From NCBI GenBank assembly GCA_023128595.1, contig JAGMDR010000188.1, positions 1 to 47,743 on the forward strand: a DNA stretch of 47,743 nt, read 5' to 3'. Position 1 is the stretch's first letter. Each line of letters begins with the position of its first letter. This DNA is from Planctomycetota bacterium (GTDB lineage: Bacteria; Planctomycetota; Phycisphaerae; Sedimentisphaerales; Anaerobacaceae). Made by a program: the position numbers and the translations under genes. The notes under the pieces were generated by a model, which was not told where the DNA came from, did no database searches, and worked only from the letters and a program-made list of their open reading frames with translations. This document shows positions 1-47,743 of the stretch, piece after piece.

Positions 1-202
1 ACTCTGTAACTTTGCTACAGTCTCGAAAAATAGCCCAATTCAAACTGCCGGCTTGGACGTATCATCGCTGCGGAGCCCGTGCCCGAGTATCTCGAAATGA
101 TAGTAGCCGGGAAGAATCGCCGATAATGCACAGAAAAGCCATATTTTGATTGAACATAAATCCTATGGGATTAGTATAGATAATGATATAAAGGTGGCCG
201 AT

Positions 203-697
203 ATGAAAGCAAAGTCCGCTAAATTACGTTCGGCTGTTCGCAAAGCCGTCATCGCCGTTTTGCTGCTCGCGGCGTTCTCGGCAGGTTATCTGCTGAAATC
301 GCGATTGCAGGCAACGCCGGCCGGGTCGGGCCCCGGAGAGGCCAACCAGCCGGCCGCACCGCAAAAGTGGTACTGCTCAATGGATCCCCAGATCATCAGA
401 GAGGGACCCGGAAAATGTCCGCTTTGCGGGATGGCCCTGGTGCCGATGCCGGCCGACCTTGCCGTCGCCGGTGCGCCGAGGCAATTGGTTGTCTCGGAAG
501 AAGCGGCCAAGCTTATGGAGATAGAAACCTCGCTCATCGAGCGCAAATTCGTCGCAGCAGAGATCCGCATGGTGGGAAAAATCGATTACGACGAGACGCG
601 GGTCAAGCGTATCGCGGCGTGGGTGCCGGGCAGAATCGACCGGCTGTACGTTGATTTCAAGGCCAGACGGGTCAACAAAGCCAACTTGAAGGACTAA
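203..697 (+). pseudogene. CusB-like efflux adaptor, N-terminal fragment
   Basis: This is the N-terminal part of the periplasmic adaptor of a heavy-metal RND efflux system. An ATG at 203 follows AAGGTGG at 190-196 and is preferred over the upstream start at 146. From that start, a membrane anchor lies at about residues 16-31. A heavy-metal-binding domain follows, with YCSMDP at 57-62 and CPLCGM at 72-77. The start of the adaptor core ends near RIDRLYVDF. Family members usually exceed 400 residues; this frame stops after 164, just where the barrel-sandwich (lipoyl) region should begin. The last dozen residues match the family poorly. The partner pump gene downstream is also incomplete, so the locus is probably non-functional or misassembled. 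Family recognition is firm; the cause of truncation is inference. Confidence 0.8.
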
Positions 698-707
698 GGC
701 GCTGTCT

Positions 708-935
708 ATGATTGTTAGCCAAAGAACACAGATGTTGCTTGCCGCCACGTTCAATTTGACTCGTAGAGAAGGGGATCTGTACAATCTGATTATCAACGGG
801 CTTGTCTCTGTCGGGCGAATTCAGGCGTATCTCGGATGCGAAGTGGCCTTAATCGAATCTGAGGTGGAAAGTCTATACGCGAAGACGGGAACGGCTTCGA
901 TGGCCGGCCTGATAATCCTCGCATGCGAAGTTGCG
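708..935 (+). pseudogene. LuxR-type HTH fragment
   Basis: A short reading frame starts at ATG 708, eight bases after a TAAGG. Its first 75 or so residues resemble the C-terminal DNA-binding domain of LuxR/NarL-type regulators. It shows LTRRE followed by a hydrophobic helix and NGL, a central helix ending LGC, and an IESEVESLY segment like a recognition helix, then GTASMAGLI. It reads without a stop into DNA that encodes an efflux pump in another frame, so its own C-terminus and stop codon are missing. The end given is where pump homology takes over and is approximate. It could instead be a small stand-alone HTH protein. It is sandwiched between truncated cusB-like and cusA-like genes, which is not a normal order. 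Confidence 0.5.
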
Positions 936-3189
936 GGCCGTCTCGACCACCATAGTCGGCTTTCTGCCGGTCTTTACGATGACCGGCGCAGAGGGAAAGC
1001 TCTTCAAGCCCCTCGCATACACCAAAACCTTCGCCCTGATCGCCTCGGTAATAGTCGCCCTGACGATAATTCCGCCGGCGGCCCACCTGCTCTTTGCAAG
1101 AAAACGCACCGTCAAAAAGGTCGGGCGATACATATTAGCCGCCGTTCTTCTCGTCGCCGCCGTCGCAGCAGCCTTGCGTCTCGCCTGGCCGATAGGGGCC
1201 ATTATCGGGGCCATCGGCGTTTATCACCTTGTCAGAGACCATATTCCGAAAAGAATGAACAGCACACTGCCGCTGATTGCCAATGCGATTGCGGTTATCT
1301 TAGTCGGCGTAATACTTGCGGGCCACTGGCTGCCGTTAGGTCCGGCCAGGGGACTTATTCGCAACCTCATATTTGTAGCGCTGCTCATCGGCGGACTGCT
1401 CATATTCTTCAAGATCTTCCAGAAGTTTTACCCGCGAATCTTAGGATGGTGTCTGGCACACAAGGCGCAATTCTTATGCGTACCCGTGGCACTTTTGATT
1501 TTGGGCGGCTTTATCTGGTTCGGTTTTGGAAAAGTCCTTTCCTTCGTCCCGGAATCTCTCAAATCGAACGATTTGTGGGCGGCGGGCCAAAAAGTCTTCC
1601 CCGGGCTCGGCAAGGAGTTTATGCCGCCTCTGGACGAGGGATCGTTTTTGTATATGCCGACGACTATGCCCCACGCCTCAATCGGCGAGTGCCTCGATAT
1701 ACTGCAAAAGCAGGATATGGCATTTCAGTCGATCCCCGAGATAGAATCCGTCGTGGGCAAGATAGGGCGCGTCGAAAGCCCCCTCGATCCCGCCCCGATA
1801 TCAATGATCGAAACGGTCATCAACTACAAGGGCGAGTACATCACCGACGAAAACGGAAATCGCATCCGGCAATGGCGCCCCCATATAGAGAGTCCCGGTG
1901 ACATCTGGGACGAAATTGTAAAGGCCGCCCAGATTCCCGGCACCACCAGCGCTCCAAAGCTCCAGCCCATCGCCGCACGAATAGTGATGCTCCAAAGCGG
2001 CATGCGCGCCCCGATGGGCGTCAAAATCAAAGGCCCCGACCTCGAGACCATCGATCGCGTCGGCCTGGAAATCGAGCGACTGCTCAAAGAAGTCTCCAGC
2101 GTCGAAGCCTCGGCGGTAATAGCCGACCGCATCGTGGGCAAACCTTACCTGGAGATCGATATAGACCGCGAAGCCATAGCCCGATACGGGATCAACATCC
2201 TGCAGGTCCAGGAGGTCATCGAAGTCGCGATAGGCGGCAGACGCGTCACCACCACCGTCGAAGGACGCGAGCGCTACCCCGTAAGAATCAGCTATATGCG
2301 CGAGCTAAGAGACAGCATCGAGACCCTCGGCAAAATCCTCGTCCCCGCACCCGGCGGGCCCCAGATACCGCTCATACAATTGGCCGAGATTCGCTACATC
2401 CGCGGCCCACAGGCCATAAAGAGCGAGGACACATTTCTCATCGGATACGTCCTCTTCGATATGAAGCCCGGCCGCGCCGAAGTTGACGTCGTCGAAGACT
2501 GCCGGCGGTATCTCGAAGCCAAGATTGACAGCGGCGAATTAGTCATACCCGAAGGCGTAAACTATACCTTTGCCGGCAGCTATGAGAACCAGGTACGCGC
2601 GCAAAAAACGCTGTCCATAGTCATACCCCTGGCCCTCTTCATCATATTCATAATTCTCTATTTGCAATTTCGCTCCGTGACAACCGGCATATTAGTCTTT
2701 TCAGGAATACTTGTCGCCTGGGCCGGCGGGTTCCTGATGATATGGCTCTACCCGCAGAGCTGGTTCCTCGACTTCAGCGTCTTTGGGGTCAACATGCGCG
2801 AGCTTTTCCAGGTCCACCCGATCAACCTGAGCGTGGCGATATGGGTGGGGTTCCTGGCACTTTTCGGGATTGCATCGGACGACGGCGTGGTGATGTGCAC
2901 CTATCTAAAGCAGTCGTTCCAGGATAAAACCCTGACCAGCGTCGAAGAAACACGTCGCATCGTCATCCAGGCCGGAATGCGCAGAATTCGCCCCTGCCTT
3001 ATGACGACCGCGACAACGATATTGGCCTTGATCCCGGTGCTCACCTCGACCGGACGAGGCTCCGACATCATGGTCCCTATGGCAATACCATCCTTCGGCG
3101 GAATGACAATCGAAATCCTGACAATGCTCGTCGTCCCCGTCCTATACTGCTGGATAAAAGAAATAAAACTCCCAGCCAAGACTCAATAA
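931..3189 (+). pseudogene. CusA-like heavy-metal RND pump, 5'-truncated
   Basis: This encodes the C-terminal two thirds of an inner-membrane proton-driven metal efflux pump of the CusA/CzcA (HME-RND) type. Homology begins abruptly at VSTTIVGFLPVF, in the middle of the first membrane half. It then shows EGKLFKPLAYTKT, the porter-domain signature MPPLDEGSFLYMPTT, DPAPISMIET and the last membrane bundle. Normal pumps have about 1030-1050 residues; only about 750 are present, and membrane segments 1-3 and the first porter half are lacking. An extra hydrophobic stretch of roughly 100 residues follows the first membrane bundle (about residues 50-160). In the distal bundle the usual acidic site reads ASDDGVV. 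A TTG at 931 is the only local start and has no clear ribosome site, so normal translation is doubtful. It converges on the long minus-strand gene set. Confidence 0.8.
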
Positions 3190-3268
3190 TACCAATTACA
3201 GAAATTGAGTGCGCCCGGCCGCAGCCACCTGCGTAACCGGAGGGGAGATCCGAGGCAGGCATATCCGC

Positions 3269-4141
3269 TTACGGCTTGGGTTGATTCGGGTCGCCGGTAA
3301 CTTCAAAGACGCGAACGTTGTCGAACCAATACTCTCCCGGCGGCCAGTATGGGTAGATGCAGATGCGGATGTACCTTACATTCTCGGTAATCTCTCGATT
3401 ATTCGGGTGGCGAGGTTTTATGTGAGTGTAGGTTTTCCACTGTTTGGAGCCGCCGACTGAGAATTTCGTCGTGTAGAGATAACGAAGACGGTACTTGATT
3501 GGCCGGCCCTTGGCGTCCTTGAGTGGTTCTCCGCGCGCGCGACGGAACTGCTCCTGCACAGCCGGGCATTCGTCTGCGAAGCTCACCGGCAGCTTCTTTT
3601 CGTATCCACGGATGAAGACATAGGCCGGGGACCCTTTTGCATCTACGTAAACCTTGTACGCTCCGCCTTTCTTTATTTCGATGAAATCAGACCAGAAGAA
3701 CCCGCCGTCGAGACCGGCTATGGTATTGTACTTCGGTCCTGAAGTCGGCAGTTTTTTGGGCGCTTTTTTCAAAGGTTCGCGGTGTACGAACCTCTCTATC
3801 CACCACTGGTACGCCTGATGCTGGTACACGTCGGTATCGATCTTGATGACTTTGCCTCGTTTGGGCTGCTTCGGGTCGGTGGTCCAGAAAAAAACAAGGT
3901 TGTCGATATGCTGCCAGTGGGCCGGATGCGTGCCGTCTTTGGAAGGAGTATTGAAATCGCCGTTCGGCAGCAGGTTTTTGCCCAGACTATTTGGGTCTTT
4001 GATCCGGATCGCTTCCGGGGCCGCAGGCGCCTGCGGCCGCGCGCTTCTCGCCCGGCCGAAAGAAATCTCAGACATCCAAGCGGCGCCTGCCGCCACCGCA
4101 AAAGCACAGACGAAAGTCAAAACTTTGGGCTTCACAATCAT
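3269..4141 (-). CDS. Exported protein with possible carbohydrate-binding fold
   Basis: This is a 290-residue exported protein and the last gene of the long leftward set, 45 bases after the PA14/PKD/TPR gene. It begins with a signal peptide or anchor (hydrophobic residues 7-22). A segment starting NLLPNGDFNTPSKDG and ending WFDNVRVFEV is typical of jelly-roll carbohydrate-binding or discoidin-like modules, which often open with N-G-D/F-E and close with a W-F/I-D-N-V strand. No catalytic motif is visible. I infer a periplasmic or surface binding role. The family was not recognised with certainty. No strong terminator is seen in the 79 bases separating it from the convergent pump gene. Confidence 0.65.
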   Translation of the reverse strand: MIVKPKVLTFVCAFAVAAGAAWMSEISFGRARSARPQAPAAPEAIRIKDPNSLGKNLLPNGDFNTPSKDGTHPAHWQHIDNLVFFWTTDPKQPKRGKVIKIDTDVYQHQAYQWWIERFVHREPLKKAPKKLPTSGPKYNTIAGLDGGFFWSDFIEIKKGGAYKVYVDAKGSPAYVFIRGYEKKLPVSFADECPAVQEQFRRARGEPLKDAKGRPIKYRLRYLYTTKFSVGGSKQWKTYTHIKPRHPNNREITENVRYIRICIYPYWPPGEYWFDNVRVFEVTGDPNQPKP

Positions 4142-4186
4142 CTCGGTCCTCTTATTTTAGTTTTCCACACCAATACTTCCCACGCC

Positions 4187-6379
4187 CTATTCTTGTTCCA
4201 GCTTTTTCAACGCTTCGATAGCCTTTTCCCGCCACGTTCCGCTCAGGCCGCTGCGCACTAATGTTGCAAGAGCAATACGCTGGTTCTCCACGTCTGCGAT
4301 CCGGCGATAGGCTTCAGCAAGCAGCCAATAAGCCTCCGCCTCGAAAGGGGCGCCCTGACCGCAATCGAGGGCCACTCTCAGCGGTCTTATGGCTGTATGG
4401 TGATTGCCCCGCAGGGTCTCCAGCTTGCCCAGCCAGAACAGAGTCTGCCCTCGCGGCATGTCCGCCGGAAGCTGCTCGTACCACTCCCGTACAACCACCA
4501 TCGCTTCGTCAGCTCGACCGTCTTGGATTAGCTGTTCGATGCGCTCCGGAAAGGAACCAATTTTTGCAGCGCGGACCGGCTGTGGGATGATCGCCTCGGC
4601 CAGGGCTTCGGCGGTTCGATAATCCTCCACCGCCTGGTCGATCTTGCCGGCACACAGGTGCGCATCTCCTATTGCGATGGTGGCGTCGCGAAAGGCGTGT
4701 TTGAACCGGCCGCTCGATATGTTTTGCGGGGCGAGAGTTTTGGCTCGAAGATATTCCTTTTCCGCAGTTTGAACGTCGAGCCGGTCTATGCCGAGGTGGC
4801 GAATCAGACGCGCCATTACCTGCATTTTTGCGGCGGGTTCCCGGGACAGATCAAGGGCGGCCCGTAAATGCTTTGTTGCATCAGGCTCAGGAATATAACG
4901 CCAGGCCACTTCGGGTTTTCCGGTGTCCGCCGCCAGAAGCAGGTGGGCATCGAGACGGTCGGCCTCGGATGTATCGGCCCGCTCGAGAACCATCAGTGCG
5001 GTTTCCATCGCCGCTTTCCTTTCGCCCGTTTCCTCGAAGAAGTTCGCCAGCTCAACCAGCATCGCAGCCGGGAGTTTTGCACGGTCGTAACCGGAGACCA
5101 ACGGCTGATAATCCTTGTATTGACCTGCTTTGAATCTCTCGCTGAGATGTTCGATTGGAAAAACATCAAGCGGCCGGATACGTTCGACTTTTCGCCCGGC
5201 AGGATCGGCAGCGGTGAGTTTCACTTCATAAGAACGGCCGGCCAACAAAAACACGTGGTCCGTCGCAGTACCGCGGGCACGCTGGCCGTCACCGAAATCC
5301 CATTGAACGGACCAACGGTTCCAATCGATGGGTTCTTCTCCCGCATCGGCACTGAAACGGTAACGGGTATACTGCCCCGAAGGTCTCTTATCAGGCCAGA
5401 GGCTGTCGAGAAGCTCAATTCGCGGCATGACGGTGCGGCCTGCACCCTGGCGTTCATATCGCTGCACCGCAGCCCGGTGCGGTTGAGGGAACAGGCCGTC
5501 GGGGATACCGATATAGTGCGCAGCCCCGGGCGGCTTATAACCGAGAAAGGCAACCTGGTAGAGCAGCACCTCTTCATGGTAGTATTCAATGTAATGCAAA
5601 CCGGCCGTGAGGTTGTGTTCTGCGTTTTTCTGGCCGAACTTGCCGCGTTGTTCGGTGTGTCTGCCCGGCCAATGAACCAATTCGGCCCCGTCCAAAAAAC
5701 TGAAGCTGCTTTCATTCGAGGCCGTGCAAAAACCGTAATCACCCGTGCGGGGCAGACGAATCCAACCACGATACATACTGATGAAATAGTCTGAGTCGCC
5801 GAAGGGATTTAGCCCATCGCTTATATTGTTGTGATAATCCGCACCGTCAAGGCCGGCGGATTGTTCGATAAGTTTCGTCAATTCATCGATAGAATTCGGG
5901 TTGGCGGCGTCCCGGGGACGGCGCATCGTTGTCAGTACGAGCCCGGCTTTAGGGACCCAACCTCCTGCCGCCGGTCCGGGTTTGGGCGCACCGGCGCCGG
6001 GTCGCTGTTCGGCAATCGCCCGCATGGGATCCACATTCGGATCCGACCTGCCGAAGTAAACATAAAAGTTTTCCTCGACGCGGCCGCATCGCAAACTGAT
6101 GAGCGTATCGCGTCGAGCATCGTGGAAAGTGATTTGATAGGGAACAGGCCTGCCGGCGCCGTCAAAAATGCGGTAGTCTCGCCCGTCTTCGAGTGCCGTG
6201 CCCGCGTGACGGATGCGCACGGCGGCCACATCAACCTTTGCCTTGTTTGAAGCTGCCTTGACCACGGCCCGATAAGGCCAGTCGGGCGCATGCCACGGCA
6301 CGCGCGCCGATGCCGTCAATACAATAGACAGCACGCCAAGCAGGGCAGAAGCCACATTTATTGTTCGTCGAAAGCTCAT
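4187..6379 (-). CDS. Exported PA14/PKD/TPR multidomain protein
   Basis: This 730-residue protein has a signal peptide (hydrophobic 8-24, likely cut after ASA). A DUF2341-like beta domain spans about 35-115, ending in YVYFG. A PA14-like region spans about 195-300 (YRGWIRLPRTGDYGF, LDG, LHYIEYYHEE). A PKD-type domain at about 340-400 carries the hallmark WDFGDG at 360-365. From about 420 to the end are helical repeats of TPR type (FFEETGERKAAMETALMVL, DAHLCAGKIDQAVEDY, YWLLAEAYRRIADVE). PA14 and PKD domains usually bind glycans or act as spacers outside the cytoplasm; TPRs bind proteins. It sits 16 bases after a giant membrane protein of the MoxR/VWA module, suggesting it is an envelope partner. 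Domain calls are by eye. Confidence 0.75.
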   Translation of the reverse strand: MSFRRTINVASALLGVLSIVLTASARVPWHAPDWPYRAVVKAASNKAKVDVAAVRIRHAGTALEDGRDYRIFDGAGRPVPYQITFHDARRDTLISLRCGRVEENFYVYFGRSDPNVDPMRAIAEQRPGAGAPKPGPAAGGWVPKAGLVLTTMRRPRDAANPNSIDELTKLIEQSAGLDGADYHNNISDGLNPFGDSDYFISMYRGWIRLPRTGDYGFCTASNESSFSFLDGAELVHWPGRHTEQRGKFGQKNAEHNLTAGLHYIEYYHEEVLLYQVAFLGYKPPGAAHYIGIPDGLFPQPHRAAVQRYERQGAGRTVMPRIELLDSLWPDKRPSGQYTRYRFSADAGEEPIDWNRWSVQWDFGDGQRARGTATDHVFLLAGRSYEVKLTAADPAGRKVERIRPLDVFPIEHLSERFKAGQYKDYQPLVSGYDRAKLPAAMLVELANFFEETGERKAAMETALMVLERADTSEADRLDAHLLLAADTGKPEVAWRYIPEPDATKHLRAALDLSREPAAKMQVMARLIRHLGIDRLDVQTAEKEYLRAKTLAPQNISSGRFKHAFRDATIAIGDAHLCAGKIDQAVEDYRTAEALAEAIIPQPVRAAKIGSFPERIEQLIQDGRADEAMVVVREWYEQLPADMPRGQTLFWLGKLETLRGNHHTAIRPLRVALDCGQGAPFEAEAYWLLAEAYRRIADVENQRIALATLVRSGLSGTWREKAIEALKKLEQE

Positions 6380-6395
6380 TCTTATGGTGCGGCAA

Positions 6396-9300
6396 TCATT
6401 CTCCGGCTTCGGTGCTTAGGGCCTTGTAATATGCCGCTACTATGTCCTCATAGCCGGCAGGTAAGGCCTGCTGGGAGCCTGCGATTATTTTCTGACGCAT
6501 ATCCGGCGGCAAGTTTTGAGCTTTTTGCAGGGAGATGCTCACTGCCTGGTCTATCCGGCCGTGGGTCTGGCGAAGAGCATCGAGCGCCATTTTACGCTTG
6601 CGGGCCGCGTCATCGTAACGCAGATCGCGGTAGTCCTGCTCGGAACTTTTCATCAATTCGATCGCTCGCTGGACACTTCCAAGACCTCTGCCGCGGTAAC
6701 TGAGCTCTCTTGCAACGCGCTGGGCCTTTTCTCGCAGAATCGCCTGGTGCTGAGCCAGGCGGTCCATATCCTTGACGAAGTCGGGCGGATTGCCGCCCTG
6801 GAGGCCCTGCTTGCCGCCGCCGGTCTTTTTCCCTCCGCCGGTGGCTCCTCGCGGATCCAGTTGTTTCTCGGCCTTGGGCACTCCTGCTTCATAGGGTTCA
6901 CTGGTCAATCTCGCCGGGGTGGCTCGCCCCTCAAGAGCTCGCGAGGTATCACCAACCATTTGTCCGCTGGATCGGCCTCGGCGACCCGAACCGGCTCGCC
7001 CGGACATCTCGCTGGCGTTGGGAAGCCTGTTGCCCGTTTTGCCGACCGCGTAGAAGGAGCTGATTGGTCCGTCTTCGATACCCCAGCCTGCCTGCATATT
7101 CCCGCCCCAGGCACCGGTTATGTCGTCTGCGCCTTCGTCAAAATCCTGCATATCCTCAATAAGGTCACCGATCATGTCCTGCAGGCTGGAGGGCAGCATC
7201 GCCTCGGGGACCTCGAAAATGCCTTCGACCGGCTCTTCCATCACCCAGCGGGTGAAATCGGCGGTATCCGGCATCCACATCTCGAGGTCCTCGGCCACTT
7301 CTTCCGCCAGGGCCTTGGCCCCCTCCTCAATCGGTGTGGCAATTTCGGTCCTGGGCGGAGTCGCCTGTTTTTCTATCTCTTCGAATATTGTGCTGAAGTT
7401 GTCGGCCAGGTAATCATCCGCGACGAAACCATGAGGGAGCTTGGCAATTGCATCGACTGAATCCTTGAACCATTTTTTCCAGCGGTCCAGCCGGTGCTCT
7501 ATATCATCCATCGTCTCGAGATTCTCACCGGTAAGCTCATCCTCGCCGCGATATCCGGGCATCTTTTCATAATCGGCCTCGATTCGCTTCAAGTCGTTGA
7601 GGAACTTATCCAGGTCCTCGGCAAGCTTTGCGAGCACACCTGTTGCCTTGGCGTGCTCAATTGGCTCATCCTTTTTCAGTTTCTTGAGGTGCTTGCGGAC
7701 CTGCTCACTGCGATTCAGCCGCATCAGCAACCCCTCCAGACTCCCGGTAATTGCGTCCTGGATAGGCAGCGACTGATTCGCAAATACTCTTCCGGCATCG
7801 AGATCGCTCTGGTCTCGATAGTTTTCAAGAAGTCTTATGACCTCCGCCATCGGACCCGATGACAATCGATTCAGCTCGGCGATTATCGAGCGAGCGCCGA
7901 ATGCGTTGCGCTGCATTATCTGAGCAAGCTGCTGCGTCTGCCGACGGATAAGGCTCTGGCGATCGATCAGGCCCTTCGCAGGTTTGGGCTCGGCCGCTTC
8001 GGTCCGGTTGAGACGCTGGAGCCGAATAAGCTCTTCGATCACCGCCGCATAGTCGTAAAGCTGTTTCTCCATAAGCACCGCCGCCTGTTCGGCAGTAAGC
8101 ACGATGAGATAGAACTTGCGGGTCTGGGCCTTGCCCGGGCCTTCGGAAAACCCCTCGAAACCCGGGTTGCGGTCGAGCGCCTCGGCCCAGTACTGCAAAC
8201 GGTCACCGCCTTTGAGTCCAAGCTGCGCCATCGTTCGTGCAAGGTCCAGGTCGAGACGTTTTTGCGGAGGCCCTTCGTTGGGCCAGGTCCCAATTATCTT
8301 TGTCTGAGTATCGTCGTTGACCTTGCCGAGCATGGTCACCGGGCCCATGCCCAGGTCGTCCTGAGCGGCAATAACGAAATCCACCGACGAACCAGGTCGC
8401 TGCCGCAGGTCACGGCCCGGCCTGGCAAATGCAATAGCAGGCGGCCCATCTCGTTCCAACGTAATCGTATAGGTGGTGGGCATTTCCAGCTCGTACCCCT
8501 GGTAATCTCTCAATTGAATTCTGTATGTGCCGGCCTTGCTCAGCGTGACAGCTAATCTCCAATCAGGCGTGGCACGGGCATCCTGCCCGTGTTTTCCAAT
8601 CATCGGCAGGATGCCGATGCCACTATCGTTCATACTAAAGGTCATCTGCTCCAGCGGTTTGTTGGCCTGGATTGTCAATGTCGCCTGCGTTCCCGGCAGT
8701 CCACGTAGATGGCCGTCGAAATCTTCAACCGTGCGGTCCTTGAGGCCGCTGTAAGCGGGATAGCTGTAAGTAACTGTCATTGACTCGATTCGCGGCCTTC
8801 GGTCCACGGCGATTTGGAAGTTTTTGCTGCGGGCATCCCCTGCTGTAATGTGAAATTCCAGCGGGCTTTCAACCGCGCCGAAGCTGTGGCTGAAGGCGCC
8901 GCCGCCTGCTGCCTTCATACGAATCCTGTGCTGTCGATCATGGACGTCGTCCCAATGTAAGGTTGCCTCACTCGGGATGCGGCCGGAAGCGGCGGCCTTC
9001 ACGGTCAGCGCGGCGCCTTCGAGCAGTCGTCGGCCGGGCTCGACTTCCACAGACAAGCTGGTCCACGTGAAAGGCGGTATATCGGCTGTGGGCAGGAGGA
9101 TTCTCAAGAAACTTGTCCGCGCAGCCGGACCCGCCCAGGTCCCATAGCCGGCCGCGACCAGGAGAACGACAAAGAGGGCAACAGCATTTCGACGCAGGAT
9201 CGGGCTTACGACCGCTTGTCCGGGGTCAACTTCGCCGGCGGCATACATGCCGTCGGCCACAATGGCCTCCACCAACTTTGGAGCGGGGGGAGATTTTTCC

Positions 9301-9632
9301 CGACCCAATTGGATGGCGTTAATGAGTCTATTGCCTAATTGCGGAATTTCTCGCTCCATCAGGGCTGCGAAGAAGTCGTCGCTGTGCCAACCGACGGCAG
9401 GCTGGAGAATTCTGCGCCAAGCTGATGCTGCAAGTGTAAACCATAAGAGCAGAGCAAGCACCCACCGCACTAAGGGACCGAAGCCGGCAAGCTGGTCCAA
9501 AACAGTGAGCACGACCGCGACCGCCGTGAATACCGCCGCAGTCAAAATCAGGCCCTCAATCACCACCCGCGCACGCCATAATCGACGCACGAGTCGAACC
9601 TGTTCAAGAAGCTGCAAATAGGTCCCGTTCAT
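6396..9632 (-). CDS. Giant membrane/coiled-coil protein of module B (DUF4175-like)
   Basis: This 1078-residue protein starts at an ATG preceded by GAGG. Two membrane segments (about 28-48 and 54-70) are followed by a third near 150-170. Beta-rich repeats follow to about residue 440. A long charged helical region (about 480-760) comes next, then a glycine-rich low-complexity linker, and a final helical segment ending LPPDMRQKIIAG with AYYKALSTE. The architecture and C-terminal motif match the 1266-residue protein of module A, so the two are distant paralogues. The resemblance to DUF4175-type proteins is tentative. A palindromic repeat is inserted in frame at 8569-8623. It follows the second VWA gene by 10 bases. 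Its function is unknown; membrane scaffold or substrate clamp is a guess. Confidence 0.7.
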   Translation of the reverse strand: MNGTYLQLLEQVRLVRRLWRARVVIEGLILTAAVFTAVAVVLTVLDQLAGFGPLVRWVLALLLWFTLAASAWRRILQPAVGWHSDDFFAALMEREIPQLGNRLINAIQLGREKSPPAPKLVEAIVADGMYAAGEVDPGQAVVSPILRRNAVALFVVLLVAAGYGTWAGPAARTSFLRILLPTADIPPFTWTSLSVEVEPGRRLLEGAALTVKAAASGRIPSEATLHWDDVHDRQHRIRMKAAGGGAFSHSFGAVESPLEFHITAGDARSKNFQIAVDRRPRIESMTVTYSYPAYSGLKDRTVEDFDGHLRGLPGTQATLTIQANKPLEQMTFSMNDSGIGILPMIGKHGQDARATPDWRLAVTLSKAGTYRIQLRDYQGYELEMPTTYTITLERDGPPAIAFARPGRDLRQRPGSSVDFVIAAQDDLGMGPVTMLGKVNDDTQTKIIGTWPNEGPPQKRLDLDLARTMAQLGLKGGDRLQYWAEALDRNPGFEGFSEGPGKAQTRKFYLIVLTAEQAAVLMEKQLYDYAAVIEELIRLQRLNRTEAAEPKPAKGLIDRQSLIRRQTQQLAQIMQRNAFGARSIIAELNRLSSGPMAEVIRLLENYRDQSDLDAGRVFANQSLPIQDAITGSLEGLLMRLNRSEQVRKHLKKLKKDEPIEHAKATGVLAKLAEDLDKFLNDLKRIEADYEKMPGYRGEDELTGENLETMDDIEHRLDRWKKWFKDSVDAIAKLPHGFVADDYLADNFSTIFEEIEKQATPPRTEIATPIEEGAKALAEEVAEDLEMWMPDTADFTRWVMEEPVEGIFEVPEAMLPSSLQDMIGDLIEDMQDFDEGADDITGAWGGNMQAGWGIEDGPISSFYAVGKTGNRLPNASEMSGRAGSGRRGRSSGQMVGDTSRALEGRATPARLTSEPYEAGVPKAEKQLDPRGATGGGKKTGGGKQGLQGGNPPDFVKDMDRLAQHQAILREKAQRVARELSYRGRGLGSVQRAIELMKSSEQDYRDLRYDDAARKRKMALDALRQTHGRIDQAVSISLQKAQNLPPDMRQKIIAGSQQALPAGYEDIVAAYYKALSTEAGE
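8569..8623. repeat. REP-like palindrome inside a coding gene
   Basis: A 55-bp imperfect palindrome has arms GTGGCA at 8569-8574 and TGCCAC at 8618-8623. The inner arms are GGCATCCTGCC and GGCAGGATGCC. It lies inside the giant module B gene and on the minus strand encodes a peptide containing GILPM and HGQDARAT, keeping the frame open. Peptides of this kind recur, in my recollection, in many unrelated planctomycete and verrucomicrobial proteins because a REP-like element inserts into genes. The opposite strand gives the matching ARASCPC and GRMPMP pattern. Confidence 0.75.
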
Positions 9633-9642
9633 TTCTACTACC

Positions 9643-11919
9643 TCAGACTAACTGGTTTCTTCGCCGCACAATCCATTCAGTGCTCACCAGAATCAGAAAG
9701 ATTATGAAAAAGTAAGGAGAATTCCACAACTGGCTCATCTGCACCTTGTTGGTTACTCGCGGTTCCCTCGGCAGCGACCGGATGAGCTTCTCGACGGCGA
9801 GGTCGTCGCTGATCTGGGCGTATAGTCCACCGGTGGACCGGGCAATCTGCTGCATTACAGCGGTGTTGGGCGTCGGGTCCTCCAGCTCGATCCGAGAACC
9901 TTCCACCAAGAACTCAGTCTGCTCGTTGGCAAGGTCGGCATCGGCGCCCAGAAGCCTGACTGTAACCTGGAAGCGTCCGCCGCGGTCCGGAAAGTACGCC
10001 GCGGTCCAGCGATTAACATTGGCCGGGTCGGAAGTCGGGGCAAGCGGGATGCTCCGGTCGTCAGGAGTGATTACGGTCAATTCCACTGAGGTTTTTTCAC
10101 CTTCCTCGCTCGGCAGCATTACGGCCGGATTGCGGTTGACCGTCATAGTTACTCGGCTGCCCCGCTTATACACAGCGGCGTCGGTCGATATCCGCAGAGC
10201 GGTTTGCTCCGAGGCGGTCTCGCGATGTGCCAGCCAACGAACCATCTGAGACCAGAATCGCACGTAAAGCGCATCAGACTGACCGGAAAGCCTGAGAAGT
10301 CGAGACCAGCGCCAAGTTGTGTCGGATGTTAGAACCACAACAACTCCCTTTCCGTAAGGCTGACTCGCAAGCACGATGTATCCTTCCCGGCTTGAGATGT
10401 TCGGGTTGGGCTGTGGGTGTCGTGCCAGAACAGTAGCTCCGGGCTTGGCCTGTTTGACAGCCACAATGCCTTTGAGCTCGGGAAGGACATTCCACAACCG
10501 GGCGTCGCGAGCCATATCTCCGGTTATGTTCAACGCGGGATGGCGTCGGCCCTCGTATGTGAGATCGAAGCGGAAGGGCTGATCGATCTGTCCGATGCCG
10601 CCCTCGGCAATCTCAACGGGCAGCAAGTCGGCCAGGGCGGTGCTGCTTAGGCCGTGCTCCGAGAGGTTCTGGTAACCGCCCAGGACCATCAGGCCTCCCC
10701 CGGCCTCGACCCAATCTCGAATGGCAGCGTAAGACCGCTCATCGATCATACGCGACTCGAAGTCGCCCAGCAATACGACGTCGATTTTCTCGAGTCGCTC
10801 CGGGCTGAGCAGCTCTGAGGCGGCCATGACGCCCGCGATAGAGACCTGCTGTGGGCCGGCGGCACGCACGAAACTAATCAAATCCACATCGGGGTCCTGG
10901 CCGAGACGTTCCCGAAGGAACTTGCATTCGGCCCGCAGCACACCCTCAACGTAAGCCACACGAATCGGCTTGGCTTCCACCCTTAGCTTAAACATCGAGG
11001 CGTTGTTAACTGTTGTGCGTTCGTCCTGCTGAGGGGGCAGATGGGCCGTCAAGACGAAATCGCCGGCCTCGGCAGGTGCGTAGTTGAGGTCAATGATCTT
11101 TTCAACCGTCTCGGCGTCAAAGTGTACGTATTCGCTCACGAGCGGTGCTCCAGCCCTTTCTATGTATAAAGGAACATCCATCTCGCCTTTGCCGTCCTTG
11201 CGCACCAACACTTTTATCGGTACGGTGTTGTGGATCAGCGTTCGGGCCGGACAGTCCACCGAGACAACCGCCAGGTCAACCGCCCTTTCATCGCTGCCGG
11301 ACAATGAGGGGAAGCTAAGCGTGTATGTGGGGAGGGGGTATTCCCGGAGGACAAGATAATTCCCTCTGCCGGTGGTGTCTCGACCGTCTGATATCAGCAG
11401 GACGCCCGCTGCATGTCGGCCTCGAAGCCGCGCGCCAACAGACCGCATCGCCCGAACCAGGTCGGTCTGCTCGAGGCTCGGCTCGTCGGGGAGTTCTCCC
11501 GAGCTCAGCTCTTTTCCCGAGATGTCAAACAGCCGCACATCAAATCGTTCGCGCATTTCTTTGGCTACCGGCGATTGCCGTATCCAATCCCGCAAAAACT
11601 GATATCGATTTACCCAATCACCGGGACGAATCTGCTGCGATAGTGACATGCTCTGAGAATTGTCGATGATGACGCCCAACTGCGGGGTCTCGGTTTGTTC
11701 GATGAGGTGCTGCCATGCCGGCTTTACCAAAGCGGCAAGTAACGCCAGGACCCCAAGGGAACGAACAATCAAAAGTGACCACGCGATCTTTCTTCTGCTG
11801 AGGCGAAAGATGTCGCGATAGGTCAGGGCGAGAAAAACCAGACATCCGGCAGTGAGCAGGACCCAGAACCACGCCGGGTCAAATTTTTGCAGCACCAGGT
11901 TAGAGAGAATATTTCTCAT
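9643..11919 (-). CDS. Membrane VWA protein, second of module B
   Basis: This 758-residue inner-membrane protein begins at an ATG that overlaps the stop of the upstream BatA-like gene by four bases (ATGA), so the two are probably translationally coupled. Membrane segments lie near 17-33 and 46-66. A VWA domain follows, with the metal-site motif D-x-S-x-S at D86/S88/S90. A central region carries WVEAGGGLMVLGG, resembling the glutamine-amidotransferase-like domain found in Bat-type proteins. A C-terminal membrane helix (about 733-750) ends in an arginine-rich tail. Bat/MoxR-associated VWA proteins are thought to be clients or partners of MoxR ATPases. It is the positional and architectural counterpart of the 805-residue module A protein. 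Confidence 0.8.
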   Translation of the reverse strand: MRNILSNLVLQKFDPAWFWVLLTAGCLVFLALTYRDIFRLSRRKIAWSLLIVRSLGVLALLAALVKPAWQHLIEQTETPQLGVIIDNSQSMSLSQQIRPGDWVNRYQFLRDWIRQSPVAKEMRERFDVRLFDISGKELSSGELPDEPSLEQTDLVRAMRSVGARLRGRHAAGVLLISDGRDTTGRGNYLVLREYPLPTYTLSFPSLSGSDERAVDLAVVSVDCPARTLIHNTVPIKVLVRKDGKGEMDVPLYIERAGAPLVSEYVHFDAETVEKIIDLNYAPAEAGDFVLTAHLPPQQDERTTVNNASMFKLRVEAKPIRVAYVEGVLRAECKFLRERLGQDPDVDLISFVRAAGPQQVSIAGVMAASELLSPERLEKIDVVLLGDFESRMIDERSYAAIRDWVEAGGGLMVLGGYQNLSEHGLSSTALADLLPVEIAEGGIGQIDQPFRFDLTYEGRRHPALNITGDMARDARLWNVLPELKGIVAVKQAKPGATVLARHPQPNPNISSREGYIVLASQPYGKGVVVVLTSDTTWRWSRLLRLSGQSDALYVRFWSQMVRWLAHRETASEQTALRISTDAAVYKRGSRVTMTVNRNPAVMLPSEEGEKTSVELTVITPDDRSIPLAPTSDPANVNRWTAAYFPDRGGRFQVTVRLLGADADLANEQTEFLVEGSRIELEDPTPNTAVMQQIARSTGGLYAQISDDLAVEKLIRSLPREPRVTNKVQMSQLWNSPYFFIIFLILVSTEWIVRRRNQLV

Positions 11920-14273
11920 GCCACGTTGCCCTTGGGTTTCAGTTGTTGTTGTCGAGCGGATGCATAATCCGGCGCCGAAAGTACGTCGCGGTGGCTCATC
12001 GCGTCTGCAACTCTTGCCGCTCGACGTTTGGACAAACGGCTCGCCAACAACGGCTCAACGAGCGCCACGATCAGGGCCGCACTTAGAAACAAATCCCACA
12101 AACCGTACCCATGACGGGCCAGGACAATTGCTTCCTTGACCGATTCGGGATTGTCCACACAAACCACAGAGACATCAGGACCGGCAATTGTCTCCAAATC
12201 TTCTTTCTCAAGGTATTGCAGTTGAGATTCTTCGGGTGGAATGTTGGTGGCGAACATCATACGCGGTTTCGCTGTCTCGGCCTCCACGGCAAGACGCACA
12301 ACGTAAAGCCCCGCCTGCCGGGTATCGGTGAAGGCATTAGGCGCCGTTGGGTTTGATTCCCTGGGATCCGACTGCCGGTATCCTGCCGTACCGTCAGGCT
12401 TGAAGATCACAAGTGTGCGCAGTTGAGTGACGGAGGCCGGGAGCTCGACCACCTGTCCGGTGCGTAAAAAATTTGCCCGCTGCGTTCCGGGCTGTCCCAA
12501 ATAGGAGACAATCCGATAGAGCCACGGCAGGTACGCCGCTTCAAGCGGGAAGTTGGACCAGTCGCGGTCTATTGACGAGACGAACAACATCACGCGACCC
12601 TGGCCGAAGCGGCTTTCGGTCAGAAGCGCCTTTCCCGATGGGCCCCGCATCAACACATCGGCGCTGCCGGGGTCAACTTCGTATCGTTTTGTGAACCGAA
12701 CATTGGTAAGGCTTCCAAGCTTACCCTCGTTGAAACCCGCCAGCGCCGGATGCCTGCCGTTCAAAGCCGCGATGAAACCTGCATCCCGGATGTCCTCTGA
12801 AAAGATCCGGTCTTCACTGCCGGCCGGTTCAATCAACCTCAACAGCTTTCCCGGCAGAAGGCCGCCGTGCAGTCGATGACTGCCGAGGCATCTGTTATAT
12901 GACTCGGCGTTAACGCGATCTCCCAGGGTAATCAGAAGGCTGCCGCCCTGGTCAACGTATTTCTCCAGGGCCTCCAGGGCCTGTGGCGAGAGCTCGGCCA
13001 CATTGGCCATCACCGCAACGCGGTATTGGGCCAGCCGCTGCATTGTGACTTGCTGAGGCGTTATCTGTTCGACCGGAATCGGTGCTTTTGCCGGCGCTGC
13101 GTCTGTGGCCGCGGCGGGTTTGTTCTCCGCCAGCACGGTCAGCGCAAGACGAAAAAAGAAGAATTCGTCCTGAGCAGCCAATGTGGATGGAGCACCGTTA
13201 ATTGCCAGCAATCGCATGTGGTCGTCCACGTATAGAGCGAAGTGGCGCTGGTTGTCCGAGGTCAGCATCTCGGCCTCGGCACCGCTCAAGACCACTTTTC
13301 CTCCGTGCCAGCCGGCTTTGGCGAACCTGTGTCTGAAGCGAATGAGCCGGGACCGCCGGCCTTCAAGATCGATATTCCTTTGGCTTACGGTCTGCCCGCC
13401 AATAACAAGGCTCACCACGGCACCGCAAGGCTCCGACCCGTGGTTCGTCAGGAGCGTACGGAAAGTGAACGGTACGGATACCATCGGTCGCGCCGTTGAG
13501 TATTGGAGGGCATCGACGGAAAGATTGGTGATATTTCCTGCATTTGGCCGGGTGGCAACGAGAAAGAGGACGCCGGCGATTCCTAATGCCGGATCATTAC
13601 CGGCCGGCAAGGCGGTTTCCTGAAAGTCGCTGAAAACATAAATCTCCTTGGCCCCTCCGGGCGTCGAAGAACGACCCAGCGCGCCGATGCTCTCTGCGCC
13701 GGCTCTAATTGCCCACTCAACATTCGTTGCCAGATCGGTGAGCGATACTTCACGGATGGCATCTCGAACCGCCTCCATATCGCCGGTTGGCCGCTCAAAA
13801 AGGATTTTCGGCCCCGCTTCTCTCTCGCCCGCCAGTATTACCGTGGCCTTGTCGCCGCGCGAAGGAGACAGCTCGTCGATGAGCGAAATAGCGCCGGCCT
13901 TGGCTCTATCCAGCAGAACTCCCCGTTCGGAAAGGGCCGCCATTGATGCCGAATCGTCCAGTATGATTGCTATGTGTCTTGCGTTTTCTCCGAGGCCGAC
14001 TAACTTCGAGAGGCCCGCGGCCTGGCCCGAGGGGGCACGGATAAGTGGCTGGGCCAACGCCAGCACAAAAAACGCCAGCAGGGCCATTCGAAGTATCAGC
14101 AGCAGCAAATCCTGGATTCTCGCCCGGCGAGCAGAGCGAACGAAACGCTCATCGAAGAACTGTGTCGTCGAGAAGAATATCTTCTGCCTCCGGCGCGACC
14201 GCCGCAGATGCAGAACGAGCGGAATACTTACGGAAACCAAGCCTATCAAAAACCAGGATGCCAAGAACGTCAT
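11916..14273 (-). CDS. BatA-like VWA membrane protein of module B
   Basis: This 785-residue protein has the N-terminal BatA arrangement. It shows a membrane helix at 4-22, a basic stretch, F-F-D-E-R, a second helix at 54-76 ending LAQPLIR, and then a VWA domain with D106/S108/S110 as the D-x-S-x-S metal-binding motif. Further on, YVDQGGSLLITLGDRVN marks an amidotransferase-like fold, and a C-terminal helix lies near 735-752. It lies 42 bases after the DUF58 gene and overlaps the following VWA gene by four bases. The order MoxR, DUF58, BatA, VWA is the classic Bat-type arrangement. The likely site is the inner membrane with the VWA domain on the periplasmic side, as inferred for the family. 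Confidence 0.85.
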   Translation of the reverse strand: MTFLASWFLIGLVSVSIPLVLHLRRSRRRQKIFFSTTQFFDERFVRSARRARIQDLLLLILRMALLAFFVLALAQPLIRAPSGQAAGLSKLVGLGENARHIAIILDDSASMAALSERGVLLDRAKAGAISLIDELSPSRGDKATVILAGEREAGPKILFERPTGDMEAVRDAIREVSLTDLATNVEWAIRAGAESIGALGRSSTPGGAKEIYVFSDFQETALPAGNDPALGIAGVLFLVATRPNAGNITNLSVDALQYSTARPMVSVPFTFRTLLTNHGSEPCGAVVSLVIGGQTVSQRNIDLEGRRSRLIRFRHRFAKAGWHGGKVVLSGAEAEMLTSDNQRHFALYVDDHMRLLAINGAPSTLAAQDEFFFFRLALTVLAENKPAAATDAAPAKAPIPVEQITPQQVTMQRLAQYRVAVMANVAELSPQALEALEKYVDQGGSLLITLGDRVNAESYNRCLGSHRLHGGLLPGKLLRLIEPAGSEDRIFSEDIRDAGFIAALNGRHPALAGFNEGKLGSLTNVRFTKRYEVDPGSADVLMRGPSGKALLTESRFGQGRVMLFVSSIDRDWSNFPLEAAYLPWLYRIVSYLGQPGTQRANFLRTGQVVELPASVTQLRTLVIFKPDGTAGYRQSDPRESNPTAPNAFTDTRQAGLYVVRLAVEAETAKPRMMFATNIPPEESQLQYLEKEDLETIAGPDVSVVCVDNPESVKEAIVLARHGYGLWDLFLSAALIVALVEPLLASRLSKRRAARVADAMSHRDVLSAPDYASARQQQLKPKGNVA

Positions 14274-14315
14274 TTTCTATTGACTCTCGTTAGCTGTCAT
14301 TGTCTTGTGTTCTCA

Positions 14316-15251
14316 TCAGATTGCCGTTCGAGCTGCTTTTTGGTGCTGGCGCCGCCTGAGGTACGTTCCCAGGAACGTACCGAACGACTGGCTCGTGTCC
14401 GTCAGGGAGTAGCTTATCTTGCGTGAGAGGCAGCCTTTTCGAATTTCACCGAGGTAAGCATCGAGCTGCTGCAGGTAATGGTTGCGAATGGCATCGGCAT
14501 CGGAGGCGACCGTCTGGCCGGTCTCGATGTTTTCGATCTGGCCTGCATCGCGGAACGGAAAGGTCAGCTCGGCCTGGTCGAGGACGTGCAGAACAACTAC
14601 CTCGTGTTTCTTGTGACGGAAGTGGCCCAGGGCGTCCAGAAGGCTATGAGGGCTCGCCGTATCACCCCCGAACAAATCCGAGAGTATCACAATCAACGCG
14701 CGGCGATTCATCGTTTCAGCCAGCTCGTGGAATGTCCGCGACAGGTCGGTCTTGCCCCGGGCCTGCACGTTTTCCAGTTGTTCGAGCACGGTCCTCAGAT
14801 GTCCCCGGCCCTGGCGCGGGGGGATGTTCAGTCTGACACGGTCCCCATAGACAATAAGCCCGAATGCATCGTGCTGAATCATCATCAGATAAGCCAGCGT
14901 TGCCGCCAGATAGCAGGAGTATTCCAGCTTGCTCATCGGACCGGTGTAGCTGTAACCCATCGATGCCGAGGCGTCCAGCAACAGATAACAGCGTAGATTT
15001 GTCTGCTCTTCGTATTGCTTGACGTAGAGCTTGTCTCGCTTTGCGAAAACCTTCCAATCGAGATGGCGAGGATCGATGCCCGGTGTGTACTCACGGTGCT
15101 CGGCGAACTCGACCGAGAAGCCGCGGTGCGGGGAGCGGTGTTGTCCGGAAAAGAGGCCCTCGACCACCAGGCGTGCCGCAAGGCCGAGGTTCTTTAGCTT
15201 TGCCAGAACTGCAGGGTCAAGATATTTCGTGCTTTTCGGGGTTTCAGCCAT
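14316..15251 (-). CDS. DUF58 protein of module B
   Basis: This 311-residue protein of the DUF58 family normally accompanies MoxR ATPases. Visible family features are the GLFSG / HRSPHRGFSVEFAEHREY segment (about 32-55), PGIDPRHLDWKVFA, and a degenerate VWA fold whose metal motif is intact at D93/S95/S97 (LLLDASASMGY). No membrane helix is present, so it is probably cytoplasmic or bound to the membrane partners. It begins five bases after the MoxR stop codon, so the two are certainly co-transcribed. It is a paralogue of the 297-residue DUF58 protein in module A, with the same motif order. Confidence 0.9.
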   Translation of the reverse strand: MAETPKSTKYLDPAVLAKLKNLGLAARLVVEGLFSGQHRSPHRGFSVEFAEHREYTPGIDPRHLDWKVFAKRDKLYVKQYEEQTNLRCYLLLDASASMGYSYTGPMSKLEYSCYLAATLAYLMMIQHDAFGLIVYGDRVRLNIPPRQGRGHLRTVLEQLENVQARGKTDLSRTFHELAETMNRRALIVILSDLFGGDTASPHSLLDALGHFRHKKHEVVVLHVLDQAELTFPFRDAGQIENIETGQTVASDADAIRNHYLQQLDAYLGEIRKGCLSRKISYSLTDTSQSFGTFLGTYLRRRQHQKAARTAI

Positions 15252-15256
15252 AACGA

Positions 15257-16327
15257 CTAATCCGCTGTCAGCTCGTCGTATTCCTCCGGTGTCGGTTCGC
15301 TTACCTCATCGACGAGGCGTTGGATGATGTGATCGGCGTCGATGCCCTGTGCCTCGGCGTGGTAGTTTGGAAGGACGCGATGCCGCAATACGAGGGCGAC
15401 CACCTGCCTGACGTGCGCGGTTGTGACATTGTATTGGCCGTGCAAAGCGGCCCAGGCCTTGGCCGCCAGGACCAGGTACTGGATCCCCCGCGTGCCAATT
15501 CCCCACGTGACCAGCTCCTTGGTGAACTCGGGGGCAATTTTGTCGTCGGGGCGTGTGGACCGACCGAGCTTGAGACAATACAGGACAACGTGGTCGGAAA
15601 CCGGAATCTGACGGATTATCTGTTGAAGATTCAGAATGTCCGACCCGTTGAGGACTTTGCTCAGGTCGGGCTCGGTGTCTATAGGGTTGGACTTGACGAT
15701 TTTCATCTCCTCTTTCGGAGCAGGGTAGCCGACTTTGAGCATGAACATAAACCTGTCAAGCTGGGCTTCAGGCAAGGGGTACGTCCCTTCCTGCTCGATC
15801 GGATTCTGTGTCGCCAGGACGAAGAAAGGCCGGGGAAGGTCGTAAGTGACCCCGCCGCTGGTTACCTGCCGCTCCTGCATCGCCTGGAGCAAAGCCGCCT
15901 GGGTCTTTGGCGGAGTGCGGTTGATTTCATCAGCAAGAAGTATGTTCGCAAATACCGGCCCCTTGATAAACCGAAAGGCCCGCTGGTTGGATGCGGGGTC
16001 CTGTTCGATGACCTCGGTCCCGGTTATATCAGCGGGCATCAGATCGGGCGTGAACTGGATACGGTTAAACTCCAGATCGATGGCGCGTGCGATTGTCTGG
16101 ACCATTAACGTCTTGGCCAATCCCGGAACACCCACCATCAAGCAGTGGCCGCGCGCGAATACCGCCGTCAGGAGACCATCGATAACACCCTCCTGTCCGA
16201 CAATGACCTTGCCGATTTCCTCTCGCAGCACCTGGCGGGCCTCGCCCAGGCGTTGCAACGCCTCTACGTCAACGTCATTAATCGCTTCGATTGAACCGCC
16301 TGGTTTACCGGGTTTTGAATGAGCCAT
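15257..16327 (-). CDS. MoxR-family AAA+ ATPase of module B
   Basis: This 356-residue MoxR ATPase is an AAA+ chaperone-type motor that acts on or through VWA-domain partners. The nucleotide-binding motifs are clear: the MoxR form of Walker A, GVPGLAKT (66-73), Walker B LLADE (130-134), and sensor 1 ATQNP (172-176). The [15 protein letters not shown] signature lies at 91-105. The start ATG at 16327 follows GAGGAAGG. It is the third gene of module B, 73 bases after the double-DUF4159 gene, and is followed at once by DUF58. It shares most motifs with the 342-residue module A copy and differs from it in the C-terminal lid and tail. Confidence 0.93.
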
Positions 16328-16400
16328 GCCTTCCTCACTTTTCTTAACTAATCAAGAGTCGGTGATTTTCACGTAACGAGCGTTTCTTGCATTGAGCACG

Positions 16401-17939
16401 TTATTGCCCCAGCGCATAACAGAGAATGTTCAGGGCCAGTCGGCGTGCGGATTCCGCATCATAAGCATTGGCGTAGGGATCGTGAATGCCCTTTATCATG
16501 CCCAAGGTATCGGTGGGGGAATAAACGACCACGGCGCGTTGGCCAATGAAAACCGCGTGCAGGTCGGGTTTGCGAGGCAGGCGCGTGGCCGCGTGGCGCA
16601 CCTGGTCGATATCATATAGCGCGTGGTAAAGCCCGTGCTCGGCCGGCACCGGTTGAAGTTTATGTTCGGGCAGGAGCCTGGGGATCAAGGCCCTCGCCTC
16701 GCGGTCGAATTTGGCGAAGCCGGACGTGTTGTTGATGAAAAGAAAGCCTCCCGCCTGCAAGTGCCTCTGCAGGGCTGCTATATGTTCGGCAGTCAGTCGC
16801 GGCTCATCCATACCGGTCATTATCAGCAAAGGCGTATCGGTAAGCTGCTGAATCTCCGCATCCACTGATTTTAGCTCGTAGGCAATAGGTATGCTGGTTC
16901 GCAGCGCCGCAAGTCTAATCAACTGGTAAATGCTGCCGGCATCGGGGTTCCAGTCACCCTGGTGGCGAAGCAACCCGAGTCGCACGGCCGCGCGACGCTG
17001 GGCCTGCGTGCCCTCGACCTTGCGGGTATATGCCTGGGTCTTGGCAAAGTTCCGCTCGGCAGAAACGTATGCTATCAGGTTGATCCCCATACGGATCGCG
17101 TCTGCGGGCATCATGGCCCTGGTTGCAGCGGGCCTGGCATTGCCGCGGCGGGGCGCCGCCGGGGCATAAAACTCATCCCAGCCGCAGGTCATGTCGTACG
17201 GAGTGAGAATTACCGCTGTGCGGGCTGCGATCCTGAGCCCCAGAAACTGCGGAGGGCTCTCGAGTTTACTGCGCACACCCTCTGCGATCGTGAAATAGTG
17301 CACGTTTTGGTAAGGATAATACCCGCGAAATATCGGATGGTCCAGTTGGAGAATATCCAGCTTTCGCTTTGGGAAGATTGCCGCTAATTCGGCCCGGAAA
17401 GAATCGGCGAATTCCGGGCTTCCGAGCGCGGCATCACCCAGAAGAGTTCCTCCGTCGAGGAGGTATTCGCGCAGTGCTGTTCGCTGCTCGGGTGTGAATT
17501 CGAACTTCTGATAACCGGTTATGTGCAGCAGTGGTATCTCGCACTTTTTGCCCGCCTTATACATAGCCACAAGCTCGTCAATCTTTAGAATTGTATGCCC
17601 GTACCAGATATCGAGCTGGTAGCGGACATGGCGCAGCAGAGTATCCAAATCCGCCGGGTTGGGCATATAATCCTGCGTCGTACCATAAGTTAGCTTTGCT
17701 GCAAAAACCGGAGGGCCCGGCTCGTGCTTGGGCTCGGAACGCCGCAGCGGAACAGCCGGAAGCGGCAGCGGCGGGAAACCCTCGGCCGACGTCTGACGCT
17801 GAGGGCTCTTCTTCGGCGGAGGCCCGATTGTGCCCAATTGCCGTTCGGCAGCCATCGCCGACAAAGGCAGCATCAAGAATATCAGGCAGACAACAATCCA
17901 CTTGGAGCCGCTCGAATTTTCTGGAGTATGGTTAGTCAT
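16401..17939 (-). CDS. Exported protein with two DUF4159 domains
   Basis: This 512-residue exported protein has a signal peptide (about 14-30, ending AMAA) and a proline-rich linker. Two DUF4159-type domains follow, about 80-290 and 318-510. Each has an opening strand, a helix, a central strand such as PLLHITGY or PLLIMTGM, and then a helix and a glycine pair (YLLDGGTLLGDAALG, LQAGGFLFINNTSG). DUF4159 resembles the amidotransferase-like fold and commonly sits beside MoxR/BatA genes in planctomycetes. Single-domain copies are more usual, so the duplication is notable. Its start overlaps the stop of the coiled-coil lipoprotein gene by four bases. Catalytic activity is not evident. Confidence 0.8.
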   Translation of the reverse strand: MTNHTPENSSGSKWIVVCLIFLMLPLSAMAAERQLGTIGPPPKKSPQRQTSAEGFPPLPLPAVPLRRSEPKHEPGPPVFAAKLTYGTTQDYMPNPADLDTLLRHVRYQLDIWYGHTILKIDELVAMYKAGKKCEIPLLHITGYQKFEFTPEQRTALREYLLDGGTLLGDAALGSPEFADSFRAELAAIFPKRKLDILQLDHPIFRGYYPYQNVHYFTIAEGVRSKLESPPQFLGLRIAARTAVILTPYDMTCGWDEFYAPAAPRRGNARPAATRAMMPADAIRMGINLIAYVSAERNFAKTQAYTRKVEGTQAQRRAAVRLGLLRHQGDWNPDAGSIYQLIRLAALRTSIPIAYELKSVDAEIQQLTDTPLLIMTGMDEPRLTAEHIAALQRHLQAGGFLFINNTSGFAKFDREARALIPRLLPEHKLQPVPAEHGLYHALYDIDQVRHAATRLPRKPDLHAVFIGQRAVVVYSPTDTLGMIKGIHDPYANAYDAESARRLALNILCYALGQ

Positions 17940-19762
17940 TTTGCACCTCCTGCCTGCTCGTTTTCAGGCTTTGCTATTTGTGAGAGAACTGGCCAATATT
18001 GTTTATCCAAACCCTTGAGTACGACCGGACGAATCCGTGTGCCGTCCGGATTCACGGCGAACACACCTGGAACGGGACGAGGTATTTTGACCGTGCCGAG
18101 ATCTACACTCGGACGTCCCTGTTTCAATATTATCCCCCCTAAATGACGGGCCAAAAGGATGCGTTTGGCCAGTAGCTGTTTCTGAACAAGGCGCTCGCGT
18201 GTAAGTGCATAAAAAGGACGCTTTCGATAAGGCACCCAGGTGTGCTCATCGGGGTCCTCCCACTGCCAACGCTCAATGCGCCACACCCATTCGCCCGGTT
18301 TGTAATCCCCTCCGACAAACGGACGCGTCCTCAACTTCATCACCAAAGCCGCTGCATTCTGAATATTGCCCTGAATGTCCAGGACCCACATCCCGTCGGA
18401 AAAGGCGCTGAAATCTTCGGCACTGAGCTTCTCGAAGATTTTCTGCCTCGCCTCTTTTTTCAGCGGAAGATCATCGACGTAGTCGCTCTCCGGGACATTG
18501 GGGTCCCAGCCGGACACAATGCCGCCGGATTGAGTCTGCAGCTTCAGATCATAGAGACCGGGAACGGGTAAATTCTCGATTACTATTTCTTTGGCGACAA
18601 CCTTACCGGCATACGGAATGGCGTATATGCCGGTATCGTGCACTTTCTCCTTGCTCGTAGTGATGGCGGCGGCTCGGCGTTGGATTGCCCATACGTGCTC
18701 GATCGGCTCATTCGTATCGATGGTTGCCCGGATGCCGCCGACAAGGGTGGGGGCGGCTGCCGGTTCTTCTATCCGTTTTTTGAGCTCGTCAATAGCTGCA
18801 AGATACTTCGCCACCTGGCCTTCAAGCACAGCAATTATCTCCGCCCGTTCAGTTACATCGGCCCTGAGTTTCGCTGTCTCTTCAGCGGCATTCTTGAGTT
18901 CAGTTAGATTATTGGTCAGTGTTTCCGATGCCTTCGAGAGGTCGGCTTGCAGCTTGTCGCGCTCCTGGGTTACAGCAGTCAAATCGCTCCGGGTGTTGTT
19001 CAGTAACTCCGATGTCTTGGAAAGGTCGCCTTTGAGCTTGTCGCGTTCGGAGCCGATCGTAAGCAACGCGGCCTGGGATTTGCTCAATGACTCGGAAATC
19101 TCCGAGAGGTCGGCTTGCAGCTTGTCGCGTTCGGCGCCGATTGTAACCAGCGCGTCCCGGGTCTTTTTCAGAGACCCCGAGGTCTTCGAGAGGTCGCCCT
19201 TTAGCTTTTTGCCTTCCTGGGTGACTGTAGTCAACGCAGCCTTGGTCTTATTGAGTGACTCTGAAGTCTTCGAGAGGTTGCCTTTTAGTTTGTCCCGGTC
19301 CTGGGTCACAGCAGTCAGCTCGCCCCGGGTCTTGCTTAATGACTGCGACGTTTTCGAGAGATCGCCCTTTAGTGTGTCTCTTTCGGTCCGGACGTTTTCC
19401 AGATCGGCCTTGAGCTTATTTGTCTCCTCTATGGAGCTATGAAGGAGAATGCCCAGACCACCTATTTTGGCCTTATTGGCTTTGTACTGCTCTGTCAATT
19501 TGTCGCGTTCCTGTTGGACGGTCTCGAGGTCTTTCCTGGCCTTTTCCAGGTCCTTTTCCATCTCTGCCCCTTGGGGCCGGGCCTGGGCTTGGCCCGGGGG
19601 GCCGGTTTGGCTTTGAGACGAGTTTGATGCAGATATCTCGGGTTCTTCTTCTTTGCGTTCACAGCCAACCAGAACCACGCCACAGCCCAACGCAAATGAG
19701 AGGGCAAGGATCTTCCACCTTATGGCGGAGTAAGGCGTGAAACACCGGTTTAGAAGCTCCAT
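17936..19762 (-). CDS. Coiled-coil lipoprotein with 28-residue repeats
   Basis: The ATG at 19762 is preferred over the GTG at 19771 because GAGAGG lies eight bases before it, giving 608 residues. A signal sequence ends in a lipobox LVGC with the modified cysteine at residue 34. A low-complexity S/Q/P region follows. Six tandem units of exactly 28 residues (about 128-295) have the pattern RDKLKGDLSKTS plus a variable half, and form a long coiled coil of four heptads each. A C-terminal globular part (about 340-608) has no recognised family; it contains a DPNVPESDYVDDLPL segment and WRIERWQWEDPDEH. It is the first gene of module B and overlaps the DUF4159 gene by four bases. It is probably a lipid-anchored periplasmic spacer or scaffold. 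Confidence 0.75.
   Translation of the reverse strand: MELLNRCFTPYSAIRWKILALSFALGCGVVLVGCERKEEEPEISASNSSQSQTGPPGQAQARPQGAEMEKDLEKARKDLETVQQERDKLTEQYKANKAKIGGLGILLHSSIEETNKLKADLENVRTERDTLKGDLSKTSQSLSKTRGELTAVTQDRDKLKGNLSKTSESLNKTKAALTTVTQEGKKLKGDLSKTSGSLKKTRDALVTIGAERDKLQADLSEISESLSKSQAALLTIGSERDKLKGDLSKTSELLNNTRSDLTAVTQERDKLQADLSKASETLTNNLTELKNAAEETAKLRADVTERAEIIAVLEGQVAKYLAAIDELKKRIEEPAAAPTLVGGIRATIDTNEPIEHVWAIQRRAAAITTSKEKVHDTGIYAIPYAGKVVAKEIVIENLPVPGLYDLKLQTQSGGIVSGWDPNVPESDYVDDLPLKKEARQKIFEKLSAEDFSAFSDGMWVLDIQGNIQNAAALVMKLRTRPFVGGDYKPGEWVWRIERWQWEDPDEHTWVPYRKRPFYALTRERLVQKQLLAKRILLARHLGGIILKQGRPSVDLGTVKIPRPVPGVFAVNPDGTRIRPVVLKGLDKQYWPVLSQIAKPENEQAGGAK
18878..19381 (-). repeat. Six tandem 84-bp units
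   Basis: Six in-frame units of 84 bp each encode the 28-residue coiled-coil repeat of the lipoprotein. Units differ from each other at both DNA and protein level, so they are old or diverging duplications. Each unit is four heptads long, which keeps the coiled-coil phase regular when units are gained or lost. Confidence 0.85.
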
Positions 19763-19871
19763 AAACAGCACCTCTCACTGTTTACGCACACATACTACGG
19801 ACATCTTGGCCGACCGGCACACACGAGAAGTAAAGCCGATGAGCCATACGCTTCGGTGATCAATGGTCTCT

Positions 19872-19899
19872 ATTATACCGCGCAAATCCGGGTAATCAA
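19872..19899 (-). promoter_or_regulatory. Sigma70-type promoter for module B
   Basis: On the minus strand, TTGATT at 19899-19894 and a perfect TATAAT at 19877-19872 are separated by 16 bases. It lies in the 170-base gap between the toroid gene and the coiled-coil lipoprotein, the longest gap inside the leftward set. The predicted start near 19865 gives a leader of about 100 bases. This suggests module B is transcribed on its own as well as by read-through. Confidence 0.6.
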
Positions 19900-19932
19900 C
19901 CTCTTTCTGCCGATCTCTTGCTCTCAAGGAAT

Positions 19933-21042
19933 CTATCGCTGATATGCCGGCAGGAAGTGCATATAGACTTCCAGGCAAAGGGCCCCTATCGCCGTTGAGT
20001 AGCAGCGGGCCGACCCGTTAACCTTCGCTTCGGTGTATCCTTCCCAGCTTCCATCGGCGTTTTGGTTTTCAAGCAGGAACCGGCGTACCGTCGGGTGCCA
20101 GCTTGCCCAGCGCCGTCCGCCGGCCTGGAAGTGGGCCTGCATCGCATAGTAATTCATATACCAGAAATAGGCAATGCCGCTGCGGTATTTCATTTTGGCC
20201 ATCCACTCAAGGCTTTTGGTAACCGCCGGATCGTCGAACGCGCCCAGAAGCTGCATGCACAGAATTCCCGCCGCGGTGCGTGCAGGAGCCGGACTGCCCG
20301 AAGGACCGGGCTGATAGCAAAAGCCGCCGTCCGGATGTGCACAACTTTTGACGTATTTGAGAGCATTGTCCATAGTCTCCTTTGGGACATTTAGTCGCGT
20401 GTTCACCGCCGCTCGAAGCGCCACCACCTGCATTACGGTAACGCTCAGGTCGGCATCCGAGGGGACCGGCTGATAACGCCAGCCGCCAAGAGGAGACTGG
20501 CTTTTGACAATCAAATCCACAGCTCGCTGAACGCTGTTGCGCATCGGCGCGGTCGGGATCTGCCCGTATGCCTCGATCATAGCCAAAGTCGATAATCCGT
20601 GCTCATACATCGGACCATTCGATGGATTGGGCGAGGAGTAAAGGCCGTTGCTCTGTTGAGTAGCCAGAATGTAGTTGACCGCGCGGTCCACCACGCCTTT
20701 ATACGGCCCGCGACCCGGAACGTGTCCGCGCCCCAGGAATGCCAGAAGGCAAAGGGCGTTTACGCCGTTGTTGGAGCCATAACTGCTGGGCCAGCATCCT
20801 TGAGGCTCTTGCTGTCCGATCAAGTACTCCAATGCCCGATCCGCCGATGCCTCAACGCGCGCCATCTCCTGCGGATCCGGCAGTATGTCCTCGGTAATTT
20901 CAACGTGGCGGTCGGAGAACGACCCAGCCACAAGAACGCCACCGGTGCCGACAGCAATTGCACCGACCGGAAGCAACATTATTATCCAGGCAGCAATCCC
21001 GCGATTCGATTGATGAGGCGTTTGGCGGGTTTTCACGTTCAT
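19933..21042 (-). CDS. Membrane-anchored squalene-cyclase-like toroid protein
   Basis: This 369-residue protein has an N-terminal membrane helix (about 18-42) and a set of QW-type repeats (QEPQGCW, QQSNGLY, QSPLGGW, AHPDGGF, QNADGSW), which build the alpha/alpha toroid of squalene cyclases and prenyltransferases. The catalytic DXDD of squalene-hopene cyclase is not intact; the nearest segment reads DADLSVT. Enzymatic cyclisation is therefore unlikely, and a binding role is favoured. Similar toroid proteins accompany MoxR/VWA genes in planctomycetes, to my knowledge. It is the last gene of module A, 13 bases after the second VWA gene. Confidence 0.75.
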   Translation of the reverse strand: MNVKTRQTPHQSNRGIAAWIIMLLPVGAIAVGTGGVLVAGSFSDRHVEITEDILPDPQEMARVEASADRALEYLIGQQEPQGCWPSSYGSNNGVNALCLLAFLGRGHVPGRGPYKGVVDRAVNYILATQQSNGLYSSPNPSNGPMYEHGLSTLAMIEAYGQIPTAPMRNSVQRAVDLIVKSQSPLGGWRYQPVPSDADLSVTVMQVVALRAAVNTRLNVPKETMDNALKYVKSCAHPDGGFCYQPGPSGSPAPARTAAGILCMQLLGAFDDPAVTKSLEWMAKMKYRSGIAYFWYMNYYAMQAHFQAGGRRWASWHPTVRRFLLENQNADGSWEGYTEAKVNGSARCYSTAIGALCLEVYMHFLPAYQR

Positions 21043-21055
21043 TTGCGATGTCCTC

Positions 21056-23473
21056 CTAAGTCAATCCTGACATACGACGCACAAAAACGTCGAGACAATA
21101 AAGCATTACCAACAGAACCAGAGTCAACCAGTTGTCCCATATCTCTTCCTCGTGTACGCGATTGATTGTGAGCGTCTCGCCCTTGAGCTTCTCGGACAGC
21201 TTTTCGATCTCATTCAATTCCAGCAGCCCGCCCTTACTGAGTTCGGCAAGGTTGCCCAACGTATCGCGGTCCACATCCGGGCGCATCAGCTCGCGACTTG
21301 AGTCAACTACTTGAACGGATGCACTGACACTCCGCCCGCCGATCTCGCTGCCGAAAGTGTATTGCCCTTCCTCGCTCGCCATCCAGCTACCGTGAAAATG
21401 GCCCGCTTGCGTCGATTGCTTGAGAATTACAGTTTGGACAGTTTCCCCCTGAACGAGACGGACACTCATCTGAGATTGCTCGAGCGGCTGCCCGCCGGCG
21501 TCCAGCGCGTAAAGCTCCACTGATACACTTTCGCCCACCTCCACCCTAACGGGATAGACTTCAAGCCAGCTATCCTTGCCGCCTCGCTCGCCGGAACGCG
21601 CGACATGGCGAATTACCTGCCCCCAGAAGCGAGAAAAGAGATGGTCCCCGATATACGCACGCCACCGATACGTTGCATCCGTTCCGATAAACACCACTCG
21701 CCCGGCGCCCACAAACTGCTCGGCGATCAGCGGGCGGTTTGGCTGGGCAACGGTGGTCAATTCGGCAAGGACCGTCGCTCCCGGCGTGGTATCGTCGGCG
21801 GCAGCGGCCCAGAAAAAGGACGGCATCCTGCTCCAAACGCTGCGATTCCGGGTGGCGCTGTCGTACAATCTAAAGGCCGGGTGAATCGAACCCTGCGAGG
21901 TAACTGTCATCTGGAACGGAGCGAAGGCGGGCGCTTCGATACCATCTGACTTGGCCGAGGACTCAACCTTGCCGGTCGCAAACTTCACCGGCAGCAATCC
22001 GGCAAGCGGACCATCTGCAAAAGCATGCGGCATTGCCTGGGGCCCGGCCTGGACTATCAGGCCGACTCCGTCCCGCTCAACTGCAAGGGCAAGCTCCCGC
22101 TGAAGGGCTTCCGGCAGCAATCTCGGGGTAATGTCACCTAACATAACAACGTTATATTTTGAAAAGCCCTCCGCATTTTCCGGCAGGCGAGCAAGCTTAG
22201 GCAGTTCCTGCTCTTTTGACGCCTCGGCACGGAGGCTTGCTTCCACTACGATAGTCACTTCCAAACCCTGGTCCCTTCTGAACGAATGGTCGAGAAAACG
22301 AAAGTCCCACCGCGGATACCCTTCGAGGTAAAGCACTTTCCATCGCTGCTCGTCCACGTCGATGGTCACACTCAAGCGGTTATTGACGTGCACCTGCTCT
22401 TCGCCCTGTCTCTCTACTTCGACAGTCAGCAGGTGAATGCCGGGCTCCTTGGCCTCGAATTTAAGCTGCACCTGCCGACGCTCTAAGTCGCGAAGAGTAA
22501 GCTCGGCCTCGTCCAGAACATTCTCCTTCTCGAGGAGCCTGACTTTGACTCGCCGATTATCAAATCCGCTGGAATTCACCGTGGCAACCAGGGCCGCTGT
22601 ATCTTTGAGAGTGACCTGGGCAGGGCAGAGCACGTCAAGAAGTGTGATATCCACGAGCGGCTCCGGGCTGCCGAGAGGTACAGTCCAGACCGGGACGCCT
22701 GCTTCATCGGTAGTTACTGCTTGATGGCGCCTTATGACGTCGCTCACGTCCGGCCCGATTGTGCTTCGACCGTCGGTAAGAACGACGATTCCCGCTAACT
22801 TTCGCCCGGCCGACTGGGTGATTACTTCCTCCAGAACACCGCCAAGATTCGTGTCTTTTCGATCCGCAGAGTCGGATTCTTTGGACTGCTTCATATTTCC
22901 CCAGACGCCGGGGGCAAGGGTGCGAGCAAAGCGATAAGGCTGGAGTTCAAATTGCTCCTCGAGCCGATCTTTGAGGGACTTGCTGTTTTCGAGCACCCTA
23001 CCGGTCAGCTCGGCTCGGCTGAGGTTGAACAATTCGCGCCGTACGTTCGCATCTATCTTTGCCGCAGTTCCGTCGGAGGGTTTCTCGACCATTCCGGCCG
23101 CCTGGGCCAGCGCCGCTGATTGTTCTTCGCTATAAGCACCAACCGGCAGCGACATGCTGTCCGACTCATCGAGGAGCCAGAAGACGAGCGGCTTGTCGGA
23201 TATATGTTCATCCAGTCGAAGGAACGGGCCCCCGAGGACGATTACGAGCAGCAGCAGAATGCCAATTCGGCACGCCGACAGCACGCCTCGTACCGAACGC
23301 GAGACGTGCGGCAGACTATTTCGATGGCGCACAACAATGAAAAAAGCGATAGGCAGCAGTAGAATCAGCCCGACCAGTAATACGGTCGGCCGCGCCCACA
23401 TCAACTGTACCTCATCCAGTCTGCCGGTCAGGCTTTGGCTTATTCCAAGAGTTTTGAGCAGCCACTCTAACAA
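21056..23473 (-). CDS. Membrane VWA protein, second of module A
   Basis: This 805-residue protein probably starts at TTG 23473, about ten bases after a GGAG. Membrane segments lie at about 30-48 and 64-82. A VWA domain has D102/S104/S106 (LLDESDSM). A distal region with GLIVQAGPQAMPHAF and LLPVKF looks like the amidotransferase-like part of Bat-type proteins. A C-terminal helix ends in an arginine pair. It follows the giant membrane protein gene of module A, whereas in module B the VWA gene precedes the giant gene, so the order differs between modules. It is probably an inner-membrane partner of the DUF58/MoxR pair. Confidence 0.75.
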   Translation of the reverse strand: MLEWLLKTLGISQSLTGRLDEVQLMWARPTVLLVGLILLLPIAFFIVVRHRNSLPHVSRSVRGVLSACRIGILLLLVIVLGGPFLRLDEHISDKPLVFWLLDESDSMSLPVGAYSEEQSAALAQAAGMVEKPSDGTAAKIDANVRRELFNLSRAELTGRVLENSKSLKDRLEEQFELQPYRFARTLAPGVWGNMKQSKESDSADRKDTNLGGVLEEVITQSAGRKLAGIVVLTDGRSTIGPDVSDVIRRHQAVTTDEAGVPVWTVPLGSPEPLVDITLLDVLCPAQVTLKDTAALVATVNSSGFDNRRVKVRLLEKENVLDEAELTLRDLERRQVQLKFEAKEPGIHLLTVEVERQGEEQVHVNNRLSVTIDVDEQRWKVLYLEGYPRWDFRFLDHSFRRDQGLEVTIVVEASLRAEASKEQELPKLARLPENAEGFSKYNVVMLGDITPRLLPEALQRELALAVERDGVGLIVQAGPQAMPHAFADGPLAGLLPVKFATGKVESSAKSDGIEAPAFAPFQMTVTSQGSIHPAFRLYDSATRNRSVWSRMPSFFWAAAADDTTPGATVLAELTTVAQPNRPLIAEQFVGAGRVVFIGTDATYRWRAYIGDHLFSRFWGQVIRHVARSGERGGKDSWLEVYPVRVEVGESVSVELYALDAGGQPLEQSQMSVRLVQGETVQTVILKQSTQAGHFHGSWMASEEGQYTFGSEIGGRSVSASVQVVDSSRELMRPDVDRDTLGNLAELSKGGLLELNEIEKLSEKLKGETLTINRVHEEEIWDNWLTLVLLVMLYCLDVFVRRMSGLT

Positions 23474-23502
23474 TATATCCCCGCTCCATCAGGTCCTGTG
23501 CT

Positions 23503-26500
23503 TCACTTCTCCAGCTCTGTGCTCAGGTCACGGTAATACGCTTCGATCAGCGGTTGATAAGCTTCGGGCCCGCGCTCCTGCATGCCCTGAATAAGCGGCT
23601 GGCGCAGCCACGGCGGCAAGCGGTAGAGAGCGGCGCCCTCAACCGGGGCAATATCATCGTCGGCGTAACCTACGTTGATGATTCGGCCGGTCCGAATAGC
23701 CATATCACCCCGCCCGCCCCCCCTTCCCATACGGTTGCCCGACAAGAAGAGACCTCCGTCCGCCTCCGTGTTTCTGGCCATCCAGCTTGACATACCTAAA
23801 GCCTCTCGCAAGTCCGGCGAGCCGAGCATCTGAGTCAAACCGCTGGTTTGTGACGTTCCCGTTCTCGACATCAACTGATCCAACTGCCCAATCGTCCGTG
23901 ACAACTGGTCCTGCACCCCCGTCAGATCGTTACTGTTTGCAGTCAAGGTTTGCTGCAATCTGTCCTGATGGTCCATAAGCATTTGCCGGGGCGTGGTACT
24001 ATCGGCTGCCGAAGATGGCCTCGGCCTTGTATCCCGGTCGGCGAATCGAGGATCGACCTGCGAGCGCTGCCGTGCAGTCGGAACATCAACCGGTCGATCC
24101 CACCAATCAAGCTCATCGATCTCCATGAGCTCTCCGATCTTGTCCTTCAAGGCATCAACATCCGGCCCGCCCTCTTCTTTGGGGTCCTCCTCCGGAGTAT
24201 CGGCCTCTACGGGCATAACTTCCACCGGCCGTCCGGGAGGGACCCAGGGAGCCGGCGGCATCGTCTGCTCATCCGAAAGCATCTTTTCCCTGCGCTGCCG
24301 CAATAGCTCCTGAAGTCGGTTACTAAGAGCCAGGGCCTCGGGGTCGAGCTCCTGTTGCTCGCCGGAAATTTCATCAAGCTGTTTCGCCTCGGCGGTCGCC
24401 GCCTGCCGGCGAAGGGCGTCAACCTCTTGCCGCAATTGATCGAGGAGCTCATTTTGCGACTGCAGGTAACTGTTGAGGCCCTGCAGCTGTTCCATTGCCT
24501 GGCGGCCCTGAAGCCGCGCCATCAGACCGCTAAGGCTCTTTTGGGATTCGGTCGGCGAGGCGGCAAGCGCCCGGCGGGCTGCGATGATCTCTCGAAGCTG
24601 CTGCTGGAGTTGAGAAAGCTCCCGCTTTTGTTCCGGCGTCAGCTCCTGCAAATCTTCAAGCCGTTTCATTACATCTTCGCCGAGAAGCTCGGCGCCCTCC
24701 GTAGAAAACATCCCTGCCACCTGCCGGGCCCGCAAAGCCATCACACGAAGGGCTTCGGCCTCGGCCGGCAGAATCAACATTGACTCATCGGCTTCGGCCG
24801 CTTCGTACAGACGCTCGGAAAGCTCCAGCAGCTCCTGCCGTTCTTTCTGTATCTCGCCGTACATCTCCGTGAGCCGCCGACGCTGCTCCTCGGTCATTCC
24901 CTCACTCCAGCCGCTGATAGTACGCTTAATGTCTTCGGCGGTCATGACCGTCCCGTCAGGATTGAGCAGCGTTACGGTCCCCGATTCATCCATCTCTACC
25001 TCGAAATCCTCAGGCAGAGCTGCGATCTCTTCGACAGCACCGGCGGAAAGCTGTCCCTGGACTTCAACCAGCTCCTGTATATTGTCGAGAATGCCGGTCA
25101 GGGCATTGTCCACTCGGTCCATTTGGCTATTGTTCTCGCGCGGTGCATCATCGAGGCTGATACGAAACGTTTCGCTCGTTCCCTTTTGCCCTTTGAGGTC
25201 CTGAGCGAAGACGCGATAATAGACCGGCTGACCGGGCTGAACGTCCAGGGCGTTCATATCCAGCGAAGTTATGACCTTACGATTGACCTGCGGCTGATCG
25301 TATCCGGCGAGCTCGCGGCGCTCGTCAAGATCATTGGGACTCGCTCCTGTCTGGATAAAGACATCGGCAACTCCGAAGTCATCGCAGGCGCGAACAATAA
25401 GAGGGACGGCCTGAGGCTTCGGCAGCGCAAGATTCCTGCCCGGCCGCTCGACAAGAACGGAAGGGTGCTGGTCTTTGGCCGGGATTATCGGGATCGCTTT
25501 CATCGCCGAGCTGGGATGACCCAGCCGGTTGCGGAATTCAATAGTCAAATGCCGCTCGGCTACCGGGATTGAGCCAATCCATCGGTCGCTTGATATGTCA
25601 AATCGCATGGGAACCGATTCCACACGCTCCAGGTTGGTCTGCTTAACCGTGCGTTTTGTCTGCCTCAAGGCGCCCGCCCGGTCGAAGAGAATCGTCCCTT
25701 TGTCGATGCTGAATTGCAATCCCTCCAACGTGATCGGTGCGTTGGGGTCTTGTCCTTTGAATTTGTCCGCCGGTATCTCCAGACGGGTCCAGTCGCCGGG
25801 CTTTGGCAGCCGACCGGCATAGACTCCCAAAACCTCGGCGGCGGGCGGCTTTGCAGAGAACCAATCCTCCAAGTCCGGCAGCTTTCCCCCTTGACGGAGC
25901 TGTTCGGTTTGGTCGGCGCTGAGCGGTGAAGATGAAGAATCCCATATCAATTCGTATGTTTTGCCTGCGGTCAGGGCTCGAACTCTCAGACGGTCCGGAG
26001 ACTCCTGCGGTTCAAGCCGAGTGTAGAGAAACAGCGATTCATTGTGGGAAATGCTCAGCCGATGCAGCCGGGTACGAAAACCGTATGGCCCACGGGACCA
26101 ATTAAATGTATGGGCCTGGCTGCCGCTATAAGTCTGCTCCTCGATCCAGCGCCATTTGCCCATCAGCTCGGCATCGCCCGGCACATCGTCGTCGAACCAA
26201 ACGGACTCAGCAGCCTCGACCTGCTCTATGGCCTGCTTGTCGGCCCGAAACAGGTGTATTTGGCCCTGGGCCACATCGCCGCTTACGGCCGCCGCCAGAT
26301 GAATAGTAGAGCCTCCCGGAGCGCTGATCTGACGGGTAAGCTCGCTCACCTGGCGCCGCTGGGGGATTTTCATATAATCGGGCAACTGAATCTCAGCGGA
26401 CATTTCTTTGACTATCGGCCTGCGAATCACCGTTATGCGTTTCGGCACAGTCCACGTTCCCCCGCCAATCACCTGGTAGTCATACGAGGTATTAACGCAG

Positions 26501-27273
26501 CTAAGCGTGAAGGCAAACTGCTTATTGCCTTCGCGCTGCATCGGGTAGGTTGAGTACTCTCCTTTGTCGGTCCGAAGCCGCAGCGTGAGATTCTCCAGTT
26601 TGTCCGGCTCGACGGTCGCCCAAAGCCGCACAGGTTCACCAAAAAGCACCGAGGTATCTCCCGGATACGCCTGCAGTCTTACCCAAGTGACCGGCGCAAT
26701 GGGTCTGGTCGGCATAAGCAGTCGCATCGCGGCAGCACGGACACGCTCGTAAAGCAACAACGAAAGAGCTGAGGCGATTAGTATTGTCGTGGCCGCCACC
26801 AAGGCGACTCTTCGCACGGGCCTGGGATCGGCTACGGTCTCAACACGGTAGCCGGCCAAACGCTCGGCGGTCTGTTTAATCAGACGGTCTTCCAGAGGCC
26901 TGATCCGACTGTCAAGGATTCTTTTGCGGGCGCGCAGGTCTATGACAGTAACGAGGCTGTTGTGCATCCTGCCTATTATGCCCTCGATCAAGAAGGCAAT
27001 CTGCACAAGCCTCATGGGCCTGATGGCCGGCCAGAGGACCAACAGCATAAGCGTCACCAGAACCAGAACCAGCAAAACCGAGCACGCTGAAATTCGCAGC
27101 CACACGGGAAAGGGCGCCAGGATATCGAGAACTGCACCCGCCGTTAGCCCGCCGACACCGGCGATAATCATCAGGCCAAAACCCAAAAGCACCGCGTTGC
27201 GGCGTATTCGGCGGCGAGTCGATACCACCAAATGCTCCAGTCGTTCAGATGTTTTCCGGGTCGATTCACTCAT
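23503..27273 (-). CDS. Giant membrane/coiled-coil protein of module A (DUF4175-like)
   Basis: From ATG 27273, with GGTGG five bases before it, the protein has 1256 residues. A TTG at 27303, overlapping the BatA stop codon, is possible but lacks a ribosome site. Two or three membrane segments in the first 190 residues are followed by beta-rich repeats (about 200-600) and a long glutamine/glutamate-rich helical region (about 750-1050, with PEQKRELSQLQQQLREI). The C-terminus ends LPPWLRQPLIQG with EAYYRDLSTE. This end motif and the overall plan are shared with the module B protein. It has no recognised catalytic motif. A scaffold spanning the membrane into the periplasm is the simplest reading. 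The DUF4175 resemblance is tentative. Confidence 0.7.
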   Translation of the reverse strand: MSESTRKTSERLEHLVVSTRRRIRRNAVLLGFGLMIIAGVGGLTAGAVLDILAPFPVWLRISACSVLLVLVLVTLMLLVLWPAIRPMRLVQIAFLIEGIIGRMHNSLVTVIDLRARKRILDSRIRPLEDRLIKQTAERLAGYRVETVADPRPVRRVALVAATTILIASALSLLLYERVRAAAMRLLMPTRPIAPVTWVRLQAYPGDTSVLFGEPVRLWATVEPDKLENLTLRLRTDKGEYSTYPMQREGNKQFAFTLSCVNTSYDYQVIGGGTWTVPKRITVIRRPIVKEMSAEIQLPDYMKIPQRRQVSELTRQISAPGGSTIHLAAAVSGDVAQGQIHLFRADKQAIEQVEAAESVWFDDDVPGDAELMGKWRWIEEQTYSGSQAHTFNWSRGPYGFRTRLHRLSISHNESLFLYTRLEPQESPDRLRVRALTAGKTYELIWDSSSSPLSADQTEQLRQGGKLPDLEDWFSAKPPAAEVLGVYAGRLPKPGDWTRLEIPADKFKGQDPNAPITLEGLQFSIDKGTILFDRAGALRQTKRTVKQTNLERVESVPMRFDISSDRWIGSIPVAERHLTIEFRNRLGHPSSAMKAIPIIPAKDQHPSVLVERPGRNLALPKPQAVPLIVRACDDFGVADVFIQTGASPNDLDERRELAGYDQPQVNRKVITSLDMNALDVQPGQPVYYRVFAQDLKGQKGTSETFRISLDDAPRENNSQMDRVDNALTGILDNIQELVEVQGQLSAGAVEEIAALPEDFEVEMDESGTVTLLNPDGTVMTAEDIKRTISGWSEGMTEEQRRRLTEMYGEIQKERQELLELSERLYEAAEADESMLILPAEAEALRVMALRARQVAGMFSTEGAELLGEDVMKRLEDLQELTPEQKRELSQLQQQLREIIAARRALAASPTESQKSLSGLMARLQGRQAMEQLQGLNSYLQSQNELLDQLRQEVDALRRQAATAEAKQLDEISGEQQELDPEALALSNRLQELLRQRREKMLSDEQTMPPAPWVPPGRPVEVMPVEADTPEEDPKEEGGPDVDALKDKIGELMEIDELDWWDRPVDVPTARQRSQVDPRFADRDTRPRPSSAADSTTPRQMLMDHQDRLQQTLTANSNDLTGVQDQLSRTIGQLDQLMSRTGTSQTSGLTQMLGSPDLREALGMSSWMARNTEADGGLFLSGNRMGRGGGRGDMAIRTGRIINVGYADDDIAPVEGAALYRLPPWLRQPLIQGMQERGPEAYQPLIEAYYRDLSTELEK

Positions 27274-27299
27274 TGTTCCACCGTCATAAACGCTTCCTC

Positions 27300-29624
27300 T
27301 CAAGCACTTTTTGTGCTCGATGAGACCTGTTGCTCGGCCGCACCCGAAATTCGAAGCACATGTCGGATCGACCGTCTAACTAAGCCGCCTTCGCCCGGCG
27401 ACGGCATCGAGCCCGCCGCAATGGGTACAAGCTCGCGACGAGGGCGAAGTGTCGCAACAAAAAACTCAGCCCCGATGACCACAAAACACAGCCAAATCAG
27501 TGTTCTCCAGATCTCACGTTTGCCGGTGAGCTGCTCGGCCAGAATTGTATCATCGGGCATGCTGCGAAGATACGCCAATTCCGATGCGCCCGCAAGAATC
27601 TCACGGATTTGCTCTTCGCTCATCGTCGTGAAATCCGCCTTTTTGTCTGCAAGGTTTACCGCAAAGCCCAGCTCCACCCGCTCAGGGACCTCCTCTGAAT
27701 GGGGGAAAATGTGATATGTATAGAAACCCTTTTGGTCAGTCTGTAACATGGCTCCGACCAGGCCTCTGCCGCTGCGACGAAGCTGTATCTTGTGTGGTTT
27801 GCCCGTGGGGTCTATTGCCTGGACACGCGCATCCGACCACCGGTCGGTCAATCGGATAGGCGCCGGCTGCGAGGGAGCGACCGCCGCCGGTGCTGCGGCG
27901 TCTGCACGCCTTTGCAGGTACGCCACCGTCCGCAACAGCATCGGCACGAATTCCGGCTTCAGAGGCAGATTGGACCAATTAGCGGTGGCGGCAAAACCAG
28001 CCACTATTACCTTGCCTTCGCCGAGTGGTATTTCGGCAAGTATCGGTGTCCGGTTTGCCAGCCGCATCAGCACGTTCGGACGCAATACGGGCTCGGCCTG
28101 GTCTTTTGCCCTCTCTTGACGCACCTCAATAGGAAAGTAGCGGTAAAACTTGACCGTACTGAAGTAGTCGGCATCTTCGCCCGCGAAGACATTGAGCACC
28201 GGATGGCCCAGGTTGATATTGCCGACAGGCATGAAGTTTGATTCGTCTTGCTCGTTACCCACAGGCTGGGCCAGCCGTATCTGCGTTGTCATCGGCGCAT
28301 CCAGCAGATGCTGGTTGTAGTCCTCGGCTCTTGAGTGTGCACCGGGCAGAATAAAGACGCCGCCGCCGGACTCAACGTAACGCCTCAACATTGCGGCACG
28401 CTCGCCGTCCATTGGAACATCCGCAAAAACCGCCACCTCTGCCGCATTGAGCATTACGTCGGTCAACTTATCATCCTTGACAGAGATAACATTAATCGCC
28501 GCTGCCAAAAGACTTTCGTCAAGCCCAAATGCGTCCTTGGCTTTTTGAGGCGATTTTAAGGCCGCCTTGACATAAACTTCCGCAGAACGCGCGTTCGTCT
28601 CGTCGGTGGGCCCCGTGACTAACAGAACGTCAAGCTTTTCCGCGACATTGAGGCAAAAGAGAAATGTATTGTCCTCCGGATACGCGTCGGCTGGAAGCTG
28701 GAATCGACCTTTGATCAGGCCTGAACGGTTCGGCGTTATGCTGACCGACCGCGTTATCCGCTGTCTCGGCTCAAGAGTCAGATTAATCTGTCTTACCAGC
28801 TCATCGTCCAGCATAACCGACAGCACAGTTTCAGTTGGTTCCTCCGCCGAACTATTAACCACCGTAGTATCGAGCAGAACCGGAAGCCCTTTGATGACGC
28901 GGTCGGCCTCCGGCGGCTCACCCACCACGGCGACATTCCGGACAGGCTCGGCTGTACCCACGTTCATTACCACCACTGATGTCTGAGCGTCCAGGTTCTC
29001 CAGAACCGGATGCTCGGCAAGCGCCGACCAGGAGCTTCGAAGGCCGTTGGTCAGCAGATATACCACCCGTCTGCCGTGCGCTTTCGACGAAAAAGCCTCC
29101 CGGATTGCGCCAGGCAGGTCCGCATTGCCGGTGTCGGTACGCAGGTTGTCCATGCGAGGAGCTATCCGCTCGGGATGTACGGCGAATCCCTCCACCAGCA
29201 CCTGAGGCCTTTTTCCCGCACGTATGACCTTGAGGTGGTCATCCCGAACAAGCATATTTATTATTGTCCCGGCGAGGCTGCAGGCGCGTTCAAAACTGGT
29301 AGTTCCGCTGCTGCGCACAGCCATAGACGGTGAGGCGTCAATGACGATTACCACATCCTTTCCGTCCCCACCAATGCCCAGGAAGGCAAACCGGTGAACA
29401 ACCGGCCGGGCCAGAAAAAATACGACCAGCCCCACGAAAGCCAATCGCAGAATCATCACAAGAAACTCCAGCAGACGCGCACGCCGGCGCTGCTGTACGT
29501 AGCTGTCCATGAGGAAGCGGAACGTGCTCAGCTCAATCGTGCGCATGCTGTGCAGCGTTATCAGATGCAGCAGAATCGGCACCAGTGCCAATGGCAGAAA
29601 CCACAGCAATTGCGGATTAACCAT
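27300..29624 (-). CDS. BatA-like VWA membrane protein of module A
   Basis: This 774-residue protein starts at ATG 29624 after a strong GGAGG. BatA-type features are an N-terminal helix (5-24), T-F-R-F-L-M-D, a second helix (53-75) ending LARPVV, and then a VWA domain with D96/S98/S100 (VIVIDASPSM). A distal YVESGGGVFILPGAHSRAEDYN segment matches the amidotransferase-like region seen in the module B protein, and a C-terminal helix lies near 725-745. It lies 16 bases after DUF58. Membrane location and pairing with the MoxR of this module are inferred from the family. Confidence 0.85.
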   Translation of the reverse strand: MVNPQLLWFLPLALVPILLHLITLHSMRTIELSTFRFLMDSYVQQRRRARLLEFLVMILRLAFVGLVVFFLARPVVHRFAFLGIGGDGKDVVIVIDASPSMAVRSSGTTSFERACSLAGTIINMLVRDDHLKVIRAGKRPQVLVEGFAVHPERIAPRMDNLRTDTGNADLPGAIREAFSSKAHGRRVVYLLTNGLRSSWSALAEHPVLENLDAQTSVVVMNVGTAEPVRNVAVVGEPPEADRVIKGLPVLLDTTVVNSSAEEPTETVLSVMLDDELVRQINLTLEPRQRITRSVSITPNRSGLIKGRFQLPADAYPEDNTFLFCLNVAEKLDVLLVTGPTDETNARSAEVYVKAALKSPQKAKDAFGLDESLLAAAINVISVKDDKLTDVMLNAAEVAVFADVPMDGERAAMLRRYVESGGGVFILPGAHSRAEDYNQHLLDAPMTTQIRLAQPVGNEQDESNFMPVGNINLGHPVLNVFAGEDADYFSTVKFYRYFPIEVRQERAKDQAEPVLRPNVLMRLANRTPILAEIPLGEGKVIVAGFAATANWSNLPLKPEFVPMLLRTVAYLQRRADAAAPAAVAPSQPAPIRLTDRWSDARVQAIDPTGKPHKIQLRRSGRGLVGAMLQTDQKGFYTYHIFPHSEEVPERVELGFAVNLADKKADFTTMSEEQIREILAGASELAYLRSMPDDTILAEQLTGKREIWRTLIWLCFVVIGAEFFVATLRPRRELVPIAAGSMPSPGEGGLVRRSIRHVLRISGAAEQQVSSSTKSA

Positions 29625-29640
29625 AAGACAACGCCTCCAT

Positions 29641-30534
29641 TCACCTCATGCGGCTTCGCCTGCCCAGATACGCGCTAAGCGACAGATCCCACGCCGTATC
29701 TGTGGAAGTCAATTCATAACTGACGTTTCTTTCCAGGCAGCCCGATTTAACTTCACTCAGAAAATCGCCCAGTCTCTGAAGGTATTCACGCCTTACATTT
29801 TCGGGATTGGTCACGACGATACCGGAACCCTCGATGTCCTTGAATCTTGTCACCCGGTTATAAGGAAACTTCAATTCGTGCGGATCCATAACATGAAAGA
29901 CAATTACTTCGTGCTTAAGATAACGAAAATGTCCCAGGGCCTTGAAAAGCTCCTCCAGGTCATCCAGCAGATCGCTGATGATGATAACCAGTCCACGTTG
30001 TCTAATCCTGCCGGCGATCTCGTGCATGACTGCTCCCATCCGGCTTTCCCGCCGGGGGCGCACTGTCTCCAGAAGGTCAACGATGTGGCGGAAGTGACTG
30101 GCTGTCGAGCGGGCCGGCAGGTAATGACGCAACCGGTTGTCGAAAAGCGCAAGCCCCACCGCGTCGTTCTGATGCAGCATTAGATACCCGAGAGCAGTAG
30201 CCATGTATGAACCGTAATCGAGCTTGGTCATACGGCCCTCGGCGGCAAAACTCATAGAGCGCGAAATGTCAAGCATTATGGTGCAGCGAAGATTGGTCTG
30301 ATCTTCGAAAAGCTTAACGTAATACTTGTCGGTTTTTGCCAGGAGTTTCCAGTCCAGCATGCGGGTCGGGTCGCTTATCGTGTACGGGCGGTGGTCTGCA
30401 TATTCCACCGAAGAGCCATGGTAGGGGCTCGAATGCCGGCCCGAGAGAAAACCCTCCACCGTCTGACGGGCCACCAGCTCCATGCGGGAGACCAGCTCAA
30501 GACCTTTCGGATCTATGAAACGTTTCTTTGGCAT
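29641..30534 (-). CDS. DUF58 protein of module A
   Basis: This 297-residue protein of the DUF58 family shows VEGFLSGRHSSPYHGSSVEY (about 27-45), RMLDWKLLAKTDKYYVKLFEDQT and the VWA-type metal motif at D89/S91/S93 (IMLDISRSM). It has no membrane helix. It differs from its module B paralogue mainly in the distal half, where the two still share V-F-H-V-M-D-P / V-L-H-V-L-D-Q. It follows a pseudopilin gene by about 77 bases, so in this module the usual direct MoxR-DUF58 junction is interrupted. Confidence 0.9.
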   Translation of the reverse strand: MPKKRFIDPKGLELVSRMELVARQTVEGFLSGRHSSPYHGSSVEYADHRPYTISDPTRMLDWKLLAKTDKYYVKLFEDQTNLRCTIMLDISRSMSFAAEGRMTKLDYGSYMATALGYLMLHQNDAVGLALFDNRLRHYLPARSTASHFRHIVDLLETVRPRRESRMGAVMHEIAGRIRQRGLVIIISDLLDDLEELFKALGHFRYLKHEVIVFHVMDPHELKFPYNRVTRFKDIEGSGIVVTNPENVRREYLQRLGDFLSEVKSGCLERNVSYELTSTDTAWDLSLSAYLGRRSRMR

Positions 30535-30611
30535 TTGCCAACCGTCGCTCGCAGGTACTTCACCTGTTAAAACTGCTTCTTTGCCGCGGGCGGTACGTCA
30601 GGGATCTGGGT

Positions 30612-31337
30612 TCAAAATCTTCTCATCCAGCCGGGCCACTCCGGGGGCAGATCTCCATCCCGATTCCAATCCCTATGCCAGGACAAGTCCCACAACTCTT
30701 TTAAGCCGATTTTTCGAGCGGAGAAGTCCATAAAAAGCCCATTTACCGCTCCATCGTGTCGATTTACGCAAAAAAATCGCATACATTTCATCTCGGCATA
30801 CGAAGAAGTCTGCCCGTCGTACTCCGGCGGCGGGTCCTCGTAAAGAGGCAAACCCGAAGACCACGCGCAATCCAGCAATACAGGAACCTTACCGGCGCCC
30901 TTGACGTCGAAACTCTTCCACCAGCCATCCTGGGGATATTCACCGGGCAAGAACGGATACGCTTTGTCGCGAATCCAGTAATTGGTTCCGTAACTTCCTT
31001 TGCGGCCTTCTTCTTCCCAGGCGGCCAAAGAACCCCGGGCCCCGTCACTAACGGTCCTGACCGCCATTGGACAGAAATAGACTTTCGGAGTATCTTTAGA
31101 GTACGGCTCCAGCACATCCATCCATTTGTGGTATTCCAAACCGGCAAATTTGCCGTCATGCTCATTCACAAACAACCCAAAAAAGTGTCCCCACTGCTTT
31201 TGCTTATGAAGACAAACCACTGCTTTGCTCTGCCGACGGGCCTTTTGCAGAGACGGCATCAATATCGACATCAAAATCGCAATGATAGCCATAACGACTA
31301 ACAACTCAACGAGCGTGAATGCTCTTCGACCGGTCAT
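30612..31337 (-). CDS. Type II secretion-like pseudopilin, H-X9-DG type
   Basis: This 241-residue protein has an N-terminal prepilin signal: RRAFTLVELLVVMAII, with cleavage expected before the F and the glutamate at +5 retained. A long hydrophobic helix follows. The C-terminal part has RHDGAVNGLFMDFSA and a WHRDW, the layout of the H-X9-DG prepilin-processing-associated domain that is greatly expanded in planctomycetes. Pseudopilins of this class are processed by a prepilin peptidase and assemble at the inner membrane; most copies are of unknown role. It sits between MoxR and DUF58 of module A, unlike in module B, so it may have inserted secondarily. Confidence 0.88.
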   Translation of the reverse strand: MTGRRAFTLVELLVVMAIIAILMSILMPSLQKARRQSKAVVCLHKQKQWGHFFGLFVNEHDGKFAGLEYHKWMDVLEPYSKDTPKVYFCPMAVRTVSDGARGSLAAWEEEGRKGSYGTNYWIRDKAYPFLPGEYPQDGWWKSFDVKGAGKVPVLLDCAWSSGLPLYEDPPPEYDGQTSSYAEMKCMRFFCVNRHDGAVNGLFMDFSARKIGLKELWDLSWHRDWNRDGDLPPEWPGWMRRF

Positions 31338-31412
31338 TTACTAACCTATTAACTTCTTTTTCATAGAAAGCACGGGGCGAAATAATAACCTAATCGGTTT
31401 AAAGTAGAAAAA

Positions 31413-32441
31413 TCAAACGGATTTAGGCAGCTCTTGTAACAATTGTTCAATGATATCATCCGTGCTTACGTTCTCGCTTTCGGCTGTGAAGTTGGTCACA
31501 AGCCGATGCCTCATCACCGGCAAGGCGATAGAGGCAATATCATCGATCGAAGCATGCGGTCTGCCTTCGAGAAGCGCCTTGGCCTTCGCACCAAGAAGCA
31601 AGGCCTGACACGCGCGAGGACCCGCGCCCCAGCTTAAATATTGGCGAATGAACTGCGGCTCACCTTCATCATTCGGTCGCGTTGACCTGACAAGACGAAC
31701 AGCATACGATGCAACAGGCCGCGCCACAATAACCTCACGCACTACATCCTGCATTCGAAGAATGTCCTCTTTGCTCAGAACCGGCTTGAGCTTCTCGTAT
31801 CTCTCGCTGGTCGTCTTCATGGCAATGTCAATCTCTTCATCTGGAAGCGGGTAGTCCACCTTTATCTTGAACATGAAGCGGTCGAGCGCAGCCTCTGGAA
31901 GAGGGTAAGTGCCTTCCGACTCGATCGGGTTTTGCGTACCCAAAACAAAAAACGGCAAATCCAGGTCATGGTGCTCCCCGGCAATTGTCACCTGATATTC
32001 CTGCATCGCCTGAAGCAAAGCCGCTTGAGTTTTGGGCGGCGTGCGGTTGATCTCATCCGCTAATACCATATTCGCGAAAATGGGGCCTCGGACAAATCGC
32101 ATGAAACGCTTGCCGGTGGATTGGTCTTCTTCGAGAATCTCAGTACCGGTGATGTCCGAGGGCATAAGGTCCGGCGTGAACTGGATTCGCCCAAACTGCA
32201 GCGAAAGCAATTGCGAGAGGCTTGAGATCATTAGCGTTTTTGCCAGCCCCGGCACGCCTTCAAGAATACAGTGCCCTTGGCAAAAAAGCCCCAGCAGCAT
32301 CAGCTCCATTACGTCCTGCTGGCCGATGATTACGCGGGCCATCTGCTCCATCATTGCCTGATAGGCCTCAGTAACTTGCTGAGCCGTTTCCAGAACCTCT
32401 TCAGGGGGCTTTCTGGTTGCGCTGCCGACCGAGTCATTCAT
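31413..32441 (-). CDS. MoxR-family AAA+ ATPase of module A
   Basis: ATG 32441 is chosen over the TTG at 32471 because AAGGAG (about 32451-32456) lies about nine bases upstream; this gives 342 residues. AAA+ motifs are the MoxR Walker A GVPGLAKT at about 62-69, Walker B LADE at about 127-130, the [15 protein letters not shown] signature, and a sensor-1 GTQNP. It is the first gene of module A and lies 72 bases after a consensus -10 box. The family works as an ATP-driven remodelling or chaperone factor for VWA proteins. It is a paralogue of the module B copy. Confidence 0.93.
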
Positions 32442-32512
32442 AAGTATTACTCCTTTTGCCAGGATCCACAATTGAACGTGACGCGGCTACCCCGCCGAGC
32501 TTGTTTTAGATG

Positions 32513-32540
32513 ATTATACGTACTTTATCGGTCGTGTCAA
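32513..32540 (-). promoter_or_regulatory. Consensus sigma70 promoter for module A
   Basis: On the minus strand, TTGACA at 32540-32535 and TATAAT at 32518-32513 are separated by 16 bases. Both hexamers are perfect. The predicted start near 32506 leaves a leader of about 65 bases before the MoxR ATG. This is a strong promoter as written and implies high or tightly repressed expression of the module. Confidence 0.8.
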
Positions 32541-32550
32541 CAATTTTGGA

Positions 32551-32570
32551 AGCCCCGCGACTTCGGGGCT
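32551..32570. other. GC-rich hairpin upstream of the promoter
   Basis: AGCCCCG at 32551-32557 pairs with CGGGGCT at 32564-32570 across a six-base loop. It lies 10 bases upstream of the -35 box. No T tract follows on either strand, so it is not a convincing terminator. It could be a regulator site or a structural leftover of a mobile sequence. Confidence 0.5.
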
Positions 32571-32623
32571 GTGGCCGGATTTTCCGGCAAACCAATTTCT
32601 TCGTGGTATCTTGATCAAACGGT

Positions 32624-32686
32624 GCCACGCTCAAACGGCCGAGTGGCACGCTCAAACGACCAAGTGGCACGCTCAAACTTTGTTTG
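32624..32686. repeat. Three tandem 21-bp repeats
   Basis: Units begin at 32624, 32645 and 32666 and share a CACGCTCAAAC core; the period is exactly 21 bp, about two helical turns, so all three cores face the same side of the DNA. Units 1 and 2 also make an inverted pair, GTGCCAC / GTGGCAC. They lie about 85-150 bases upstream of the -35 box of the module A promoter. Confidence 0.8.
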
Positions 32687-32857
32687 GGCGTGTCTCTATC
32701 TAAAGCATTATCATCAACAGGATTTCGCTGTGCCAGGAAAATTAGCCACACCCCTGAAGACTGAGATTCACTCGCTGCTGATCTGCTTAGCGAACTACCA
32801 TTCCCAAGATAGCCCCTTGTTACGCCAGATTCCTCAAAGTTGTATCGCCCGCCAGGT

Positions 32858-32879
32858 GATGTAAGCATAAGCTTACATC
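32858..32879. other. Perfect 9-bp hairpin before the transposase
   Basis: GATGTAAGC pairs perfectly with GCTTACATC across an ATAA loop. It ends three bases before the first possible start of the transposase frame. It may be an IS-related control element or mark the junction where the element was truncated. No T run follows. Confidence 0.6.
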
Positions 32880-32882
32880 GCT

Positions 32883-33638
32883 TTGCTGCTGAGCGTGTTT
32901 TGGGTTGGGGATGCGACTTTGCGTTCGGAGGTTCGTGAGCTTTGTGATATGCCTCGGCACAGGACTTACGGCTATCGTCGGATTTGGGCGTTGCTGCGGC
33001 GTAAAGGTCACAAAATCAACAGGGAGACGGTTCGGCGTATGATGCGTCAGATGGGGCTGAGCAGGCCTAAGATATGGCATAAGCCTAAGCGGCCGAAGCG
33101 TGTTGAGAAGATGCGTCCTGTCGAGCCGAACCGTGGCTGGCAGATTGATCTGACGAGCTTTGTGTTGAGTAATATGACCACATTGTATTTGGTAATGGTC
33201 ACGGACTGTTATACTCGCAAGATAGTCGGCTGGACTCTTGATAGGCGTTGCAGGGCGAGCGAATGGGTCAGTGCGTTAAGGATGAGTTTGGAATCGCAGG
33301 GGCTTATGAGCAAGGAGCTTTGCAGGAATCTTGTTGTTCGCAGTGACAATGGTTCTCAGCCTTGCTCGAAGAAGTTTGTCGAGTATTTGGGCAAGGCCGG
33401 GGTTCGAGGGCAGTATACCGGCTACAATGCCCCTGATGACAATGCTTACGTTGAGCGGGTGATTCGGACGGTCAAGGAAGAAGAGGTTTGGCCGAATTTG
33501 TATGACTCACTGTCCGAAGCCAGGGCGGCGATAGAAGATTATATCAATTACTACAGCAATGAAGGAATCCATTCGGCTCTGGGTTATTTGACGCCGAGTG
33601 AGTTTGCGGCCGCGCATAATACCCTCGCTGCCGCTTAA
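32883..33638 (+). CDS. IS3-family transposase (orfB), probably 5'-truncated
   Basis: This frame of up to 251 residues encodes a DDE transposase that cuts and joins the ends of an IS3-type element. An HTH-like segment (HRTYGYRRIWALLRRKGH, about 26-43) precedes the integrase core. The catalytic triad is complete: D89 (WQIDL), D155 (VRSDNGSQ) and E191 (NAYVERVIRT), with 35 residues between the last two. OrfB proteins are often 270-300 residues and are made by frameshift from orfA; here orfA is missing and an in-frame TAA lies 15 bases before the first TTG. ATG 32949 is a later start option. It probably works only in trans, if at all. Confidence 0.85.
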   Translation: MLLSVFWVGDATLRSEVRELCDMPRHRTYGYRRIWALLRRKGHKINRETVRRMMRQMGLSRPKIWHKPKRPKRVEKMRPVEPNRGWQIDLTSFVLSNMTTLYLVMVTDCYTRKIVGWTLDRRCRASEWVSALRMSLESQGLMSKELCRNLVVRSDNGSQPCSKKFVEYLGKAGVRGQYTGYNAPDDNAYVERVIRTVKEEEVWPNLYDSLSEARAAIEDYINYYSNEGIHSALGYLTPSEFAAAHNTLAAA

Positions 33639-33666
33639 AAGTGTCTTGATTTCAGGGGAGCACTAC
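32883..33666 (+). mobile_element. IS3-family remnant
   Basis: This covers the transposase orfB plus a candidate right end. After the stop codon, the segment 33640-33666 (AGTGTC, then GGGGAGCACTAC) looks like an IS3-type right terminal repeat, which commonly has GTGTC inside and a G run near the tip. No matching left repeat with the same sequence and no orfA was found; only a weak eight-base CCCCTGAA echo occurs near 32751. The element is therefore most likely truncated on its left side and immobile alone. Confidence 0.65.
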
Positions 33667-33718
33667 GGGGAGGCAATTCTTGATTTCTGATTGTTGCTGC
33701 TGTTATGCTGAGAATTGC

Positions 33719-33747
33719 TTGATGAGTGGGCGCCAAAAGGATATAAT
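33719..33747 (+). promoter_or_regulatory. Sigma70-type promoter for the GT-C gene
   Basis: TTGATG at 33719-33724 and a perfect TATAAT at 33742-33747 are separated by 17 bases. The predicted start near 33754 gives a short leader with AGGAG at 33762-33766. It lies just to the right of the IS remnant. It also argues that the upstream TTG at 33715 is not the true start of the next gene. Confidence 0.65.
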
Positions 33748-33777
33748 CTCGGAGCAAAATCAGGAGTAATCAAGCGA

Positions 33778-35289
33778 ATGAAAGCAGAAGAACCAAGGCC
33801 CAACATTAGGTTGCCGGAAGAACATTGCCTTGCCAATGTTGTCATCATATTGGCAATTGTTCTTGGGATTGGTGTTTACTTAATCGCCACAACAGTTCTG
33901 ATTGCAGAAGATAGTACGCTGTACATTGAATGTGCCAAGCAGATTGCGGATGACCCTGTTGAAGGTGTGCGCAATATGCAACTATCTCCGGGATACCCGT
34001 TTCTTATTTATCTCACGCATAAAGTGACAGGGTTGTTTAATGATACAGAATCAATACAAAGGTGGATTATTTCAGCTCAGGCTGTTTCGCTTTTGAGTAA
34101 AGTAATTGCCTCTTTGGCATTATACTTTGTGGGAAGTTATTTTGTTGGTCCTAATCTAAGTTTTTGGGGCGTCCTGATTTTGAGCATTTTACCGGATTCG
34201 GCTAAGCTCGGCAGTGATGCACTGACCGAATGGCCGCACCTAATGTTTCTAACAACGGGATTCCTGCTTTTGTTATTAGGCGCCCAATACCGCAAGAACT
34301 GGATGTTTGGCTGGGCAGGAATAATCGCAGGGTTAGGATATTTGGTCCGGTCTGAGGGCTGCCAACTGATTGTATATGGCAGCGCATGGCTGCTATTTAA
34401 CCTTGTCCGGCCACAAGGCAAAACGAAGAGAACAAAGGCAGCGGGGGCTTTAATTTTACTTTTGGCAGGTTTTGCTATTATTGCTGTTCCCTATATGCGG
34501 TCTAAAGGATGCGTTTTCCCTAAACAACGTATGTGGAAACTCCCGGCATCTTTGAGCTTTAGCAATGATAGTTACAGCCCTGTTATAAATGCAAATATAT
34601 GTTTAGCTGGTTTATCAATAAAGGGGGTAATAGGAAATGAGACATTAATAACCAATATGTGCGAGACATTAATGTATTATTTCATTCCGCCATTACTAAT
34701 AGGCTGCTATTATTATTTCCGAAAGCAATCAAAGAGACTGGAACAGACTTTTTTTGCCGCAGCATTCATTATTTTTAATGTTGTAATGCTGTCTTGGCAA
34801 TCGAACAGATTTCTAAGCAGGAGACACACATTGGCTCTGGTTGCTTTCACTATCTTCTATATTCCAATCGGCTTGCACACAATTGCCTGTTGGCTAAGTG
34901 AAAGAAGCCCTAAAAATGATGTGGCTATGCAGAAAAACAAACAGCACTGGTTCTTTGTTTTGTTAATAATCGGGATCGTTATTTGCCTGCCTAAGCTGTT
35001 GAGGCCCATGCGCATAGATAAGCAAGGCTATCTTGACGCTGCAGTGTGGCTTAAAGAAAACACCAAGCCGGAAGATATTATTGCTGTGCCGGATAAGCGT
35101 ATAAGTTTTTATGCGGAGCGGAAAGGTCGGGCGTACGACAAGAATGTTCCTAAGGGGGTTAAATATATAGTGAAAATTGTGAAGGGGGGCGAAAAGCCAA
35201 AAGTTAGGTTGGCTGTTCAAGAGAAATGTTCCGCGTGGATTGGCAGGCGGGGAAAAAGAAAAAGAGTCATTATTTATGAGGTGCTTTAA
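33778..35289 (+). CDS. GT-C membrane glycosyltransferase (GT39/ArnT-like)
   Basis: Starting at ATG 33778, 11 bases after AGGAG, this gives 503 residues. About ten or more membrane helices follow one another. The first loop has AEDSTLYIECAKQI and LSPGYPFLIYL, the acidic-residue loop and proline region seen in dolichyl-phosphate-mannose-type and ArnT-type enzymes, which move a sugar from a lipid carrier on the outer face of the membrane. A soluble C-terminal domain begins near DAAVWLKENTKPEDII. It is the only plus-strand gene of the polysaccharide cluster and converges with the phosphoglycosyl transferase gene, two bases apart. The donor and acceptor are unknown. Confidence 0.75.
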   Translation: MKAEEPRPNIRLPEEHCLANVVIILAIVLGIGVYLIATTVLIAEDSTLYIECAKQIADDPVEGVRNMQLSPGYPFLIYLTHKVTGLFNDTESIQRWIISAQAVSLLSKVIASLALYFVGSYFVGPNLSFWGVLILSILPDSAKLGSDALTEWPHLMFLTTGFLLLLLGAQYRKNWMFGWAGIIAGLGYLVRSEGCQLIVYGSAWLLFNLVRPQGKTKRTKAAGALILLLAGFAIIAVPYMRSKGCVFPKQRMWKLPASLSFSNDSYSPVINANICLAGLSIKGVIGNETLITNMCETLMYYFIPPLLIGCYYYFRKQSKRLEQTFFAAAFIIFNVVMLSWQSNRFLSRRHTLALVAFTIFYIPIGLHTIACWLSERSPKNDVAMQKNKQHWFFVLLIIGIVICLPKLLRPMRIDKQGYLDAAVWLKENTKPEDIIAVPDKRISFYAERKGRAYDKNVPKGVKYIVKIVKGGEKPKVRLAVQEKCSAWIGRRGKRKRVIIYEVL

Positions 35290-35291
35290 CT

Positions 35292-36560
35292 TTACCAGCC
35301 TTTTTTTGAAAATACAACTGGAATTGTTTGCAGCATAATCTTTATATTCAACGCAAGCGTTCTTCTTTGAACGTATAAGTAATCGTACTTGATTTTGTGT
35401 TTGGGGTGTAAGTCATAAAAACTGTTTACTTGGGCAAGGCCTGTAAGTCCCGGCTTGACGGCAAGTCGTAGCCCCTGCAATGCTTTATGCATTTTAACAA
35501 AATGCGGTCGTTCCGGTCGAGGGCCTACAAGAGACATCTGGCCGCACATTACATTGAACAATTGCGGCAATTCGTCCATTCGCATCCTTCGCAGGACTTT
35601 ACCTATTTTTGTAATACGAGGGTCACCTTGTTTGGCCAAAACAGGCCCGACCATCTTCTCAGCATCTTTTATCATTGTCCTGAATTTGTACAATGTAAAT
35701 GTTTTGCCATCTTTGCCAACCCTTTGCTGTTTGTAAGACACAGAACCTGGGGAAGTTAGCTTAATAATTAAAGAAACTAAAAGCATTGCAGGCCAGAGAA
35801 CAAGCAAAATACCAATGGAGATTACTATATCAAGCATCCTTATCAGGAATTCATCGAAATCCGACCGCTTGCCAATAAAAGTACTCAGCAACTCAACTGA
35901 AGAGTTTCCGCTTATTCTCTCAGGCAAAAGGCCCATGTAAACGGAAGGGCTGAACAGAATCTCGGCTTTAAACTTTCGCTGCAGATAGAGCAATAGATTC
36001 AGGTCTTTTGCATTAGTGATTTTATCACTTATTACTATTTCGTCAACGGTCGAGTATTCGAGTAACTCTTGAATCTGGTCAATTCGTCTTCTTTCAACAT
36101 TTGCCTTTTTGCCGACAATATCATCTACTTTGCCCTCGCCGAGTATTATCACCTGCTTCTTTATCTTCTTTTGTGCTTTCAAGACAAACTGATTAAACTT
36201 AAAAATAAGAATAAGATTTATAAAGAAGGAAAGGATAAATACACTTGTTGGAAAAGCACCCCACTGGGCTCTGAACACATAGACAAAAGCTACACTTAGC
36301 AGCGTTCCCAGGAAAAAACCCAAAAACACCCTTTGAAATAAGTCCCACGACGATTTGAATCTGCTTTTATAAGCTCTGAAGAAAGATAATGCTGATATAT
36401 ATATTAACGTTAGAAATACAAAGCTCCTTTTGTAAGGAACAAAATTGACATCAGGAAATGGCAAACCATATCTGATAAGGAAAGCAAAAAGAAAAGCAAG
36501 GTTTATCAGAAAAGTATTTGCAAGTAATAAGCAAACCTGAGTGGCCATATTAATCCTCAC
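35292..36560 (-). CDS. Polyprenyl-phosphate hexose-1-phosphate transferase
   Basis: This 422-residue initiating enzyme of exopolysaccharide or O-antigen synthesis transfers a sugar-1-phosphate onto undecaprenyl phosphate. About four N-terminal helices are followed by a nucleotide-binding-like middle (130-230), a fifth helix (about 243-266) and the catalytic domain. Family motifs are KFRTM at 292-296, D329/E330 in MDELPQLFNV, SLVGPRPE at 343-350 and PGLTGLAQV at 370-378. The length is a little short of WbaP-type enzymes (about 470), and the middle domain is reduced. It is the last gene of the leftward polysaccharide set. The sugar is not predictable from sequence alone. Confidence 0.9.
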   Translation of the reverse strand: MRINMATQVCLLLANTFLINLAFLFAFLIRYGLPFPDVNFVPYKRSFVFLTLIYISALSFFRAYKSRFKSSWDLFQRVFLGFFLGTLLSVAFVYVFRAQWGAFPTSVFILSFFINLILIFKFNQFVLKAQKKIKKQVIILGEGKVDDIVGKKANVERRRIDQIQELLEYSTVDEIVISDKITNAKDLNLLLYLQRKFKAEILFSPSVYMGLLPERISGNSSVELLSTFIGKRSDFDEFLIRMLDIVISIGILLVLWPAMLLVSLIIKLTSPGSVSYKQQRVGKDGKTFTLYKFRTMIKDAEKMVGPVLAKQGDPRITKIGKVLRRMRMDELPQLFNVMCGQMSLVGPRPERPHFVKMHKALQGLRLAVKPGLTGLAQVNSFYDLHPKHKIKYDYLYVQRRTLALNIKIMLQTIPVVFSKKGW

Positions 36561-36572
36561 AGGAGCACGTAA

Positions 36573-37334
36573 TCACATTCTTGATTTCTTGTAACCGAAG
36601 TAAGCGTATTTTACAAAACAACTTATGCTTTTACGCAGAGGTAGCTTTTCTAGCTCTCTGTATATTTCCCACTGATAAGAAGCGGCCTTAATTTTATTCC
36701 TCGAAACAGAATTGGACCTTACCCTATATAAAGACAAACACTCATTTAGCCCGTAGGCTTCATATCCCATTTTCAGGATTTTCAGCCATAAACAATAATC
36801 TTGTCTTTTAAGAATATCTGGCATATATACCTTACCTAAAATCTTACTATCATACATAGCGGTTAAACAGGCAATAAAATTAGATGATAATAGCTTTTTA
36901 TAGGTTACTATCTCAGGAACTTTGATTGTATTACTTATAGGATTCCCATCTTTATCGATTTTTCTATATGCTGTGTACGAAAGTGCGCACTTGTGTTTTT
37001 GCATGAACTTTATCTGTAGGCTGAGCTTATCAGGCAACCATATATCATCGCTGTCCAAGAAAGCAATGTATCTCCCTTTGGCAGCTTTTATTCCTGAGTT
37101 TCTGCTTTCCGCGGGTCCTTTATTTTGCGAAAGTCTGAGCAAGGAAATACGTTCGTCCTTTCTCGCCCATTGCTCGATGATTTGACAGGTACTATCCTTG
37201 GAGGCGTCGTCCACAACAATCATTTCCCAATTTTTGTATGTCTGAGCCCGCACAGATTCTATCGTGTCTTTTATGAAAGGAGCCGAATTAAAAGCGGGAG
37301 TGATTACTGACACAGATACATTTTTATTTTTCAT
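36573..37334 (-). CDS. Family 2 glycosyltransferase
   Basis: This 253-residue cytoplasmic GT-A enzyme adds a sugar from a nucleotide donor to the growing lipid-linked glycan. The N-terminal strand reads VSVITPAFN, followed by VDDAS (41-45), the acidic pair that contacts the nucleotide, and LDSDD (93-97), the metal-binding DXD motif. Middle residues QDYCLWLKILKMGYEAYGL fit the acceptor side of WfgS/WbyL-like members. It overlaps the preceding GT4 gene by 11 bases and lies 12 bases before the phosphoglycosyl transferase gene, so co-translation is likely. Sugar and linkage are unknown. Confidence 0.88.
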   Translation of the reverse strand: MKNKNVSVSVITPAFNSAPFIKDTIESVRAQTYKNWEMIVVDDASKDSTCQIIEQWARKDERISLLRLSQNKGPAESRNSGIKAAKGRYIAFLDSDDIWLPDKLSLQIKFMQKHKCALSYTAYRKIDKDGNPISNTIKVPEIVTYKKLLSSNFIACLTAMYDSKILGKVYMPDILKRQDYCLWLKILKMGYEAYGLNECLSLYRVRSNSVSRNKIKAASYQWEIYRELEKLPLRKSISCFVKYAYFGYKKSRM

Positions 37335-38457
37335 GATTTAGAAGTTTTCCGTATACTTCCAATAATTTTTCACTCTCTGATTCCCAGTTGTATTTTTCAA
37401 AAATGGCTTTTCTAGCATTTCTACCCATTTGTTTTAACACCTCAGGGTTATCCAGAAGATAATCAATAGCTGATGCAATAGCTTTCGGGTTTTTAGGATT
37501 TACAGTAACTCCAACAGGACCACTTTCAATTATCTCCTTCCAACTCGGAAGGTCTGACCCTATTATAGCCAGCCCCCCTGCCATGTACTCATATAATTTA
37601 TTATTCCTGCCCGACAACGCGCCTATATGATTCGGTTCGGGATAGAAGCAGATCAATCCAATTTTTGCCGTCCTGAGAAAATTAGGAATCTCGGCATAAT
37701 TGACCTGACCAATAATTTCAACGTTTTCCGTCGCAAGTTGTCGCACTTCTCTCTCAAATTCCGTCCTGACAAATGTACCAACTAAGTAAAGCCTTGCAAC
37801 ATTTCTAACATACTTCATCGCTTCTGTTATTTCCATTATCCCACGAATCCTTAGCAGAGCACCTACATAAATTATGTTGTTAGGTTTTTGTCCATCTGTG
37901 CTGCAGGCTGCAGCAAATCCCTTTAATGGCACATTTCTCAAAACGATCATTTTTTTACAAAGCCGGCATTTTGAGAAACTCTCTGCAATGTCGTCACCTG
38001 CAACAATGATTAGGTCAAAGAAATTCATACAGACCTTCTGAATACAATCAATACCCACTGCCATGAACTTTCTAAGGACTGTGGGAATCCAAAATTTAGA
38101 CATTAAAGCCTTTGGGTAATCTTCATGGACATCGTAGATTACTTTCTTATTCATCAACTTCAGAAAAATACCTACAAAAATAAGTTCCACGTCGTGGAAA
38201 TGATAGACATCTGCTTTTTGCTTTAAAGCCAACCTGAAAAGTAGCCAAGACGTTTTTGTCATTCTCTTAAATCTATTCTTTGTTTTGGGTAAGGGGATAA
38301 TCCTTACACCGCCTACAATATCTTCCTTGTCGTATTGGGCAATAAGTGTAACATCGTACCCTTCTTGCGCTAAAGTTTTCGCTTGTCTGTGAAAAATCCT
38401 GCCGTCAAGAGGCGAATGGAGAGATGTAAGAATACAAACTTTATGTTTTGTTCTCAT
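37324..38457 (-). CDS. Family 4 glycosyltransferase (GT-B)
   Basis: This 377-residue retaining glycosyltransferase has a GT-B fold. The N-terminal domain has HSPLDGRIFHRQAKTL and YDVHEDYP near 109-115. The C-terminal domain has RNNKLYEYMAGG with E290 as the second glutamate of the GT4 nucleotide-sugar site, followed by GSDLPSWKEI. It acts in the cytoplasm on the lipid-linked glycan. It overlaps the O-antigen ligase-like gene by 17 bases and the GT2 gene by 11. The first residues MRTKHKVCIL fit the family start. The donor is unknown. Confidence 0.87.
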   Translation of the reverse strand: MRTKHKVCILTSLHSPLDGRIFHRQAKTLAQEGYDVTLIAQYDKEDIVGGVRIIPLPKTKNRFKRMTKTSWLLFRLALKQKADVYHFHDVELIFVGIFLKLMNKKVIYDVHEDYPKALMSKFWIPTVLRKFMAVGIDCIQKVCMNFFDLIIVAGDDIAESFSKCRLCKKMIVLRNVPLKGFAAACSTDGQKPNNIIYVGALLRIRGIMEITEAMKYVRNVARLYLVGTFVRTEFEREVRQLATENVEIIGQVNYAEIPNFLRTAKIGLICFYPEPNHIGALSGRNNKLYEYMAGGLAIIGSDLPSWKEIIESGPVGVTVNPKNPKAIASAIDYLLDNPEVLKQMGRNARKAIFEKYNWESESEKLLEVYGKLLNHEK

Positions 38458-39796
38458 GCTTTTTAAAATTCTTATGCATTTGTAAAAGATAGTTTTCTGA
38501 TTTGAAGATATTCCTCAAAGCATAAGCAATTCCAAACCAAGTAAAAAATAAACGATTATTATTTATATCCCCAGAAAACAAGGTGTTGATAAACGCAAAA
38601 ACAAAAACAGTCAAAATCGTGGTTATAAGTAAGTATTGTTTCTCATCTCTATACTTATCTTTTAGTTTAAATAAGGAAAAAATGCACAAAGTAATGAGGA
38701 AAATAAACACTATTATTCCCAACACCCCTAATTCGCACCAAATCTCCAAAAAGATATTATGAGGATATGATAGCTGGTCTATACCGGAATGATATACACT
38801 AAAACCTCCTATCCCTACACCTAATAATGGATGTTGAGAAATTGCCTTGATTGCTGAACCATAGGAATTAAGCCTCAGCGAGATTGACGATCCTCCTCTT
38901 GGTTCGGTAAGTGCTACTCTAACTCTATTAATCAAAGTACCAAACGGTTGAGGAAAGATCAGGATAACCAAAAAAATCATCACAGTAACCAGGGAGGTTG
39001 TTTTTAATATTCTTGTGTCATTTTTAGATCTTTTAATGAGTAGTGAAAGTAATGTCAATATCGCAAGCAGTAATAAGGTTATTACAAAAGCTATAACTGG
39101 CCCTCTACCTCCTGTGTAAAATAGTCCAAAAGTATTTAATAAAAACAAGATGGTCCAAATATTTTTTCGCCCCTTTGTTTTACGAGGTAATAAAAAACAA
39201 AAGAGAATTATAAGAGACGCTGTTCCGGCCATTCTTCCCAGAGCTAACCAATTTGAACCAAATGCCATATGGAAACCAGAAGAAGTAAAGGAAGCAGAAA
39301 TAGTTGAAACTATTACCATCAATGTTGAAATTGCGATAAAAACACAAAAAAAGTTGTAAAGTCTTTTTCTTTCTTTAAATAAAAATATGGGCCCGAAGGC
39401 GGATAAAGTACCTATGGTAATGAAACGCAGAAATTTATCTTTACCATATATAGGAGCTTCGGTGTAAAGTAGGCTAGCAAGCATTAAGAGAACTAAAAAA
39501 GAATAAGGAATAAAAAACGTACTGGAAATATGAGGGATCTTCAATTTATTTTTAACAACATTTAACAAGATGGACAATCCAGCAATTAATCCAAAAAAAA
39601 TAGTCAAATCAAAAAAACCAGGCAAAATACTTGCTAATCGAGGGTCTGATTTAAAAGCCCCCGCGTTTAAAAATAAAGCAAAGGTAATTTCCGGATGTTT
39701 AAATAACAAATACGAAAAGATTAGAAAGAATGTTACAAGAGCAATGCTTATAAAATCTAAAACAAAATAAGAAGGTAAAGCATTCAGAGAAAACAC
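38441..39796 (-). CDS. O-antigen ligase/polymerase-like membrane protein
   Basis: This 451-residue protein has about 12 membrane helices and the Wzy_C/WaaL-type pattern: R231 in YTGGRGPVIA at the start of a helix, then a large periplasmic loop with PLLGVGIGGFSVYH and the conserved histidine H346 in YPHNIFLEIWCELG. In this family the histidine and arginine are implicated in joining or polymerising glycans from undecaprenyl diphosphate. The start is a GTG without a clear ribosome site. The coding DNA is very AT-rich. Because the other polymerase-like gene nearby is truncated, this protein may be the only polymerase or ligase in the cluster. Confidence 0.82.
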   Translation of the reverse strand: MFSLNALPSYFVLDFISIALVTFFLIFSYLLFKHPEITFALFLNAGAFKSDPRLASILPGFFDLTIFFGLIAGLSILLNVVKNKLKIPHISSTFFIPYSFLVLLMLASLLYTEAPIYGKDKFLRFITIGTLSAFGPIFLFKERKRLYNFFCVFIAISTLMVIVSTISASFTSSGFHMAFGSNWLALGRMAGTASLIILFCFLLPRKTKGRKNIWTILFLLNTFGLFYTGGRGPVIAFVITLLLLAILTLLSLLIKRSKNDTRILKTTSLVTVMIFLVILIFPQPFGTLINRVRVALTEPRGGSSISLRLNSYGSAIKAISQHPLLGVGIGGFSVYHSGIDQLSYPHNIFLEIWCELGVLGIIVFIFLITLCIFSLFKLKDKYRDEKQYLLITTILTVFVFAFINTLFSGDINNNRLFFTWFGIAYALRNIFKSENYLLQMHKNFKKHENKT

Positions 39797-39845
39797 CTAT
39801 TGCAAAAGAAAAAACAGAACACTAAAAGGTATGTTTTTGATTTAT

Positions 39846-40451
39846 CTACATTTTCCATATGTTTAAGGAAAGTTTTAAACACTCGACCGTGTAATGTTTT
39901 TTATTTTCCTTTTGTAAAATAAAATATTCGAAGAATCCTATTATGCCTCGAATAAAGCTCGTTACAGCTATAATTGGTTTCAAATAATACGGACAAAAAG
40001 AAGAATAATGTTTTTTTAAAAATTGTAGATTTGCTTGATATAGCTGTTGGATCCTTTCAATTCCGCATGACAAATGGCCAAGATGAATAATCTTGGCTTT
40101 CGGAAAATAAAATATTTTCCAATCGCCTCCTTTAGCTCTTAAACACCAATCTTTATCTTCGGCGTAGAAAAAAACTCTTTCATCGAGCAATCCTACTTTT
40201 TCGACAACTCTCCTCTTGATTAAAAAAGCAGCTCCCGCAACATAGCCAACTTGTTGGATTTTATTATAATCATATTTACATTTTATAAAATAGCCATGTA
40301 TTCCTAACAAACCCAATATATAATTAGATAGGGTGGTAATAGGCATTGCTGACTGTTGTATTTTTTGGTTTTTTAAAACCAACTGGGGGCCTACTATCCC
40401 AATCTTTTCGTCGCTTTCTGCAAAATATATCATCTTTTCTAAAGCCCCCCC
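39846..40451 (-). pseudogene. Family 2 rhamnosyltransferase-like, C-terminal fragment
   Basis: This is about 200 residues of a family 2 glycosyltransferase of the rhamnosyltransferase/dTDP-sugar type. It begins at GALEKMIYFAESDEKIGIVGP, which in complete enzymes follows the DXD motif. Downstream are VGYVAGAAFLIKRRVVEKVG, LDERVFFYAEDKDWCLRA and a hydrophobic tail. The nucleotide-binding N-terminal third, including the DXD, is absent, so no activity is expected. An upstream start exists at 40508 in the same frame, but the encoded residues there belong to a different gene read in the wrong frame. The break falls in a run of seven Cs at 40445-40451. Confidence 0.78.
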
Positions 40452-40743
40452 AAGCAAAAAGGGTAGTAACGGGAACATAAGAAACGATATAAATAATCCC
40501 GACAACAAATTTACAGGGTGAAGATTTTAGCGGTATGATCGTTCCTGTCACAATTACGAGAAAATAAGATAGAGCAACTACCCACACGGAACGGAAAACT
40601 AACTCCAGCCGCATGTAGGACATATACGGAGATATCCATAAGGCATAGGTTATATCAAGGAATGCTCTATATGTAAGTATTAGAACAAGGATATCGACTC
40701 TCGAGCGGCTAATTCCTATTTTGGGTGAACTTACAGCAATCAT
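40452..40743 (-). pseudogene. Wzy-like polymerase, N-terminal fragment
   Basis: This is the first 97 or so residues of a multi-spanning membrane protein. It resembles the start of oligosaccharide repeat-unit polymerases: RAFLDITYALWISPYMSYM and IPLKSSPCKFVVGIIYIVSYVPVTTLFAWGG, a typical loop and third helix. The real protein would be about 400 residues. After the seven-base G run the frame runs into a glycosyltransferase gene and soon stops. ATG 40743 is used; a TTG lies just upstream. The role would have been chain polymerisation outside the membrane. Family assignment is by pattern only. Confidence 0.6.
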
Positions 40744-40810
40744 CAAAAGATTCTTTCGTACCTTACAAGGCTAACCACCCACGAACAAAGACCTTCCGCA
40801 CGCTCCACTA

Positions 40811-42070
40811 TCAAGCATCAGACCTGCAACTGAACTTAAAAGTCCAAAATAACGCCCCCAGCCATGAAATTGCACTCAGCCCATATCCAACGTTGTAAGA
40901 AATCACCGCTCCTCTTATACCGAGCTTTGGGATCAACAAAATAGCGGGTAGCAGGTGCACCGCAAGTGTTATAAAGTTTAACACTGGAATAAACTTAATT
41001 GGACCAAACTTCACTATGAATGGTCGAGAAAAGTGAACCACTGCCGCACAAGGTATAATCATTATGATTAACCGCAGAATTCGTGCTGATTCATCCGAAA
41101 ACTTTGGAAACATCACCGAAAGGATAAATGTACCTCCCCAAAGCACGATCAATATAGCCCCAACAACAATCAGTACGGTTGCTCCGAGGACTGTATATTT
41201 TTGCCTTCTTCCGACATCCCGCAAATGTTCAAAACCACCGAGCATACTAAGCAACAGCAGACTCAATATGGCCATCGGCGCCATACACAGATTAATTATA
41301 TTCGTTGCAGCAAACAGTATCGCAACACTGGAAAAAGAATGAGAAATGCCTAAAATAATCTGGTAAATATACCTGCTCGAGAATGCTAAAACACTTGCAA
41401 TGCTCATGTGCACCCAGATTGGTTTCAACAAAGCCGCTATATTGACATCATAAGCAGGCTTCTTGAAAAGGATCTTCTGCTTCCAGGAAAGTATGATTTG
41501 CGTTATCACACAACCGAGCATATATGCCCACGCCATACCCACAGCCCCTCCCCAAATAGCAGCTGGAATTGCGATAAGCAAAAGCGTGCCTAAGAGGCCA
41601 TACCACGCTGTTCTTAAAGCGAATCTTCGTTCCACGCGATATCGCGCCATCTGCAGGTCAAAAAGATTCCACGGGTACAGGAATAATAATAGAGGAATGA
41701 GACACCAGATTATTTTCGGATCAGTGTGCCAAAAGTACCCTACTATCGCAAGCGCAACCATCCCTATGCATATTATCACCCGCATTGCTATCCTGCATAG
41801 CCGAACGCTTGTCCCAACAAGGCAGTCGCGGGCTGGACCATCAAACTTGGCTATATTCCTAATAACGCCTGTTACCAGGCCTCCAGATAGAGCGTTTCCG
41901 AGCATCATCACAATGCCAAACGAAAAGATGAATAGACCGAATTGCTCTTTACCAAGCAGGTATGCTGTCACTGGGAAAATTACAAGGCGGGGCAGGCCCA
42001 TTATGAACACTATCTCCAAGGCAACCCAAAAGGTATAGCCAAAATATCTCTTAAAATACGCTAACATCAT
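40811..42070 (-). CDS. Polysaccharide flippase, Wzx/MATE-like
   Basis: This 419-residue protein has about 12 membrane helices and the layout of the polysaccharide transport family: GLPRLVIFPVTAYLLG near the N-terminus, a helix with ALSGGLVTGVIRNIAKFD, and paired helices separated by short basic loops to the end. Such proteins flip undecaprenyl-diphosphate-linked repeat units to the outer face of the membrane. ATG 42070 or 42067 is possible; no strong ribosome site is visible. It lies between the truncated polymerase and a methyltransferase gene. The substrate is unknown. Confidence 0.82.
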   Translation of the reverse strand: MMLAYFKRYFGYTFWVALEIVFIMGLPRLVIFPVTAYLLGKEQFGLFIFSFGIVMMLGNALSGGLVTGVIRNIAKFDGPARDCLVGTSVRLCRIAMRVIICIGMVALAIVGYFWHTDPKIIWCLIPLLLFLYPWNLFDLQMARYRVERRFALRTAWYGLLGTLLLIAIPAAIWGGAVGMAWAYMLGCVITQIILSWKQKILFKKPAYDVNIAALLKPIWVHMSIASVLAFSSRYIYQIILGISHSFSSVAILFAATNIINLCMAPMAILSLLLLSMLGGFEHLRDVGRRQKYTVLGATVLIVVGAILIVLWGGTFILSVMFPKFSDESARILRLIIMIIPCAAVVHFSRPFIVKFGPIKFIPVLNFITLAVHLLPAILLIPKLGIRGAVISYNVGYGLSAISWLGALFWTFKFSCRSDA

Positions 42071-42090
42071 TTGAAAATGTGTGAGGCAGC

Positions 42091-42918
42091 CTACGCTTGG
42101 TCTTTACGGTATTCAACAAGGACGGTCTGGCACAGGTATCTTAATGGGGTCCTAAGTAAAACCTTATCTATTGCCTCTATCGCCTTCAAGGTTTTCCTAT
42201 ACCTTCCGATGAGTCTTTGAAATCGAATAAGCAGGCCGTACGTTCGTATGTTGATTCTTGCAAATTGTCCTCCGGCTAAAACAAGTTCCCTATTTGTAAG
42301 AGGTCTCTCATCAATTTTTCGTACGAATTGTCTCCATGCTTTCCGTTGCAATATGGAAGGTCTATAATAATTGCTACCTTTCTTTCCCGCTGGAAATATG
42401 TTCTGGATGAAGTCAAACACCTTACTGTTTTCTACAGGTTCACAGAAAAATGCCACTCCGTTTTTTTTCAAAACTCTGTAAGTTTCCTGGAGTGCTTTCT
42501 TAAGATCGGACTGCGATAGATGATGCAATATTCCGAGGCCAACCACAATATCATAGCTGCCTTCTTCAAATGGCAAATTTGACACATTTGCTTCTTGAAA
42601 TTCACAATCAACATGATTAACCGCAGCTAAGGACCTGGCTCCAGCCATGAGTTGCGGGCCAAGGTCAACCCCCATAGTTTTTGCGCCTTGTTTTGTAAGA
42701 AAGACAGAAAAGTTACCACGTCCAGAGCCTAAGTCAAGCACCCTCTTGCCTTTCAGACGGCCCATGGACTTCACAAGGTCTTGATGTATTTGATAAGGAC
42801 TATAGCGAGAGTCATCAACTATGAACCTATTTGGATGCCTTTGAATATCTTCTATCAGGTCTTGGCCTTTCTGATTCCATCTGGCCTGCTCCCTCGAATG
42901 CTCACATACTTTTTTCAT
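42091..42918 (-). CDS. Class I SAM-dependent methyltransferase (275 aa)
   Basis: This methyltransferase has a Rossmann-like SAM site: motif I VLDLGSGRGNF at 60-70, an acidic residue after the second strand (GVDLGP), motif DIVVGLGILHHL and post-motif YRVLKKNGVAFF. It lacks membrane segments. In a glycan cluster the most likely role is methylation of a sugar residue or terminal cap, but small-molecule or protein methylation cannot be excluded. It is the third methyltransferase in a run of four. The N-terminal 50 residues, with many charged residues, are not conserved enough to identify the acceptor. Confidence 0.82.
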   Translation of the reverse strand: MKKVCEHSREQARWNQKGQDLIEDIQRHPNRFIVDDSRYSPYQIHQDLVKSMGRLKGKRVLDLGSGRGNFSVFLTKQGAKTMGVDLGPQLMAGARSLAAVNHVDCEFQEANVSNLPFEEGSYDIVVGLGILHHLSQSDLKKALQETYRVLKKNGVAFFCEPVENSKVFDFIQNIFPAGKKGSNYYRPSILQRKAWRQFVRKIDERPLTNRELVLAGGQFARINIRTYGLLIRFQRLIGRYRKTLKAIEAIDKVLLRTPLRYLCQTVLVEYRKDQA

Positions 42919-42962
42919 TTCATTGATACTCTTGCTTATGATATTTCTGATTGTCTATTTAT

Positions 42963-43607
42963 TTATGCCCTACGAAGAATCGCATAATATTCTTTCTTAA
43001 TCATTATTCCTAATATCCTCTTAAGCCGCCATTTAAAATGACCCGAGGGGGCTATTCGTTCTCTTTTGATTCTAAGGCCAGTTTTCATCGTCAAAAGCCT
43101 TCTAATATCGTATAATGTAAAATGTAACGGGTGGGGCTTGTCTAATCTCCCCATTAGACCAAATAATGGTTTTAAGAAGAAGCGAAAGATATTTACCATA
43201 AAATACATTTCCCCGCTCGGCTTTAATACTCTGCACGCTTCGATTAGTAATTTGTCCGGCTCAAGCATATGGTCTGCAACATTCCTCAGGATTACAAAAT
43301 CAAATGAATCCGATGGAAAGGGCAAATTCTCCCCAACACAACTAACTCCTGTAATGGCGTCAAGTTTAATTCCGATTTGGTCATACAAAGGATCAACGAC
43401 AATACGTGAAGATGCATTCTCAAATAAAGAGGCGTAGTGCCCTGCGCCGCCTCCGATGTCCAATATTCTACCTGTAACGTCTGCCGCCTTAATTCCAAGG
43501 TATTCTATTTCCCTTAGAGCCCTTTTTACATTGAACTCCTTCGCTTTTCTTTTGGATTCTAATTCCGCTCTTTGAGCATCTATATATCTTTCTCTTCTAT
43601 CCTTCAT
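42963..43607 (-). CDS. Class I SAM-dependent methyltransferase (214 aa)
   Basis: ATG 43607 is chosen because AGGAGG lies seven bases upstream; the GTG/ATG options before it lack one. Motif I RILDIGGGAGHY lies at 47-58, followed by an acidic VVDPLYD, FDFVILRNVADHML and CRVLKPSGEMYF. A C-terminal segment rich in basic residues and aromatics (FLKPLFGLMGRLDKPHPLHF) is typical of membrane-near glycan methyltransferases but is not diagnostic. It belongs to the same leftward cluster as its neighbours. Acceptor unknown. Confidence 0.82.
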   Translation of the reverse strand: MKDRRERYIDAQRAELESKRKAKEFNVKRALREIEYLGIKAADVTGRILDIGGGAGHYASLFENASSRIVVDPLYDQIGIKLDAITGVSCVGENLPFPSDSFDFVILRNVADHMLEPDKLLIEACRVLKPSGEMYFMVNIFRFFLKPLFGLMGRLDKPHPLHFTLYDIRRLLTMKTGLRIKRERIAPSGHFKWRLKRILGIMIKKEYYAILRRA

Positions 43608-43691
43608 TAGACAACCTCCTGGTGTTTCGCACAAGCCAAATCTTTATCCTTAATTTCCCTCTAACCGCGTGAAGCCCATGTTGTGGGCCCG

Positions 43692-44345
43692 TCATTTATG
43701 AATCCTGATAATGTCGTCTCTAACTACAAATATCCAATCGGGATGCCGCTCGAAAATCAGGTTCCGCAATTCCTCTATGGTTGGATAACCATTTCGACCA
43801 ACAAACTCACGGGCGTCGTCTATGAGGATGACATATTCCCTGATGGAGCGACCCAAAATATAGTTGAACTCCTGTATAATCGGAGTTTCCAGTTCGTCTT
43901 TTGCCGTAATTCCACCAGAATAGTGAGCGTCAAGCCAAAATAAGCAAGGCTGGGTGATGTCTATCAATATCTGTGGCAATACTTCCACGCTGCTGCCTTC
44001 AATTACGCTGATATGGTCAAACCTGGCGAACTTTTTTCTCGCCCGTTCAAAAAGATATTTATTAAGCTCTATTGTAACAATTTTGCTGAACGTGTCTTTC
44101 GTTGCATGGACCATATCACCAAGGTAAGTGCCTGTTTCAACTAAAGTGTCAATAGAAAACTCTCTCGCGTATTGCTTAATGATTTCTTGTTTCATCAAAC
44201 GTGGCAGTGGAATAGGTTTGCCTTTCTTCTCCCAAGATCGCAACTCTATTCTCTGCCAAACCGGGCTGATTATCTCGTAAAGGGGTGTGTGTTTGATCAT
44301 ACTTTTGATTTTTCGGAACACTGTATTAATCCCCTGATTAAGCAA
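43692..44345 (-). CDS. SAM-dependent methyltransferase-like protein (217 aa)
   Basis: This 217-residue protein has a SAM-fold core of the macrocin/cephalosporin-type arrangement. LVETGTYLGDMV lies at 68-79 (motif I with the threonine variant), then IVTIELNKYLFERARKKF as the acidic ribose-binding strand, CLFWLDAHYSGG as the metal or catalytic strand, and VILIDDAREFVG near the end. This HYSGG layout occurs in sugar O-methyltransferases and in uncharacterised glycan-cluster proteins. It may act on a nucleotide sugar or a glycan chain. It is part of the run of four methyltransferase genes. Confidence 0.72.
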   Translation of the reverse strand: MLNQGINTVFRKIKSMIKHTPLYEIISPVWQRIELRSWEKKGKPIPLPRLMKQEIIKQYAREFSIDTLVETGTYLGDMVHATKDTFSKIVTIELNKYLFERARKKFARFDHISVIEGSSVEVLPQILIDITQPCLFWLDAHYSGGITAKDELETPIIQEFNYILGRSIREYVILIDDAREFVGRNGYPTIEELRNLIFERHPDWIFVVRDDIIRIHK

Positions 44346-44403
44346 ATTCTAATGCCTAAAGCCCTCCTCACAGCAACTATGCCTGATTCATACATCTACT
44401 CAT

Positions 44404-45162
44404 CTACTGTCTCGACAAGACAAACCAAAACACCTCCTGATAGCATTGGGGCAAGACTAAACTGACAAACTTTCTTATGATTTTAACCAAGGTGCATGAC
44501 TTAGACCCGATATTGGAATGTCCCGCAACTCTTTCAATATTATAACCCTGACTGCGGAATAATCCGGCCCATTCTTTTTTGGTACCCAGGCGTTCAAGAA
44601 TCTGATCCGTTCCTATTTTGCCAGATTTCACCCACACCTTCAAAATATTGGTGTAGGACATTAGATTGGGAACCAAGATAAAAGCTTTTCCGTTCTTACG
44701 AAGAACTCTTCTCGCCTCCTGTAATGACGCTTCCATGTTTTCAAAATGTTCCAGAGTACCCAAAAGAGTTATAAAGTCAAATTCGCCGGATTCGAAAGGA
44801 AGAGATTCTGCCTTATGTCTTATATACTTAGGCGAAGAGTAATATTTGGAAGCAAGTGAAATCGCCTCAGAAGAGATGTCTATCCCATAAGCTATTCCGC
44901 CTCTTTCAGCGATGAAAGCTGGAAAAGCACCAGAACCGGTCCCAATATCCAGACATTTAAGTTGCTTAACTTGAATTTTGCAGAGTTTGAACACCTTGGA
45001 ATAAAATCGGTGCTTCTTACTAACATCGATACGCTTTGATAACTTTTGCGCCCTTTTGTAATAATTATCGTCATAAAATTTCTCAACATCTTCTTCGACC
45101 TTCAGAATGTTATTTGCATAAAAACTTCTACCGCGAGGAATTAGCACTCTATCTGCACTCAC
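44404..45162 (-). CDS. Class I SAM-dependent methyltransferase (252 aa)
   Basis: The start is GTG 45162, six bases after GGGAGG. Motif I is CLDIGTGSGAF at 70-80, with YGIDISSEAISLASKYY as the ribose-binding strand, FDFITLLGTLEHFENM and ARRVLRKNGKAFILVPN. This pattern is common in Methyltransf_11 and in glycan methyltransferases. The C-terminal ten residues (QEVFWFVLSRQ) contain an aromatic hydrophobic patch. It is the first of four methyltransferases in the cluster. Acceptor unknown. Confidence 0.85.
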   Translation of the reverse strand: MSADRVLIPRGRSFYANNILKVEEDVEKFYDDNYYKRAQKLSKRIDVSKKHRFYSKVFKLCKIQVKQLKCLDIGTGSGAFPAFIAERGGIAYGIDISSEAISLASKYYSSPKYIRHKAESLPFESGEFDFITLLGTLEHFENMEASLQEARRVLRKNGKAFILVPNLMSYTNILKVWVKSGKIGTDQILERLGTKKEWAGLFRSQGYNIERVAGHSNIGSKSCTLVKIIRKFVSLVLPQCYQEVFWFVLSRQ

Positions 45163-45375
45163 AATTCGCCTCCCAAAACGATCTTGCCTTCCCGCTACTC
45201 AACTGCTCTGCCAAACATGGTTCGAGTATTGTCATTGCGTATTTAGCACTAAATTTAATCTTTCAAACAGCTACCCTTACTTGTGCAAGATCACCTTCTA
45301 CGGCCGAGCATCAAAAGAATAGAAAAGTATTCATGTCAAGCAGCCACTCTTTTTGTGCCCATAATGCGCAGTTTC

Positions 45376-46206
45376 TCACGTGTTTTGTTCATAGTTGTAT
45401 TTACGACGAAGTATAAAACTCTTGACTCTTCTTCTATATTTTGCAGGGAAAACACTCAGCACCCACGATCGAAGTATTCTAAGGTATTGGATAATCGTCT
45501 CGCTGAAAGTCATAATCTTCCTTGAAGTTAAATCAATTTCGATGCCAAGCGATTTCAATCTTCTGACGGCTCCTTTGCGCCATTTGCCCTTTATCACTGC
45601 ATTGGTTATAGGAAAACAGTCTTTCCAACTGGCGCAAAACCTATCATACTTATCTGATCTGATAGAGCCATAAACCTCAAAATCCCATGCGCTTTCGCCA
45701 TCTTTGAGCAAATCCAACAATACGTTCTTTTTCCAGACCGACACAACCGTAGAGGTCCGGTATATAGCCCCCTTGGAAAGTATTCCAATAGACTCGTTTA
45801 AAGACTCATCCGGTTTATTCCGCATTGGATTCATTCTTACGTAATTGATATCCGATTCTACTGCCCAGCTAAAAACCTCTAAAACTTCCTTTGTTTTAAC
45901 AGGTTCGCGTAAGAACAAATCATCCAAAAACAAAAAAACATAATCTTCCTTTAATTGACTTAGCCCTCTTCGCAAATTATCTGACCACGAAATATCATCA
46001 CCAACCAACAGGCTCTTGACCTGTGGTATAGCAGGATTAATGTTGTTGCTTAGAAGATAAATATCAAAAGGACAATCCGGCCAAAAACGCCAAAACAAAC
46101 TAAAAAAAGGCTTCCACAGATCGGAGTAGTTGTCGCACGACACCACCAAAACTGCCAGTCTGTTCCCTATATTTAGTATAATAAAACCTCTGATTCCCAC
46201 TTTCAC
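45376..46206 (-). CDS. Unrecognised glycan-cluster protein (276 aa)
   Basis: This 276-residue soluble protein is not confidently assigned. It has an early strand RLAVLVVSCDNYSDLWKPFF, FLFLDDLFLREP near the middle and later DYVFLFLDDL-like acidic pairs that might play a DXD role, so a glycosyltransferase-like fold is a reasonable guess. The C-terminal basic helix (AKYRRRVKSFILRRKY) suggests membrane association. GTG 46206 is used; a later start near the RLAVLVV strand is possible. It lies between WecB and the methyltransferase run, with 128 bases upstream that hold a bulged hairpin. Confidence 0.55.
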   Translation of the reverse strand: MKVGIRGFIILNIGNRLAVLVVSCDNYSDLWKPFFSLFWRFWPDCPFDIYLLSNNINPAIPQVKSLLVGDDISWSDNLRRGLSQLKEDYVFLFLDDLFLREPVKTKEVLEVFSWAVESDINYVRMNPMRNKPDESLNESIGILSKGAIYRTSTVVSVWKKNVLLDLLKDGESAWDFEVYGSIRSDKYDRFCASWKDCFPITNAVIKGKWRKGAVRRLKSLGIEIDLTSRKIMTFSETIIQYLRILRSWVLSVFPAKYRRRVKSFILRRKYNYEQNT

Positions 46207-46334
46207 AGGAATAACAGACTTGTTTCTGCGAAAACAGGGTTATGCTATGTTCTTGTATAAGCGATACTTACAAGAATGCTTGACCTAAAATAGATCAGTT
46301 TGAGGAATAAGGTTATAACTCTAACGCTAAAAAC

Positions 46335-47441
46335 TTAGCCACCACATCTATTCTCCGACGCGATTATTACAGCGATTCTCTCCGCTGCCTTGCCATCCCA
46401 AAACGGCGGTATTTGATATTTTCGCCTGTCAGTGTCAATTGCTTGTCTATAAGCCCGGATGATCTTATCTGGATCAGTACCAACGACTTGGTTGGAACCG
46501 ATTTCTGTAGTGATGGGTCGCTCGGTATTCTCACGAAGAGTTAGACAGGGAACTTTAAGAATAGTAGTTTCTTCCTGTATTCCACCTGAATCTGTTAAGA
46601 CCAATGTAGCCGAGGACATTAATTTAAGGAAGTCAAGATACCCTAACGGATCGATAAGTTGTACATTAGGAAGTTCTTTGATGTGTTCATCCAGGGAAGA
46701 AGACGTAAAACTGCTGCGAGTCCGAGGGTGGATAGGAAAGATAATTGGCATATCGTATTGTATAACCTCTAAAGCATTGACTATTTCGTCCAAGACAACA
46801 TGATTATCCACATTGGAAGGACGGTGCAATGTCAGGACAACAAAACCGTCACTATTAAGATTCAGTCGATTTAAAATATTTGATTTGTCCGCTTTAGTTT
46901 TGTTCTGCAGCAAGGTGTCGATCATAACGTTACCAACAAGAAACACTTTTTCTTTTGGAATGCCTTCACGAATAAGATTATCCACTCCGCCTTGCTCCGT
47001 GCAGAAGAGAAGATCACTTATAGAATCCGTCAAGAGACGATTAATCTCCTCCGGCATCGAGCGGTCAAAGCTTCTCAGTCCCGCCTCAACGTGAATGAGC
47101 TTGATGCCTAGTTTTACCGCAACAAGCCCACAGGCGATTGTGCTGTTTACATCTCCGACCACAAGTACAAAATCTGGCGTAAAATCCAACAACACTGATT
47201 CAAACCGCTTCATAATCTCCGATGTCTGAACCGCATGGCTACCAGAGCCAACTTCAAGATTCACATCGGGTTTGGGAATACTTAGCTCCTCGAAAAAGCG
47301 CTTGCTCATGTTTTCATCATAATGCTGACCAGTGTGAACCATCAGCGTATCAAAACCGCCGTTTTCTTCAAATGCATGCATCAATGGAGCAACCTTTATA
47401 AAATTCGGCCTGGCCCCGCATACACAAATGATTTTAACCAT
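46335..47441 (-). CDS. wecB: UDP-GlcNAc 2-epimerase
   Basis: This 368-residue enzyme converts UDP-GlcNAc to UDP-ManNAc, a precursor for ManNAc or ManNAcA in surface glycans. The GT-B-like epimerase fold shows CGARPNFIKVAPL at the N-terminus, GDVNST with D97, HVEAGLRSF with E119, PEEINR with E131, and LTLHRPSNVD with H207; these match the catalytic and substrate residues of the family. DSGGIQEE near the C-terminus holds the UDP phosphate site. Length matches the family (about 370-390). It is the first complete gene of the leftward cluster. No dehydrogenase (wecC) is in the window. Confidence 0.93.
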   Translation of the reverse strand: MVKIICVCGARPNFIKVAPLMHAFEENGGFDTLMVHTGQHYDENMSKRFFEELSIPKPDVNLEVGSGSHAVQTSEIMKRFESVLLDFTPDFVLVVGDVNSTIACGLVAVKLGIKLIHVEAGLRSFDRSMPEEINRLLTDSISDLLFCTEQGGVDNLIREGIPKEKVFLVGNVMIDTLLQNKTKADKSNILNRLNLNSDGFVVLTLHRPSNVDNHVVLDEIVNALEVIQYDMPIIFPIHPRTRSSFTSSSLDEHIKELPNVQLIDPLGYLDFLKLMSSATLVLTDSGGIQEETTILKVPCLTLRENTERPITTEIGSNQVVGTDPDKIIRAYRQAIDTDRRKYQIPPFWDGKAAERIAVIIASENRCGG

Positions 47442-47478
47442 GTATTTTTTCCGAAGCTTGAGTCAACTGTTCATTTCA

Positions 47479-47722
47479 TCACAAATTTTCATCCTGAACA
47501 AGAACAAACCATCCTAATTTCTGGACATCGTTGAAGCTTTTTACGGCAACAAGCTTCTTGGTTTTGATAATGACTTCGGCAACCTCAAGATTCTTTAGTA
47601 CGTTACCGTCTTCAGCAATAACTTCAAGCGTTGCGGAGCATCCAGTCTTGGTCACTTCTTTTGTGTAGGACCGCGTCGCTGAGGGGAAATATACAATCTT
47701 ATATAGGACGTTGACTATTTGT
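47479..47722 (-). CDS. Unidentified short protein or 3' gene fragment
   Basis: On the minus strand a frame ending in TGA at 47481-47479 encodes about 78 coherent residues (for example VLYKIVYFPSATRSYT, SATLEVIAEDGNVLKNLEVAEVIIKTKK and KLGWFVLVQDENL). It has no ATG, and a stop lies upstream at about 47722-47724, so either a non-ATG start or a frameshift is needed. The balanced composition and helix/strand pattern look protein-coding. No family recognised. It lies 38 bases upstream of wecB and may be the end of a gene outside the window. Confidence 0.35.
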
Positions 47723-47743
47723 ACTGTCTAATTTCATTTTCGT

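Follow-up and report, generated by a model that had tools for sequence, protein, structure and literature searches.

The palindrome and its host gene

The window analysed here is a stretch of 47,743 nucleotides from a Planctomycetota bacterium. On its minus strand, at positions 6396..9632, lies a gene for a membrane-type protein of 1078 amino acids with Ig-like beta domains (modelled over residues 184-440), in a cluster with genes for MoxR ATPase, DUF58, BatA/VWA and GATase1-like proteins. A preliminary description of this DNA called the gene giant; at this length it is large rather than giant. The protein matched no named family in Pfam or NCBIfam, and no relatives of it were found in our search of the genome-contig collection. 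There are two clusters in the window (4187-16327 and 23503-30534) with BatA/VWA, DUF58 and large beta-domain proteins, and of the two only the former has a MoxR ATPase.

Within the gene, an inverted-repeat scan, the copies elsewhere in the genome and a covariance model delimited an REP dimer at 8569..8623 (minus strand; 55 nt, with a genome consensus of 56 nt). Its parts were assigned from the sequence and the alignment of copies. The first REP unit, GTGGCATCGGCATCCTGCCGATG, occupies 8601..8623 (-), with a GTGG tag at its outer end. The spacer ATTGGAAAA, at 8592..8600 (-), has one base less than in the ten other strong copies, and the second unit, CACGGGCAGGATGCCCGTGCCAC, lies in inverse orientation at 8569..8591 (-), again with the tag at its outer end. 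The codons at 8568..8621 (-) encode GIGILPMIGKHGQDARAT, residues 338-355 of the host protein. The location and length first proposed for the palindrome were thus exact, as was its placement in frame within the open 1078-residue ORF.

The palindrome is the strongest inverted repeat of the whole window. As a single strand it folds with -19.1 kcal/mol as DNA (z -5.2) and -36.4 kcal/mol as RNA (z -6.5), values that none of 200 shuffles equalled in either case. A search of the genome found its paired core at nine sites and a reversed-pattern control at none.

Copies in the genome and in relatives

The genome is a draft of 4.31 Mb in 579 contigs and is 80% complete. With a covariance model made from the copies, and strong copies defined as those scoring at least 80 bits, we found 11 near-identical copies at 80-90 bits on 9 contigs; the next score was 63 bits or below. 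The suggestion that the palindrome is a REP-like mobile repeat is well supported by these copies. Ten of the 11 are 56 nt long and only the window copy has 55 nt: it equals two of the others (L019 and L022) minus one T in a run of three, and is otherwise identical. The 56-nt consensus, GTGGCATCGGCATCCTGCCGATG-ATTTCGAAAA-CACGGGCAGGATGCCCGTGCCAC, consists of two 23-nt palindromes around the 10-nt spacer ATTTCGAAAA. GTGGC tags point outward in most copies, and three copies (L010, L017 and L018) have GTAGC.

At least six of the 11 strong copies are not within a long ORF, and the set is in this sense mostly intergenic. The GTRG/GTGG terminal tag, the multiple scattered copies and the inverted dimers are those of the GTAG superfamily, and, judged by sequence, the layout of the dimer is that of GTAG-superfamily REPs. 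No consistent target-site duplication was found in the flanks of the 11 copies, so that the combination of terminal inverted repeats and target-site duplication that defines a MITE is not present. In the hisF gene described below, a gain of 57 nt with a 56-nt element leaves room for a duplication of at most one base.

Of 89 genomes of the family, 24 (this one among them) have weaker relatives of the dimer; in seven g31 genomes the matches on the two strands together number 13-57 per genome. At a stricter threshold, related elements were detected in 2 other genomes of a 149-genome sample of the phylum. A Chthoniobacterales MAG (L090) has both units with a different spacer. In addition, a single REP unit recurs inside a 66-bp tandem repeat (L015 and L016, contig C177), and the same genome has a second palindrome family, GTGGCACGGCCATCTTGGCCGTGTTTTCACGGGCTGGAAGCCCGTGCCAC (L027-L031, contigs C108 and C157), which is arranged in tandem on C108.

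In-frame copies in other genes

Three other genes of the genome contain the element with certainty. The cleanest example is hisF (L011:1140-2018, contig C49, minus strand), which has gained exactly 57 nt (19 codons). The insert is absent from the genes of all 23 relatives compared (75-91% protein identity); the enzyme is otherwise intact, and both sides of the insert align to solved HisF structures. The gene for NAD(P)H-hydrate dehydratase, NnrD (L021:1345-2319, contig C334, minus strand), is longer by exactly 66 nt (22 codons) than in 12 relatives, and its insert is a degenerate dimer, the left unit being the degenerate one, that carries HGQDARAT. A Gfo/Idh/MocA oxidoreductase gene (L012:921-2387, contig C69, minus strand) has an REP dimer in frame in a loop of variable length, which makes the protein some 12 to 18 residues longer, net, than in 10 relatives. 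The search for the palindrome and for HGQDARAT peptides that had been proposed thus found both elsewhere in the genome, the peptide in NnrD.

Together with the window gene, the frame is kept in four of four certain intragenic cases. The element is read in three ways: as GIGILPM...HGQDARAT in the window gene, as WHRHPADDFENTGRMPVP (or nearly so) in hisF and the Gfo/Idh gene, and as VARDELGGAGEHGQDARAT in NnrD. Such variety speaks against selection for a single peptide; it favours a filter by which insertions that break the frame are eliminated. Two further loci, L020 (near ExbD) and L023 (GspH/pilin leader), were left out of the intragenic count because a downstream start is likely. At L023:1017-1679 (contig C16, minus strand), an REP dimer lies just ahead of the prepilin-like start of a GspH-type protein, where an internal start may leave the dimer untranslated.

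The insertion site in homologues and in a predicted structure

The element is absent from all 46 homologous loci compared, which come from the family and the order; in a few instances two of these loci are fragments of a single gene, and the paralogue in the window is also among them. The opposite pattern, with the same sequence at this site in all orthologues and nowhere else in the genome, was not what the comparison returned. The paralogue (module A; 23503..27303, minus strand) lacks the element on comparison with the host protein, as the preliminary description had held. Where the host protein has the insert, the paralogue seems to have a far longer stretch, of about 130 residues from anchor to anchor, in a part of the alignment that is uncertain.

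Between the flanking anchor columns there are 23 residues in the window protein and 13-18 in 41 of the 46 homologous loci. The net gain is therefore about 5-10 residues, although the element covers 18-19 codons. The earlier estimate that the palindrome adds about 18 residues is too high as a net figure, as about 8-10 residues of the homologues are missing at the site. Two histories would account for this: a loss of some 8-10 codons, during the insertion or later, or a loop that was already shorter beforehand.

An AlphaFold2 model of host residues 184-440, built with 34 homologues, shows beta structure at good confidence (mean pLDDT 87), in agreement with the original placement of the HGQDARAT peptide in a beta region. 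The insert is predicted as a loop between two strands, with pLDDT 54-61 and almost no secondary structure. A model of the orthologue L073 based on that same set has two short strands (156-159 and 161-164) at the site, with a pLDDT of about 95. In these models, the element appears to have displaced a short beta hairpin that is present in the orthologue. That the hairpin was lost when the element inserted is an inference from homologues of at most about 30% identity; no same-genus genome with an empty site of the host gene was seen.

Interpretation of the insertion

We consider it highly likely that the sequence is a non-autonomous mobile REP dimer that was recently inserted in frame in the host gene and is tolerated as a surface loop. 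A mobile palindrome of two GTGG-tagged units, of the GTAG-superfamily type, would have entered the Ig-like-domain part of a BatA/MoxR-type membrane gene, probably moved by a RAYT-type HUH transposase. About 18 REP-encoded residues would have taken the place of about 10 homologue residues forming a short beta hairpin, with the missing codons lost in or after the insertion. The frame is open only thanks to a spacer one base shorter than in the other strong copies. The protein would be read through the element, tolerating a surface loop and presumably still working, and no selected peptide function is implied.

The possible replacement of the hairpin is the most unusual part. A stronger form of it is that the REP dimer replaced, and did not merely split, a conserved secondary-structure element of the beta domain, that the frame was matched through the loss of one base inside the repeat, and that selfish DNA is now part of a working domain. 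We regard this as a tentative proposal, with the odds somewhat against it.

The palindrome was originally described as domesticated or tolerated. Tolerance agrees with the data; domestication finds no support in them. It is improbable that selection has fitted the REP peptide to a structural or binding task in the host protein, even though the frame is kept and GIGILPMI stands at the position of a short beta strand of the homologues. The window copy is near-identical to the others and hence recent, and it differs from L019 and L022 by one deleted base, which leaves no adaptive change. Moreover, the reading of the element varies from gene to gene, and the insert, modelled with low confidence, looks like a floppy, unstructured loop. 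Tolerated selfish DNA fits these observations best.

The length of the window copy bears on a second alternative. When a 56-nt sister copy is placed in the present flanks, a stop appears at residue 357 of 1078, so the open frame depends on the one base by which the window copy differs from its sisters. Were the true length 56 nt, the gene would be disrupted or decayed, and its open frame would be due to a one-base sequencing or assembly error. The genome is a draft in many contigs and the difference is a single T in a run of three, as such an error would require. This reading is nevertheless very unlikely, because the error would need to have produced exactly the required frame, the ORF is uninterrupted, and homologous, to either side of the element along the entire gene, and the remaining intragenic copies that are certain in this genome likewise keep the frame. 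For an insertion tolerated in frame, the consensus is favourable, as five of its six frames are open, which makes in-frame survival easier. The one base may have been lost after insertion, as a repair.

A putative role at the RNA level, in which a transcript hairpin adjusts how strongly the cluster is expressed downstream of it, is about equally unlikely. REPs have been described as affecting mRNA stability, and the RNA fold of the palindrome is strong, but the hairpin lies midway in a translated gene, where ribosomes would unwind it, and the copies are scattered over unrelated genes and intergenic places. Finally, that the palindrome arose by chance or is native protein sequence of the host family has next to nothing to recommend it: the copy number already refutes it, the shuffled and reversed controls were negative, no homologue has the element, and we found no point in its favour.

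Comparison with known palindromic elements

REPs have been reported in Planctomycetes and Verrucomicrobia, and the description by Di Nocera et al. gives a GTGG tag for most of the GTAG-20 elements of Opitutus terrae (PMC3733652). Intragenic in-frame REPs are also known from that description, with genic dimers encoding 20-30 residues (PMC3733652). Compared by description, the element reported here resembles GTAG-20 in being a GTRG-tagged inverted dimer that is scattered through the genome, with some copies in frame in genes. Unlike GTAG-20, it has only 11 strong copies, of which one, at 55 nt, fits the frame. Its stem sequence probably differs from that of GTAG-20 as well.

Rickettsia palindromic elements (RPEs) are described as in-frame palindromes in unrelated genes, many of known function (PMC10969869, PMC3733652), and in this they are similar. 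However, RPEs are about 150 bp long and have a conserved encoded peptide, whereas the element here has 55-56 bp and a reading that depends on the gene, which sets it apart from RPEs. RPE-4 and RPE-6 belong to the CGTC superfamily, in contrast to the GTGG tag here. HGQDARAT had no match in a literature search.

Intragenic in-frame REPs are thus already published, from Opitutus and as Rickettsia RPEs, and the window case adds a well-documented example. A single genome offers several before/after comparisons (hisF, NnrD, Gfo/Idh and the window gene) of palindromes entering coding sequence in frame, and survival in frame is seen outside the classical Rickettsia case. The hisF case, a clean insertion made by nature in an enzyme that has been studied in depth, lends itself to direct testing. 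For annotation, it is relevant that where predicted proteins of such bacteria contain peptides such as HGQDARAT, TGRMPVP or GIGILPM, these are REP-derived.

RAYT genes and the movement of the element

Movement of REPs is ascribed to RAYT transposases in the same description (PMC3733652). In this genome (80% complete) we found no intact RAYT gene flanked by the window REP. There is one divergent RAYT-like gene, at 33 bits against a cut-off of 80 (NF047646), and no REPs lie beside it; the genome therefore differs from those with REPtrons in having no such locus for the window REP. The moving enzyme could be encoded in the missing 20% of the genome, or could have been lost.

RAYT genes abound in genus g31, with up to 14 matches per genome, and this genus is also rich in related dimers. 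Several RAYT genes of relatives are bordered by GTRGC-tagged palindromes whose layout is the same, most clearly at L213 and L219; no dimers of the window type were found beside the RAYT genes of relatives. From these sequence comparisons, RAYT-driven movement of the element is likely. At L213 and L219 the RAYT genes have GTAGCCCAGCCGCCCCCGGCTGGG and GTGGCACCCCCGCCC(T/C)CGGGGGTG palindromes on both sides, a REPtron-like arrangement.
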